Below, one piece after another: positions 1 through 64,000 of a stretch of DNA of 64,000 nucleotides. Position numbers and translations under genes: made by a program. Position 1 is the first letter of the stretch. Every line of letters starts with the position of its first letter. The stretch spans positions 6,726,610 through 6,790,609 of the forward strand of contig NC_066518.1 of assembly GCF_024679095.1 (NCBI RefSeq), read 5' to 3'. The stretch comes from Eriocheir sinensis (taxonomy: Eukaryota; Arthropoda; Malacostraca; Decapoda; Varunidae). The notes under the pieces were generated by a model. It made no database searches. It was not told the origin of the DNA and worked only from the letters and a program-made list of their open reading frames with translations.

Positions 1-92
1 TCCAGTTTTTCCTTAAAATTGTGCACACTCTTCGCCGATACTACATCCTCACTTAGTCTGTTCAAAACCTCTATATGTTTCTTTGCTGGAAG

Positions 93-93
<1 letters not shown>
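1..93 (-). mobile_element. LINE fragment, extreme C-terminus of ORF2
   Basis: The complement reads IEVLNRLSEDVVSAKSVHNF and then KEKL. This is the same kind of C-terminal end (WNxL..EVV.A.s...FKekLD) as the neighbouring fragment at 145-516, so it is a second, diverged copy of the same non-LTR family. It is truncated by the window edge and abuts a (TG)n tract on its 3' side. Confidence 0.55.

Positions 94-144
<51 letters not shown>
94..144. repeat. (TG)n microsatellite
   Basis: About 25 uninterrupted TG units lie directly between two LINE 3' ends, the usual place where a LINE tail has seeded a microsatellite. Confidence 0.95.
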
Positions 145-146
<2 letters not shown>

Positions 147-516
147 TTACCTATGTTATATTTACCTAGTTGTGACATACAGGAAAAGAGCTACGCTAGC
201 GCTGTCCGGTCTCCATATCCTCTCTTATCCAACTTTTCCTTAAAATCATGAATGTTTCTTGCACAAACCACCTCCTCCTCTAGTCTATTCCATAGCTTCT
301 GTTTGGGAAGCTAAACTTTTTCACATCTCGCCTGCACGTGGTCGCCCCGAACTTCTTTCTATGTCCTCTCGTTTCTCTCTTGTTCTTCACATACAGGTTC
401 TCTCTGTCCAGATTCTCCACCCTGCTCACCACCCTGTACACTGCTATCAGGTCTCCTCTCTCTCTTCTTCTCTCCAGGGTTGTGAGGCCCATGCTATTGA
501 GTCTCTCCTCATACAT
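145..516 (-). mobile_element. CR1/L2-like LINE 3' fragment
   Basis: The complement encodes YEERLNSMGLTTLERRRERG and then DLIAVYRV. This is the well-known C-terminal block of CR1/L2-type reverse transcriptases (YEERL..L.L.tLe.RR.RGDlI.vYk). It is followed by the FSFPNRS and EVVCARNIHDFKEKLDK blocks, a stop, and a 3' tail containing the motif CAACTAGGTAAATA. Only the 3' end is present, so this is a 5'-truncated dead copy. The tail motif (TATTTACCTAGTTG on the plus strand) recurs near 17730 and 19930. Confidence 0.75.
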
Positions 517-713
517 CCGATCCCTAGTGTGTGTGTGTGTGTGTGTGTGTGTCAGAGGAGATGCTGTAACACTGACTTATCCTTTTTTCTCATACTATTT
601 TTGGGTTTCCACATCTCTGTCCCCCAGCCCCATTCTCCTCTACTTGGTGCAGATGACTTGATGATGAGAATGGTGATGGCTGAATACATGAGTAACAATA
701 TTCAAATTTCCAG
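517..713. other. UGT intron end with short (GT)n
   Basis: Contains a (GT)n run at about 526-552 and the branch/acceptor region of the first UGT exon in the window (acceptor AG at 712-713). No earlier UGT exon is visible, so the N-terminal exons must lie upstream of the window. Confidence 0.5.
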
Positions 714-907
714 ATACCATATGCTTTTGCTGTTCCTGCTGGACTTTTTGGACCCTTTGCAGGCTTCGGAGGAAGCATAACCTTTCCATCCTTTGCCCAC
801 AACCCTCTCTTCACCTTCAAGACCCCGTATTCCTTCACCGAGCGCATCATTCTCTCTCTCTCGTCTCTGCTTTCAGATGTGGTATTCGACTACTTTGTTT
901 CTCATCA
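714..907 (+). CDS. UGT exon (first in window)
   Basis: Encodes IPYAFAVPAGLFGPFAGFGG and continues to VVFDYFVSHQ. This is the stretch of the UGT acceptor-binding half that follows the IP..h..P strand. The acceptor is TTTCCAG and the donor is CA|GTAAGT, leaving phase 2. Confidence 0.85.
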
Positions 908-3900
908 GTAAGTATTCCTGTCTTATTACAGGAAGGTTACATTATACATCCATTCATTGACTTTTATAACTTTCAAGATTCATTACAATATGTATCTGGG
1001 AAGAAAGTCCTTTGTATCGTTAACTATGTCAGCAACCTTGATTTATTTCATTATATTGCTCACAATCTAATGAGCAACACACAAGAATTTTCAAGATCCA
1101 AAAAGTCTGAAATGCCACTGATGTCATAATGGTAGATTAACATCTTTTAATCCAGCCTTTCTCATCCTTCTCTGGGCTCAACACCTTTGTACTTAGGAAT
1201 AGGCAGCCCAGCACCCTGTAAGTCAGGCTTAGGTTCCTCAGTGCGTACTATAATTTGGTGGCAAAGACTACATTTGCTGCAGCACCATGAAATGCTGATT
1301 GATTATTTTTTTTGTTAATTTTGTACAAAGTAAGTGATAAAAGATTGCCTAACTGTTATTATTATTTGGCTTAATCCATTTCCCAGCTAGACATCAAATC
1401 AGTTTCAGCCCCTAATGGGGTGAATAGCAAAATAGGTTAGAAAGCATTCCCATACCTGTTGGTCTTGGGTCAGTGAACAATACCTTAATTGTGTATTTTC
1501 TTAAAAAAAAAAAGTCATTGGTCTATCCACCTTGATATGTCAGCACTGTTCAATAGAACTCTAATCCCAGTCTTGATTTTACCCCTGTTTTCTCCAGTCA
1601 CTCTTCCTCAAGGGTTGTGGCCACAGCGGACTTACCCAGTTGTCCCTCCTCATTGCCTCCCATTTCTTACCATCAGCACCTCCCTTCAGCCTCTATTGCT
1701 CACGTGTATTTTTCAACTTTATCAGTTTACCTTATGCTTATTTTAGTGGTTTAGTAATTTCAAATTCACTGGGAACTTCCGACAAGTCCCGTGGCTAAGC
1801 TCTTAATTGCTGCCAGTGACTTCACTGAGTTCCCAGGAAGTGTAACCATGTGTTAAATTTTTAATTCTCAAGTGTTACATGTTTCTACATTATTTGCCTC
1901 AGCTCACCTGTTATACAAAACCGGCAAATTCAGTTTACATTTTTAATATCAACAATGTTTGTAGAACTTAAATATGTTAGTATAATAAATGTTAAAGTAA
2001 TGATGATGAATATAAATGAAAGAATCTTTTCAGAATATTTATACCACTTTTTACATATTGCCATTTGCAGAAAATATGGAATTAGTACTGAAATAGCTAG
2101 AGCATTTAACTCCATGCAGAAAAGTCTCCTGAATACGTACAATGGTGTAACTAAATTATAGATGAAAAGCAATGTTCTTCCTAAGAATGTATCACATCCT
2201 CCTTCAGAGAAGCATTGGTCACTTTACTGCAGAACTGCCGGTACCAAGAGCCTAGTCACGTGTCTCCCATTGAACCGTTTTGTCTTATTTCTTTTACACT
2301 AAATTTTATTTTTACTTTAACTTTTACTTTTTATTTCACAAAATTCAACATGAATATTAAAGCTGACTAATCTTATTATGTCTTTTGTCATTGTTTTTTC
2401 ACCACCCTATGCACTTCTATTTGATTTAAGCATTTTTTATTTGCTTCCACTTATGAATGGAGAAGGCGAGTTGTATTTGAACATGTACTCATCATCTTTC
2501 TTATCTCTTCCAGGATGGAAAGCATCTGCCACCAACGTGGGCTGTGCCCTGAAGATATGCCAAGTTTCTCAGTTATTCGTCAGAACTCCAGTCTTACATT
2601 AGCAACTGCGTTAGTAAGATTTTCTTGAGATAAAGTTTATTTTGATGAAATTTAGGTAACAAAAAATTATTCATTAGCTAAATGAAATTTTGCAATGTTG
2701 GAACTCCTAAACTCACGTATGAGTTGAGTATCAAAACACCGCTCAAACTATATTTAAATATTTCTCTATTTCATCCTCTGTTTCCTTTTTTATCGAAAAT
2801 AATAGTGCAGGTATATTTTATAAATTCAATTTAGCCTTGAAATGTCTCCTATATTGTAAAAAAAAAAATTATGTACAGCCATACCTAGGTTTACGAGCTT
2901 AATTCGGTTCAGAATTTTGCTAGCAATCTAAAAAACTTATAAACCAAAACCATAGTGCTGAAAATACAAAGGTCGCACACTAGAGCACAAACGTAAGCAG
3001 ACTCAGTGCGCAGGTGCTACCTCAGCAAGTAATAACGCGGACAGAGACCCCATTCCCATTGTTTTCCGCTCTGAGCGTTCTCATCGTGCGGTGAACAAAG
3101 GGAACCCACGCTCGCATCTTCGACTTGTACAAACAGGATGCTCGTACACCAAGTCACTGCTCGTAGAACAAGGCATTTTTAGTGATATATTTATTTATTT
3201 ATTTATTTTATTATTATTATTATTATTATTTTTTTTTTCATGTAAATCAAAATACATGTAAAGTAAGGCACTCGTAAAGCGAGGTATTACTGTATTTGAT
3301 CAGATTAAGGTTGAGGACTGAGTAGCTACCAAGTTCAACACCTATGTGCCTTGAAGACACTACAGTGGTCTAAATGCCTCTCTACTCCCCAATGTGCCTC
3401 TGTGAAAACTGCCCCTCAGTGATGTGTAATGTTCACAGTGTACTGGGTATGTTCAGTGTATGAGCAGTTTATAGATATGATATAGACTTGACTTTTGAGG
3501 CAACCTCGAACTACAAAGATCCATTAAATAAATGAGGACTGAATAAAGGTGAAAGAGGGGCAAATATCATGCTTCCTGGCCATGACTGTATGCAGTGCTT
3601 TTCCGAAGCTAGGAAATTAACTGTGAGGTCTGTTTAATGTACAGATGCACAGTCCCATCAATAATACAAAAAGTAGCAAAACATTATTATTCTACAAGGA
3701 AAGCCAGATATTAGCAAGTCTCAGATATTTGGAGTACTTCCATCTAAGCTTGTGCTTCAGGGGTTTCTGTGGGTGGGAGAAGGACAAGGCCCAGTGGAAC
3801 AGTGGGAGAAGAAGGGACAGTGAGGGGCTGTTAGCTCTCTCAGACCTTTAGGTGGGAGGATGCATTCCAGACACTACCAAATTTTCTACTTCACACTGTT

Positions 3901-6900
3901 TACCTCCCATTCACACCAAACTGTTAATGTGTGTATCTGCCTGAGTTAATTTTAACCCAAGTTTACTGTGGAATAATATTCAATGTTTATGAAGTGTTTT
4001 TACTTTTATTATGACAGTATAAAGACCCTGGAAGTTCCGGCTGAGCCATCTGTGCCTACCACAATATACTGCGGGGGAATCCACTGCCACCCATCCAACC
4101 CCCTTCCCAAAGTAAGTGAAGGAGAGCATTCACTTTGTCTGGATGAAAAAGCCATTATCTAACATTGCCCAGAACAGAACTCCATAAAAATAAGCTAAGA
4201 CATATACCAATGAGCCAAACTCTGATATTATTGTTAGTGTCATTTGCAGCCTTTCAAAGTGATCAGTTTTACTTTCCCTTGAGATGTACCATAATTGATT
4301 GGTTATATACGTGTGCAGGACTTGGAGGACTGGGTTGCAGGCGCTGGGGAGGATGGCTTCATCTTCTTCAGCCTGGGTTCTGCTGTGATTCCGTCCCAAA
4401 TGCCAGAAGAGTGAGTTGTACTTTTTCTCTGGAAATTTACAATATGGGACTATGCCACCGGTGCAGTGGTTGGCATCCCTGACTATGAATCTGCGGACCT
4501 GGGTTTGAATCTCGCCTTGGCTAATTTGCATACAGACCACCCAGCTGTTCATCTTTGCTCTCTGAATGGTCAATAAATGGGTAATAACCTGGAAGAACCT
4601 AGGGGAGTTAAACTGTGGTAACCAGGATATTACGCTGGCCCTATGTTAGGTTAATGGTTTCACTCCCACCACAGGCTCAAAGGGCCAGTGGCACATATGA
4701 ACACCACCATCATATGCAGCTATGCATATGATGGCATAACATGCTCTCAAGTGTATGTATGTATGCTCCCAATTTTAGCGTGACATTTATGGGAAGACCA
4801 GGGACTCTCAATCAGTGGGTATGGTAATTATCCCCAAAAGGGCTAATAAGGCAACCCCACAAGGTCAGTGGAAGTCTTTGTTATTATAAAAATCGTATTG
4901 AAAGTTTACCTAATGACATACCCTTGAATACTTCCTGAGTCTGGATCCCATTGCTCAACTGCATGAAGATTCAGAAAGATGTGTAAGGCTGTGATAAGGG
5001 CACAATTTTTTTTTAATCTAAAAGCCTAAGCTTAAAGATGACAAAATTTCAACCACTCAATTGTTGTAGGAAATTAGGATATTTCTATTGCTCGCTATAC
5101 TTTACATATACTTGGATGAGACAAGAAATGATGTACTGAGAAGAGTATGCTGTGTTATGGTACATACTTGTACTTGTGGTTAGGCAGCAGTGGTGGTTGT
5201 GCTCTTATATGGCTGATGCCTCATTTTTTAACCTTCAGCTTGAGGTAACATGTATTGTATCTATGACCTGTCAGGCACCGAAAAACTTTGTTGCAAGTGT
5301 TTGGGTCCTTGAAGCAGCGAGTGTTGTGGAAGTGGGACAAGGACACCATGGATGACCTGCCACCAAACGTGCGCCTCGGCAAGTGGCTACCCCAGCAAGA
5401 CATTCTAGGTGGGGCCACACTCATGCCCAGTAGGGTGTTGTGATAATCATCATCATCCATTATTCCCACTGCTGGACAAAAGCCTTTCTCAACATCATCC
5501 ACTTCTGGGTCTGATGTTGTGTACTCTTCTGCTCTGACAAAGAATCTGGTTTTATTTCTTCATCTGGTTCTCTGTCTGCTGTTAGTATACTCCATTTCCC
5601 TCGGATAAAAGTTATAATTTCATCACTACACCTGTTTCCCTGTCTGACTTTAACATATTCCATTTTTCTTCAGTAAGTGTTGCAATCTCATCACCACTTG
5701 TTACACTTCCAGTTGTTAATGTACACAATTTTTCTTAGACAAAGGTTCTAATTTCATTTCTCCCTCTGGTTCTCTGTCTGTCCTTGCTTCTACAATACCT
5801 GGATTGCAACTCTGTGTCTTTGGTTGTCCATCTGTTATCAGTTCCATGCATGATATGGCCAGTAGAAGAATTTCATCTCAAGTGGTGGTTCTTAGTGAAG
5901 GGGTTAGCACCCTCATTCAAAAGCTGCAAAATCCCTGGTACAGCTCCAGGTAGAGTGGAGATGGATTGGTAGTGTACTCACCTTTTCGCCTATTATTTAG
6001 CAATCCTTCAGTACCAGATATATGCCTGGCCTTCATTCTGGGGAGGTGGCTCTTGCCTATGGGTCTTCTGTCACAGCACTCAGTCTGAGATGCCATAGTA
6101 TGATAGCATAAGGGGAATTGACTCTAAGGGGATGAACCTTACATGCACAGGGCACTCAAGGCTGTTTTTCATTATAATATTACGATTTTTTTTCCTATGC
6201 AAGCACTTTAACCCTCAGTCTTCAAACCTTCAATTGTGAACTATCCTGTTATCACTAGTCATTATTACCATTATTTATATTCAAATTTCTTTAACTTATG
6301 TACTCATTTAATTGTTTATAGTTATAACTGAGGAGTTAAACTCATTTTATTTTACAAGCCAAACCTCACCATTTGCGCACATATGGGCGGTCTGAAAGTG
6401 CGCAAATGGCGAATGCGCAAAAGGTGAACTTAATAGCCTATGGGGAAAAAAACATATGGGCGGTCACGGCCCAAAAACCCCCCTACCAGCATAAAAAAAA
6501 AAAAAAAAATGCTGGCAGTGAACATGTCATACTCACGGCCAATCTCTCGTTTTTTTCTTTCACTGTCCACCTTCTTAATCACTTCCACCTGTGCTATAGT
6601 CATCATCGGCTTCTTCCGGGATTTAGGCTTCGATGACGCTGCGTACAGCATGATGGTGGTGCAAAGGTGAGGCAGAAAACATCGAATAATCGCAGTCACC
6701 ACGAGACGAAGAGAGGCGATCGGGTTATGGCGGGAAACGACATGTTGTGTACGTTGGCAGTGTTCTTCACTGGCGGCAAAGGGCGCGCGGGTGGTAGACA
6801 ACTGTAGCTCGCCAGCGGACGCCATTTTGCTGCCAGAACAGCTAGTAAACGTCCTCAGAAGATCAGCGGACGCCATTTTGCTGCCAGAACAGCTAGTAAA

Positions 6901-9688
6901 CGTCCTCAGAAGATCAGCGGACGCCATTTTGCTGCCAGAACAGCTAGTAAACGTCCTCAGAAGATCAGCGGACGCCATTTTGCTGCCAGAACAGCTAGTA
7001 GAAGTCCTCAGAAGATCAGCGGACGCCATTTTGCTGCCAGAACAGCTAGTAAACGTCCTCAAGATCAGCGGACGCCATTTTGCTGCCAGAACAGCTAGTA
7101 AACGTCCTCAAGATCAGCTGACGCCATTTTGCTCCCAGAACAGCTAGTAAACGTCCTTAGAAGATCAGCGGACGCCATTTTGCTGCCAGAACAGCTAGTA
7201 AACGTCCTTAGAAGATCAGCGGACGCCATTTTGCTGCCAGAACAGCTAGTAAACGTCCTCAAGATCAGCTGACGCCATTTTGCTGCCAGAACAGCTAGTA
7301 AACGTCCTCAAGATCAGCTGACGCCATTTTGCTGCCAGAACAGCTAGTAAACGTCCTCAAGATCAGCGGACGCCATTTTGCTGCCAGAACAGCTAGTAAA
7401 CGTCCTCAAGATCAGCGGACGCCATTTTGCTGCCAGAACAGCTAGTAAACGTCCTCAAGATCAGCGGACGCCATTTTGCTGCCAGAACAGCTAGTAAACG
7501 TCCTCAGAAGATCAGCGGACGCCATTTTGCTGCGAAAACAGCTAGTAAACGTCCTTAGAAGATCAGCGGACGCCATTTTGCTGCGAAAACAGCTAGTAAA
7601 CGTCCTTAGAAGATCAGCGGACGCCATTTTGCTGCGAAAACAGCTAGTAAACGTCCTTAGAAGATCAACGGACGCCATTTTGCTGCGAAAACAGCTAGTA
7701 AACGTCCTTAGAAGATCAACGGACGCCATTTTGCTGCGAAAACAGCTAGTAAACGTCCTTAGAAGATCAACGGACGCCATTTTGCTGCGAAAACAGCTAG
7801 TAAACGTCCTTAGAAGATCAACGGACGCCATTTTGCTGCGAAAACAGCTAGTAAACGTCCTTAGAAGATCAGCGGACGCCATTTTGCTGCCAGTGAGACT
7901 CCGTTACCATAGTGGCGAGGTGTACAAATGGGAAGACCACCTGCGCAAATGGTGGGATGATGGCCGCAAATTAAGGCCGCGCAAATGGCGAGGGCGCAAA
8001 TGGTGAGGTTTAACTGTACCTCCATGTAGGTTTTGATGATAATGTTGCACTAGGCAACAAAGACAGAATAATGCAATGTTTTCAAGTTCTATTTTAGTGC
8101 CATATTTATATAGAGAACTATGATCTAGACCAGAATTTCACCACCTATCGATAGCTTTTTAGCCATGACCACCCTCATAAGGAAAGTTATAATTACATAT
8201 TTATAGAGATCCAAGCTAGGTCAGCACTTGGTGACTTAGTAAATCAGTGTGTTAGTCAATAGTAAGTAATTTTCTTGGTCTCATTCACCGGTCTTTCGGT
8301 ACCAACACAGGTCATCCCAAAATGCGCCTGTTCATCACACATGGAGGTCTCCTGAGCACCCTGGAGTCCATGTACCATGGGGTTCCAGTCCTGGGCATTC
8401 CTGTTTTTGGTGACCAGCAGACAAACATGTTCGTGGTGGAGAAGGATGGATGGGGGAAAGTTCTCCACTGGGAAGACTTGACTCCTGAAACACTGAAAGC
8501 CAAGATGTTTGAGGTCATTAATGATGAGAGGTAAGCTTTCAAATTGAAATAACACATTATACCATTACATAATTAATGGTAATTATAAGAAAGTGCACAT
8601 TCTGCAAACTAATGGCTGCAAACAAAAATATCATTCCACTTCAAACTCATTGTGGCTCAGTAGCAGGAGGGGAGTAGAGGGTGAGGAACGGAGAGAGGGG
8701 AATGAGAGATAAACTGGCAAGTAATGAGAGGAGACTTGCTGTGAGAAATGGGGGTAATGACTTATAAGTACTCACATAGTGAGTTTGAAAGTTAGGTGGT
8801 TTGATACTTTTGCCTGCAACTCTACTTGTACCCCAAACCATAGCAGGGCAGTGTGACTATATCCATATTGATACTACTTTCCTTCCTCTTTTCAACATTA
8901 TGGCCTGAGGAGGAAGAAGTTGATTTTGATGCAAGACCACTTCTAACTAAGTAGTACATAATGTTACATTGTTCCTGCACCAGTTTGAGGAAGGAGGCCC
9001 AGTGGAGGTCAGTGTTGATGAAGGACCAGCCTCAGCGGCCTGAAGACATTGCTGTGTACTGGGTGGAGTACGTGATGCGTCACCACGGGGCACCACACCT
9101 TGTTAGCCCTGTGCGGTCGATGCCTTGGTCAGTAGTGAACTAGCAATCACCTTGCATTTACATTACTATAGTAAATAGCTGATGTAACAAACTGTTTAGA
9201 AGGATATGCCAAACATGGTAATTTACCTTGCAATATAACAACTCTGTACTTAGCTTATTCCTGGCAAGGTACAGTCTCAACTATAACTACAGAAATAGTA
9301 ATATAATAGATCTGATTTAAAAGCAATGGTAAGAGTTGCATGAACCCTGAAATAAACTTTGATCATTTTCATAAAAAAGTCAAATATCTGTACATTGTTC
9401 ATTATTTTTTCATGTTTCTTCCTTAACTACTTGGAAATGTCCCTTGGGGTACTTGTAAGCCTGAGAGACCTTCCATGTCTGATGATGAATAGAGTCCCGG
9501 GATGTTTACTGTTACTGTGAGTTTTTGAAGCCACAAGTCTGTGTTCTTGCAGGTATCAACTGTACAATGTGGATGTCTGGGCCACCATCATCGTGGTGCT
9601 GCTGCTCCTCCTCTATGTGTCCTTCAGGGTGTTCAAGGCTGTGTGTCGCTGGCTGTTCTGTGGAAAGAAGAAACAAAAACATGACTAA
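714..9688 (+). CDS. UDP-glycosyltransferase, C-terminal two thirds (8 exons, 5' incomplete)
   Basis: Exons: 714-907, 2514-2613, 4025-4111 (or from 4018), 4319-4410, 5275-5408, 8311-8530, 8984-9127, 9553-9688; all have GT-AG borders and join in frame to give 368 residues. Family 1 UGTs move a sugar from a UDP-sugar to small lipophilic acceptors, in the ER membrane with the catalytic part in the lumen; in arthropods the donor is usually UDP-glucose and the role is detoxification. Seen here: a GGIHCHPSNPLPK segment, FFSLGSAV, QRVLWKWD, KWLPQQDIL, the complete UGT signature from F210 to Q238 (THGG, then GVP..GIPVFGDQ), the WVEYVMRHHGAPHL block, one transmembrane helix near 334-352, and a basic tail ending KQKHD that fits the KxKxx ER-retrieval motif. 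A full UGT is about 520 residues, so roughly 150 N-terminal residues are outside the window. The one irregular junction is exon 2 to exon 3 (see that entry). Subfamily cannot be assigned from this. Confidence 0.93.
908..2513. other. UGT intron
   Basis: AT-rich intron with no recognisable gene, RNA or complete transposon. Only short low-complexity runs are visible. Confidence 0.5.
2514..2613 (+). CDS. UGT exon
   Basis: Completes the split Gln codon and encodes MESICHQRGLCPEDMPSFSV, then IRQNSSLTLATAL. This matches the UGT region with a conserved NSSL..h.t. The donor is TTA|GTAAGA at 2614 and leaves phase 0. Confidence 0.8.
2876..3292. mobile_element. Tigger/pogo-like MITE, 417 bp
   Basis: Imperfect terminal inverted repeats of about 22 bp. 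The left end reads CAGCCATACCTAGGTTTACG; the complement of the right end reads CAGTAATACCTCGCTTTACG. The element is flanked on both sides by TA (2874-2875 and 3293-3294), the target duplication of Tc1/mariner/pogo elements, and CAG ends with an ATACCTCG-type terminus are typical of Tigger. There is no transposase inside; an (ATTT)n/(ATT)n tract sits near 3188-3230. Confidence 0.75.
3293..4017. other. UGT intron
   Basis: No gene or clear repeat seen. Confidence 0.45.
4018..4111 (+). CDS. UGT exon with irregular acceptor
   Basis: Encodes TLEVPAEPSVPTTIYCGGIH and then CHPSNPLPK, the UGT segment ending in the GGIH strand. The obvious acceptor (CAG at 4015-4017) puts the exon out of frame with the preceding phase-0 junction and runs into TGA after eight codons. 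The AG at 4023-4024 restores the frame and starts the exon at Thr (4025). Either the weaker AAAG acceptor 7 nt downstream is used, or one base is missing or extra in this assembly or allele. Confidence 0.75.
4319..4410 (+). CDS. UGT exon
   Basis: Encodes DLEDWVAGAGEDGFIFFSLG and then SAVIPSQMPEE, the start of the sugar-nucleotide-binding domain with the FFSLGS strand and loop. Phase 0 in, phase 2 out; donor GA|GTGAGT. Confidence 0.88.
4452..4766 (+). mobile_element. tRNA-derived SINE
   Basis: The head carries RNA polymerase III promoter boxes: an A-box-like GGTGCAGTGGTTGG (4460-4473) and a B-box-like GGGTTTGAATCTC (4501-4513), in the tRNA order and spacing. A non-tRNA body follows and ends in a (TATG)n-type tail near 4753-4766. 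It lies in a UGT intron in the sense orientation. Boundaries are approximate. Confidence 0.65.
4767..5274. other. UGT intron
   Basis: No recognisable element. Confidence 0.4.
5275..5408 (+). CDS. UGT exon
   Basis: Encodes HRKTLLQVFGSLKQRVLWKW, then DKDTMDDLPPNVRLGKWLPQ and QDIL. This is the conserved LkQrVlWKW...nvrlgKWlPQqDiL block that contacts the UDP part of the donor. Phase 2 in, phase 1 out. Confidence 0.92.
5436..5520 (-). mobile_element. Possible LINE 3' terminus
   Basis: The plus strand has a short (CAT)n run, then CCATTATTCCCACTGCTGGA and CAAAAGCCTTTCTCAAC. This resembles the reverse complement of the 3' ends of RTE-type LINEs found widely in arthropods (a 'cccactgctggac.aaggcctct' type block next to a GAT-rich tail). 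Short and degraded, so weak. Confidence 0.35.
5521..6354. other. UGT intron
   Basis: No gene seen. Short degenerate repeats of a TTTCTTCAGT...CATCACC type occur in 5560-5790, possibly an old tandem repeat. Confidence 0.35.
6527..6651 (-). pseudogene. Tigger/pogo transposase N-terminal HTH remnant
   Basis: The complement reads MLYAASSKPKSRKKPMMTIA and then QVEVIKKVDSERKKREIGRE with YDM. The pattern K-R-K-x-x-x-T-I-x-x-K/Q-x-E-V-I-K-x-V-x-x-x-x-x-x-x-x-I-x-R-E-Y is the CENP-B/psq-type helix-turn-helix that opens Tigger and pogo transposases. The frame then runs into the complement of a poly(A) tract and no DDE domain follows, so it is a truncated, inactive copy. Confidence 0.7.
6812..7892. repeat. 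49/51-bp satellite, about 22 copies
   Basis: The unit contains GCGGACGCCATTTTGCTGCC and AGAACAGCTAGTAAACGTCC. Units with TCAGAAGATC are 51 bp and units with TCAAGATC are 49 bp. 51-bp units dominate at the left and right and 49-bp units in the middle (about 7050-7500). From about 7530 a CTGCGAAAACAG variant replaces CTGCCAGAACAG as one block. Because 51 is divisible by three, long open frames appear on both strands; they are a consequence of the repeat and I do not call them genes. Confidence 0.92.
8017..8310. other. UGT intron end
   Basis: No element seen apart from the acceptor CAACACAG ending at 8310. Confidence 0.4.
8311..8530 (+). CDS. UGT exon with family signature
   Basis: Encodes GHPKMRLFITHGGLLSTLES and then MYHGVPVLGIPVFGDQQTNM, continuing to VINDE. 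This satisfies the UDP-glycosyltransferase signature, including the THGG loop, GVP, IP and the D-Q pair that binds the sugar. Phase 1 in, phase 2 out; donor AG|GTAAGC. Confidence 0.95.
8531..8983. other. UGT intron
   Basis: No recognisable element; a purine-rich stretch lies near 8660-8760. Confidence 0.4.
8984..9127 (+). CDS. UGT exon
   Basis: Encodes LRKEAQWRSVLMKDQPQRPE and then DIAVYWVEYVMRHHGAPHLV. This is the UGT C-terminal block (A..rS...kDqP..p...AvyWvEYV.RH.GApHL). The donor TG|GTCAGT splits a Trp codon. Confidence 0.92.
9553..9688 (+). CDS. UGT last exon: membrane anchor and ER tail
   Basis: Completes Trp and encodes YQLYNVDVWA, then the hydrophobic helix TIIVVLLLLLYVSF, then RVFKAVCRWLFCGKKKQKHD and TAA. 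This is a single type I anchor with a short basic cytosolic tail. The last five residues fit KxKxx, the dilysine ER-retrieval signal. Confidence 0.93.
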
Positions 9689-9790
9689 AATTTTAGCCAT
9701 GGCAGTTGTTCTTATCTTTACTGATTCACTTAGACATTGGTTTAGCTGTTTCTATGTATTTATAATTAAACATGGTTAGTAAAACAATCA

Positions 9791-9796
9791 AATAAA
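9791..9796 (+). terminator. UGT polyadenylation signal
   Basis: AATAAA about 100 nt after the UGT stop codon, followed by A-rich sequence. Confidence 0.6.
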
Positions 9797-9989
9797 AACA
9801 AAAACAAAAACATATCTAAAATATTAGACATGACAAATTTTTTTTTTTTATACATTCACCTGTTTAGTTAATGTTTTTACTTACTTAAATTTTAACAAAG
9901 TGACTTCAGCAACCACATCAATCATGTTGATCAAATAACCCTGTGTTCCATGGAAAAAATGCATAGTTTTAAAAGTGTGATCTTTACAT

Positions 9990-11316
9990 TTCCGCCCGGA
10001 ATCGTGCCAAATCTATTCTTCGACTTACCAAAAACTCCTTTATCCATAGCAAATGTCAACACCTTGCTTTCTCTAATTCTTCCAGAGACTTCTGGCTCTT
10101 AGCCAAAAATATCTCCTCCAATTTCACTTCTTCCTCTTTCCCGCCTCTTCTTAATCTAGACGGCAACACTGCCGTCTCATCTATCTCTAAGGCTGAACTC
10201 TTCGCTCATACTTTCTGTAACAACTCCACTCTGGATGATTCTGGGCATATTCCTCCTACTTATCCCCCCTCTGACTCCTTTATGTCTGTTATTAAGATTC
10301 TTAGGAATGATGTTTTCTATGCCCTCTCTGGCCTCAACTCTCAGAAGGCTTATGGACCTGATGGAGTGCCTCCTATTGTCCTTAAAAACTGTGCTTCCGT
10401 GCTGACACCCTGCCTGGTCAAACTCTTTCGCCTCTGCCTATCAACATCTACCTTTCCTTCCTGCTGAAAGTATGCCTTCGTACAGCCTATGTCTAAGAAG
10501 GGTGACCGTTCCAATCCCTCAAACTACCGCCCTATATCTTTACTTTCCTGTCTATCTAAAGCTTTTGAATCAATCCTTAACCGGAAGATTCAAAAGCACC
10601 TTTCCACTTCTAACCTTCTATCTGATCGCCAGTATGGGTTCGGCAAGGGGCGTTCTACTGGCGATCTTCTTGCTCTCAAGTGATTCTTGATCATCCTCTC
10701 TTAGCCGTTTCGGTGAAACTTTCTCAGTTGCGTTAGACATATCGAAAGCTTTCGATAGAGTCTGGCACAAGTCTTTGCTTTCTAAACTGCCCTCTTTTGG
10801 ATTCTATCCTTCTCTCTGTTCCTTTATCTCCAGTTTCCTTTCCGACCGTTCTATCTCTGCTGTGGTAGACGGTCACTGTTCTTCCCCTAAACCTATTAAC
10901 AGTGGTGTTCCACAGGGCTCTGTCCTATCACCCACTCTCTTCCTGTTATTCATAAATGATCTTCTTTCCATAACAAACTGTCCTATCCACTCATACGCTG
11001 ATGACTCCACTCTGCATTATTCAACTTCTTTCAACAGAAGACCCTTTCAACAGGAATTACATGACTCCAGGCTGGAGGCTGCAGAATGCTCAACCTCAGA
11101 CCTTACTATCATTTCCGATTGGGGTAAAAGGAACCTTGTGTCCTTCAATGCCTCAAAAACCAATTTCTCCACCTATCAACTTGACACAATCTTCCAAACC
11201 CCTATCCCCTTTTCTTCGACAACACTCAGCTGTCACCATCTTCAACACTAAACATCCTCGGTCTATCCTTAACTCAAAATCTTAACTGTAAACTTCACAT
11301 CTCCTCGACCTCCAGT
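9990..11316 (+). mobile_element. Jockey-like LINE, degraded reverse transcriptase
   Basis: In several frames the plus strand encodes RT blocks in order: KAYGPDGVPPIVLKNCA (10350s), then KKGDRSNPSNYRPISLL (10495-10550), SDRQYGFGKGRSTGDLL (10620-10670), VALDISKAFDRVWHKSL (10728-10780), INSGVPQGSVLSPTLF (10898-10945) and HSYADDSTLH (10990-11020). The YADD is the RT catalytic box. Stops (for example after TFPSC near 10463) and a frameshift near 10680-10730 break the frame. No 5' ORF or endonuclease is visible. It ends abruptly at about 11316, where a different LINE tail begins. Confidence 0.88.
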
Positions 11317-11512
11317 AAAATGGAAAGATAGGGAGCAGGAGTATGTCAGGGAGAGGGGTGAAAGATCCTTGAGAAGCTGTGAGCAGGCAAGGAGGGAGCG
11401 TCTGGATAGAGAGAGATGGAAACTCTTCTGCCGTGGCCATCCCTTATTGGTGGGAGCTCCTATATAAAGGAGCAGGCATCAAAGATGAATGAATGAATGA
11501 ATATTATTAAAA
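11317..11512 (+). mobile_element. LINE 3' end with (TGAA)n tail
   Basis: Reads WKDREQEYVRERGERSLRSC, then EQARRERLDRERWKLFCRGH and PLLVGAPI, then a stop and a short ATGAATGAATGA tail. The combination of a charged C-terminus and a tetranucleotide tail is that of a non-LTR element distinct from the Jockey copy upstream. It is joined directly to that copy. Confidence 0.55.
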
Positions 11513-12350
11513 AATTAAGGTTTCTATATAAGTACATTATTGTGAAAGGGCATGTATAAGGGTGGATTAGTGTCAAGCCATGGATGTGACGAGCCAGGGA
11601 GTCTGTTGAAACCCCAGTTCTGCCATGTGATGTCAGGAAACGCATTCAGACCTAAACCCCGAGCCACACCTTAAATACCATGGCCCCTTATATACACGGG
11701 TAAAAGTTGTCAAGAGAATGAAGAAAAATATGGTATTATGACAATCATTCAAAATCACTAACTATTCTGGAAGTTTTCTATAAATAATATTTTATTATAT
11801 AATTGTGAACTTTTGTCTAAATATGCTCCAGCCCTGAAAATGAGTTTAGTGGATTTATGTCATCTGCAGGTTTTCCAACTTGCACATCTACCCTTCTATA
11901 TTTGCCCTTAAAATAAAATATCTGCACCTGAACTAAATATCAAATTAAATACATTTGTGGAAACTGCAACATTGTTATTAATTTCTTCTCCTCTGCAAAA
12001 TGAAGTTATCCAAGCCAACTACTTGAGCCATATATATCATTAGAGCAAAGTATAAAGGTCTTCCGGCAAAGCACAGCCAAAACGCTATTTCAAATGACCC
12101 GCCTCGAGAAAACAAAACATTGCATTCGGCTCCCATGCATGTTCGGTCCTTTTTCTTTTCTATTGTTACACTTGTTCTTTTTTCTTTATTTCTCCTTTAC
12201 GGCTGTGTTCTTTTTTCCCCAACATTGCACCATAAATATTTTTGTGATGAATAAAGAGGGAAAAGAAACTAAAATGAAAAGTAATATATAGTGGAAACAG
12301 AAATGAGAAATGCAAAACGAAAATCAAGGAAACTTATAGAAAAGCAAATT
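11513..12350. other. Intergenic, UGT to sororin
   Basis: AT-rich sequence without a recognisable gene or element. Confidence 0.4.
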
Positions 12351-12755
12351 AAGTCAGTGGAGGCAAAGTGTACAAACAGCAGAAGGAAGAGGGGGAAGAA
12401 AGAAGAGGAAGAAGAAGGAGGAGGAGGAGGAGGAAGGAAAAGAAAGAAGGAAGCTAGGAAGAATAGGAGGAAATAAGAAGAGAAAGAAGAAAGAAGAGGA
12501 AGAAGAAAGAAAAAGAAAGAAGGAAGGAAAAAGAAGGGGGGAGAAAAAAGAAGAAAGATAAGAAGGAAGAAGAAAAAAGAAAGCAGAGGAAGATAAAAAA
12601 AAAGAAGGATTGACTGATAGTTCATATTTGCAGGGAAACAACAAAGGAGAAGGGAGAAAGAATGAAGAAGAAGGAAGAAAAAAAGAAGGAGAAAGAAGGA
12701 AGAGAAAGGAAGAAGAAAGAATTAAGAAGGAAGAGGAAGAAGAAGAAGAGGACCC
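12351..12755. repeat. Purine-rich (GAA/GGA)n tract
   Basis: About 400 bp of almost pure purine on the plus strand (mixed GAA, GGA and AAAG runs), ending about 150 bp before the sororin start codon. The long Ser-, Lys- or Glu-rich open frames here are low-complexity artefacts. Confidence 0.85.
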
Positions 12756-12770
12756 GTCACCCCTGCCACC

Positions 12771-12816
12771 CCACGCATGCGCAGACGCGAGCATCAGCCG
12801 CGGCCGCAGGTTTGAA
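12771..12816 (+). promoter_or_regulatory. Putative sororin promoter: NRF1-like and CDE/CHR-like sites
   Basis: ACGCATGCGCAG (about 12773-12784) resembles the NRF1 core GCATGCGC. CGGCCGCAGGTTTGAAC (about 12801-12817) resembles the paired CDE/CHR element of G2/M promoters (GGCGG, about 4 nt, then the CHR core TTTGAA); the core TTTGAA is at 12811-12816. The stretch is CpG-rich and lies about 90-130 nt upstream of the start codon, which suits a cell-cycle gene. Inferred from sequence only. Confidence 0.45.
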
Positions 12817-12904
12817 CACGGAGAGACGGAGCCGCCGCGCCCTTGGAGATTTGACCGTGTGCTAGACCTGAACCCTGCCCGTGACGTGTGGTGGCCATGC
12901 CAAG

Positions 12905-12929
12905 ATGAAGACCAGGAGCAGCCGTGCCG
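12905..12929 (+). CDS. CDCA5: Sororin exon 1 (start exon)
   Basis: Encodes MKTRSSRA plus one base, then donor G|GTGAGAG. Vertebrate sororin also opens with a short R/S-rich peptide (RRTRSGG-like). A three-codon upstream ATG (12897, MPR-stop) overlaps it out of frame. Confidence 0.75.
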
Positions 12930-15900
12930 GTGAGAGCATATCGAGAGTGTGTGTGTGTGTGTGTGGGGCGGGTCGTGGGTCGTGGGTTTACTTTGTTTAT
13001 GTTGTTGTTTTGGGTCGCGGCTGCCTTCCAAGCCCTCAAGTGCACGCAAACCTTCCTGCAGAAGTCTGGGGAACTCTACAGGATCTAACCCCACTCTAGT
13101 GACAACGACAAACAAAAAACAACACCTGATATCGACTACCACTGACGGGGCTGTAGAGGTTGTGGCCCCTCAGCCTGGATCTGGATGCATATTTGTGTAG
13201 TCTGTTGGGGCGGGTGTGCAGGGGAGGGAAGTGAATCAAGCGTAATTGTTAATGTTGATATGTTGTGGTGACAAGTGAGTGTGTATTTGTTTTTTGAATG
13301 AGTCTTGTACCGCAGTCTAAAATCTGTTAAGGGAGGCTGTTCCAGTCACGTATGGTGCGTGGAAAGTATGAGTGCTTGTATGCGTCAGTGTTAGTGTGAT
13401 ATGTTTGGTATTTATGGATGTGTGTGTTACGAGTACGATGGCTGTTTGTGTTGTGGGTAAAGATTCGTATTAGGTCCGTGCCAGTATCTCATAATCTATT
13501 TTATGAAACGCTCCACGTTCCTCATTTACGCTCCTTAGAAAGGTTGCCATATGTTACCATTAAGAAACTTATCTCAACAAATGACACTCCAAATTTGACG
13601 CACTTCCACCGAAAACTTAATTTTTAATCAATTTTTTAAACTTTTATGATGTGTTTCGCATCATCGTGCGCCAGGACCTTTTTACCTTTGATGATGCGAA
13701 ACGCGTCATCGTGCGCGAGAGGGTTAACATATTGAATTTGGCAGCGAGGGGGTCAGGTTAGATTTGGTTAGATCACTTAGTTAGGTTATGTCAGGTTTGG
13801 TTAGATTTAGTTTTGTTATTGTAAGGGGATAGTAACCCTTCTGGTTCAAAATATGGCTTTTTAAATTGGCGACTGCACAATTAAGATTTTTGGACAGCTC
13901 CCGGTCTTACAGGAGCTGTTTTGTACAGGCCAACCGGCCTCTTGCAGACTCCTTACGCCCATGTTATTACATGAGTATTTGTTATGCTAGTCTATAGCAA
14001 AGTCTAGAAAATTAATAAGGATGGTGTGCAACAGTTCCTGTCATAAAAATCAGAACCCTCTTCCATGTAGTGATGCCATGACTATATACCCCAATCAATT
14101 TTTATTTTGTTTTATTTCTCAAAAAAATTGGTTTAGAAAATAATTTTTAAGTTTAAAATTATTATTTTGTAATTTTTTTCAGAAAGTGCATCAAAAGGTC
14201 AAGGAAGGTTCTTCAGAAAGTTTTGGAAATCACCTGGTCAGAATGGACATGAAGGGAGTCAGCCTGCTCAGCAGTGTAACAGCCAAGCTGTACTCTCAGA
14301 CTGCCAGTCACCAGTGTCATCAAAGAAGCTTCAGTCACATGCAAATTCACAAATAGAAAATCTCAAAGAGAATTGTATTAGCTTGAATGATACTATGTCA
14401 CCTATCATTGGAAACAGAAGACGAGCTTTGGGACCAAGAAATGTCTGCAGGAACTTAAGTTCTGTAACTCAAGGATTTCAAAAAGAAAAGATTGCTCCTC
14501 CCAAGATAGGTGATAATAACCAAAAAGGCAAGGTATCTCCTTTACAAGAAAATGTGAATGCAAACACATCAAAGAAAGACAGAGGAATGGCAGATGTCAA
14601 AAAGCAAACTGCAACAAAAGAGAAGAATGTGGTCCCTGGTAAGGAAAATGTTTTTGCTGCAACTCAGACTTCTTTAAGGCAGTCAAAAAGAATCAAGGTG
14701 GCCAAGAGAAACAAAGATGCACAAAATGCACCAAAGAAAGACCAAAGAGATACATCTACCAGGGGACAAACTGAGACTAAGTTACTGTCTGAAGCAAACA
14801 GCCTCCCAAAGGAAAGAACAGTGAAAGGAGCTGGCAGAAAGGAGCTAGGTCCTCAAACAAAACCACAAGGAGCCACCATTACAAAAAGTCTGAAGAATAA
14901 AACTGCACTAGTACAAACAAGCAACATCACAAGATCTCTGAATAAAGAGAATATTAAAAGTCCCCATGTCAAAGCCTCTGTTTCTGCAGAACAGGATGCA
15001 GATACTTGTAAAAAGGAACTAGGTTTTCAAACGAGACCTCAGAAAGCAACCACTGGGAAAAATCTCAAGAATAAAGCACCAGCAGTACGAGCAAGTGACA
15101 TCACATCTGGGGGCAAGCGGAGCCTGATTAGCACCTGTGACCAAGTGCATGTGGCTGCTGAACAGTCTTCCAGCAGTGAAAATAAAGAAAGTCACAAAAC
15201 AGGTAAAGATACCACTGTTTTAACTAGGAGAACATCTAAGAGAACAACTCCAAGGTCATTGGGTAAGGAGGATAATGTTGACAAAGGTGATGACACTCCA
15301 AAAACAATTGATGCACAGCGAAGAGTTAAGACTAAGACACCTGCAGAGGAAGAATCAAATGTAAAAGAATTATCCCCCAGTTTGGAATCTAAAGGAAAGG
15401 CTCAAACAAAGTCCAAACAACCAGTCTGGGCTTCAGTTAGAGGCATCAAAATAACCCCTGGGAAGAGGAAGTCTTTCAGACTCGGCAAGGATGCCTATGA
15501 GTTTTCTGGTAGCCCAAGTAAAGAGCATAAAGAAGTCAAAAAGAGTAAAAAGAAAACAAGAAAACCGATAAAGAAGATGAAACCACGTACAAAGTTGACT
15601 CTCCTTACAACAGATCCCTCTTGGCAAGGTGCTGCTTCCAAGGGCATGCTATTCCTTGGTACCTCATTGTCCCGCTCCACCAGTAAAGCCACTGCTTCCA
15701 TGGGGTGCTTGGAGGACTCAGTGGATGATATGGGGGAGGGAACATCCATACCTAGTATCCTGTCAAGTATTAGGGATGAGGATGCTACAGATGATTTTTC
15801 CTCTGAAGCTGACTTTGATGGATTTGAAGAGGAGACCAGAAGTTCATTTATCATTCCCAGCAAATCTAATAACAAGTTAATTCATGTTGGTTCCACCAGT

Positions 15901-18900
15901 GTGCTGCCTACTCCAGCTGCATCTAACTATAAATCCAACTTTGCAGGAAATTCATCTACTCCAAGAATGGAAAATGCTCTTCGAACAGAGGCGCCTGAGT
16001 CTGTGTCAGTTCCCATGACTTCAGCCAATGTTTTACCTACTCCAGTGGTATCTAAACATATTACAAAATTTATAGGAGGCTCATCTACTCCAAGAGTGGA
16101 AAACACTGTGGAATCAGCACTAAATCAAGAAGCAGAAACAGGAAATGACAGCCTAGCCCAGTGCTTTGGTTTTACTGATGAACCAGAGGAAGAAAGTGAT
16201 CTCAACATATCTCCTGTCCAACAGTCCAGACTGCGCCACACACTGGAAATCACAGGCACCTCAGATGTAATGGACGGGGATTTACATCCAGCCACTTTGC
16301 CATCCAGGTTCTCTTGGAGCTCACTTCGCCCAGGTAACCGAACCAGAACATCCTTCACAAGCCGATCCTCAAGCGTGGTGGCTCAGGGCCGATCAGTGTC
16401 CCTCATGACAGACACTTCATCTCGCACTTCACAGCCCACACTATCTTCATTCTTAGTACCGACTGTGGAAAAACAGCATCTAAGACCACAAAGGAAAAAA
16501 TTAGATCATTCACATAGAGACAAGGGCAGTGTGAGTATAGGAACAGAGCCTGGAAAGAGATACAAGGAAACTGATGTGTCTATGTTATTTGATGAAAATG
16601 AAGTGATAGAGGGAGAGACTTCTGGAGGAAAGGAGGTGAGCGAAGCCTCTCAGCCAGGCAGCACACAATCACCACTTAACCCAGCAGCAGAGGGTACTGC
16701 TAACTCCCCTGAAAAAAGCTTCCAAAAGGTTAGTCTGTTAAAAGCATCTGTACCTTCTTTGTCATGCTGAAGATGTGAAATGGTTGTGCTCTTCACTGAA
16801 ATTTTTAAGAAACTGAGTTTCTTTGATAGTCTGCACAATGCATTCTTTTATTTGAACTTTACTGTCAAGGACTCATCATGGTATTATTATGATGTTTATT
16901 TTCATCATCATTTACCCAATTCCTTTGGGGCAGGGAGGGATCAAGATGCTCTCTTATAAATGAGCCAAGAATCTAGTGACAGAAGAAAGAGAGTACTTTT
17001 GAGTAAAACTTCCCCCACTTCTGTTCATCTCATTATAATTATTGAGTATGGCATTGTCCCTTGCACCAGGTCATGAGGCAGACAGTGGTATTGAGTGCTG
17101 TGTGCATCTCTAATTCATTCATTTTGCCTCAACAGCTTGTCTTTCCTTACCTGCAGTTCACATTTACCTTCACATTTTTTCACTGAATGTAACCATATTT
17201 TGTGTCATCACTACCTTAACTACCAATTCCTCTGACATACTGTTGGTTTCAGAGGCCATGTTTTGTACTTTTTCAGGAATAGTTTTTTAACAATGTTGGA
17301 TAAGGATAATTTGGAAAAGTGTGTTTAACACCTTGCCCTGTTTTTATCAATATAATTTATTAGCAAGATTGGATAATTAAAGCATTTATAAGTGGCATGC
17401 AATGATAAAACCCAGAAGAGGAAGTGCTTCCTGATGTGAGGCTATCAAACATTTTTTTTTTTTTTGAGATGCTGTTGTGAGCATGCACTGGAAGGCCAAT
17501 GTATTATAGTGTGTCCTGCATTAATGACTGAGCTTTTCAACTGTGAACACAGCAGAGGAGGTGCTGAGTCTCTTGGTGGGCGGGCTGGCAGGCTGATAGA
17601 TACTGTAGAGCTACATCAAGGTTCTGTTAACAGTTCTGGTACTAGAAATGAAAAAATAATACGATTAAAAACTAATACAGATGTTGGAGGGTGCTGGGCT
17701 TGGTGCTGCTACAAGTGCATGAGCTGTATTTACCTAGTTGTATTTACCTAGTTGTGCACCTGACACTTTGCTGGCCACCAGCTCATGCGAACAACAGTCT
17801 CCACAGCAACGTTTGCTTCCTTACATCAGGAAGCACTTTTTCTTCCAGGTTTTATTATTATGTACCTCTTATAAATGCTTTCTGTATCCACAAGCGTTAA
17901 AAAATCATATCGGTTAAAGTAGGGCGAGGTCTGAAACATGCTTTGCCAAATTATTATCTTTATCCAATCCTTTGTTGTAAAGCTATGCCTGTAAAAGGAT
18001 ACAACACAACCTCTGAAGCCCATAGTAGATGTTTTCCCTGTTCTTGTGCCCTCTACCCTTTTAGTACAATCATACCAACACAGTAGAAAATTATATTTAT
18101 AGTAAGTTATCTACAATCAAAAGTCTTTTTGATGCACCCCCTTCTGCATCTGAAGCTAAGATTTTCATCATTAACGATGTAAATTGTTATTCTTTATAGT
18201 CTGTCTGCACTGATTTCCCTTTTTCTGCCACTCAGTACCCTTCAGCAATATAAACAAAGTCATTGAATATGGAAAAGTCCACTTAACATTATAAACATTT
18301 CCTTTACAGGCACCAAGAAAGTCATATGACCGAAGATCATTGCTGAATGCTAAGAGGAAGTTTATTGAGATGCATGCAGGTTATGCTGGTTCAGACTCCA
18401 ATTCTGAGGTGAGTGAGCACATTCAGGAAATAAGTTATCATAAAAAAATAGATAACACAATATAGGCAGAGGTCATACTGATATAACCAAACTTCTGGTT
18501 TATTGAACTGGCCTTCCACCACCCCAAAGAACACACTTCCCATGTTTGCAACCAGAATTAGGTTGTAATTTAAGCATAGAGATGGCTCTTTGGTAGGATA
18601 TAGGGATGTTAGGGTAACTCATTATCAGTTCTGTTCATAATTGAACATGGCCGGTAGTGAGCTGTGCCTGTCACTTTCGTTTTAATTCTCTGGGTATTTT
18701 ACCTTTTCATGTCAAAGGTGTCTGCAAAAACCTAGAGTTAACCCAGCAGCAGCGGGGATCATGTTTCTTAATGGTCCCTCCAAGCGAGAAAAATGAGAAA
18801 AAATCACCGCTCACACAAACCATTTTATAATACATATCAAAGCATTTGTGATCAGATTATGTATCATCTATTTTGAGGGGTAAATATCATGGCACAAATT

Positions 18901-19848
18901 TGGCCCGTCGCTGCTACATGGTGAAGCCACAAATTTGCCCCGTCGCTGCTACCGGGTTAAGTGTAACTTCAGCTGAAGCTGTGTGTGACCAGTCATGTAG
19001 TGATGTTTCACTTCCACCCCTTGTAGCTCAGTTGTTAATTATCCTAAAGAGGTGAATTTGGTCTTGTGAGTCATAGTAATTGTATTTTATTATTTCTGTA
19101 CACAAAAATTACAGTTCTTATCTCACCACTGTTTCAATAAAAGTTAGGGTAGTATATGGGTACTTCATAATGCAAGGTTATAATGACGATGCTCCTTTTA
19201 TATCTCTGTATCCTACTTTGACTTCATATTGCTGCATCTTCCAAACCCTTTTTTGCATGCATGCCAGAGGACAAGTTGTACATTTGGAAAAAATCTTTTC
19301 CAGGAAGAGGAACCCAAAGCCAAAACTCACAAAAAAACAAAGAAGGCATCCAAAAAGTCTAAAAAGCCAGTAAAAGAGACAGAGAAGAACTCCAAGAAAG
19401 TATCCAGCACCACATCAAAAAAGAAGAAAGCTGCTGCTGCTGCTAATGTGAGTAGTGTTGCTTTCTTGTTAAGATGTAAACTTAAACCTTGGAAGATAGA
19501 GGAAAACTTAATAGAAATAAATGTCTACACAAAAATATATAAGATGAAACATCCATTTCAAAGTGAAGGTGATGTGTACCCATCTACTCCGAATTTGACT
19601 GGCAGATTTCGCTAAACAAGGCTCAGTCAATGTTAGTGCAACTCTTAAGTTGTTCGTTATGTTGCAGACAGGTTCTGGTTATTTATATATTTGCTTATAT
19701 GTAGGCCTATAACCATAACCAAGTATTGGGTCAGGATTTGTGGAGATTGTCAATAGGAAACCATCGGTGAAATATATCAATTGAGTTGATGAGTATTTGA
19801 GAGTGAGTGAGTGTGAGTGAGTGTGTGAGGGGGGGGAGAGAGAGAGAG

Positions 19849-19927
<79 letters not shown>

Positions 19928-20903
19928 TTACCTAGTTGTAGTTTTACAGGGTTGAACGAACAACTTAAGAGTTGCACTGTCATTGACTGAGCCTTGTTTA
20001 GCGAAATCTGCCAGTCAAATTCAGAGTAAATGTGTGTGTGTGTGTGTTTGTTGGCAGGCATTGAGTATTGATGAGTGTCAGAACAGGGAAGGTCGGAGAC
20101 ATGTAACCAAACCCTTGGGGAAAGTTCTGGTGAAGGCACAGGGTGATGGTGATGTAGATAGTTCAGTTGTCCCTTAAACTTTTGCTGGTTTAAACATTTG
20201 TGAATTAATCCACGATCAATTGGATTTTTTAGTTTTGGGTGTTCATGGCTTTCCTTGGGCCATTGCAGAATCAGTAGGTCTTTTTTTGCCATTCTGCTTG
20301 CCTATTCTGCATGTAGAACACTTAGCTAGTTTTAACCATTTTTACAGCTTTTGTGCCAATTATAATTCTTCTAAAGTACCACAAACATTTTCTTAAGTCT
20401 TATGAGAAAAAGGGTGGTCTTGGAATGTTTTTGAAGAGGGCAACAAACATTCACAGAAATTTAACATTTCCTGTGGTCTTTGTTACATAACCCCTGTGAA
20501 TATTAGGGGACGACTGTATCTAGACATCTCCAACCAAAATTGATCACCCTTTTGGAACCTTATCTGTCTTCATTTATGAGAGCTTTGTTGCAGGCAGGTT
20601 CTTCTTATTTTGTTTTATTCTAGGCCTGCTTCCCTTGCTGAAAAAAAAAAAAAAATGAGCATGTAAACATTATACAGAATGACTTGAAAAAAGAAAATAC
20701 AGTGTACGGTAGTTCATGCCTATACAGTCTACTACATTTTTGACATAGGTATAAGTGAATCAGTATGTAGAATGTCCCTGAAATGCAAGTACGTCCCCCC
20801 AATTCATACCTATCATTCACAGGATCCACTGATGAACGAGTGGGTCTCTCGCCTCAACAATCACTTCAGCGAGGTGGAAGAGAGCATATTGGTGGTGGAG
20901 TGA
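12905..20903 (+). CDS. CDCA5: Sororin / Dalmatian-type cohesin protector, 5 exons, 964 aa
   Basis: Exons 12905-12929, 14183-16728, 18310-18408, 19304-19447 and 20823-20903 join in frame with GT-AG borders. Sororin binds Pds5 on cohesin, displaces Wapl and keeps sister chromatids together from S phase to anaphase in the nucleus. Seen here: an RS-rich start (MKTRSSRAE); three KEN boxes near residues 70, 162 and 263 (the APC/C-Cdh1 degron type used by sororin); an RRAL motif near 87; the acidic-flanked FGF motif CFGFTDEPEEESD with FGF at 670-672, the Pds5-binding motif; a Lys-rich stretch (891-938); and the last exon NEWVSRLNNHFSEVEE then SILVVE-stop, which matches the vertebrate end (DEWAAAMNAEFEAAEQF...LVE). 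Many S/T-P sites suit CDK control. Vertebrate sororin is about 250 residues; this length is closer to insect Dalmatian. The start is the first ATG not followed at once by a stop: an ATG at 12897 reads MPR-stop. Confidence 0.9.
13290..13480 (-). mobile_element. LINE ORF2 C-terminal fragment
   Basis: The complement reads KHSYFPRTIRDWNSLP-stop, the common ..fFPRTIRdWNsLP C-terminal end of non-LTR reverse transcriptases. Only this end is visible. Confidence 0.6.
13643..13732. repeat. Duplicated palindromic motif
   Basis: TTTCGCATCATCGTGCGC (13654-13671) and GCGTCATCGTGCGCGAGAGG recur about 46 bp apart, each partly self-complementary (GATGATGCGAAACGCGTCAT). The second ends in GGGTTAAC, the kind of end seen on the piggyBac-like MITEs of this window. 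I see no matching left end. Confidence 0.45.
14183..16728 (+). CDS. CDCA5: Sororin exon 2 (main coding exon)
   Basis: Encodes residues 9-857. Contains the KEN boxes, the FGF motif and two internal duplications. One is a roughly 58-residue repeat: KELGPQTKPQGAT (14845 on) and KELGFQTRPQKAT (15019 on). The other is a 43-residue repeat: VLPTPAAS...SSTPRMEN (15901 on) and VLPTPVVS...SSTPRVEN (16030 on). Rich in Lys, Ser and Thr, and presumably mostly disordered. Phase 1 in, phase 0 out; reading through the donor AAG|GTTAGT adds 14 residues to a stop at 16770, a possible intron-retention isoform lacking the C-terminal helix. Confidence 0.9.
16729..18309. other. Sororin intron 2
   Basis: No gene seen. 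Two tandem copies of TATTTACCTAGTTG at about 17727-17755 match the LINE 3'-tail motif found at 145-180. Confidence 0.45.
18310..18408 (+). CDS. CDCA5: Sororin exon 3
   Basis: 33 codons, phase 0 at both ends: APRKSYDRRSLLNAKRKFIE and then MHAGYAGSDSNSE. The basic KSYDRRSLL stretch may be a functional motif. Acceptor TTTACAG, donor GAG|GTGAGT. Confidence 0.85.
18742..18956. mobile_element. piggyBac-like MITE, 215 bp
   Basis: Flanked by TTAA on both sides (18738-18741 and 18957-18960). Inverted ends begin CCC(A/G)G(C/T)AGCAGCG and close with GGG. Internal GGCCCGTCGCTGCTAC and CCCCGTCGCTGCTACCGGG repeats lie next to the right end. A second copy of similar length lies inverted at 52078-52291. TTAA plus CCC...GGG is the piggyBac target and end pattern; no transposase is present. 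Confidence 0.75.
19304..19447 (+). CDS. CDCA5: Sororin exon 4
   Basis: 48 codons, phase 0 at both ends, almost entirely Lys-rich (EEEPKAKTHKKTKKASKKSK and similar) and ending KKKKAAAAAN. Probably the basic, DNA-proximal or nuclear-localising stretch that precedes the sororin helix. Acceptor TTTTCCAG, donor AAT|GTGAGT. Confidence 0.8.
19591..20022. repeat. 68-bp inverted repeat around a (TG)n and LINE-tail loop
   Basis: Left arm 19591-19658 and right arm 19955-20022 are reverse complements over 68 bp with about two mismatches (GAATTTGACTGGCAGATTTC and the rest of the arm). The 296-nt loop holds a (TG)n array (19851-19924) and the LINE-tail motif TTACCTAGTTGT. It lies in sororin intron 4, so the pre-mRNA can fold into a long hairpin. 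Confidence 0.88.
20823..20903 (+). CDS. CDCA5: Sororin exon 5: C-terminal sororin domain
   Basis: DPLMNEWVSRLNNHFSEVEE then SILVVE-TGA. The E-W-x-x-x-L/M-N-x-x-F-x-x-x-E pattern and the terminal (L/V)VE are the family hallmark needed for cohesin function. Acceptor TTCACAG. A variant polyadenylation signal ATTAAA follows at 21032-21037. Confidence 0.93.
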   Translation, partial: DPLMNEWVSRLNNHFSEVEESILVVE

Positions 20904-21031
20904 AGCAGCAGAACACACCACCATCGGAAACTGATTCAGACACCCACCTCTCCCACCTAAAGATTTATATATATCTTCAATGAAGTGAAACATTTATATG
21001 AATGAAGTATATCAGTGTTACTTTTCTTGAT

Positions 21032-21037
21032 ATTAAA
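21032..21037 (+). terminator. Sororin polyadenylation signal (ATTAAA)
   Basis: ATTAAA about 130 nt after the stop, in an AT-rich 3' flank. It is the commonest variant of AATAAA. Confidence 0.4.
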
Positions 21038-21689
21038 TATTGTACAGTTCATTGATTTTTTAGTTATATCATATTCAAGTACACTTTTTCAGCTTTCGCT
21101 AGGAAAATTTTCTTCCTTAATATTATTTATTTCTCATTGTTTTGCAGGCTAAAGTTATATTGCACAATAATTGTAGAAAATTATTTCATTACTTAAGCCA
21201 AAAATATGCACATACATAACCACCACTTAACTTTACAAACCTTTGAAAGCATGACCCTGTCAAGGGCTCAAGGCATCTTGCAGCTAATATTTCTTCACGT
21301 GTGTTGTACAGTGGGGCCCTGCGACTAGCAGTTTTCTAAGTAGTGATTTAAAGTCAAGTGATAAGATAGATACAGTCCTGAGTTTCATAACTACCGATCA
21401 AAGCTGCAAAAATATTCTGATTGTGTGGGAGGAATGAGTGGGCAAGTTGCGTCAAGACAGCCCTAGAAGTCGTTGCATGGGGAGTTATACAGGAAGGGTT
21501 GGCTCCAGCATCCTGTGTTCAGTTGACCCATTAGCCTCACACTGTTGTGTATCATTACACAATGGAGCTATCAAGTTTTGGCAAGATGGTGCTGTTAGCA
21601 CTGAGTCATATTGCAGGCAGGGTGTCAGTTTGTAAACAAAGCAGATGACGGAGCTGTGAGTGTGGCCTGTGTCACCGCTTCTGCATCTT

Positions 21690-22330
21690 TTTATCATCAT
21701 CATCATCATCATTTTCATCTGTTTAACTCAGTCTCCAATGCTCAATGCTGCCATCCCAACAACTCTCCTCAATGCTCCACCATCCCCTCTCCTCTTCATG
21801 TGCCCAAACCACCTCAATTTCTGTACTCTCAGCACTGTACCTAGCTCCTTCAATGCACATTTTGCCATCTCCTCACTGTACACCCCATCTCTCCATGTGA
21901 TCCCAGCCATATACTTTAACCTACTCTGATCACACCCAACAAACACATCCTCAAACTTCTTTATTAAAGCCCATGTCTCAGAGCCATATAGCAATACTGA
22001 TCTGATACAAGCTTCAAATACTTTTCCTCAACTTTTTAGTGGAATACATTTATTTGTCAGCAGCCCTGTTATTTCTCTCCTTTCTTTCATGTTTATGCTA
22101 CCTGTATTCTTAATGCTCTACCTTTGCTATCTAACATCGCCAAGATAGCAAAACTGTTTCACTTCTATTACACCACCGTCCATTTCCATAATTTCTGCCT
22201 TTTTTTCTTCTAGCGGTTCCCCTCCAACGATTCTTCTTACACATGCTGGACAGCAGAAATCTACCACTATTCAAGTTTGTTTGTCCCTAACATCTTTTAT
22301 GGCATCACTACATCTTACCTTCTACAAATA
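21690..22330 (-). mobile_element. LINE 3' fragment with (GAT)n tail
   Basis: The complement reads VFEACIRSVLLYGSETWALI and then KKFEDVF...RLKYMAGITWRD...LRWFGHMKRR. This is the LLYGSETW...LRWfGHv.R block that ends many RTE/Jockey-type LINE polyproteins, followed by a (GAT)n tail (CAT repeats at 21692-21715 on the plus strand). Frameshifted and 5'-truncated. Confidence 0.8.
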
Positions 22331-22376
22331 CTTCATTCAACTATGATTGCTGTTTCCAGTATAGGGTTGCCTATAG

Positions 22377-22682
22377 GAGCTGCTTAGGGAATATAGTGAG
22401 GGAGTTGTTTTGTGGGATTTGTTGCACTCACCTGATCAGCTGTTCCGTTTGGCTCATCCCCCCATCCACGGGTCAATTGAACACAGGTGTGTGATGTTAC
22501 CTGTTGCCCCGCTCAGCCCTGTTAACCCTGAGGACCTTACTGGGTTTTATTTTCATGAACTGCTGCAATATGAGAAGAGTGACATGCTGGGGAGGCTGCT
22601 GCTTTCTGGCTGCGCAGGAGTGTGGCGGCAGTGCTGGCCCTCAGATGATGCACTCCCATCTCCTGATATATCTTTTCAATAG
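22377..22682 (+). CDS. Unassigned open frame, possible exon
   Basis: An open frame from a TAG at 22374-22376 to a TAG after FQ: ELLREYSEGVVLWDLLHSPD and onward to WPSDDALPSPDISF. It is GC-richer and less repetitive than its surroundings and lies just after a plausible acceptor (TTTCCAG at 22354-22360). No family recognised and no partner exon found; it may be TE-derived. Confidence 0.2.
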   Translation, partial: ELLREYSEGVVLWDLLHSPDQLFRLAHPPIHGSIEHRCVMLPVAPLSPVNPEDLTGFYFHELLQYEKSDMLGRLLLSGCAGVWRQCWPSDDALPSPDISFQ

Positions 22683-23597
22683 AGAGCACATTCAAAGTTT
22701 ATTTAATGGGTATTTTTGTTACCTTTCCCTACTAGTAGTTATGTTTATTTATGTATGTAAATTTAGTTGATTAAAGCAGGTGAAATAGGGCAAAAGAAGT
22801 CATCTGAAAAGTTCTAGTTTATTTTTATTTTTTGCTATTTAAAGTTTGCCCTAAACTAGCGGTCTCAGAACCAGCAATGCTTTTTCAGTCTCTTATTATT
22901 GCTAGACATTGGGCACCACTGTAGCATCATTATTCATAGTAGGATCTGAATTTTAGCAATAAAAACATTCAAATTGGCTTCATTCATAGTAACGTCTGAT
23001 CATTATAGCATACCTGACTGTACTTACGTTCACATCAAAGAGTTGAAATGCCATATATTTGGCCTTCTATAATGGGAACCTATAGGTACTCAACTTTGAT
23101 TTGGTTTAAAGTTGTTTGCCTAATTACTTTTTGTTTTTAGATGTAATTTCTAATTCTTAATATTCAGATATAGATTGATGTACAATATTGTCTTGCTTCA
23201 TTTACAATATTAAATGACATGAAGATTCAGTGTTAGTTGGAAATGACTTAAGTGCACCCATTATGTTGGAGCAGGGGTTCTTAACCTTTTGATGATCCCA
23301 GACCAACATTGGATTACTCAGTATGGTCACATACCCCCTTTGCTTGACTGCTGAAATCATCATCACCAGTCCTATTTAATATATAATGATATTCAGAGAT
23401 TGAGTCCCATACCACCAGCATTTGGTTCTCATACCCCCAAGGGGTATGGATAACCCCAGTTAAGAACACCTGCCTTAGACTTTAGTATTGGTTTGGAGTA
23501 ATTTGAATACCTATTATTTCTTGAACACAGGCAACTTATCACACTAATAGAATATATGAATTAGTGTTTGTCTTGTGAACTCTGTCCCTTACCACCT
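22683..23597. other. Intergenic
   Basis: AT-rich. The CATACCCC and TTAAGAAC-type motifs near 23275-23470 are old repeat debris. No gene seen. Confidence 0.35.
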
Positions 23598-23601
23598 TTA
23601 A

Positions 23602-24430
23602 CCCTTAAACGACGGGTATTGTTTCCACTGAATGGTCCCTGGATAGGGGTAAAAACAGCTGATATTTTTTTGTTGTTTATTCATATTGAATGAAGAGTTT
23701 TAACTCCCTCAACACAATGGTGAAATCCAAATTGCGATATGTTGTGTTATAGTCACGATAGCAAATGTAAAATATAGCCAGGGTGTGAACTGCCGGCATG
23801 AGACAGTGCTCCGGGCAGCTTGGAGGGGCCTCCACCAAGGATGCTCAACATGTCAACACAGGCTGGCCATGGTGGCAGCATGCTTCACACTTCCCCTCAT
23901 AATTGAATATCAATAATATGAATTGCTTGTTACACTGAAATAATTAGACAACATCTACTTTACTCCCTTACTTCTAGTCCTCCTTAGAGCTGGCTGTTAC
24001 GGGGCAACACACACCATATACACGTAGCCTGATATGGTGGAAGCATTTGCTGGGCTAGAGTGCAGTTTAGATAGTGAAGTAATATCATCACTCTCACTAC
24101 TGCATCACTGGTCACAATCTATTCATCACTTATCATTGTACTCAGAATAATCTTGACTTTCTATCCCGTCCTATCCTCCTGATGCGTCACTGTGTTTCCC
24201 TGTGTGTTCTTATATTAGGGTTCCAGGGCTACTCAGTGAGGACTAATGTTCATATTTAAAATCCACGAGGGTCAGATATGCTGGCTGACAACTCAGCAAG
24301 TCACAGAACCTGCCAAATTTGATCTAAACATTCAAATTAATGGCGCGAAAGAGTCTGATTAAATAAATGATGGCTGTCTGTGTGGACTGCGCTGGGTTTG
24401 ATTAGATAAATGATGTCCGTTGTTTAAGGG
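23602..24430. mobile_element. piggyBac-like non-autonomous element, 829 bp
   Basis: Flanked by TTAA (23598-23601 and 24431-24434). Inverted ends CCCTTAAACGACGG and, on the other strand of the right end, CCCTTAAACAACGG. TTAA plus CCC...GGG is the piggyBac pattern. No open frame of transposase size inside. A different family from the 215-bp MITE. Confidence 0.72.
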
Positions 24431-24434
24431 TTAA

Positions 24435-25239
24435 TTAAAACAACTTTTTCAAATGCTTTTTCATAGTTAATGCTATTTTTATTTGCATGTTACTAGATAA
24501 CAGTATTTGATTCCTTTATGGAAAATATTAATGATGTATGCATTGTTTGAAGTAAGTTTGGCCGGAAAAAAATAAGGTTTATGGTGTTTGTATGATCATT
24601 ATTTGTGCAGAGGCGAACAAAACGGTGGAATGAATAGTTCATCTAACAGTGAACCTAAATGCTGCATATGAGCCCTGAAAATGTCATTTGTTTTCATATT
24701 CTATTTTGTTTTATTAGAAGTGGCAATACTGATTTTCAACTGGCAGTTATTTTTCACAAGTCTGTTTATATATTGTAATGGCATTATGTGGCATAGCAGT
24801 TAGTCCTGCAGCAGCACCTGGATGACAGGTCAGTCCTGCAGACTTTCATTGTGAAATTCGAAGGTCTGATCATGTAACCAAGATCGTCCATGGATATGTA
24901 AATAGAAATCATCTTTTTTCTGTAAAAATATCAGAATTTTCATTTAGAGTAAGTGAAAAATATATCTATGCAATATAATTCCTTTGGTTAATAGTTGTAT
25001 GAATTTATGAAGAATTTGTGTAAGGATCATAGGAATAACTAGTAAGTGAACACTATATTTAGTGTTAGGCTTAAAATTCTTTACATTATGAAGGTCAATT
25101 TTTGTATTGTGTAATGTGAGGTTAATATGATGGTGTTGGTATTGGATATGTTTTAGTTATATTGTATGCTTCAAGTGGAAGCTACACTGCGGACAACTTT
25201 ATATTTTCTTAATATATCTCGATTTAACTTGCAGATCTC
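24435..25239. other. Intergenic
   Basis: No gene seen. Confidence 0.35.
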
Positions 25240-25647
25240 CAGTTATTTTCTTATTTATTTTTAATTTTTAATTTTTTTTTATTTTTATTTTTTTTTTACG
25301 TCGCGACCTATAGCGCCGGTAGGCTTTTTCCTGGTGGGGCCTGATGGTCGGCCCAAGGCTTCTTCCCGGTGGGTCCTGATGGTCGGCCCAGCCCGTTCTG
25401 GCGCAGACGAGTGTTTATAGTGGCGCCATCTTGCATTGGCTCATGCTGCCCTCCTGGAGCTCATCTTTAATCCTAGAATCTAGAGTCTGGGTTGATAGGT
25501 GGTCTTCTGGACAGCATGTGGGTAGTTTTAAGCCACTCGGCGGCGGCTGAAAAATCCCAGCTTGGTGGCACCGGGCAGGGATTGAACTTGCGTCCTCCTG
25601 AACGCGGTGGTGTTACTCTGTCGATTCAGCCACCGCCTCCCCCTATA
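25240..25647 (-). mobile_element. tRNA-derived SINE, minus strand
   Basis: On the complement the head at 25647 reads GGGGAGGCGGTGGCTGAATC with an A-box-like GGTGGCTGAATCG, and a B-box-like CAAGTTCAATCCCTGC follows about 50 nt on. The 3' part ends GCCTACCGGCGCTATAGG before an A-rich tail (T-rich at 25240-25297 on the plus strand). The same 3' part occurs at 43545-43625 and 49529-49620. Confidence 0.72.
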
Positions 25648-27376
25648 TGAAGAATAAATACTACAGTAAGGTATGTTTAGACATAATCAAGAATTTGTAA
25701 TGCATCTGAAATTGTGTTCTTAATGTTTTTTCTTCACATCGTTTACTTCTGTAAGCCAATTCTGTATGAATTTGTTGAAACTGGTACACTAAGGTTTAAG
25801 AATGCTCCCAGGTGTGTCTGTTCCAATTGCAAATAATGTTAAGACTTGGTGTGGAAAGATGAATTCAGTTTGTATACTGAAAGTTCAGTGTTGAAGTAAC
25901 CCTTTGCTTAGCCTGAGTTTGTTATATTGGGATAGGCAGTGTGTGTGTGTGTGTGTGAATGACTGAGTGAGAGAGAGCACTTGTGTGTACAAATAAGAAA
26001 AATAGGATGGTGTTGTGACCCATTTCAGTGTGTGTATTTTTCCCATTCTAAACTGTACCTCTTTCTGGCTCTTCAATCTGTGGCCACCCAGCACCCTGTT
26101 TAGTGTATGGAAGGAGATATTGTATGCAGCATTTTTCTTAAATCTTACTTACCTGTTTCTGGTTTTCATGCATATGTGTAGTATGAATATTTTTTCGTCA
26201 CATTTTTGACATCTCAAGACTAATGAGTTCAGTACCTGGATATTTTATGTTTTATAATAAATATTTAACATTCCCAGTGCTTATGTCTGCCTAGTGTCTA
26301 ACAGTTTGGTGAAGATTGCAGCAGTGTCTGCACAGTTGAATTTGCGAGTATTGTGTGCGTCCCCTGCCACTGAGATGGAAAGCAAAGCTTTGTAATCAAT
26401 CAAGCTTCCTTGAAAGTGTGTGCGCCCTTCTAATAACATTCCCGCTGAAACTGGGCCAATGGCTTCGGAAATGAAACTGCCCAGTGCGAGGTTCGTGCTA
26501 GTAGTAATAGCTTGGCCTTGAACCTATATCTCACTTTTCCTTCCTTTATTTTCCACTCCTCTAATTCCTTCCACGCCTTTTGGAAGCAGTCCTTTTCTTA
26601 TAACTCAGACTGTAACAGTTCCAAATTATGATAAAAAATATTTCTCTAGTGCTAGGATATGGATTCAATCGTTGTGTGTGTGTCCTGTATATACACAATA
26701 TGTATAATTAATTCTAGCTATATGATATCGAACTATTTAAAGTTACCGAGATGACGTGTTCCAGCTCTCGAAACACTGTTCAACGCTTCGCTCACCAGCT
26801 TTGACACGTCTCGCTGGTTCAAGGTTGCCGTGTAGGGTTACAAGGCCAAGGCTTTGTAGGGTTACACACACAAAAAAGTGTGATAAGCAATTGATTAGTC
26901 GCCGTATTGGCACATTTTACATAAACTAGTGTCAATGATTACGCTTTGCCTTAGTCATCTGCCTGCTGGATTTAGACCGGATTGGACCGGAAATTAATTT
27001 GATGTTTATCTCACAAGTCGACATTGTTTTGCGGATGCAACATTATTTTTATTTTATTTCTTATTTTACACCTGCAACAAGTGTTAGTAGTATTTGGTAG
27101 TTTTGTTAGTCTTAGATGTGATTTGTTTCCGTAGATACTTAGCAATCAAATAATGAGCGAATATTCGTATGTGGCAACTGGCAACTCTAGATCAGCCGGG
27201 CATCAGTGGGCATTGAAGGCTTATCATACTCGGCGCGCTGGCATCTTGTCTTCTAGTAAAGAGACAAAGTTATTTACTTTGAGCGAACTGAGCACAGCAT
27301 CGCTGCCAAGCGTATAGTGTTGACGCGACGGGGCTTTGGAGGACGACGAGGCTGGGACGGACGCCAGGGCGGATGG
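25648..27376. other. Intergenic
   Basis: Contains a short (GT)n at 25940-25957. From about 27225 the sequence becomes GC-rich and leads into a possible exon. Otherwise nothing recognised. Confidence 0.35.
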
Positions 27377-27443
27377 ATGGATTCACGGGCCAACCAACAA
27401 GTCCGCTTAGAGTTCCCCGGTGACCATTTTGATCTGCTCCAGA
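27377..27443 (+). CDS. Possible first coding exon (weak)
   Basis: ATG at 27377 opens MDSRANQQVRLEFPGDHFDL and then LQ, reaching a good donor CCAGA|GTAAGTC at 27444. The frame is open upstream as far as a TAA near 27257 and the region is GC-rich. No downstream exon could be matched and no family is recognised. Confidence 0.2.
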
Positions 27444-27523
27444 GTAAGTCTGTGTGTTTGTGTGTGTGTGTGTGTGTGTGAAAGGGAAAGATTGGCATAG
27501 ATGTACATAGATATTCAGACCAC

Positions 27524-27718
27524 ACTAAACTACTACTACTACTACTACTAGTTTACTACTAGTACTAAACTACTACTACTACTTTACTACTAGTACTAAA
27601 CTACTACTACTACTTTACTACTAGTACTAAACTACTACTACTGCTTTACTACTAGTACTAAACTACTACTACTACTTTACTACTAGTACTAAGCTACTAC
27701 TACTACTTTACTACTAGG
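27524..27718. repeat. About 30-bp minisatellite built on (ACT)n
   Basis: Repeats of TACTACTAGTACTAAAC separated by (TAC)n runs, five to six copies, following a (GT)n run at 27451-27480. Confidence 0.88.
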
Positions 27719-27739
27719 TGTCATCGATTATAAACAAAT

Positions 27740-27990
27740 TCTCAAAGCCATTGAGTATTTTGAAACATTCGATCAGTTATCCTCGGGGGCGATCGACGTT
27801 TCTCCAGAGAGAACATGTCAAGAATTGAGAGCCTTTCGTGGTTAGGTTTGTTGGGCCAGGAAGAAATCGTCTTTGTTGCCCGACGTTGAACACCTAATTT
27901 AGCATGTTCTTCGCATGGTAAGGAGACCAAAACTGTACCGCATATTTCAAGTGGGGTCTGACTTAACTATTGTAAAGCGGGAATATTACA
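27740..27990 (-). mobile_element. CR1/L2-like LINE RT C-terminal fragment
   Basis: The complement reads LKYAVQFWSPYHAK and then GVQRRATKTISS...NHERLSILDMFSLEKRR. This is the conserved (L)EYAvQfWsPy...L..VQRRATK.i...yeeRL..L.l.sLe.RR block. Stops interrupt it. Confidence 0.8.
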
Positions 27991-28319
27991 TCCATATTTT
28001 AATTCTGCTGAGTGATTGATTTTTAAAGTTTAGCCACGCTTCCTTACGTCGGAAAAATCTGATAATTGCATTTCTGTCAGTTTACGTCGGATTTCTGCGA
28101 AATTTGCTTTTTAAAAACTAGGCACCAATAATTCGTTTTCAGTCACTTGTTTGAGCTTTAATTAATGTCGAGGCGCACTAATTTGTGATGGCAAGAACCT
28201 ATATATTCTCCTACCATAACATTACTGACAGTAACCATTTATTTGATTTAGGTAATTATCCTCTAAATATTCAAGCATTCTATGTGACGCAGCTTCGATC
28301 TGTACCGGAGAGTGACGTC

Positions 28320-28830
28320 CAAGCAATATGACGAAGATTTAAGTCTCCTAACATCATTAAGTCGCTGTTTATTGATTGCTGCAAAACATTATACATTTCA
28401 ACATCATCATCGAGTGACTGCCCCGGGGGCCCGTGTAGGTGACGGATATGTTCAGTTTATTTTTTACAATACTTACCCGCATCCACAAATGTTCAACACT
28501 GATGTTTTTTGGTGTTATACCAATGGGTTGAAAATAGCTTTTGGCACAGTGGGCGACACGGTAGACACTGTAACCACCTCTACGGTTGACGCTATCTTTG
28601 TTGAAGAGACTAGCCATATATATTGTACGTATTCTGAAATGAAATCAGTATTTGAGGTGTCAATGAATATACCACCTCTACGGTTGACGCTATCTTTGTT
28701 GAAGAGACTGTAGCCATATATATTGTATTCTGAAATGAAATCAGTATTTGAGGTGTCAATGAATGTTTTCGTTATAGCGATTACGTCGAAATTTTCTGTT
28801 GAAACAAGCTAGGCATCTTAATTCTTCAAT
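28320..28830 (-). mobile_element. LINE endonuclease fragment
   Basis: The complement reads TFIDTSNTDFISEYNIYGYS and then LFNKDSVNRRGG, followed by VEHLWMRVSIVKNKLNISVT. These match the apurinic endonuclease of CR1/L2-type LINEs (teTW...y.i.GY.lfrkDR..rrGGGv and E.lWv.i......i.igvvYrPP). With the RT end at 27740-27990 in the same orientation it may be one element whose RT core is deleted. Confidence 0.7.
28574..28766. repeat. About 97-bp local tandem duplication
   Basis: CACCTCTACGGTTGACGCTA through to GAGGTGTCAATGAAT occurs twice, at about 28574-28670 and 28673-28764, with small indels (TACGTAT against TAT, and an inserted GT). It lies inside the LINE endonuclease fragment, so it postdates that insertion. 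Confidence 0.9.
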
Positions 28831-29820
28831 CTTATTTCATAGGCTACGAGCACTGAACCTTATGCCTTGGATTATCTTTAAGTTTAGTTATGGAGGTGGT
28901 GTTACATGCGGTTTTAAGATTTGGTGCATGACGTCCATTTACACGGAGGGGATGAGGGTATGGAGATATGGCTTTATCCTCCGCCTCCTCGCTGCAGGTG
29001 TTTGGGAGAATTTTCATTATGTCCTTCTGAGGTAATTCAATCACAACTGAAAAATCTAAATTAGACCTAACTGTGATTTAAAAACAATCGGATTTTAATA
29101 TGATTGTACCAAGGGGCTATGGCATTTTTTCCAAGACCCTCCAATGGCCCTCAAAAATACTATCGCGACCATGGACTTGGGAACCACTGGCCTACACCCT
29201 CCCGACACCCACCTAGGTAGCCGCGACGCGGTGGTGGTGACATGGCAGGCGTTTGTTCTTGATGATGAGTGTAAAACAAGGGATATGAGAGGGACAGGGT
29301 GGCGTGGGCTTGCAAGGTGATGGGGGGCGGGGCGGGAGAGGCTGTAGATGAGCGAGTCGTTCCAATGTGACTAAACTAGAAAAAAAAAGAACGCATACTG
29401 ACTATAGTGTGCTCCGTCAGTGCTCAGCCGGGACTCGAGTCTCTCATTATCGCTCCGAGGCATCGTGGTGAAGAGAAATACGTAAACGAATTAATTAAAT
29501 GAACCAGAGAGCCGTGAAGCGTAGGCACTGGCGGCGGCAACTTTAGTAGGCGAGCCCCGAGGCAGCAGTGTTCCCCCAGCCCTCCCCGCCCCTACCCGCC
29601 ACAGACACGGTGGCTCAAAAAACGAGGTGATTAACACCCCGTCGAGACAAAAGCCGCCTCTTTACTAATGACTCCGGTTAAATGGTGGGCAGGCAGACGC
29701 CCTGGCTGCCGTATACCTTGGCAAATGAGAGCTTTGTGCCGCCATCCCCCTCCCGCTCTGAATGGCCGCGCCCCACTCCACGGCTCCTCGCATCCCGCTC
29801 CCCTTTCCCCCTCCTTAAAA
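28831..29820. other. Intergenic
   Basis: No gene recognised. 29200-29820 is GC-richer (CCTCCCGCTCTGAATGGCCG and similar) and could be regulatory, but nothing specific is visible. Confidence 0.3.
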
Positions 29821-29826
29821 AAAATC

Positions 29827-30108
29827 GGCCCCTGCCACCTCCCGGAGTCTCAAGTAGGGGTTCTATACATATATTCTGTGGTATGTGCTTGATGCCGTTG
29901 ACGTGGTTCCGCTTGCTATACACACACGGGACTCGCCGGTTCGATTTAATGCTCATACGAGAAATTAAAGGCTCCTGCCGCCTCCCGGAGTCTCAAGTTA
30001 TAGGTTCTGTGTATTGTGATGTGCTCTTGATTCCGTTGACGTGGTGTCGCTTGCTATACACACAGGGACTCACTGGTTGGAATTAATGCTTATACAAGGA
30101 AATAAAAG
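29827..30108. repeat. About 140-bp local tandem duplication
   Basis: Two diverged copies of a unit running from CCTCCCGGAGTCTCAAGT through GTTGACGTGG, GCTTGCTATACACAC, GGGACTC and GGTT.G to AATTAATGCT-ATAC. The GGTTCGATTTAA in the first copy faintly resembles a tRNA B box, so a SINE origin is possible. Confidence 0.8.
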
Positions 30109-30319
30109 TACCTAAGAAATTTTTGTCGTGCTCTAAAGAAATAAGTATTGCCAAAGTAAAGGCCGAAGGAGATCATTATTCGGACAGCAGTTCATTTATG
30201 TACTCTAAATAGATGCTTCAGATTAGTTTGTTTTGTTTGTTTCTTCCTGATTTGAGTACCAGTTGGAAGAGTGCGTACGAAATGGCGATCATTAATTCCC
30301 TGTACGCTGTTGGGGATCA

Positions 30320-30650
30320 GTGTCTCCCCCTCCTCCTCCTCCCCCTCCTCTTCCTTTTCGTCTTCCTCCTCGTCGTCGTCTTCCTCTTCCTCCTCCCCCT
30401 CCTCCTTTTCCTCTCTCCTTCTCCTCCCCCTCGTCCTCCCTCTCGTCGTCGTCGTCGTCCTCCTTCTCCATCCTCCACCTCCTCCCTCCCCACCGCTACT
30501 TCCCCTGCCACCGTTCCCTTCCTTTCCCCTGTCACCCTTCAAAGAGCAAAGGGCGAGAGGGAGGAAGAGAGGGGGGGGGGGAGGAGGAGCTTGTTGGTGC
30601 GTGAAGAGGCTGAGCTAACAAGCAGGCAATTACCTGGACACGTCACCTCC

Positions 30651-30699
<49 letters not shown>

Positions 30700-30931
30700 A
30701 CAGCCGCCTACACCCTTCTACACCCACCATATCCTCCACAACCACCCTCATCCCTCTTAAGCCTTTCTACACTTATGCAAACCTTCTCTTTCCCCCTTTT
30801 TTTTTATTCCTTACAGCTCTCTACTCCTTCCTACACTCCCTTCACCCTTCTACACCCTTCCTACACCCTCATCGTCTTCCTACACCCTTCTACGCTTATG
30901 CAAACCTCCGCTTTCACCCTTCATTACGACC

Positions 30932-31015
<84 letters not shown>

Positions 31016-31115
31016 ACTCACGCTTGGATTCCAACCTCACCACTTAAAAAAAAACGACAAGAAAAAACAAAAGAAAAACTTGGAAACGCGTAAAGAAACG
31101 TGGAGAGTCAAAGTT

Positions 31116-31188
<73 letters not shown>

Positions 31189-31560
31189 TCGCTTTCCCTT
31201 ATTCACTCTCTCCTCCTTCCTTGCCCTCTCTATTTTCCTCCTCTTCCTCCTTCTCCTCCTCCTCCTCCTCCTCCTCCTCCTCCTCCTCCTCCTCTTGTTT
31301 CCGTCCCACCTTCCTCTCCCAGCCTACCTTCCGTAATCCTTCATTCCTTCCCTTCCTTCTCTCCCTCTCCCTCCCTCCCTCCTTCCGCTATTCTCTCAAC
31401 ACAAGACATCAAAGGAGTCAAGCGGAAATTGTCTCCTAACACCACCACCACCACCACCACCACTACCACCACCATCATCACCATTACCTCCTCCTCCACC
31501 ATCACTACTGCGCCCTCCACCACCACTACCACCACCATTGCCACCACCACCACACACACA
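30320..31560. repeat. Microsatellite cluster: (CTC)n, (CT)n, (CA)n, (ACC)n
   Basis: In order: C/T-rich (30320-30530), (CT)n 30653-30694, (CA)n 30937-31011, (CT)n 31116-31184, (CTC)n 31254-31295 and (ACC)n 31440-31556. The long Ser-, Pro-, Leu- or Thr-rich frames here are repeat artefacts. Confidence 0.92.
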
Positions 31561-31714
31561 CACCTCCATGAGCAGTGCGTAGAGTCGATAAAATAAGCTC
31601 ATCGCAAGCCTTTGTCCGTGTTTCTGGTCTCCAAGGTTTGCTGATAACCCACACGGCTCGATCCTTTCTTCAGCCCACGCCAGCCACGGATCACCTTCCA
31701 GCCCCACGAATAGT

Positions 31715-31990
31715 GTTGCGTCTGTTTTTCTGATCGTCGTATGTTCTTCTATGAGACCTAAGTTTCTAGAGAGAGCCTGGAAGTGTTTTTTTTGTTTCTA
31801 TTATTTCATGGTCTTTCTTTGCTCTTTTAATCATGGCCATATGTTACTTGTGGGTGTTGCGTCTGTTCCTCTGATCATCTTATGTTCTTCGATGAGACCC
31901 GTTTGTAGAGAGCCCGGAAGTGATTTTTTTGTTTCTATTATTTCGTGGTTTTTTATTTGCTCTTTTAGTTATGGCCATGCGTTACAAGTG
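31715..31990. repeat. About 138-bp local tandem duplication
   Basis: GTTGCGTCTGTTTTTCTGAT to TTTAATCATGGCCATATGTTAC is repeated as GTTGCGTCTGTTCCTCTGAT to TTTTAGTTATGGCCATGCGTTAC, the copies joined head to tail. Confidence 0.88.
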
Positions 31991-32132
31991 CATATAACTA
32001 TAAGGATGTGTTTTACCTCGCTCCGCCGCCAGTATAACGCTTCAGAGCTCCAAAACTATCGTTCCAGCGCTACAGGATTGTTCTTGAATAATAATTGTAT
32101 CGTGCGATTGTATTCCTATTAGGCTGGTGTTT

Positions 32133-32347
32133 TCAGACGCTTCCCCCTCTAATGTCAACTACGTACGTCCAAATACCGAAAAGGAGATTAATCGGGTTCT
32201 CTTTAGTGTTTTTTTTCACGTTCATTGTAGCTACATGCAGAAGCCGCGTCAAACTACCACCGGGGTCATGAAACTACCCCTGGAAATGCCCTCAGCTCTT
32301 ATAAAAAAGCCTTGGCAAATGTGTGTACTTGAGCTCCAAAATGTTTA
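32133..32347 (+). repeat. Dispersed repeat, about 200 bp (copy 1)
   Basis: Shares ordered blocks with 44941-45138 and, inverted, with 35640-35815 and 52611-52815: TCAGACGCT, then AAAGGAGAT(C/T)AA, then GGGTCAT.AAACTA.CCCTGG and AAAATGTTT at the end. No coding capacity and no tRNA boxes seen; family unknown. Confidence 0.75.
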
Positions 32348-33730
32348 AGAATATAACTCTTAGTTCTTCAGACGGTATCATATGAACATGGCAGAGGAGG
32401 TTGTAACTCGTGAAATGCCTACCGTCCCCCGTACGTACCAATAACACGCCGTGCAACCCTCCCCGCTATGTGATTACAAGGACTATAGGTGAAAGAAAGA
32501 ACTAAGGCTTCACATCTTTTTACTTTTGTGTTCATCTCTTCCTTTTTGTTCTGTAAATAGGATGCTAATGGTATTCTTACTGTAATATTTGCTTTTTAAT
32601 CTTTCATTAGGAAGTTTATTTTTTCTTTACTATAAACGCACTGAAAGCTTGTTCGGTAAGACAGTTGCAGATTATAATTGTAAAAGAAACAGATCATTTA
32701 TAAATAATTGTCAGTATATCATGTTTTTGTAATTATTTTTTCTGCGAGCTGTTGGATACTTGAAAACATGGATTTTTTGTTCTTTATAGCATTCTTCATA
32801 AGTATGCTCCCAACGTGGTTTATCATTGACTGCCGCTGCTTGGTTTCTCGGTGTGTATACCTGCCATCGAATTTTCTAGGATACCAAAAGTTATTATTTT
32901 TTTCTGTGATGTGTCTCAGCAACTCGCAGTCCGTGTTGCCCTTCCTTTGTTTGTTTTGAAATAGAACAACTCCGGTGCTGCATGACTCAGTGCTCTATCC
33001 ACCCTCCCTCTTGATAGGTACTCTTATTCGTCATTGATCTCAGTCAAGCTCGGCTACCTTTTACTCTTGCCAGTGACGCCTAACCTTTTCCTGCGGGACG
33101 CTCCGGTACTGGCGGCCCTCCAGAGCAAAACGTTCTACTGTACTATATTTCTCATGCAGTAGGACATACACTCCTTGTACAGACAACGCCACCCTGGGAT
33201 ACCGAAAGCACTTTCAAGATGAGTCGGTGCCTTCGATGCTAAAACTCGCCTGTTTTTGCTTACGGACCAGAGTACTTGCACCTCGTATTGACAGGAAGTG
33301 TAGCAAGACGGCACCCAGCCTTTTATGGGCACTATGACCTCTCTTTTGGCCATTCTTCTCTACTTTCTTTTATAGGAGCAGAGCTAGCGGACTTTTTTTT
33401 AAATATATTTGTGCCCTTGAGCTGCTTCCTTTACTGTAAAATAATAGTTATAATACATATACCCATCACTGACGTTTACCAGAAGCCATCATTGATTTGT
33501 TAGAGTCGAGCGAAACATCATCATAAATCGATTTCGTCACCTGGTTTTTGGTCAAGAATAGCTGTGCCGCCTCACTTTTGGCTGTCCATATTTATACTGC
33601 AAGAGCGAACCTGAGTATATGCCTGTCTCGGGCCCTTGTATGGCGCTCTAGTCAAGAACGGATCGTCTTCATCTCATATTACAACCTTCATACTCTCTTT
33701 GGTTGTGTTAGATGGTTTCGTTCTCCGTTG
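32348..33730. other. Intergenic
   Basis: No gene or named repeat recognised. Confidence 0.35.
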
Positions 33731-33845
33731 CTCTTTTTTCTTCTTCTTCTTCTTCTTCTTTTTGTTCTTCTTCTTCCTCTTTTTGTTCTTGTTCTTCTTT
33801 TTCTTCTTCTTCTTCTTCTTCTTCTTCTTCTTCTTCTTCTTCTTC

Positions 33846-33892
<47 letters not shown>
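33731..33892. repeat. (CTT)n followed by (AC)n
   Basis: (TTC)n with TTTG interruptions at 33734-33847 passes directly into (AC)n at 33848-33892. Confidence 0.95.
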
Positions 33893-33894
<2 letters not shown>

Positions 33895-34227
33895 ATCCTC
33901 AATGATTTTCGAGCTTCAAAAGTTTCCATACTTCTTTTTTTTTATTCCATCCCTGTTCCTTTTATTTCCTTTCCCTGTTGCCTTCTTCCTCCCTCCTTCC
34001 TCCCTTCCTTTCTTCCTTCCGTCAATCGTCCCTCTTTCTCTTCCTTCCTCTCTTCGTTCCTCCATTCTTTACCGTCATTTGCAAAGCGTTTTTTTTCTTC
34101 TCCTCCAAACCACTGACCTTGCTCTGTCTTTCCATTCCTCCTCTTTTATCCTCTTTTTCCCCTTCCATTTCTCCTTTTTCTTCTTCTCTCTTGTTCGTCT
34201 TTCATTATGCCTTATATCCTATAGCTT

Positions 34228-34344
<117 letters not shown>

Positions 34345-34362
34345 CATTTTCTTACCTTATTT

Positions 34363-34732
34363 CACCACCATCACCACCACACAAACCATCACCACCACCA
34401 CCGCCACCACCACCACTATCGCCACCACCACCAGCAACATCCACCCCCCTCCCCACCACCACCAAACAATTCACCACCACCACCAACACCACCACTACCA
34501 CCAACACCACCACTATCGCCACCACCACCAGCAACATCCACCCCCCACCACCAAACAATTCACCAACACCACCAACACCACCACTACCACCAACACTACC
34601 ACTATCGCCGCCACCACCACCAGCAACACCACCACTACCACCAACACTACCACTATCGCCGCCACCACCACCAGCAACATCCATCCCCCCCCCCCTCCCC
34701 CTTCATCGCCACCAACACACCACACCACTAGA
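34363..34732. repeat. (ACC)n-based minisatellite
   Basis: (CAC)n with regular CACTATCGCC, ACCAGCAACATCC and AAACAATTCACC insertions that recur as 60-100-bp higher-order units. Confidence 0.92.
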
Positions 34733-34889
34733 GAGACTTAAAGATTCTCTGGGCTCGGGCCTCGCCGGCTGCGCGCTTGGCTCCGATGCGGCTGAAATAT
34801 TTACGCCATTATTGAGGAGCCCCGACGAAGGAGTCAAGACGAAGAAAAAACACGGGGAAACAAACACACAGGTAGCGGCTTGGTCACCT

Positions 34890-35640
34890 GGGGGAGCGGG
34901 GGGGGGAGAGGGGGGGAGGGACAGGTGAGTGAGAGACTTTACGGCGATGGATGAGAGGTAAGAGGGAGGAAAGGGATGGAGTGAAAGGGAGGAAAAAGGG
35001 AGGTATTGTAGAAGGGAGTTGAGGTTTGGAGGGAGAGAACGATGCTAAGATGGATGTGTGGGTAAAGGGAAGGAGGGAGATGAAGGGTGGAGGAATGGAG
35101 TGGAAAGAGAAAAGCAAATAAATACAGATGAAGGAGAAATGGAAGAAAGGGGAGGTGGGAAGGAGATTGCATAGACGGAGGAGTGGAAGAAGAGAGGGAG
35201 AAGAAGGATGAAGGGATAGAAAAAAGGAAAGGAGGAAAAAGACAGTCGATAGTGTACGAAAAAAAAACAACCGGTGAAGGAAGAAGTTGAGGATTGAAAG
35301 AAGAGACTTACGTTAATGAGTGGAGGAAAGGAGAAGAAGGAGGAGGAAAGAAAGAGGAAGGGAGGAAGAGACAGTCGCTAGTGTGAAGAAACAAAGTGGT
35401 GAAAGAAGGAAAGAAGAAGGATGAGTGAAGGCAGGGCTAAGAAAAAGAATGGAGGGATGGAGAGAGGAAGGGAGGAAAGGACAGTTCTTGTAGAGGCACC
35501 GAGGGAGTGAGGAACTTTGTGTGAATAAAGAAGTGGAGAGATCGAGTAAATGAAAGCAAGGAGGGATAAAGGAAGGTAGGGAAGGAGGAAACGATAGCTA
35601 TACTCTTCGAGAGGGAGGAAGGAACTAAGGGTCATATTTT
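34890..35640. repeat. Purine-rich degenerate tract
   Basis: About 750 bp of GGAGG/GAAAG-rich plus strand, with loosely repeated GACAGTCG.TAGTGT (35241, 35369) and GGAAAGGAGGAA-type units. No gene. Confidence 0.8.
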
Positions 35641-35815
35641 TAAAACATTTCAACACCCACGCTCACATGTTTAACTAGGCTTTAAAAGGAGCTTTAGGCA
35701 TTTCTAGGGGTAGTCTTATAACCCTGGCGGTAGTCTGGCCCTTCATCTGTACCATGACCCTATAAGAACAATCATTAGAACCCGATTAATCTCCTTTTTG
35801 ATAATAGTTGACGTA
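35640..35815 (-). repeat. Dispersed repeat, about 200 bp (copy 2, inverted)
   Basis: Reads AAAACATTTCAACACCC to CGATTAATCTCCTTTTTG, the reverse complement of the family at 32133-32347. It ends just where a LINE C-terminal fragment begins. Confidence 0.7.
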
Positions 35816-36010
35816 GGGGGTCATCATATCTTGGCACTCCACCACTGGCACCACTGGAGGGATCTTTCGTTTGCTTCCAGGAGATCTTGGTTGGAGCAGC
35901 TTGGGCCCAACACGCAGCCTCGGCGAATATGTTCCATTGTTTGATTGGGCTCACCACAGGGGAAGCGTGGAAGCGTTTGACAATACCGACTTAAAACCCA
36001 TATTTTCAAA
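35816..36010 (-). mobile_element. LINE C-terminal zinc-knuckle fragment
   Basis: The complement reads FPCGEPNQTMEHIRRGCVLG and then PSCSNQDLLEANERSLQW. The C-G-x-x-x-Q-T-M-x-H-(8 to 9)-C pattern followed by DLLE.NE.. is the C-terminal CCHC-like end of Jockey/RTE-type reverse transcriptases. Only this end remains. Confidence 0.65.
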
Positions 36011-36146
36011 CGTCTCGGGGTCTAAGTTCACCTGTTTGAAAAGCCTCTCGGGGAAGGTGCTGGGGCTTTCATGGACTGTTTTGTGATGCCTGTGATACTT
36101 TAAACGACCTCTGTATCTTAAACCTGAAAAAAAACACCCATGAAAA

Positions 36147-38150
36147 CCCGGCCAATTTTTTCTGTGGCCTTGGGAAACACGGCAAATTTTCTGTGGCCTT
36201 GGGAAACCCTGCTAATTTTCTCTGTGGCCTTGGGAAACACGGCAAATTTTCTGTGGCCTTGGGAAACCCGGCTAATTTTCTCTGTGGCCTTGGGAAACCC
36301 GGCTAATTTTCTCTGTGGCCTTGGGAAACCCGGCCAATTTTCTCTGTGGCCTTGGGAAACCCGGCTAATTTTCTCTGTGGCCTTGGGAAACCCGGCTAAT
36401 TTTCTCTGTGGCCTTGGGAAACCCGGCTAATTTTCTCTGTGGCCTTGGGAAACCCGGCTAATTTTCTCTGTGGCCTTGGGAAACCCGGCTAATTTTCTCT
36501 GTGGCCTTGGGAAACCCGGCTAATTTTCTCTGTGGCCTTGCGAAACACGGCTAATTTTCTCTGTGGCCTTGCGAAACACGGCTAATTTTTTCTGTGGCCT
36601 TGGGAAACACGGCTAATTTTCTCTGTGGCCTTGCGAAACCCGGCTAATTTTCTCTGTGGCCTTGCGAAACCCGGCTAATTTTCTCTGTGGCCTTGCGAAA
36701 CACGGCTAATTTTCTCTGTGGCCTTGGGAAACACGGCTAATTTTCTCTGTGGCCTTGCGAAACCCGGCTAATTTTCTCTGTGGCCTTGCGAAACCCGGCT
36801 AATTTTCTCTGTGGCCTTGGGAAACACGGAAAATTTTCTGTGGCCTTGGGAAACCCGGCTAATTTTCTCTGTGGCCTTGGGAAACCAGCTAATTTTCTCT
36901 GTGGCCTTGCAGAAACCCAGCTAATTTTGTCTGTGGCCTTGCGAAACACGGCTAATTTTCTCTGTGGCCTTGGGAAACACGGCTAATTTTCTCTGTGGCC
37001 TTGCGAAACCCGGCTAATTTTCTCTGTGGCCTTGCGAAACCCGGCTAATTTTCTCTGTGGCCTTGGGAAACCCGGCTAATTTTCTCTGTGGCCTTGCGAA
37101 ACACGGCTAATTTTTTCTGTGGCCTTGGGAAACACGGCTAATTTTCTCTGTGGCCTTGCGAAACCCGGCTAATTTTCTCTGTGGCCTTGCGAAACACGGC
37201 TAATTTTCTCTGTGGCCTTGCGAAACACGGCTAATTTTCTCTGTGGCCTTGCGAAACCCGGCTAATTTTCTCTGTGGCCTTGGGAAACACGGCTAATTTT
37301 CTCTGTGGCCTTGCGAAACCCTGCTAATTTTCTCTGTGGCCTTGGGAAACACGGCTAATTTTCTCTGTGGCCTTGGGAAACACGGCTAATTTTCTCTGTG
37401 GCCTTGGGAAACACGGCTAATTTTCTCTGTGGCCTTGGGAAACACGGCTAATTTTTTCTGTGGCCTTGCGAAACCCGGCTAATTTTCTCTGTGGCCTTGG
37501 GAAACACGGCTAATTTTTTCTGTGGCCTTGGGAAACACGGCTAATTTTTTCTGTGGCCTTGCGAAACCCGGCTAATTTTTTCTGTGGCCTTGCGAAACCC
37601 GGCTAATTTTTTCTGTGGCCTTGCGAAACCCGGCTAATTTTTTCTGTGGCCTTGCGAAACCCGGCTAATTTTTTCTGTGGCCTTGGGAAACCCGGCTAAT
37701 TTTTTCTGTGGCCTTGGGAAACACGGCTAATTTTTTCTGTGGCCTTGCGAAACACGGCTAATTTTTTCTGTGGCCTTGCGAAACCCGGCTAATTTTTTCT
37801 GTGGCCTTGGGAAACCCAGCTAATTTTTTCTGTGGCCTTGGGAAACACGGCTAATTTTTTCTGTGGCCTTGCGAAACACGGCTAATTTTTTCTGTGGCCT
37901 TGGGAAACACGGCTAATTTTTTCTGTGGCCTTGGGAAACCCGGCTAATTTTTTCTGTGGCCTTGGGAAACCCGGCTAATTTTTTCTGTGGCCTTGCGAAA
38001 CCCGGCTAATTTTTTCTGTGGCCTTGGGAAACCCGGCTAATTTTTTCTGTGGCCTTGCGAAACCCGGCTAATTTTCTCTGTGGCCTTGGGAAACCCGGCT
38101 AATTTTTTCTGTGGCCTTGCGAAACACGGCTAATGTTTTCTGTGGGCTTC
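36147..38150. repeat. 31-bp satellite, about 64 copies
   Basis: The unit reads CCCGGCTAATTTTCTCTG then TGGCCTTGGGAAA. Three sites vary almost as two-state markers: CCC/CAC before GG, GGGAAA/GCGAAA, and TTTTCTCTG/TTTTTTCTG. CTCTG dominates up to about 37440 and TTCTG after it. At the left end some units are shortened (GGCAAATTTTCTG). Open frames come from the period and are not genes. Confidence 0.96.
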
Positions 38151-38904
38151 AGAAATAGTCGTAATGTGATCCCGATGCGTTAAAGAAGATGGACCAAAGA
38201 GACAAATGGAAGAAAAGGAGAAGAGAGGAGGAGATAAACGTTTGAAGAATGGGAAAGAGAGAGAGATGAAGAGAAGACTGATGGAAGGAGGAATGGACGG
38301 AAGATGAGAAGGATGAAAAGCTGAAATTGAATAAAGATGTCTCGATGGGTTTTTGGAAAGAGGGAGTGAGAGATGTAAATGTTTGTTTGTGTGTGTTTGT
38401 GTGCAAGAGAGAGAGAGAGAAGTGTCGTGTTTCGGACCTCATTTTGAAGCGGGGTCCCGAGAGAGTCGCCAAACGAAACAGGAGACGGGGAAATCATCCT
38501 CCTTTGAACTGGGATCCCTGTGCGTCTCTCTCTCTCCCTCCCTTGATAAGAAATACTGCCAGGGAGGGTGTTTGGTGGTGCTTGGAAACTAGGTAGAAAA
38601 AAGTAATTGACGGTGTTTTGTGGTGCTTGAAAATTATATAGGAAGAAAGGTAATAGGTGTTTTGTGGTGCTTGGAAATTATATAGGAAAAAAGTAATAGG
38701 TGTTTTGTGGTGTTTGAAAATTGACATAGAAAAAAAAAACCCCGCAATTGAAAGGGTTTGACGATACTTGGAAATTGTATATAAAAATCGTAAGAGAACA
38801 TGTTTTGTGGGGCTTAAAAATTGTATAGAAAAAAAAATCAATAAAACTTGTAATACAGCTTGGGCGTGGAAAAAACTTTCTGCATTTTTGTTTTTCGTAT
38901 GAAG
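38151..38904. other. Intergenic with short tandem units
   Basis: 38560-38860 holds five diverged copies of a roughly 60-bp unit (GGTGTTTTGTGGTGCTTGGA, AATT.TATAG.AAAAAA). No gene. Confidence 0.6.
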
Positions 38905-38912
38905 CTCCGAAG

Positions 38913-38948
<36 letters not shown>

Positions 38949-39180
38949 AACAACAACAACAAGAAACAACAACAACAACAACAACAACTACAACAACAAG
39001 AAACAACAACAACAAGAAACAACAACAACAACCACCACTACAACAACAACAACAAATCGAAACTGGAGGAGATATTTGTTGATTTTTTTTCTCTTTTCCA
39101 ACTTCGTATTTTTCTGGCCTATTTTTCTTCTTCTCATTCTTGGACTTGACAACGAAAAAAAAAAAAAACCCCCCAGCAAC

Positions 39181-39183
<3 letters not shown>

Positions 39184-39253
<70 letters not shown>

Positions 39254-39304
39254 ACCCACGTAGAAATCCATGGCAACTAAGAGAGAAGGAAATGGAAGGC
39301 CGGA

Positions 39305-39367
<63 letters not shown>
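39184..39367. repeat. Two (GA)n arrays with a 57-bp spacer
   Basis: (GA)n 39184-39251 and 39309-39366 separated by TAACCCACGTAGAAATCC to GGAAGGCCGGAAG. The same spacer lies at 45404-45460. Confidence 0.95.
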
Positions 39368-39368
<1 letters not shown>

Positions 39369-39404
39369 CAACTATTCGCAAATAAATCTTGATAAGTAAG
39401 AAAA
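39367..39404. repeat. 38-bp direct repeat, gene A 3' side
   Basis: GGCAACTATTCGCAAATAAA then TCTTGATAAGTAAGAAAA. The same sequence occurs on the other side of gene A (42761-42798) and on both sides of gene B (45851, 48746). It lies about 355 bp beyond the gene's stop codon. Confidence 0.9.
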
Positions 39405-39591
39405 TATAATGCACTCTTAGCCGTGGGTCGTTAGATCAATATAGATTTGTTAAACATGCAGGCAGGAATTGGTTTGCTAATAGAATGGTAGACGAATGGA
39501 AGAGACTTGGCAGTCGTGCATGTGGTGAATTTCACTGTGATAGGCACACTATTATTAATAGGTAAGGTAAATTCATTAATAGGATAATAGT

Positions 39592-39597
39592 TTTATT
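39592..39597 (-). terminator. Gene A polyadenylation signal
   Basis: AATAAA on the minus strand, about 165 nt after the stop codon of the repeat-protein gene. Conserved in copy B at 46076-46081. Confidence 0.5.
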
Positions 39598-39761
39598 GTA
39601 AAGGTTTTCATTGATAAGATAAGAAATACAGCTGGAGCTCCTCCCCTGAAGGTGTAATAAGAGCGACGGTCACTAAAGGGAGTCTCGCTCCCCGGGAGTG
39701 TGGCTCAGGATGTGGCTCGCGCCTGCGCCGGGGGTCACTGGTGAGTGTGTTACCAGGCTGC

Positions 39762-42533
39762 TTAGTGAAGCAAGACAATGTACACAACGACAGCACAGAT
39801 GGCCGTGACGTCCAGGAAGGCATCAGCCTCATCAGACCAGTCATCACTGGTTATCAATTCGAGGGCTTCCCATGGATCCTCATCCTCTTCAGACCAGTCA
39901 TCACTGGTTATCAATTCGAGGGCATCCCATGGATCATCATCCTCATCAGACCAGTCATTACTGGTTATCAATTCGAGGGCATCCCATGGATCCTCATCCT
40001 CATCAGACCAGTCATTACTGGTTATCAATTCGAGGGCATCCCATGGATCATCATCCTCATCAGACCAGTCATTACTGGTTATCAATTCGAGGTCATCCAT
40101 GGATCATCACCCTCATCAGACCAGTCATTACTGGTTATCAATTCGAGGGCATCCCATGGATCATCATCCTCATCAGACCAGTCATTACTGGTTATCAATT
40201 CGAGGCATCCATGGATCATCATCCTCATCAGACCAGTCATTACTGGTTATCAATTCGAGGGCATCCCATGGATCCTCATCCTCATCAGACCAGTCATTAC
40301 TGGTTATCAATTCGAGGGCATCCCATGGATCATCATCCTCATCAGACCAGTCATTACTGGTTATCAATTCGAGGGCATCCCATGGATCATCATCCTCATC
40401 AGACCAGTCATTACTGGTTATCAATTCGAGGGCATCCCATGGATCATCATCCTCATCAGACCAGTCATTACTGGTTATCAATTCGAGGGCATCACATGGA
40501 TCATCCTCATCAGACCAGTCATTACTGGTTATCAATTCGAGGGCATCCCATGGATCCTCATCCTCATCAGACCAGTCATTACTGGTTATCAATTCGAGGG
40601 CATCCCATGGATCATCATCCTCATCAGACCAGTCATCACTGGTTATCAATTCGAGGGCATCCCATGGATCATCATCCTCATCAGACCAGTCATCACTGGT
40701 TATCAATTCGAGGGCATCCCATGGATCATCAGCTTCATCGGTGATGGCGGCCACCGATTCGGCGGATGCCCAAGGATCATCACCCTCATCAGACGAGTCA
40801 TCACGGGTCGTCACTTCAAGGAGTGCCAATGGAACATCACCCTCATCAGACGAGTCATCACGGGTCATTGCTTCAAAGGCTGGCCACGGATCATCACCCT
40901 CATCAGACGAGTCATCACGGGTCGTCACTTCAAGGAGTGCCAATGGAACATCACCCTCATCAGTCGAGTCATCACGGGTCATTGCTTCAAAGGCTGGCCA
41001 TGGATCATCACCCTCATCAGACGAGTCATCACGGGTCGTCACTTCAAGGAGTGCCAATGGAACATCACCCTCATCAGACGAGTCATCACGGGTCATTGCT
41101 TCAAAGGCTGGCCATGGATCATCACCCTCATCAGACGAGTCATCACGGGTCGTCACTTCAAGGAGTGCCAGTGGAACATCACCCTCATCAGACGAGTCAT
41201 CACGGGTCATTGCTTCAAAGGCTGGCCATGGATCATCACCCTCATCAGACGAGTCATCACGGGTCGTCACTTCAAGGAGTGCCAATGGAACATCACCTTC
41301 ATCAGACGAGTCATCACGGGTCATTGCTTCAAAGGCTGGCCATGGATCATCACCCTCATCAGACGAGTCATCACGGGTCGTCACTTCAAGGAGTGCCAAT
41401 GGAACATCACCCTCATCGGTGATGGCGGTCACCAATTCGGCGGGTGCCCATGGATCATCAGCCTCCACGGACCAGTCATCACGGGTCATTGCTTCAAAGG
41501 CTGCCCATGAATCATCAGCCTCATCGGTGATGGCGGTCACCAATTCGGCGGGTGCCCATGGATCATCAGCCTCCACGGACCAGTCATCACGGGTCATTGC
41601 TTCAAAGGCTGCCCATGAATCATCAGCCTCATCGGTGATGGCGGTCACCAATTCGGCGGGTGCCCATGGATCATCAGCCTCCACGGACCAGTCATCACGG
41701 GTCATTGCTTCAAAGGCTGCCCATGAATCATCAGCCTCATCGGTGATGGCGGTCACCAATTCGGCGGGTGCCCATGGATCATCAGCCTCCACGGACCAGT
41801 CATCACGGGTCATTGCTTCAAAGGCTGCCCATGAATCATCAGCCTCGACCATAGCAACAGAGGTCACCAAGTCTGGGGCTGCCCATGAATCATCAGCCTC
41901 CACGGACCAGTCATCACGGGTCATTGCTTCAAAGGCTGCCCATGAATCATCAGCCTTGACCATAGCAACAGAGGTCACCAAGTCTGGGGCTGGCCATGAA
42001 TCATCAGCCTCCACGGACCAGTCGTCATGGGTAGTCACTTCAAAGGCTGCCCATGCATCAGCCTCATCGGTCCTGGCCACCCCGTCAGTGGCCGCACGCG
42101 GTGCAAGGGTCACCGCCCGGACGGGCTCGCCACACCGCCTCCCGTTGCACCGGAGGCTGGTGAAGGCGGGCCCGTCGTCACAGAAGAGCGAGAAGTGGAG
42201 GCCGCTGATGTTGTCCAGCAGCCAGGCCAGCGGCATGGAAGAGGTGAAGACTGGCCTCCTAAGCGAGGCGAATTGCACCCTGACGGCCGCGTTGCCGTCT
42301 TTCTTGCACAGCTTCGCCAAGGGCACACGCAGCTCACCCTCGGCGTGGCAGCCTTGAATCCCAGCGACGCAAGACCAGCCTTCCACGGGGAGCTTGACGG
42401 AGGCGACCGTACGCCTCCTCTTCAGGCAGCAGGTGGAGTCCTTGCACGAGAGCTTGATGGAGTCCACCAGGGAGGAGCCTCGCTCCAGGGTTACCCACAC
42501 GTTGAATTTCTGTCGAGTTGCAGAGTTTCCCAT
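39762..42533 (-). pseudogene. Acidic Trp-module repeat protein, copy A (frameshifted)
   Basis: Same gene as copy B, and longer because it has about nine more modules. The N-terminal domain differs from copy B at only a few residues (for example Ala for Ser at 57, Arg for Lys at 93, Leu for Pro at 143). Reading from the ATG at 42531-42533, the frame runs 782 codons to a stop at 40185-40187. The cause is a 2-nt deletion at about 40203-40210 (GAGGCATCCATGG where neighbours have GAGGGCATCCCATGG); a 1-nt deletion one to two modules later (about 40091-40100) restores the original frame. The last 109 codons, including the hydrophobic C-terminus, are then in frame again. So copy A as read is truncated and lacks the anchor. 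Either it is a young pseudogene or the assembly has errors in the array; both deletions are in near-identical modules. The + strand is also open across the array, but the non-repeat part shows G/C-ending codons in the minus frame. Confidence 0.7.
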
Positions 42534-42760
42534 CGTTGTTTCGATGTGATACAAAAAAATTATCCGAATATTGAGGAAATCGGTGTTAGGTAATAAAAGG
42601 AGGTGCTATGTCCATGAAGACCGACTGGCCTCCAGCAAATTCTTTCTGCTATAATCTTGCCTAGTCGGCTAAGTAGTGCAGTTCACGCGTCGGATGGCGG
42701 GTGACAGGGCTGTTGCTAAACTATAAAGGAATAGATAAAATATTCTTAATTCTTTTGAAT

Positions 42761-42798
42761 GGCAACTATTCGTAAATAAATCTTGATAAGTAAGAAAA
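42761..42798. repeat. 38-bp direct repeat, gene A 5' side
   Basis: GGCAACTATTCGTAAATAAA then TCTTGATAAGTAAGAAAA, one base different from the copy at 39367. It lies about 230 bp upstream of the gene A start codon. Confidence 0.9.
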
Positions 42799-44225
42799 AA
42801 TAACCTTGCTTAACTTTTATTTCATGCATAATGCGTGGATAACATGCCTTGGGTTCTTCATACATTAGTTATTTCCCAGTGTGTCGCGTAGGTACTCTTT
42901 CCCTCCATATCTGTTCCCTTTATCCCGTGTCTGTCCATTGCGATTTCTTAATTTTAGTTGCCTTTCTGCCTACTACACCCCTGGATTGTTACTAATGAGA
43001 CCAGAGGACATCCAATACCTACTTGCTCTATTATTGTTATTATTATTACTATTATCATCATCATCGTATATAGTAGTAGTATTACAACTCGTATTAACCA
43101 ATACCTCTCTATGTTGTACTCAGTCTTTCTTCGCTAAATACAAAGTTCTCATTTACTACTCAACGGCAGGTTTTATAGTTTTCACCTTCTTTGAATTCCA
43201 CATATGATACTTTACACCCAATTACTTTTTTTGCTTTGCACATCTGCGTCATATTATTACTAACAGTGGATATCAGATTGTTGGATCATTATTACAGTAA
43301 ATATGAGATATATGGATAATTTTTAGAGGTGTTCATCATCCAGTAAAGTGGTTCGTGGAAAGTTGATATCATAGGAATAAGGTCTGGAAACACGTAGTTG
43401 GAACTTGGAGTATGGGCGTTGTGCTGAGTTTTTCCGTGGTTATGGTCTAAGAGTCTGGAGGAACTGTCAAAGGGAAATCAAGAATGAGCTCGGGAGGCAG
43501 CATGAGCCAAGAATAGATGGCGTCACTATAAACACTTGCCTGCGCCACGATGGGCTCGAGCCGACCACCAGGCCCCCAAAGAAAGCCTACCGGCACCATA
43601 GGCCAAGATGTAAAAAAAAAAAAATAAATAAAGATAGTAGCAGTAGTAGTAGTAGTAGTAGTAGTAGTTTTCCTGTACTGTATTCCAATGTATTTAAGAA
43701 GGTGTAATGTACAATATGACCGTAACTGGTGAGTAAAGGAACGCGTGCCGTAAAAAGGGTTGCCCTTAATGATTTTATCTTGTCTGCCTTCCCTGATTAG
43801 TCATTTTTCTTTTTTCTACATTAAACAAAAAGGTTTTGCTAAATGTTTTTTTTCCTGATATTTGGAAATTTATGTTCAGTGTTTATTTATTGATATTTTT
43901 CTGTGTTTGGTTTATGGCTTTTGTTTTGTGGTCAGCTTTTGTTCATCTACTTCCTTTTCAGTCGCGTTACAATTCTGATATTTTGACGCGTTTCCATTTG
44001 CGGGAACATAAAAGATTCTGGCAGTCGCTCTCCCTTTAGTATATGCACTCCTCTGGTTTCTTCCTCTGACCCTCACACCCTCTCTTCTCTCCTCTCCTCT
44101 CCTCTCCTCTCCTCTCCTCTCCTCTCCTCTCCTCTCTTTTACTGTGTTTTCTTTCACCTTGAGATCCGTCTGAGCAGTCCTCCCTCCTTCACGCTTCGTC
44201 CTGCTCTTTTCTTGAGGCTAATTTC
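42799..44225. other. Upstream flank of gene A
   Basis: Shared with 48784-50214. Contains short (TTA)n and (CAT)n runs, a SINE 3' tail (43545-43625), (TAG)n at 43634-43669 and (CCTCT)n at 44088-44137. The open frames here (for example 42881-43207) are AT-rich and lack codon bias, so I do not call a gene. Confidence 0.5.
43545..43625 (+). mobile_element. SINE 3' fragment (same family as 25240-25647)
   Basis: CACGATGGGCTCGAGCCGAC to AGCCTACCGGCACCATAGGC, then an A-rich tail. This matches the complement of the 3' part of the SINE at 25296-25400 (GGGCCGACCATCAGGCCCC to GCCTACCGGCGCTATAGG). Confidence 0.7.
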
Positions 44226-44385
<160 letters not shown>

Positions 44386-44451
44386 CTGAGGTAGGACGTC
44401 AAGAATGGTCAAACACACACACACACACACACACACAAACACGAAAAACAA

Positions 44452-44487
<36 letters not shown>

Positions 44488-44940
44488 GAAACAACTACAA
44501 CAACAACAAGAAACAACAACAACAAGAAACAACAACAACAACCACCACTACAACAACAACAACAAATCGAAACTGGAGGAGATATTTGTTGATTTTTTTC
44601 TCTTTTCCAACTTCGTATTTTTCTGGCCTATTTTTCTTCTTCTCGTTCTTGGACTTGACAACGAAAAAAAAAAAAAAAAACCAGCAACAACAAAAAAAAA
44701 GAATGGAACCAAAATATCGAAACTGTAGAGAGATATTTGTGTTGTTGATTTTTTTTTTCCAGCTTTCGTTTTATTTTCCTAGACTATTTAATTTTCATTC
44801 TTATAAACATGCAAGGGACTGACTCACTCACCGTTCCGCCTTGCTGTTGAGGGAGACTAAGATCAAATCGGTACTATCCAAGGAAACTATATTAGAGGAG
44901 ACAGTAGTATGTAGTAATTCCTATAGTCTCCTTGGTACTG

Positions 44941-45138
44941 TCAGACGCTACCACCCCTCACATCAGCTATTTCCAAATTTCGAAAAGGAGATCAACCGCG
45001 TTCAAAGGGGTGTTTTAATAGGTCTAGGGCACAGAGGAAGGGTCGAACTACCAGCAGGGTCATCAAACTATCCCTGGAAGTGCCCCAAACTCCCACGAAA
45101 GCCTTGTGAAATATGTGAGCTTGGGCACAGAAATGTTT
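44941..45138 (+). repeat. Dispersed repeat, about 200 bp (copy 3)
   Basis: TCAGACGCTACCACCCCTCA to GGGCACAGAAATGTTT; same family and orientation as 32133-32347. Present only in duplication copy B. Confidence 0.75.
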
Positions 45139-45247
45139 AATAATAATAATACGGCCGTCAGTGAAATTAATGAGCATAGAGGGAATGAACGCTGTGAGAG
45201 GCCGACTAAAAGAAAATGGGACGTGTACTGATAGCTATAGACGTTAA

Positions 45248-45888
<641 letters not shown>

Positions 45889-46075
45889 TATAATGCACTC
45901 TTAGCCATGGGTCGTTAGATCAATATAGATTTGTTAAGCATGCAGGCAGGAATTGGTTTGCTAATAGAATGGTAGACGAATGGAAGAGACTTGGCAGTCG
46001 TGCATGTGGTGAATTTCACTGTGATAGGCACACTATTATTAATAGGTAAGGTAAATTCATTAATAGGATAATAGT

Positions 46076-46081
46076 TTTATT
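46076..46081 (-). terminator. Gene B polyadenylation signal
   Basis: AATAAA on the minus strand about 165 nt after the stop codon, at the same place as in copy A. Confidence 0.5.
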
Positions 46082-46245
46082 GTAAAGGTTTTCATTGATA
46101 AGATAAGAAATACAGCTGGAGCTCCTCCCCTGAAGGTGTAATAAGAGCGACGGTCACTAAAGGGAGTCTCGCTCCCCGGGAGTGTGGCTCACGATGTGGC
46201 TCGCGCCTGCGCCGGGGGTCACTGGTGAGTGTGTTACCAGGCTGC

Positions 46246-48516
46246 TTAGTGAAGCAAGACAATGTACACAACGACACCACAGATGGCCGTGACGTCCAGG
46301 AAGGCATCAGCCTCATCAGACCAGTCATCACTGGTTATCAATTCGAGGGCTTCCCATGGATCCTCATCCTCTTCAGACCAGTCATCACTGGTTATCAATT
46401 CGAGGGCATCCCATGGATCATCATCCTCATCGGTGATGGCGGCCACCGATTCGGCGGATGCCCATGGATCCTCATCCTCATCAGACCAGTCATTACTGGT
46501 TATCAATTCGAGGGCATCCCATGGATCATCATCCTCATCAGACCAGTCATTACTGGTTATCAATTCGAGGGCATCCCATGGATCATCATCCTCATCAGAC
46601 CAGTCATTACTGGTTATCAATTCGAGGGCATCCCATGGATCATCATCCTCATCAGACCATTCATTACTGGTTATCAATTCGAGGGCATCCCATGGATCAT
46701 CACCCTCATCAGACCAGTCATCACTGGTTATCAATTCGAGGGCATCCCATGGATCCTCATCCTCATCAGACCAGTCATTACTGGTTATCAATTCGAGGGC
46801 ATCCCATGGATCATCATCCTCACCAGACCAGTCATTACTGGTTATCAATTCGAGGGCATCCCATGGATCCTCATCCTCATCAGACCAGTCATCACTGGTT
46901 ATCAATTCGAGGGCATCCCATGGATCATCAGCTTCATCGGTGATGGCGGCCACCGATTCGGCGGATGCCCAAGGATCATCACCCTCATCAGACGAGTCAT
47001 CACGGGTCGTCACTTCAAGGAGTGCCAATGGAACATCACCGTCATCAGACGAGTCATCACGGGTCATTGCTTCAAAGGCTGGCCACGGATCATCACCCTC
47101 ATCAGACGAGTCATCACGGGTCGTCACTTCAAGGAGTGCCAATGGAACATCACCCTCATCAGGCGAGTCATCACGGGTCATTGCTTCAAAGGCTGGCCAC
47201 GGATCATCACCCTCATCAGACGAGTCATCACGGGTCGTCACTTCAAGGAGTGCCAATGGAACATCACCCTCATCAGACGAGTCATCACGGGTCATTGCTT
47301 CAAAGGCTGGCCACGGATCATCACCCTCATCAGACGAGTCATCACGGGTCGTCACTTCAAGGAGTGCCAATGGAACATCACCCTCATCAGACGAGTCATC
47401 ACGGGTCATTGCTTCAAAGGCTGGCCATGGATCATCACCCTCATCAGACGAGTCATCACGGGTCGTCACTTCAAGGAGTGCCAATGGAACATCACCCTCA
47501 TCAGACGAGTTATCACGGGTCATTGCTTCAAAGGCTGGCCATGGATCATCACCCTCATCAGACGAGTCATCACGGGTCGTCACTTCATGGAGTGCCAATG
47601 GAACATCAGAATCATCGGTGATGGCGGTCACCAATTCGGCGGGTGCCCATGGATCATCAGCCTCCACGGACCAGTCATCACGGGTCATTGCTTCAAACGC
47701 TGCCCATGAATCATCAGCCTCATCGGTGATGGCGGTCACCAATTCGGCGGGTGCCCATGGATCATCAGCCTCCACGGACCAGTCATCACGGGTCATTGCT
47801 TCAAAGGCTGCCCATGAATCATCAGCCTCGACTATAGCAACAGAGGTCACCAAGTCTGGGGCTGCCCATGAATCATCAGCCTCCACGGACCAGTCATCAC
47901 GGGTCATTGCTTCAAAGGCTGCCCATGAATCATCAGCCTCGACCATAGCAACAGAGGTCACCAAGTCTGGGGCTGCCCATGAATCATCAGCCTCCACGGA
48001 CCAGTCGTCATGGGTAGTCACTTCAAAGGCTGCCCATGCATCAGCCTCATCGGTCCTGGCCACCCCGTCAGTGGCCGCACGCGGTGCAGGGGTCACCGCC
48101 CGGACGGGCTCGCCACACCGCCTCCCGTTGCACCGGAGGCTGGTGAAGGCGGGCCCGTCGTCACAGAAGAGCGAGAAGTGGAGGCCGCTGATGTTGTCCA
48201 GCAGCCAGGCCAGCGGCATGGAAGAGGTGAAGACTGGCTTCCTAAGCGAGGCGAATTGCACCCTGACGGCCGCGTTGCCGTCTTTCTTGCACAGCTTCGC
48301 CAAGGGCACACGCAGCTCACCCTCGGCGTGGCAGCCTTGAATCCCAGAGACGCAAGACCAGCCTTCCACGGGGAGCTTGACGGAGGCGACCGTACGCCTC
48401 CTCTTCAGGCAGCAGGTGGAGTCCTTGCACGAGAGCTTGATGGAGTCCACCAGGGAGGAGCCTCGCTCCAAGGTTACCCACACGTTGAATTTCTGTCGAG
48501 TTGCAGAGTTTCCCAT
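46246..48516 (-). CDS. Acidic Trp-module repeat protein, copy B (intact, 756 aa)
   Basis: I do not recognise the family and propose no function. A single uninterrupted frame starts at the ATG of 48514-48516 (context AACGATGG, a good Kozak match). Residues 1-8 read MGNSATRQ, fitting the N-myristoylation pattern M-G-x-x-x-S/T. Residues 9-140 form a non-repetitive domain with nine Cys (30, 35, 36, 55, 62, 76, 118, 129, 134) and alternating hydrophobic/polar strands. From about 157, about 31 modules follow: DDSWAAFEAMTRDDWSVEA, DDPWAPAELVTAITDEA, DVPLALLEVTTRDDSSDEG paired with DDPWPAFEAMTRDDSSDEG, then DDPWDALELITSNDWSDED. The last 21 residues hold a hydrophobic stretch (VTAICGVVVYIVLLH) that could be a tail anchor. 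No signal peptide. Codons in the N-terminal domain mostly end in G or C, supporting this strand. The modules are very acidic, so the protein may be a calcium- or cation-binding or scaffold-like protein, but that is a guess. Confidence 0.75.
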   Translation of the reverse strand: MGNSATRQKFNVWVTLERGSSLVDSIKLSCKDSTCCLKRRRTVASVKLPVEGWSCVSGIQGCHAEGELRVPLAKLCKKDGNAAVRVQFASLRKPVFTSSMPLAWLLDNISGLHFSLFCDDGPAFTSLRCNGRRCGEPVRAVTPAPRAATDGVARTDEADAWAAFEVTTHDDWSVEADDSWAAPDLVTSVAMVEADDSWAAFEAMTRDDWSVEADDSWAAPDLVTSVAIVEADDSWAAFEAMTRDDWSVEADDPWAPAELVTAITDEADDSWAAFEAMTRDDWSVEADDPWAPAELVTAITDDSDVPLALHEVTTRDDSSDEGDDPWPAFEAMTRDNSSDEGDVPLALLEVTTRDDSSDEGDDPWPAFEAMTRDDSSDEGDVPLALLEVTTRDDSSDEGDDPWPAFEAMTRDDSSDEGDVPLALLEVTTRDDSSDEGDDPWPAFEAMTRDDSPDEGDVPLALLEVTTRDDSSDEGDDPWPAFEAMTRDDSSDDGDVPLALLEVTTRDDSSDEGDDPWASAESVAAITDEADDPWDALELITSDDWSDEDEDPWDALELITSNDWSGEDDDPWDALELITSNDWSDEDEDPWDALELITSDDWSDEGDDPWDALELITSNEWSDEDDDPWDALELITSNDWSDEDDDPWDALELITSNDWSDEDDDPWDALELITSNDWSDEDEDPWASAESVAAITDEDDDPWDALELITSDDWSEEDEDPWEALELITSDDWSDEADAFLDVTAICGVVVYIVLLH

Positions 48517-48745
48517 CGTTGTTTCGATGTGATACAAAAAAAATTATCCGAATATTGAGGAAATCGTTGTTAGGTAACAAAAGGAGGTGCTATGTCCATG
48601 AAGACCGACTGGCCTCCAGCAAATTCTTTCTGCTATAATCTTGCCTAGTCGGCTAAGTAGTGCAGTTCACGCGGCGGATGGCGGGTGACAGGGCTGTTGC
48701 TAAACTATAAAGGAATAGATAAAATATTCTTAATTCTTTTGAATG

Positions 48746-48783
48746 GCAACTATTCGCAAATAAATCTTGATAAGTAAGAAAAA
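48746..48783. repeat. 38-bp direct repeat, gene B 5' side
   Basis: Same sequence as 45851-45888, about 230 bp upstream of the start codon of gene B. Confidence 0.9.
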
Positions 48784-49624
48784 ATAACCTTGCTTAACTT
48801 TTATTTCATGCATAATGCGTGGATAACATGCCTTGGGTTCTTCATACATTAGTTATTTCCCAGAGTGTCGCGTAGGTACTCTTTCCCTCCATATCTGTTC
48901 CCTTTATCCCGTGTCTGTCCATTGCGATTTCTTAATTTTAGTTGCCTTTCTGCCTACTACACCCCTGGATTGTTACTAATGAGACCAGAGGACATCCAAT
49001 ACCTACTTGCTCTATTATTGTTATTATTATTACTATTATCATCATCATCGTATATAGTAGTAGTATTACAACTCGTATTAACCAATACCTCTCCATGTTG
49101 TACTCAGTCTTTCTTCGCTAAATACAAAGTTCTCATTTACTACTCAACGGCAGGTTTTATAGTTTTCACCTTCTTTGAATTCCACATATGGTACTTTACA
49201 CCCAATTACTTTTTTTGCTTTGCACATCTGCGTCATATTATTACTAACAGTGGATATCAGATTGTTGGATCATTATTACAGTAAATATGAGATATATGGA
49301 TAATTTTTAGAGGTGTTCATCATCCAGTAAAGTGGCTTGTGGAAAGTTGATATCATAGGAATAAGGTCTGGAAACACGTAGTTGGAACTTGGAGTATGGG
49401 CGTTGTGCTGAGTTTTTCCGTGGTTATGGTCTAAGAGTCTGGAGGAACGGTCAAAGGGAAATCAAGAATGAGCTCGGGAGGCAGCATGAGCCAAGAATAG
49501 ATGGCGTCACTATAAACACTTGCCTGCGCCACGATGGGCTCGAGCCGACCACCAGGCCCCCAAAGAAAGCCTACCGGCACCATAGGCCAAGATGTAAAAA
49601 AAATAAATAAATAAAGATAGTAGC

Positions 49625-49663
<39 letters not shown>

Positions 49664-50210
49664 TTTCCTGTACTGTATTCCAATGTATTTAAGAAGGTGT
49701 AATGTACAATATGACCGTAACTGGTGAGTAAAGGAACGCGTGCCGTAAAAAGGGTTGCCCTTAATGATTTTATCTTGTCTGCCTTCCCTGATTAGTCATT
49801 TTTCTTTTTTCTACATTAAACAAAAAGGTTTTGCTAAATGTTTTTTTTCCTGATATTTGGAAATTTATGTTCAGTGTTTATTTATTGATATTTTTCTGTG
49901 TTTGGTTTATGGCTTTTGTTTTGTGGTCAGCTTTTGTTCATCTGCTTCCTTTTCAGTCGCGTTACAATTCTGATATTTTGACGCGTTTCCATTTGCGGGA
50001 ACATAAAAGATTCTGGCAGTCGCTCTCCCTTTAGTATATGCACTCCTCTGGTTTCTTCCTCTGACCCTCACACCCTCTCTCCTCTCCTCTCCTCTCCTCT
50101 CCTCTCCTCTCCTCTCCTCTCTTTTACTGTGTTTTCTTTCACCTTGAGATCCGTCTGAGCAGTCCTCCCTCCTTCACGCTTCGTCCTGCTCTTTTCTTGA
50201 GGCTAATTTC

Positions 50211-50214
<4 letters not shown>
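48784..50214. other. Upstream flank of gene B
   Basis: Near-identical to 42799-44225, with small differences in (TAG)n and (CCTCT)n length. No gene seen. Confidence 0.5.
49529..49620 (+). mobile_element. SINE 3' fragment, duplicated copy
   Basis: Same as 43545-43625; it was carried by the segmental duplication and is not an independent insertion. Confidence 0.7.
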
Positions 50215-50514
<300 letters not shown>

Positions 50515-50584
50515 TGTCCACCACACACGTGATTAAGGGTCAGCTCACGACACACAGGTTAACCTCGAGAAACATTTTTTTTCC

Positions 50585-50783
<199 letters not shown>

Positions 50784-51479
50784 TCCCATCATAACCTTCC
50801 CATCACATCCCCCTTCCATCATGCCCATTCCTTCTTCCTTCTCTCCTCTTCCTTTCCCTATTCATCTGTACAATGCATCTTCCCATATTCTTTATTTTCC
50901 TTTCCATTTTGTTTCCTTCTTCTCTTCAGCTCTCCTTTTTATCCTTTCTCAATCCTATCCCCTTTCTTTCTCTATCCTCCTCCCTCTTGTCCTTTTCCTC
51001 TTCCTTTCCTCCCCCTTTTCACCTTTTCTTCTTCTCAGTCTTGCTTCTATTTCCCTCTCCTCTTCACCCCCTTTCTATCCTTTCCTTCTCTATCCTCCTC
51101 CTCTCTTTCTCTATCCTCCTCCCTCTTGTTCTTCTTCCTTCCTCTTTCCTCTCCCTCCTCATCTTCACCCGCCCTTTCGTTTCTCTTTCCTTCTCCCTTT
51201 TACTTCTGGTTTTCTCCCCCTTCCTCGCTGCTCCCTTTTCCTCACCTCCTTCGGCAACATCTCCCTCAGTCTCTCACCTTCCCTCTCTCTCTCTTTCCCC
51301 TTTCACCGTTCCTCTCCCTTTCTCTCTCACCGTCCCTCTCGCTCCCTTCTTCTTGGCCCCAGCATCACGTCTTGTCATCGATCTTAGAACCCTGAAAGAG
51401 AGGTGAAAAGAAAGCACATTTGGGGTTTCTTCACACCTTGATGCCGGGGGAGGTAAATGACTTGTTTTGAAAGCGAGGC

Positions 51480-52060
51480 CATTTAAGTTTGGGTTTTGGT
51501 CGTGGTGGTGGTGGTGGTGGTGAGTTTTTGTGATTCTGCTGGTTGGTGACGGTGGTTGTGGTGGTGGGTGGTGATGGGGTTGAAGAGTGAAAGAAGGGAT
51601 AGGGAGAGCAAGGGAAAGGGAGTAGGAGGGCGACGATTTTTTGGGTGGTTAAGGGAGGAAGGGGAAGAGGAAAAATTTGGGTGGCGGTGGTGGTAGTTTT
51701 TTTTACAACAAAGGAGACAGCTCAGGGGCACAAAAAAGGAAACAATGATTAAAAAAAAGCCCGCTACTTATTTGGTGAGAGTGGCTGTGATTGTGGGTGG
51801 TGATGGGGTTGAAGAATGAAAGAAGGGAGAGAGAGATAGAGGGAGATAGAGAGGGATAGGGGACGAGGAGGAGGACGAGGAAGGGGACGCTACTTAGTTT
51901 GTGATTGTGGGTGGTGATGGAGTCGAAGAATGAAAGAAGGGAGAGAGAGACAGAGGGAGATAGAGAGGGATAGGGGACGAGGAGGAGGACGAGGACGAGT
52001 TTAATGCTGGTTAGAGGAGGAAAAGGAAGAAGAGCTGTCATAGAGATCATTTTTTTCACG
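51480..52060. repeat. (GGT)n and purine-rich tandem units
   Basis: (GGT)n at 51500-51525, then three diverged copies of a roughly 100-bp unit (GTGGTGATGGGGTTGAAGA, GAAAGAAGGGAGAGAGAGA, GGGATAGGGGACGAGGAGG) near 51560, 51800 and 51910. Confidence 0.85.
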
Positions 52061-52077
52061 TTACTCATTTCACTTAA

Positions 52078-52291
52078 CCCGGTAGCAGCGACGGGCCAAA
52101 TTTGTGGCTTTACCGTGTACCAGCGACGGGCCACAATTTTGCCATGATATAAACCCCCCAAAATAGATGATGCATAAACTGATCACAAATGCGTTGATAC
52201 ATATTATGAATGGTTTGCGTGAGTGATGATTTTTTCTCATTTTTCTCGCTCAGAGGGGCCTTTAAGAAACATGATCCCTGCAGCTACCAGG
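52078..52291. mobile_element. piggyBac-like MITE, 214 bp (second copy, inverted)
   Basis: TTAA at 52074-52077 and 52292-52295. It starts CCCGGTAGCAGCGACGGGCC, the complement of the right end of the element at 18742-18956, and ends ATCCCTGCAGCTACCAGG. Interior motifs (AAATTTGTGGCTT, GCCATGATAT, GATGCATAAACTGATCAC) match that copy in reverse order. Confidence 0.8.
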
Positions 52292-52312
52292 TTAATCTCC
52301 TCTCCAGCCTTT

Positions 52313-52355
52313 GAAAATAGTTGATGTGCAAGTTAGCAGCGTCTGAGAACACTGA
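52313..52355 (-). repeat. Dispersed-repeat end fragment
   Basis: AATAGTTGATGTGCAAGTTA, then GCAGCGTCTGAGAACAC, matching the complement of the left end of the 200-bp dispersed family (compare 44941-44970). Confidence 0.5.
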
Positions 52356-52610
52356 CCTCTCAAACCTTATCTACTTTAGCCTCGCGTCCTTCACTATTTA
52401 TTTCGTTAAAGAAACTTGGTTGGCCGATTTCGTCTTCTATTATCGAGGGGGGTGGGATGGGGGGAAAGGGAGAAGTTACGAAGGAGAGCAACTGACGACC
52501 GGGAATAAGTTACGACCCGGTGGAAGTTACGTCGTCTCTTGGGATGCGCCGGGAGAGAGCTGGGGTCGGACCTTGGATATCAAACCTGAGCGAGTCTGTG
52601 GGTCGCATTA

Positions 52611-52815
52611 TAAGACATTTCGCCGCCCAAGAACACATATTTGACAAGCCTTTCGTAGGAGTTGTGGGCATTTCTAGAAGTAGCTTTCCTTTTAATGACC
52701 CTGGTGGTAGTGGGACCCTTCTTCTGTACCGTGAACCTGAAGAAACACTCATTAGAATCCGACTGACCCCCTCTTTGACCTCTATAGAAATGGCTGATGT
52801 GAGAAGCGAACGTGT
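52611..52815 (-). repeat. Dispersed repeat, about 200 bp (copy 4, inverted)
   Basis: AAGACATTTCGCCGCCCAAG to AATGGCTGATGTGAGAAGCG; same order of blocks as 44941-45138 on the other strand (AAGCCTTTCGTAGGAGTTG, TGACCCTGGTGGTAGTGG). Confidence 0.75.
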
Positions 52816-52943
52816 CTTATAATGCCGACCTGTAATTCCTCGGCCACACCTGTCACGCGGCTGCCAGGTAGACTTCTTCCACCCGTCACCTGCCGCCCCC
52901 CACACCTCCTCCCTGCACACCTTACCTTACCTTTCCTCTGTGT

Positions 52944-52947
<4 letters not shown>

Positions 52948-52991
<44 letters not shown>
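52948..52991. repeat. (GT)n microsatellite
   Basis: About 21 uninterrupted GT units. Confidence 0.95.
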
Positions 52992-52992
<1 letters not shown>

Positions 52993-53082
52993 TGATGGTG
53001 GTGGAAATTGTTTTATATTATAACGAGTGATTAATTTGTTTTCGATAGTCTGTTTGTTTGTTTGCTTGCTTGTTTGTTTAAT

Positions 53083-53228
<146 letters not shown>

Positions 53229-53334
53229 AGACCACAACAAATAACCCAATAACACACACAGGTGACAAAGAACAGGTGTGGAGGGAGGTGGAGCGGCAGA
53301 GGACAGGTGAAACGAGGCACCAAAAACAAGCAGA

Positions 53335-53610
53335 CCGTCGCCTTCTTTACCCGCCGGAGCTGCCTGAGTAATACCCGGCCAGTTGTCACAGTCCCGGCGA
53401 TCCTTTTTGCCTCTCCAGATAGGAAGGACCAAACCCCTTTTCCAGTCAGGAGGAACGGGGACGCGCTGCCACACTGCAAATAGGATCACACACGAGCCGC
53501 GGATCATGGCCCAGCTTTCACGAACTCCACGCTTGTTAAACACACCTTTCACGACCCTCTGCTTCGCCCTAGCCTCCATCACCTCGGCGAATGTGGCTAT
53601 GGTGTCGCTG
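53335..53610 (-). mobile_element. LINE RT N-terminal fragment
   Basis: The complement reads FAVWQRVPVPPDWKRGLVLP and then IWRGKKDRRDCDNWPGIT. This is the start of many non-LTR RT domains (iW....vP.dWkrg.vvPi.KgKGdr.dc.NyRGItll). It is open through but ends before the catalytic boxes. Confidence 0.75.
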
Positions 53611-53630
53611 GGTTGGGCTGGGCTGTGTAG

Positions 53631-53633
<3 letters not shown>

Positions 53634-53682
<49 letters not shown>

Positions 53683-53997
53683 TGACTCGCCGTGAAGAAA
53701 AGTATCTGCAACCCTTACCTCTTTGTGGCAGAATCCTTGTCAGGGCGGCACAATGCATGTAGACTCCTGCTCACGTATTCCGCCTGGTTTTCTCCTTTCC
53801 CAATCTACCCAGCGGCTGATTGCAGGTATAGGCTGACACCGCAATCAAGGTGTACATGGAAAGAAGGGACGCCGAGCACCACCGCGGTTCTGTGTCACTA
53901 ACTACAAAGCTGCAAAGGGTCGAGTCAGCGCCGCGGGAGAGAACGAAAAAGCCAACATGAAAGGCGTTAGCGAGCCACCAGAAACAGGCTGACCCCG

Positions 53998-54059
<62 letters not shown>

Positions 54060-54060
54060 C
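53634..54060. repeat. Two (GT)n arrays
   Basis: (GT)n at 53634-53681 and 54000-54058. The 320 bp between them hold no recognisable gene. Confidence 0.9.
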
Positions 54061-54189
54061 TTGCTTCATCACGTATAATACACAACTGGACCTGCATTTC
54101 TGGTTAGTCTGCGCTCGGTTGCTTATTTATTTACATCCGTGCGCTGACCGTGTTGTGTCCAAGGGTTCGAGAGTTGCAAGGTAGCTACA

Positions 54190-54990
54190 AGGGGGGGAGT
54201 TACACGGGGGGGGGGGGTACACGGGGAGAGGTAAGGTATACGGGAGGATAATACGAGGCAGCAGGAGGATGAAGGGAATAAGGAAGAAAGGCGAGGAGGA
54301 GAGGAAAGCCGTAAGAGCAGAAGGGAGGAAGGGATGCGAGACGGAAGGAGTAAGGAGAAACAGAGGAGGAAGGTAGGGAAGCAAAACGAAAGCATAGCAC
54401 GGCGGAGAGGAGGAACAGAAGGTGAGGAAAGGGAGGAATGAAAGATAAAGACAGGAGGAAGAGGAGAAAGGTAGGGAAGACAACGAAAGCATAGCAAGGT
54501 GGAGAGGAGAAACAGAAGGTGAGGAAAGGGAGGAATGAAAGATAAAGACAGGAGGTAGTGGAGGATGAGGAGAAGGGGGAATGGAAGATGAGGAGAGGTG
54601 AGGGAACTGAAAAACAAAGAGGGAAAGGAACGCGGGAAAAGGACAGAGAGAAATAAAGGGAACGAAGGAAGAGGAGCAAATAAGGAAGAGGATAGAGAAT
54701 ATTACAAAAGGGCCGGAAGAAACGAAAGGCAAGGAGAGGGAGGAAAAGGAGATAAGGACGGAGAGAAATGGAGGATATAAATAAACGGAGGAATGGAAAC
54801 ACACGAACGAGGCGGAGGAGGAGGAGGAGGAAGAGGTCACGGCGAGAAAGGGAGAGGAAGAGAACCTATGGAGGAGATCAGAACGTGGAGAGCGATGCAG
54901 AGTGTGGAAGAGGAGGAAGAGGTCAGGTCAGGGCGGTACGGGATGGAAGGAAGAGGTCAAGTCGGGGCGGGGCGAGGCGGAAGAAGGCGT
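54190..54990. repeat. Purine-rich tract with roughly 110-bp tandem units
   Basis: AGGAAAGGGAGGAATGAAAG and ACAGAAGGTGAGGAAAGGG recur about 111 bp apart (54418-54445 and 54529-54546). Very long S/P/L-rich minus-strand frames are artefacts. The last 250 bp pass into G+C-rich GGTCGGGGCGGGGCG repeats up to 55040. Confidence 0.85.
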
Positions 54991-55145
54991 GAGGCGGGTC
55001 GGGTCGGGGCGGGGCGGTGTCCAGAGAGCGGGGCGTGTTGATTGGTATCGAGAGGGTGCTGCGGGTTGCGTGTCGAGGGTCTGAATTCCGCCGCCGCCGC
55101 TGGAGGGTGGAAAGGTCTTGTCCCCTTTATACCTGAGGCGAGGTC

Positions 55146-55460
<315 letters not shown>

Positions 55461-55465
55461 GGTTG

Positions 55466-55468
<3 letters not shown>

Positions 55469-55561
<93 letters not shown>

Positions 55562-55600
55562 GAAAATAAACAAACAAACAAACAAACAAACAAACAACAA
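55469..55600. repeat. (CA)n then (AAAC)n
   Basis: (AC)n 55469-55560 followed by (AAAC)n at 55568-55594. Confidence 0.95.
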
Positions 55601-55748
55601 CATAACGTAGGCTTGAATAATAGTTGCTTACCATTAGTTTTGTTTCTTCCATTAAGTAAAAAAAAAAAAAAAAAAAAAAGAGTTGCTAATATATTTTTCC
55701 CTCTGTTTTTCGACTTGGTTATAATGTTCGCTTGGGTGACTTTCTATT

Positions 55749-56270
55749 GTTGTTGTTGTTGTTGTTGTTGTTGTTTTTGGTAATCGATGTAAATGTCGTT
55801 CTTGGCTTGAGTGGTTCTTATATTTGGGTCTTCTCCTTGCGGTAATGGTAGGAATAGAGGTGTTTTGGGTGTGACAGTAGTAGTTATAGAAATGGTGGTG
55901 GCGATAGTGTTGTTAGTATTGGTAAGGATTATACATGTTACGAGCGGCGTTGGTTATGGTAGTGGAAGTGGATTGGTGGTATTGGTGCTGAGAGTGTTGG
56001 TATAGACAGAATGATAGTGGTGGTGGTGGTGGTGGTAGTGATGGTGGTAGTGGTGGTGTTGGTATCGTTGTTGTTGTTCGTGGTGTTGGTGCAAGTGGTG
56101 TTGGCGTTGGTAGTAGTGGTATTGGTGTTGTTGGTGTTGTTGGTGTTGGTGTAAGCGGTGTTGGCGTTGGTAGTGGTGGTATTGGTGGTGTTGGTGTTGG
56201 TGGTGTTGGCGTTGGTAGTGGTGGTATTGGTGGTGTTGGTTGCACTGGTGTTGTTGGCGCTGAAGGGTGT
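55749..56270. repeat. (GTT)n and GGT/GTT minisatellite
   Basis: (TTG)n 55749-55776, then from 56000 a degenerate GGTGTTGGTGTTGG-type array with higher-order units (GGTGTTGGCGTTGGTAGTGG repeated at about 56097, 56157 and 56201). Confidence 0.9.
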
Positions 56271-56306
56271 GAACGTAGGCTCTTGAATACTGCATCTCTT
56301 GACACT

Positions 56307-57330
<1,024 letters not shown>

Positions 57331-57339
57331 GAGGGAACA

Positions 57340-57828
<489 letters not shown>

Positions 57829-58102
57829 TAATAATACGAATAATACGGAAGGACAGACAAAAAAAAAACGAGATAAAAGTAAAGTCACAATAAGGATCAA
57901 ACTCAGAAGTCAAAATGGAAGGAAAAAACAAACAAAAAACAAACAAACTTAATATAGGAAGTTATTGGAAGGACAGACAAGATGGAACGAGACGGGATGG
58001 AAAGGGAGAAGAAAGGAAGAAAGGGAAGGAGGGAGGGAGGGAAAGAAGGGAGGGAGAGAGGAGGGGGAAAAAAAAAGATTGTATAGGTATCCACAGGTAA
58101 CG

Positions 58103-58110
<8 letters not shown>

Positions 58111-58154
<44 letters not shown>

Positions 58155-58251
58155 GGGGGGTGAGTGTGTGCGTGCGTGTGTGATACTTTGGTAAATGGAT
58201 AAGCTTGTTGGAGTGATTGGTAAAGCCTTTTCTCTTTATGGGTGTCGGTGG

Positions 58252-58298
<47 letters not shown>
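58111..58298. repeat. Two (GT)n arrays
   Basis: (GT)n 58111-58151 and 58252-58297. Confidence 0.95.
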
Positions 58299-58439
58299 TT
58301 AAAGGAAATAGCTCATCGAGGAGAGGAAGCAAAAGAGGTGAAAGAGAAGGAAAGATAAAAAAAAAGAGAGAAAAGACAGAGAAAGGAAGACAGCCGAGTT
58401 GAAATTGTATCTCACTTGTCTGTATGTGTTCGAGAAAGA

Positions 58440-58985
58440 GAGATAATGGCGGTAAACAAGACAGAGGAAGAACAATGGGAAGAAAAAAAAAGGTGTTTGC
58501 AAAAAGAGATAGCAAGGGGCGAGAAAGAAATGCCAAAAAAGACAAAGGGAGGAAAGGAAATGGAGAAGATTTGAACGCCAGAGAAGATAAAAAAATGGAA
58601 GAAAAGGAAAATAAGTCCACAAGAAAAGAACAATGGGAAGTAAAAAGGTGTTTGCATAAAAAAAAAGATAGCAAGGGACTAGAAAGAAATGCAAAAAAAG
58701 ACAAAGGGAGGAAGAGGAAATGGAGAAGATTTGAACACCAGAGAAGATAAAAAAAGGGAAGAAAAGAAAAATAAGTCCACAAGAAAAGAACAATGGGAAG
58801 AAAAAAGGTGTTTGAAAAAAGAGATAGCAAGGGGCGAGAAAGAAATGCCAAAAAAAGACAGAAAGGGACGAAGAGGAAATGGAGAAGATTTGAACACCAG
58901 AGAAGATAAAAAAAAAAAATGGAAGAAAAGAAAAACAAGTCCACAAGAAAAAAAGTAGACTCGAAAATGATGTAGAAAAGTACCA
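58440..58985. repeat. 160-bp tandem repeat, about 3.3 copies
   Basis: The unit is marked by GAACAATGGGAAG, at 58468, 58628 and 58788. Other landmarks repeat at the same spacing: AGATAGCAAGGG(G/A)C(G/T)AGA, AAATGGAGAAGATTTGAAC and AAATAAGTCCACAAGAAAA. A/G-rich; the minus-strand Phe/Leu/Ser-rich frame is an artefact. Confidence 0.93.
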
Positions 58986-59275
58986 AAAAAAAAGGAAATA
59001 AAGTCAGTGAGCATATATTTTCGACATTATTTTCACCGGAGAGAATGACAGACCGAGAACGAGAAAGAGAAGAAACGAAAATACAAAAGAAAAATATGAC
59101 AAAAAATCACAAATATATATAAAGAACAACAGGAAAAAAGAACGGTAGCACGAGGAATATTTCTATTACCTCTTTTTTTCCTAAATTCCCAGTTTTCCTT
59201 TACCTCACGAACGGCCGGTGGACACACATACATACATACATTCGTGAGCGTTTTATTGCGTGTGTACGTGACTGG

Positions 59276-59312
<37 letters not shown>

Positions 59313-59830
59313 CGGAGGTACCCTTAGCACATGTCTGCGTGTTTGAGGCAAATGGTCTGCCACGTACAGCGCAAGGCAGCAAGCGAGAAAAGACCAAAAA
59401 AACAGGAAATAAATAGCTGGAGAAGCGACATAACGGCACTAGACCTTCCTTCCATTTTGACTTCTGAGTTTGATCCTTTTTATGAGTTTACTTTTATCTA
59501 ATTTTTTTTCCTGTCCTTCCGTATTATCAATCTTTTTTTTACATCTCCAATCCATCGTTGTATCACTGTAACATGTTTCTTTTGGCTTACACTCAGTTTC
59601 TATCCTCAACCGACTGGATTTCTTGTTTGTTTTATTTTCCTCAGAATCTCAATGTTTCTTTTTTTTTTCTGACCTTCATTTTTGTTTTCTCTTTTCGTGA
59701 CCCGTCGTCGTCGCTTCCGTCATTTATTTACTTTATTTTTGCGTCTTTCTCACTTCCTAAGATATTTACATAAACCTACAAAGGCGGGACAGCAGTGACA
59801 CAGACAGGCTGACAGACAGACAAGTAGGCA

Positions 59831-59886
<56 letters not shown>

Positions 59887-60100
59887 GAAGCAGTTAGCAC
59901 ATAAGAATTATAAACAAAACAAAAAAAAACATCAGTGTGGTAGAAATGGTGGTGGTGGTGGTGGTGGTGGCGTTTGTGGAACCTAAGCAAACGAAACCAA
60001 ACAAACACACACAAACATTAAAAAACACCGTCCAGCACAAACACAAAATGAATCCCACACAAAGCGGCGAATGTGTGTGTGCTTGTACATTCGCAAACAC
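58986..60100. other. Intergenic with short (CA)n arrays
   Basis: (CA)n at 59279-59310 and 59830-59882, (GGT)n at 59950-59970. No gene recognised. Confidence 0.45.
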
Positions 60101-60114
60101 CTAAACTGTTGATG

Positions 60115-60360
60115 AGTGGGGTGGCTATGGTTAGTGGTTAGTGGTGATGGCTGTGTGGATATTGTTAGTGGTAATGGTTGTGGATATGGTTAGTGGTAAT
60201 GGCTATGGTTAGTGATAGTGGCTGTGGTTAGTGGCAATGGCTGTGGTTAACGGTACTGGCTGTGGTTGTGGTTAGTGACTATGGCTGTGGTTAGTGGTTA
60301 CTGGTAATGGCTATGGTTAGTGGTTAGTAGTAGCGGCTGTGGTTACTCGTAATGGTTAGT
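60115..60360. repeat. GGTTAGTGGTAATGGCTGT minisatellite
   Basis: About a dozen degenerate units of 18-24 bp built from GGTTAGTGGT, AATGGCTGTGGTTAGTGG and TATGGTTAGTGG. Confidence 0.88.
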
Positions 60361-60539
60361 GTGTTCTGTACAAAATGGTTACTCTTCGGCGGAAACAATG
60401 AATATGGAAAACGGAAAATTATATAAAAAAACAACAACAACGAATACAACTACATACAATACACCTATCATTGTGCTTTTGGTTTTAATGGTTGGCAGCC
60501 TTTTTTGCACGAATATCCTGTGATTCTCTGTGGGTTTGT

Positions 60540-60970
60540 TGTAATGGAGTGGGAGGGGAGGGGAGATAAGGGGGGACAAGGAAAGCGATGAGAGGAAAGG
60601 AACAAAGAGACAGAAGAAATGGGAAACGAAGGATAGAGAGGAAAGAAGGAAGGAAAGGAAAAGGTAAAGAATCGAGAGAAGGAGAAACAAGAAAGGGAAC
60701 AATGAAAACGGAGATTGACAGAAAGGAAGGGGAAAGGCGATTCTTAAAAGAGGGGAGAGTGTTGGATGGGGGTGAAGGGGAAAGGGGACAAGAGGAGGCT
60801 GGGAAGGGGAGGAAAGAGTAAAGAGAGAGGCCTGCATGGACACTCGGGAAGGAGAAGAGGAGAGAGGAAGGGAGGCTTATGATTTGGGGAGGTGTGTAAT
60901 AATGTGTTTGGTGTGTGGAAAGATAAGGAGGTCGAGGAGGAGGAGGAGGAGGAGGAGGAGGAGGAGAGGA
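60540..60970. repeat. Purine-rich tract ending in (GGA)n
   Basis: GGAAAG/GGAGAA-rich plus strand, ending in (GGA)n at 60935-60965. No gene. Confidence 0.85.
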
Positions 60971-61067
60971 GTAAAATAAAAAGAATACCGTTGTGGATAT
61001 GTGTTGGATCTTAAATGGAACAGTGGCATCTGGTTACCTAATTAAGGCTTTAGCAGTGAATGGTGTG

Positions 61068-61070
<3 letters not shown>

Positions 61071-61132
<62 letters not shown>
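61071..61132. repeat. (TC)n microsatellite
   Basis: Uninterrupted TC, 62 bp. Confidence 0.95.
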
Positions 61133-61134
<2 letters not shown>

Positions 61135-61264
61135 GGTCGCTCAAAACACAGATATGAATTATTACATTAGTGGACGAATTGTCTTGGTGTGCGTGGCTTG
61201 GCGGGGCGTCGTGTGGCAAGACTCTTGGACGCCGGTGAGGACAACCTTTACAACCTTTTAGACA

Positions 61265-61570
61265 ACAAGAGAAATGCGAGGAAATTTATACGTGAAGAAT
61301 GTTTTGGTACGCGATCTGGTCCGTTGATGTGTGTTAAGTGTACAGACTGCTGATAAGATTTATACAATGAAAATGCAAGGAAATGGACCTGAAGAATGTT
61401 CTGATACGCGATCTGGTCTGTTGATGTGTGTTAAGTGTGTATAAGGACTGCCAAGGGGGAAGAAAATCGTGAAAATGCGAGGAAGCTTATGTGGCGAATA
61501 TTTTGTGTAAGCGATCTGGTCTGTTGATGCGTGTTATGTGTATATAGGTATTGCTTAGGAGAGGAATATC
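61265..61570. repeat. Tandem repeat type I, three copies of about 110 bp
   Basis: Three diverged copies of GAAATGCGAGGAAATTTATA, then GAAGAATGTT, then ACGCGATCTGGTC(C/T)GTTGATG and TGTGTTAAGTGT. Non-coding. Confidence 0.85.
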
Positions 61571-62190
61571 GTGAAAATACATTGTTGATCTTCTTGAAAA
61601 TAGTTGCAGTTCAGTTATTGCTCTCCAGAGGTCTAAAGTACATGTTTTGCTTGTGTTTGATAGGCGTGACATCTGCATTTCTTTGAGTACTGCCAAGAAG
61701 AAGAATATTAAGAAAATGCAATGTTTGTCTTCTTGAAAATAGTTAAAACTCGATTATTGCTCCGCAGAGGTCTAGAGAAAATGTTTTGTTTGTTTTGACG
61801 GTCGAAATATCTGCACTTTTTTTGAGTATTGTTAAAATTGAGAGCTTCGTGAAAATACAATGTTAATCTGCTTGAAAATAGTTGCAGCTCGATTATTGCT
61901 CTACAGAGGTCTAAAGAATATGTTTTGTTTTGACGGGCGTGACATCTATATTTCTTTCAGTACTTCGGAGATTGAGAGTTTCGTGAAAATGCAACGTTGA
62001 TCTTCTTGAAAATAGTTGCAGTTGGATTATTGCTTTGCAGAGATTTAAAGAATATGTTTTGTTTGTTTTGATGGACGTGATATCGCGAAAAACCAACGTT
62101 GATCTTCTAAAAAACTGTTGCATCTCGATTAATGCGCTGGAGAGATTTAAAGAATATGTTTCGTTTGTTCTGATTTTTGTGACATCTGCA
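61571..62190. repeat. Tandem repeat type II, five copies of about 125 bp
   Basis: Five diverged copies marked by GTGAAAATAC, GTTGATCTTCTTGAAAATAG, TTGCAG.TC.ATTATTGCTC, CAGAGGTCTAAAGAATATG and TTTTGA..GGCGTGACATCTG. They follow the type I copies directly; the GTGAAAAT(G/A)C start is shared, so type II may have grown out of type I. Confidence 0.88.
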
Positions 62191-62669
62191 GGTCTTTTGA
62201 GTCTTTCATTTTAATGTTGAAAACTTTTTAAAATTTTTGTAACGTACGTGTTCGTGAAATATGTTTGTCCAGCGCGCATTTTAATTTGTCTGTGTGTGTG
62301 ACTTTTCATTTCTGCATTTCTAAAGAAGCAACTATTTTCGCGTATTGTTATTTATTTTATAAGCAGCAGTACTTTTCTTTGATATTTACATTTGATTATT
62401 TTTGCAGTGTGTGTATTCTGTCTATTATAGTGAATCCAAGGCTACTAAATTCTTGCTGGTTTACTTATTTTATTTATTGTCAGTATTGCTTTGTTGTTGT
62501 TGTTGTTGTTGTTGTTGTCTCCGTGGGCGTCCGTGGATCTCCGCACACACTCACCCACACCCACGACACACTCGGCTACACCCTAATTAGGACTCTATTG
62601 TGTGGTGTGTGTGTGTGCGTATGTGCGCGTGTGTGTATGTGTTAAGAGTGTAGCGGGAACCAGCCCTGC

Positions 62670-62770
<101 letters not shown>

Positions 62771-63149
62771 GTGCAGCTGAGCTAAAAAATAACGTCGTAC
62801 ACATCAAGTAATTAACGTAAATACATCCATTCAAACGACCCGACTCAGTCAACAGCAATTTACGAAACGAAAACACACACACGTTCGTCCTTTTTTTCAT
62901 CCTCGTCGTTTCGTCGCCGAGTCTCGCGTAAACACCAACATCGCCAGTTTATAAAAGTCATATATTTTCACTTTTTACACTTAAATGTACAGCATATATA
63001 CATACTTTCACTCTCCTGTTTACGCATTTTCAGCGGAGTTGTTTTTCCTGCTTTCATATGAAGTAAGTCACTAATATGTAATGAATATCCAGTTAGGCTT
63101 TTTTGTCGGTTCCCTTTACTCTGCCGGGCGCCGCTTCAGCTGGTAATCC

Positions 63150-63560
63150 TGCACCAGTGACGTCAATCATCCTGAAGTGACGTAACAGCGGGGGTTGCGT
63201 CACTAGTACGGGCGTGGGTGTGAGCCCCGCCCTGCGACGGTCACGTGCAGAGGCGACAACAGACACCGGCATCTGTTCGAGCAGACAGGAGCGGCACAGT
63301 GATGTCTTCAGATTTTCTCTTCCTCGCGTGCCGCCCCGTCCCTGCGAGACAGTCACTCCCCAGGGTCGCCGGACAGCCTCAGGGATGCCGCCGCCAGAAG
63401 ACACAAGCGAAGCGCGGAGAGGGAGTCGAATTGCGGCGAGAAAACCGATTCTTAAAGTGCAGCGAAGAGGAGGCAGGCAGCGCACGGAAAGGAAAGATTC
63501 TAGTAGGTCTCGAGAGGCCTCTTGAGCTCACAGCACCAGCGCACCATTACGTCAGCTTCA
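63150..63560. promoter_or_regulatory. CpG-rich stretch with clustered CRE-type sites
   Basis: TGACGTCA (full CRE) at 63158-63165, TGACGTAA at 63178-63185 exactly 20 bp on, an E-box CACGTG at 63242-63247, and TTACGTCA at 63547-63554. GC and CpG content rise sharply from 63100 to the window end. Looks like a promoter or proximal enhancer; the gene it serves is not identified. Confidence 0.45.
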
Positions 63561-63733
63561 CACAGCGTGCCGACACGCCATCCAAAGCCCCGCGGCTCAA
63601 CGGCTCACGGCACCAGTATACCATTGTTAGCATACCATTGTTAGCATACCACTGCCTCTGTGCTCACGTTGCCGCTCGGCACCGCTGCTGCACCACACAT
63701 CACAGTCGTCCGTTCCCGCATTTCCAGTCTTAC

Positions 63734-64000
63734 TTCACGACTTTCCTCGTTGTAATTCTTCTCTTCTCTTCTCACAGTCTTCCATTTTCTTCGCGCACTG
63801 GAACTCAGCGTCTCAGCCTCTTGAAGTATTGCAGTGAACCTCGAAGTCACGTAATAATCACCGTAGACACCGAGACACTTTGCGAGACCTGGAGGCGGAG
63901 GCGTGGCACTCGACATCGGCCCAGAAGTGGCGGCAGCGGCGGTAGTGGTGCCAGGACGCTGCAGTGGTGGCGGGTGTTGGGCGTGCAGCGGGGGCTTAGG
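63734..64000 (-). CDS. Possible first coding exon, partial (weak)
   Basis: ATG at 63914-63916 opens MSSATPPPPGLAKCLGVYGD and continues 61 codons to NYNEESRE, where a good donor GAA|GTAAGA (minus strand, at 63733) follows. The frame is also open upstream to the window edge as a Pro/Ala-rich stretch, which may be 5' UTR. No family recognised and no second exon found. Confidence 0.25.

What the first reader, a model, noticed from the sequence alone, without database searches (positions are those of the whole stretch)
46246..48516. Unrecognised protein: myristoylation-like start, Cys domain, about 31 acidic Trp modules, hydrophobic end
Seen: a 756-codon intact frame, MGNSAT start, nine cysteines in the first 134 residues, about 31 modules of 17-19 residues such as DDPWDALELITSNDWSDED, and a hydrophobic C-terminus. 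Known: M-G-x-x-x-S/T is the N-myristoyltransferase pattern; short C-terminal hydrophobic ends can be tail anchors. Inference: a membrane-attached, strongly acidic repeat protein with both ends at the membrane. I know no family with this layout.
Basis: partly seen in the sequence, partly recalled or inferred. Interest (0 to 1): 0.82.

Follow-up and report, generated by a model that had tools for sequence, protein, structure and literature searches.

The report
Double-anchored repeat-linker membrane protein family
The odd acidic-repeat gene is real and belongs to a large, apparently undescribed gene family in this animal genome, whose proteins seem built to hold a membrane at both ends with a fast-changing repeat chain in between.

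Summary
Confirmed: 46246-48516 (-) is an intact 756-codon single-exon frame with MGNSAT start, 31 acidic Trp modules and hydrophobic end. A frame-broken second copy lies at 39762-42533.

The decisive evidence is the window's own 1.77-Gb assembly. The N-terminal domain gives 150 scored matches of 261 candidates: by my count 125 near-copies (81-100%) and 25 weaker rows (43-69%), mostly distant paralogues. In 25 aligned domains Gly2 is invariant and residue 6 is Ser (24) or Thr (1); dN/dS is below 1 in all 275 usable pairs, median 0.46. The hydrophobic tail is recognisable in 15 of 22 distant paralogues read, while the linker differs by subfamily: 14-, 17- or 19-residue repeats, or none. The ends are conserved; the acidic Trp array is one subfamily's linker.

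Best reading: an N-myristoylated, C-terminally membrane-anchored protein with a variable linker, acting as tether or surface brush. Architecture is well supported; acylation, insertion, expression and function are inferred. No relative was found in Pfam, NCBIfam, PDB, IMG/VR, GTDB contigs or the protein collection, but these may cover animals poorly.

The parts
46246..48516 (-). copy B: intact 756-codon single-exon frame
48079..48516 (-). N-terminal domain (146 codons): MGxxxS/T start, net charge +10, six family-conserved Cys
   Evidence: GC3 0.82, GC3 contrast, dN/dS, invariants
46309..48042 (-). linker: 31 acidic Trp modules of 17-19 residues (51/54/57 nt) in blocks of different unit types; net charge -189; 19 DPW
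46249..46308 (-). C-terminal hydrophobic tail DAFLDVTAICGVVVYIVLLH, homologous to the tail of distant paralogues
48706..48711 (-). TTTATA element 195 nt before the ATG, kept in most copies read
46076..46081 (-). AATAAA 165 nt after the stop, the same distance in copy A
48746..48787 (-). 5' copy of the 42-bp direct repeat (about 91 bp in many other family copies)
45852..45893 (-). 3' copy of the 42-bp direct repeat, cut short here by (TC)n
39762..42533 (-). copy A of the gene: about 40 modules, frame broken in the last block (open only to 40185)
42096..42533 (-). N-terminal domain of copy A, 98% identical protein, frame intact
42762..42803 (-). 5' 42-bp direct repeat of copy A
39368..39409 (-). 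3' 42-bp direct repeat of copy A
40331..50255 (.). tandem segmental duplication, 40331-44270 against 46305-50255, unit about 6 kb

Best explanation
46246-48516 encodes one member of a large single-exon gene family of intracellular membrane proteins with a fixed plan: an N-myristoylation signal (MGxxxS/T), a conserved basic domain of about 140 residues with six conserved Cys, a rapidly evolving repeat linker that differs between subfamilies, and a C-terminal transmembrane-type segment. Likely working: N-myristoyltransferase acylates Gly2 and the basic domain docks on an acidic cytosolic membrane face; the C-terminal segment inserts after translation as a tail anchor; the disordered linker then forms a chain held at both ends, either bridging two membranes (tether) or looping on one membrane as a surface brush. 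In this subfamily the linker is a coding minisatellite giving about 20-40 acidic Trp modules. Shown: gene, family, purifying selection, conservation of both ends, linker exchange. Inferred: acylation, insertion, topology, tethering or brush action.
For: Family: 150 scored matches of 261 candidates in the own genome, 150 of 230 with a distant member as query. Start motif: G2 25/25, residue 6 S 24 or T 1 in aligned domains; 21 of 22 distant paralogues read start MGxxxS/T, the exception (L072) lacks the start in its frame; among 54 near-copies G2 51, residue 6 S 47 or T 7. Selection: near-copies, shared variants dN/dS 0.45 (p 0.010), their synonymous rate (0.154 per site) equal to upstream non-coding DNA (0.146) and above the nonsynonymous rate (0.069); paralogues, 275 pairs with 0.05<dS<1.2, median 0.46, range 0.19-0.94, copy B against L085 0.24. 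Tail: consensus-like TWxD[AV]FxDxTA[IV]Cx(V/A)(V/A)xSx(V/F)LxY in most of 15 distant paralogues, last 0-14 residues after the hydrophobic stretch, basic residues before the tail in the 11 distant paralogues tested (6-14 K/R against 3-5 D/E). Linker: periods 17 (L062, L068), 14 (L064, L075-L077), 19/38 (copy B), none clear (L061, L066). Array spacings multiples of 3 in 696 of 709; frame open from ATG through tail in 12 of 25 near-copies, 599-926 residues.
Against: No transcript, proteomic or cell data. About half of the near-copies are broken: 13 of 25 do not read through to the tail, 11 of 54 have a damaged N-terminal frame. Singleton variants look neutral (dN/dS 0.82, not significant). Three near-copies on contig C20 have Gly2 replaced by Arg in an intact frame. 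Inside the array substitutions look neutral (S 6, N 22, expected S 6.7; pN/pS 0.95). The tail of this subfamily is short (15-19 residues) and preceded by acidic, not basic, residues. Both structure predictions failed (mean pLDDT 34.8 and 41.1). The tail motif was not seen in 7 of 22 distant paralogues, several of which are broken or leave frame.
Confidence: 0.6

Rival explanations
1. Real membrane-anchored gene family, but the linker is functionless spacer: the acidic Trp array is a minisatellite expanding inside a tolerant region, and only the N-terminal domain and tail work.
For: Linkers are unrelated in sequence between most subfamilies; array substitutions look neutral; the module is not more amphipathic than shuffles; copies A and B differ by about 9 modules while upstream DNA differs by 11 mismatches in 1200.
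Against: In the array 31 of 31 modules of copy B are in frame and 696 of 709 spacings over 25 copies are multiples of 3; tryptophan, rare in the other linkers (0-1), is kept at 39 in this one.
Confidence: 0.25
2. Multivalent endocytic-adaptor mimic: the 19 DPW motifs bind AP-2 appendages by avidity, as in epsin, on a membrane-anchored chain.
For: 19 DPW in copy B; DP[FW] is an alpha-appendage ligand of about 120 uM whose weak binding gains by multiplicity (PMC5694535, passages).
Against: No FxDxF and no WXX[FW]X[DE]; no ENTH, EH or other Pfam domain; 18 of 22 distant paralogues have no DP[FW], 4 have one, so it cannot be the family function; the motifs stem from copying one unit and are not independent.
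Confidence: 0.1
3. Nuclear acidic activator or cofactor trap: the acidic Trp/Leu array acts as an activation domain on a basic Cys domain.
For: 166 of 718 39-residue tiles meet the published acidic activation-domain rule (rule from PMC10550315, passages; computed), starting only at residues 519-718.
Against: The same fraction as in shuffled array (0.270 against 0.271); the other two blocks tested give 0 of 107 and 0 of 171 tiles; linkers of the distant paralogues are not strongly acidic (charge -22 to +25); myristoylation motif and hydrophobic tail conserved.
Confidence: 0.05
4. Cargo of a mobile element, or a decayed virus gene, spread without host function.
For: Many near-identical intronless copies, 42-91-bp direct repeats around the gene, copies beside (TC)n, many broken copies.
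Against: Homology ends differ between copies and upstream regions are of several types, more like segmental duplication; no transposition enzyme belongs to the shared unit; purifying selection over dS up to 1.2; no IMG/VR relative.
Confidence: 0.1

Closest known systems
NPIP / LCR16a core-duplicon family of primates (PMC7419210, passages seen)
   Same: Recently amplified family in interspersed segmental duplications, enriched on one chromosome, with a coding tandem repeat of variable length in the C-terminal part.
   Different: NPIP is an eight-exon family with reported positive selection; here single exon, dN/dS below 1, membrane-type ends; no sequence relation was tested or claimed.
Rlec lectins of Macrobrachium nipponense (PMC7536079, abstract seen)
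   Same: Crustacean multigene family with a variable number of in-frame coding tandem repeats, function reported to change with repeat number.
   Different: C-type lectins with introns and 30/33-bp units; no lectin domain here.
Hyper-expanded DNA segment Mj024A04 of Marsupenaeus japonicus (PMC2838849, abstract seen)
   Same: Shrimp genome segment at 100 or more copies and at least 48 loci.
   Different: That segment carries homologues of a shrimp virus and apoptosis inhibitors; none was seen in the about 6-kb unit here, though only Pfam and ORF lists were used.
N-myristoylated proteins with a transmembrane segment (TMEM106B, PMC12268641, listing and start of abstract only)
   Same: Combines N-myristoylation with a membrane span.
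   Different: TMEM106B is a type II protein; here the span is at the extreme C-terminus and the middle is a repeat linker.
Epsin / Eps15-type AP-2 ligands (PMC5694535, passages)
   Same: Multiple DPW motifs in a disordered chain attached to a membrane.
   Different: No ENTH or EH domain, no FxDxF; DPW confined to one subfamily.

Membership tests
N-myristoylated proteins | Met-Gly start with Ser/Thr at residue 6 (PROSITE PS00008-type pattern, recalled) | tested here: met
   Pattern matched by copy B; Gly2 25/25, Ser/Thr6 25/25; exception 3 C20 near-copies with Arg2
N-myristoylated proteins | myristate on Gly2 | not testable with these tools
   needs metabolic labelling
Tail-anchored proteins | single hydrophobic span at the C-terminus, none elsewhere | tested here: met
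   highest 19-residue hydropathy ends 0-14 residues from the C-terminus in 16 of 16 sequences with the tail, value 1.81-2.33; a dedicated predictor was not run
Tail-anchored proteins | insertion into a membrane | not testable with these tools
   needs cell or microsome assay
Epsin-type AP-2 ligands | ENTH/ANTH or EH domain | tested here: not met
   no Pfam match
Epsin-type AP-2 ligands | multiple DP[FW], FxDxF or WXX[FW]X[DE] motifs | tested here: inconclusive
   19 DPW, 0 FxDxF, 0 WXX[FW]X[DE]
Acidic activation domains | 39-residue tiles meeting charge and W/F/Y/L rule | tested here: inconclusive
   166 of 718 tiles, same as shuffled array
Core-duplicon gene families (NPIP-like behaviour) | interspersed recent copies enriched on one chromosome | tested here: met
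   20 of 54 places from then on contig C10, 1.4% of the assembly; 26 of 125 near-copy rows by my count
Core-duplicon gene families (NPIP-like behaviour) | positive selection | tested here: not met
   dN/dS below 1 in 275 of 275 pairs
Transposable element | constant ends, target-site duplication, own or borrowed enzyme | tested here: inconclusive
   variable ends; target-site duplications not tested systematically
Virus-derived protein | relative in virus sequence collections | tested here: not met
   4 scans of IMG/VR without a relative

The most novel reading that the evidence does not exclude
A previously undescribed family of double-anchored membrane tethers (myristoyl plus basic domain at one end, transmembrane tail at the other) in which the linker is an exchangeable, slippage-tuned molecular string: gene copies change the length, charge and binding content of the string while selection keeps both anchors. 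Its explosive recent amplification (about 125 near-copies, one contig strongly enriched) would fit a genetic-conflict role, for example against pathogens at membranes or in the germ line.
Probability: 0.3. Interest if true: 0.85.

Novelty: new variant of a known kind. Interest (0 to 1): 0.62.

Why it matters
If true, a large animal gene family with conserved membrane anchors and a freely exchanged repeat linker has gone unnamed in the libraries searched here. It would be a natural experiment on how linker length and chemistry tune a membrane protein, and a second case, beside primate core duplicons, of a coding tandem repeat riding on interspersed segmental duplication. It also shows that the striking acidic Trp array is a late elaboration, so function should be sought first in the N-terminal domain and the tail.

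Tried and rejected
Homology by sequence: three protein-collection searches, Pfam, NCBIfam, PHROGs, PDB sequences, IMG/VR (17, 28, 71, 126), GTDB contigs (29, 72) gave no relative. Weak chance-level rows were discarded: PHROG HNH endonuclease E 0.0062 and another E 0.081 inside the array (37), Pfam DUF3303 0.15 and ODC_AZ 0.89 (5), KH_GLD-3 0.024 in one of 15 members (125), nucleoporin Nsp1 E 1 (40). Candidates that share words only were not aligned further.

AlphaFold2 of the domain (two sequences) and of the whole protein gave mean pLDDT 34.8 and 41.1, so no fold search was run.

First idea, mobile element with a fixed 3' end: with copy B as reference, downstream homology seemed to stop at the 42-bp repeat, but copy B is itself cut there by (TC)n; with other copies as reference homology runs up to about 2 kb past the tail. 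Dinucleotide repeats beside left block ends: 86 of 439 against background 548 of 4400, only mildly enriched and not independent.

Ka/Ks between copies A and B alone is uninformative (4 differences in 438 nt, 3 nonsynonymous). The first class count in the array mixed in a mis-registered unit; one search replaces it. LIR, UIM, clathrin-box, W-acidic and NPF readings of the module were counted and dropped: strict xLIR, UIM, clathrin box, W-acidic, NPF all 0. Rows dropped before counts: L058-L060 (misplaced stretches) and, for the upstream comparison, L033; L072 and L083-L084 from the domain alignment.
Full report
What is there. The minus strand at 46246-48516 carries a 756-codon frame without a stop, beginning MGNSATRQK, followed by 31 modules of 17-19 residues and a hydrophobic end. 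The protein is electrically two-faced: residues 1-140 carry +10, the array -189. The array falls into blocks of related unit types: DDSWAAFEAMTRDDWSVEA alternating with shorter units, DDPWPAFEAMTRDDSSDEG alternating with DVPLALLEVTTRDDSSDEG, and DDPWDALELITSNDWSDED. There is a TTTATA 195 nt upstream of the ATG and an AATAAA 165 nt after the stop, at nearly the same distances in the second copy, so the gene looks complete in one exon.

Is it coding? The array alone proves little: it is a tandem repeat whose unit is a multiple of three, and it is open in a + strand frame too. The unique N-terminal 438 nt are the useful part: GC3 0.82, a GC3 contrast reached by 13 of 127,162 windows and a GC3 reached in 0 of 2000 shuffles, although 104 of 2000 shuffles are open by chance. 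Only the stated frame is open through both parts.

Copies. A tandem segmental duplication puts a second copy at 39762-42533, 98% identical in the N-terminal protein, with about 40 modules and two spacings that leave frame. The own-genome search, answered after several busy replies, placed the window at contig C10:6726610-6790609 of a 1,765,103,840-bp assembly and listed 222 matches to the whole protein (59 of 968 candidates scored). With the N-terminal domain alone, 150 of 261 candidates were scored and all 150 matched: 125 rows at 81-100% identity and 25 at 43-69% by my count of the listing. These are lower bounds by the tool's own statement. Near-copies are dispersed over many contigs but enriched on C10: 20 of 54 places taken, 26 of 125 rows by my count. 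Places in tandem are not independent, so the small binomial p is only indicative. A third copy, inverted, lies about 4 kb beyond the window's right end (C10:6794642).

Near-copies, anatomy. In 25 distinct near-copies with enough sequence, the frame runs from ATG through the tail in 12, with lengths of 599-926 residues, and is broken in 13. Spacings between module anchors are multiples of three in 696 of 709 cases and the tail is in frame with the ATG by net length in 17 of 25. A 42-bp direct repeat lies before the gene in 20 of 22 and, with the family context, after it in 17 of 22 (counted); in copies other than the window's two it extends to about 91 bp and includes the TTTATA. Upstream regions are of several types and homology ends differ, which points to segmental duplication and unequal exchange rather than one transposing element with fixed ends. 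Some copies stand in tandem with a unit of about 6-7 kb.

Selection among near-copies. Of 54 comparable N-terminal domains, 43 have an intact frame. In the 42 of these with alignable upstream DNA, variants shared by two or more copies are 19 synonymous and 21 nonsynonymous, dN/dS 0.45, p 0.010; the synonymous rate (0.154 per site) equals that of the 178 nt upstream (0.146) and the nonsynonymous rate is half of it (0.069). Variants found once are 18 and 36, dN/dS 0.82, not significant. So the lineages that were copied were constrained, while single copies drift. An earlier count on 25 copies agreed (26 S, 35 N, 0 stop). Shared variants may include gene conversion, and the counts are against a consensus, not a tree.

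Distant paralogues. I read 22 distant paralogues (L061-L082) and five closer ones (L083-L087). 21 of 22 distant ones begin MGxxxS/T: MGNKVS, MGNKAS, MGHKVS, MGHKAS, MGQKVS, MGNSAS, MGQSAS; L072 lacks the start in its frame. Over 25 aligned domains Gly2 is invariant, residue 6 is Ser 24 and Thr 1, and 33 positions are invariant or have one exception. Six of the nine Cys of copy B are kept in 19-25 of 25. dN/dS is 0.19-0.94, median 0.46, in the 275 pairs with dS between 0.05 and 1.2; copy B against L085 is 0.24. Pairs are not independent. GC3 is 0.79-0.93 in all 25.

The tail. In 15 of 22 distant paralogues the protein ends in a hydrophobic segment recognisably related to that of copy B: TWTDAFVDVTAICAVVVSGVLAYYTCC (L077), TWEDVFIDVTAICAIVVSSVLVYHMWW (L062), against DAFLDVTAICGVVVYIVLLH here; L061 is the most divergent. 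In the 11 distant paralogues that the script could test, 40 residues before it hold 6-14 Lys/Arg and 3-5 Asp/Glu, as expected for a cytosolic side; copy B instead has 0 Lys/Arg and 19 Asp/Glu there. The other distant paralogues are broken, leave frame or end before a tail was seen.

The linker. Between domain and tail the paralogues carry different material: a 17-residue unit (ADGGQAASDLTPASTAR type; L062, L068), a 14-residue unit (TTETGDGSAITKVS, EEGDARPITKDSAT, THITKAANTRAGDV types; L064, L075-L077), Pro/Arg-rich stretches (L078-L082), or short unrepeated linkers (L061, L066). The acidic Trp unit occurs in copy B's near-copies and in L085-L087. Some linkers are related to each other (for example L062 and L068, 62%); copy B's gives E 7e-7 to L077 with low-complexity filtering off, which I do not take as homology. 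Charges of the distant linkers run from -22 to +25, against -190 here.

How it most likely works. The two conserved ends are both membrane signals, and the middle is free to change. I therefore read the family as proteins held at a membrane by N-myristate plus a basic domain and by a C-terminal span, with a disordered chain between. If the two anchors sit in different membranes the protein is a tether of adjustable length; if in one membrane it is a brush or loop that presents repeated motifs. Shown here: the family, the selection, the conserved ends, the exchange and length change of the linker. Inferred: acylation, insertion, topology and action. The acidic Trp array may add a specific activity in this subfamily. 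Its 19 DPW motifs resemble AP-2 appendage ligands (PMC5694535, passages), but FxDxF and WXX[FW]X[DE] are absent and 18 of 22 distant paralogues have no DP[FW]. The activation-domain rule of PMC10550315 (passages) is met by 166 of 718 tiles, no more than in shuffled sequence. Within the array substitutions look neutral.

Known or new. No relative was found in Pfam, NCBIfam, PHROGs, PDB sequences, four IMG/VR scans, two GTDB scans and three protein-collection searches. How far these hold animal proteins I could not establish, so the family may exist in crustacean annotations as uncharacterised proteins. The literature searches listed no paper that I recognised as describing it; I saw listings, and passages or abstracts of seven papers only. 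Behaviour closest to it: primate NPIP core duplicons (PMC7419210, passages) and repeat-variable prawn lectins (PMC7536079, abstract).

Noticed in passing
window 14173-16767 (+): 865-codon stop-to-stop frame with KEN-like motifs, Lys/Ser-rich, GC3 0.35 and CpG o/e 0.17, looks like a cell-cycle or chromatin protein; no Pfam, NCBIfam or PDB match.
   Followed up: partly
window 10691-11248 (+): Reverse transcriptase fragment, RVT_1 E 2.7e-21, a LINE-like remnant.
   Followed up: partly
window 6813-7893 and 36144-38149: Long tandem arrays of a 51-bp unit (21.5 copies, 97%) and a 31-bp unit (64.9 copies, 94%).
   Followed up: no
L047, L049, L050 (contig C20) near-copies: Gly2 replaced by Arg in an otherwise intact N-terminal frame, a small group that lost the myristoylation site.
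   Followed up: no
window 45852-45893 and 48746-48787; 39368-39409 and 42762-42803: Direct repeats around each gene copy, about 91 bp with a TTTATA in many other copies, as if a promoter block were duplicated downstream; no second gene was identified behind it.
   Followed up: partly
L009 271-774 (+) and matching ORFs in L010, L026, L027: 168-codon frame MARQSHYAYLPNF... in the upstream region of one copy type, no Pfam match.
   Followed up: partly
L078, L079, L081, L082: Pro/Arg-rich linkers that may be other-frame readings of a repeat linker with the frame regained before the tail; only by eye.
   Followed up: no
L024 7455-8000 (+): Reverse transcriptase fragment (RVT_1 E 9.8e-9) downstream of a near-copy.
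   Followed up: no
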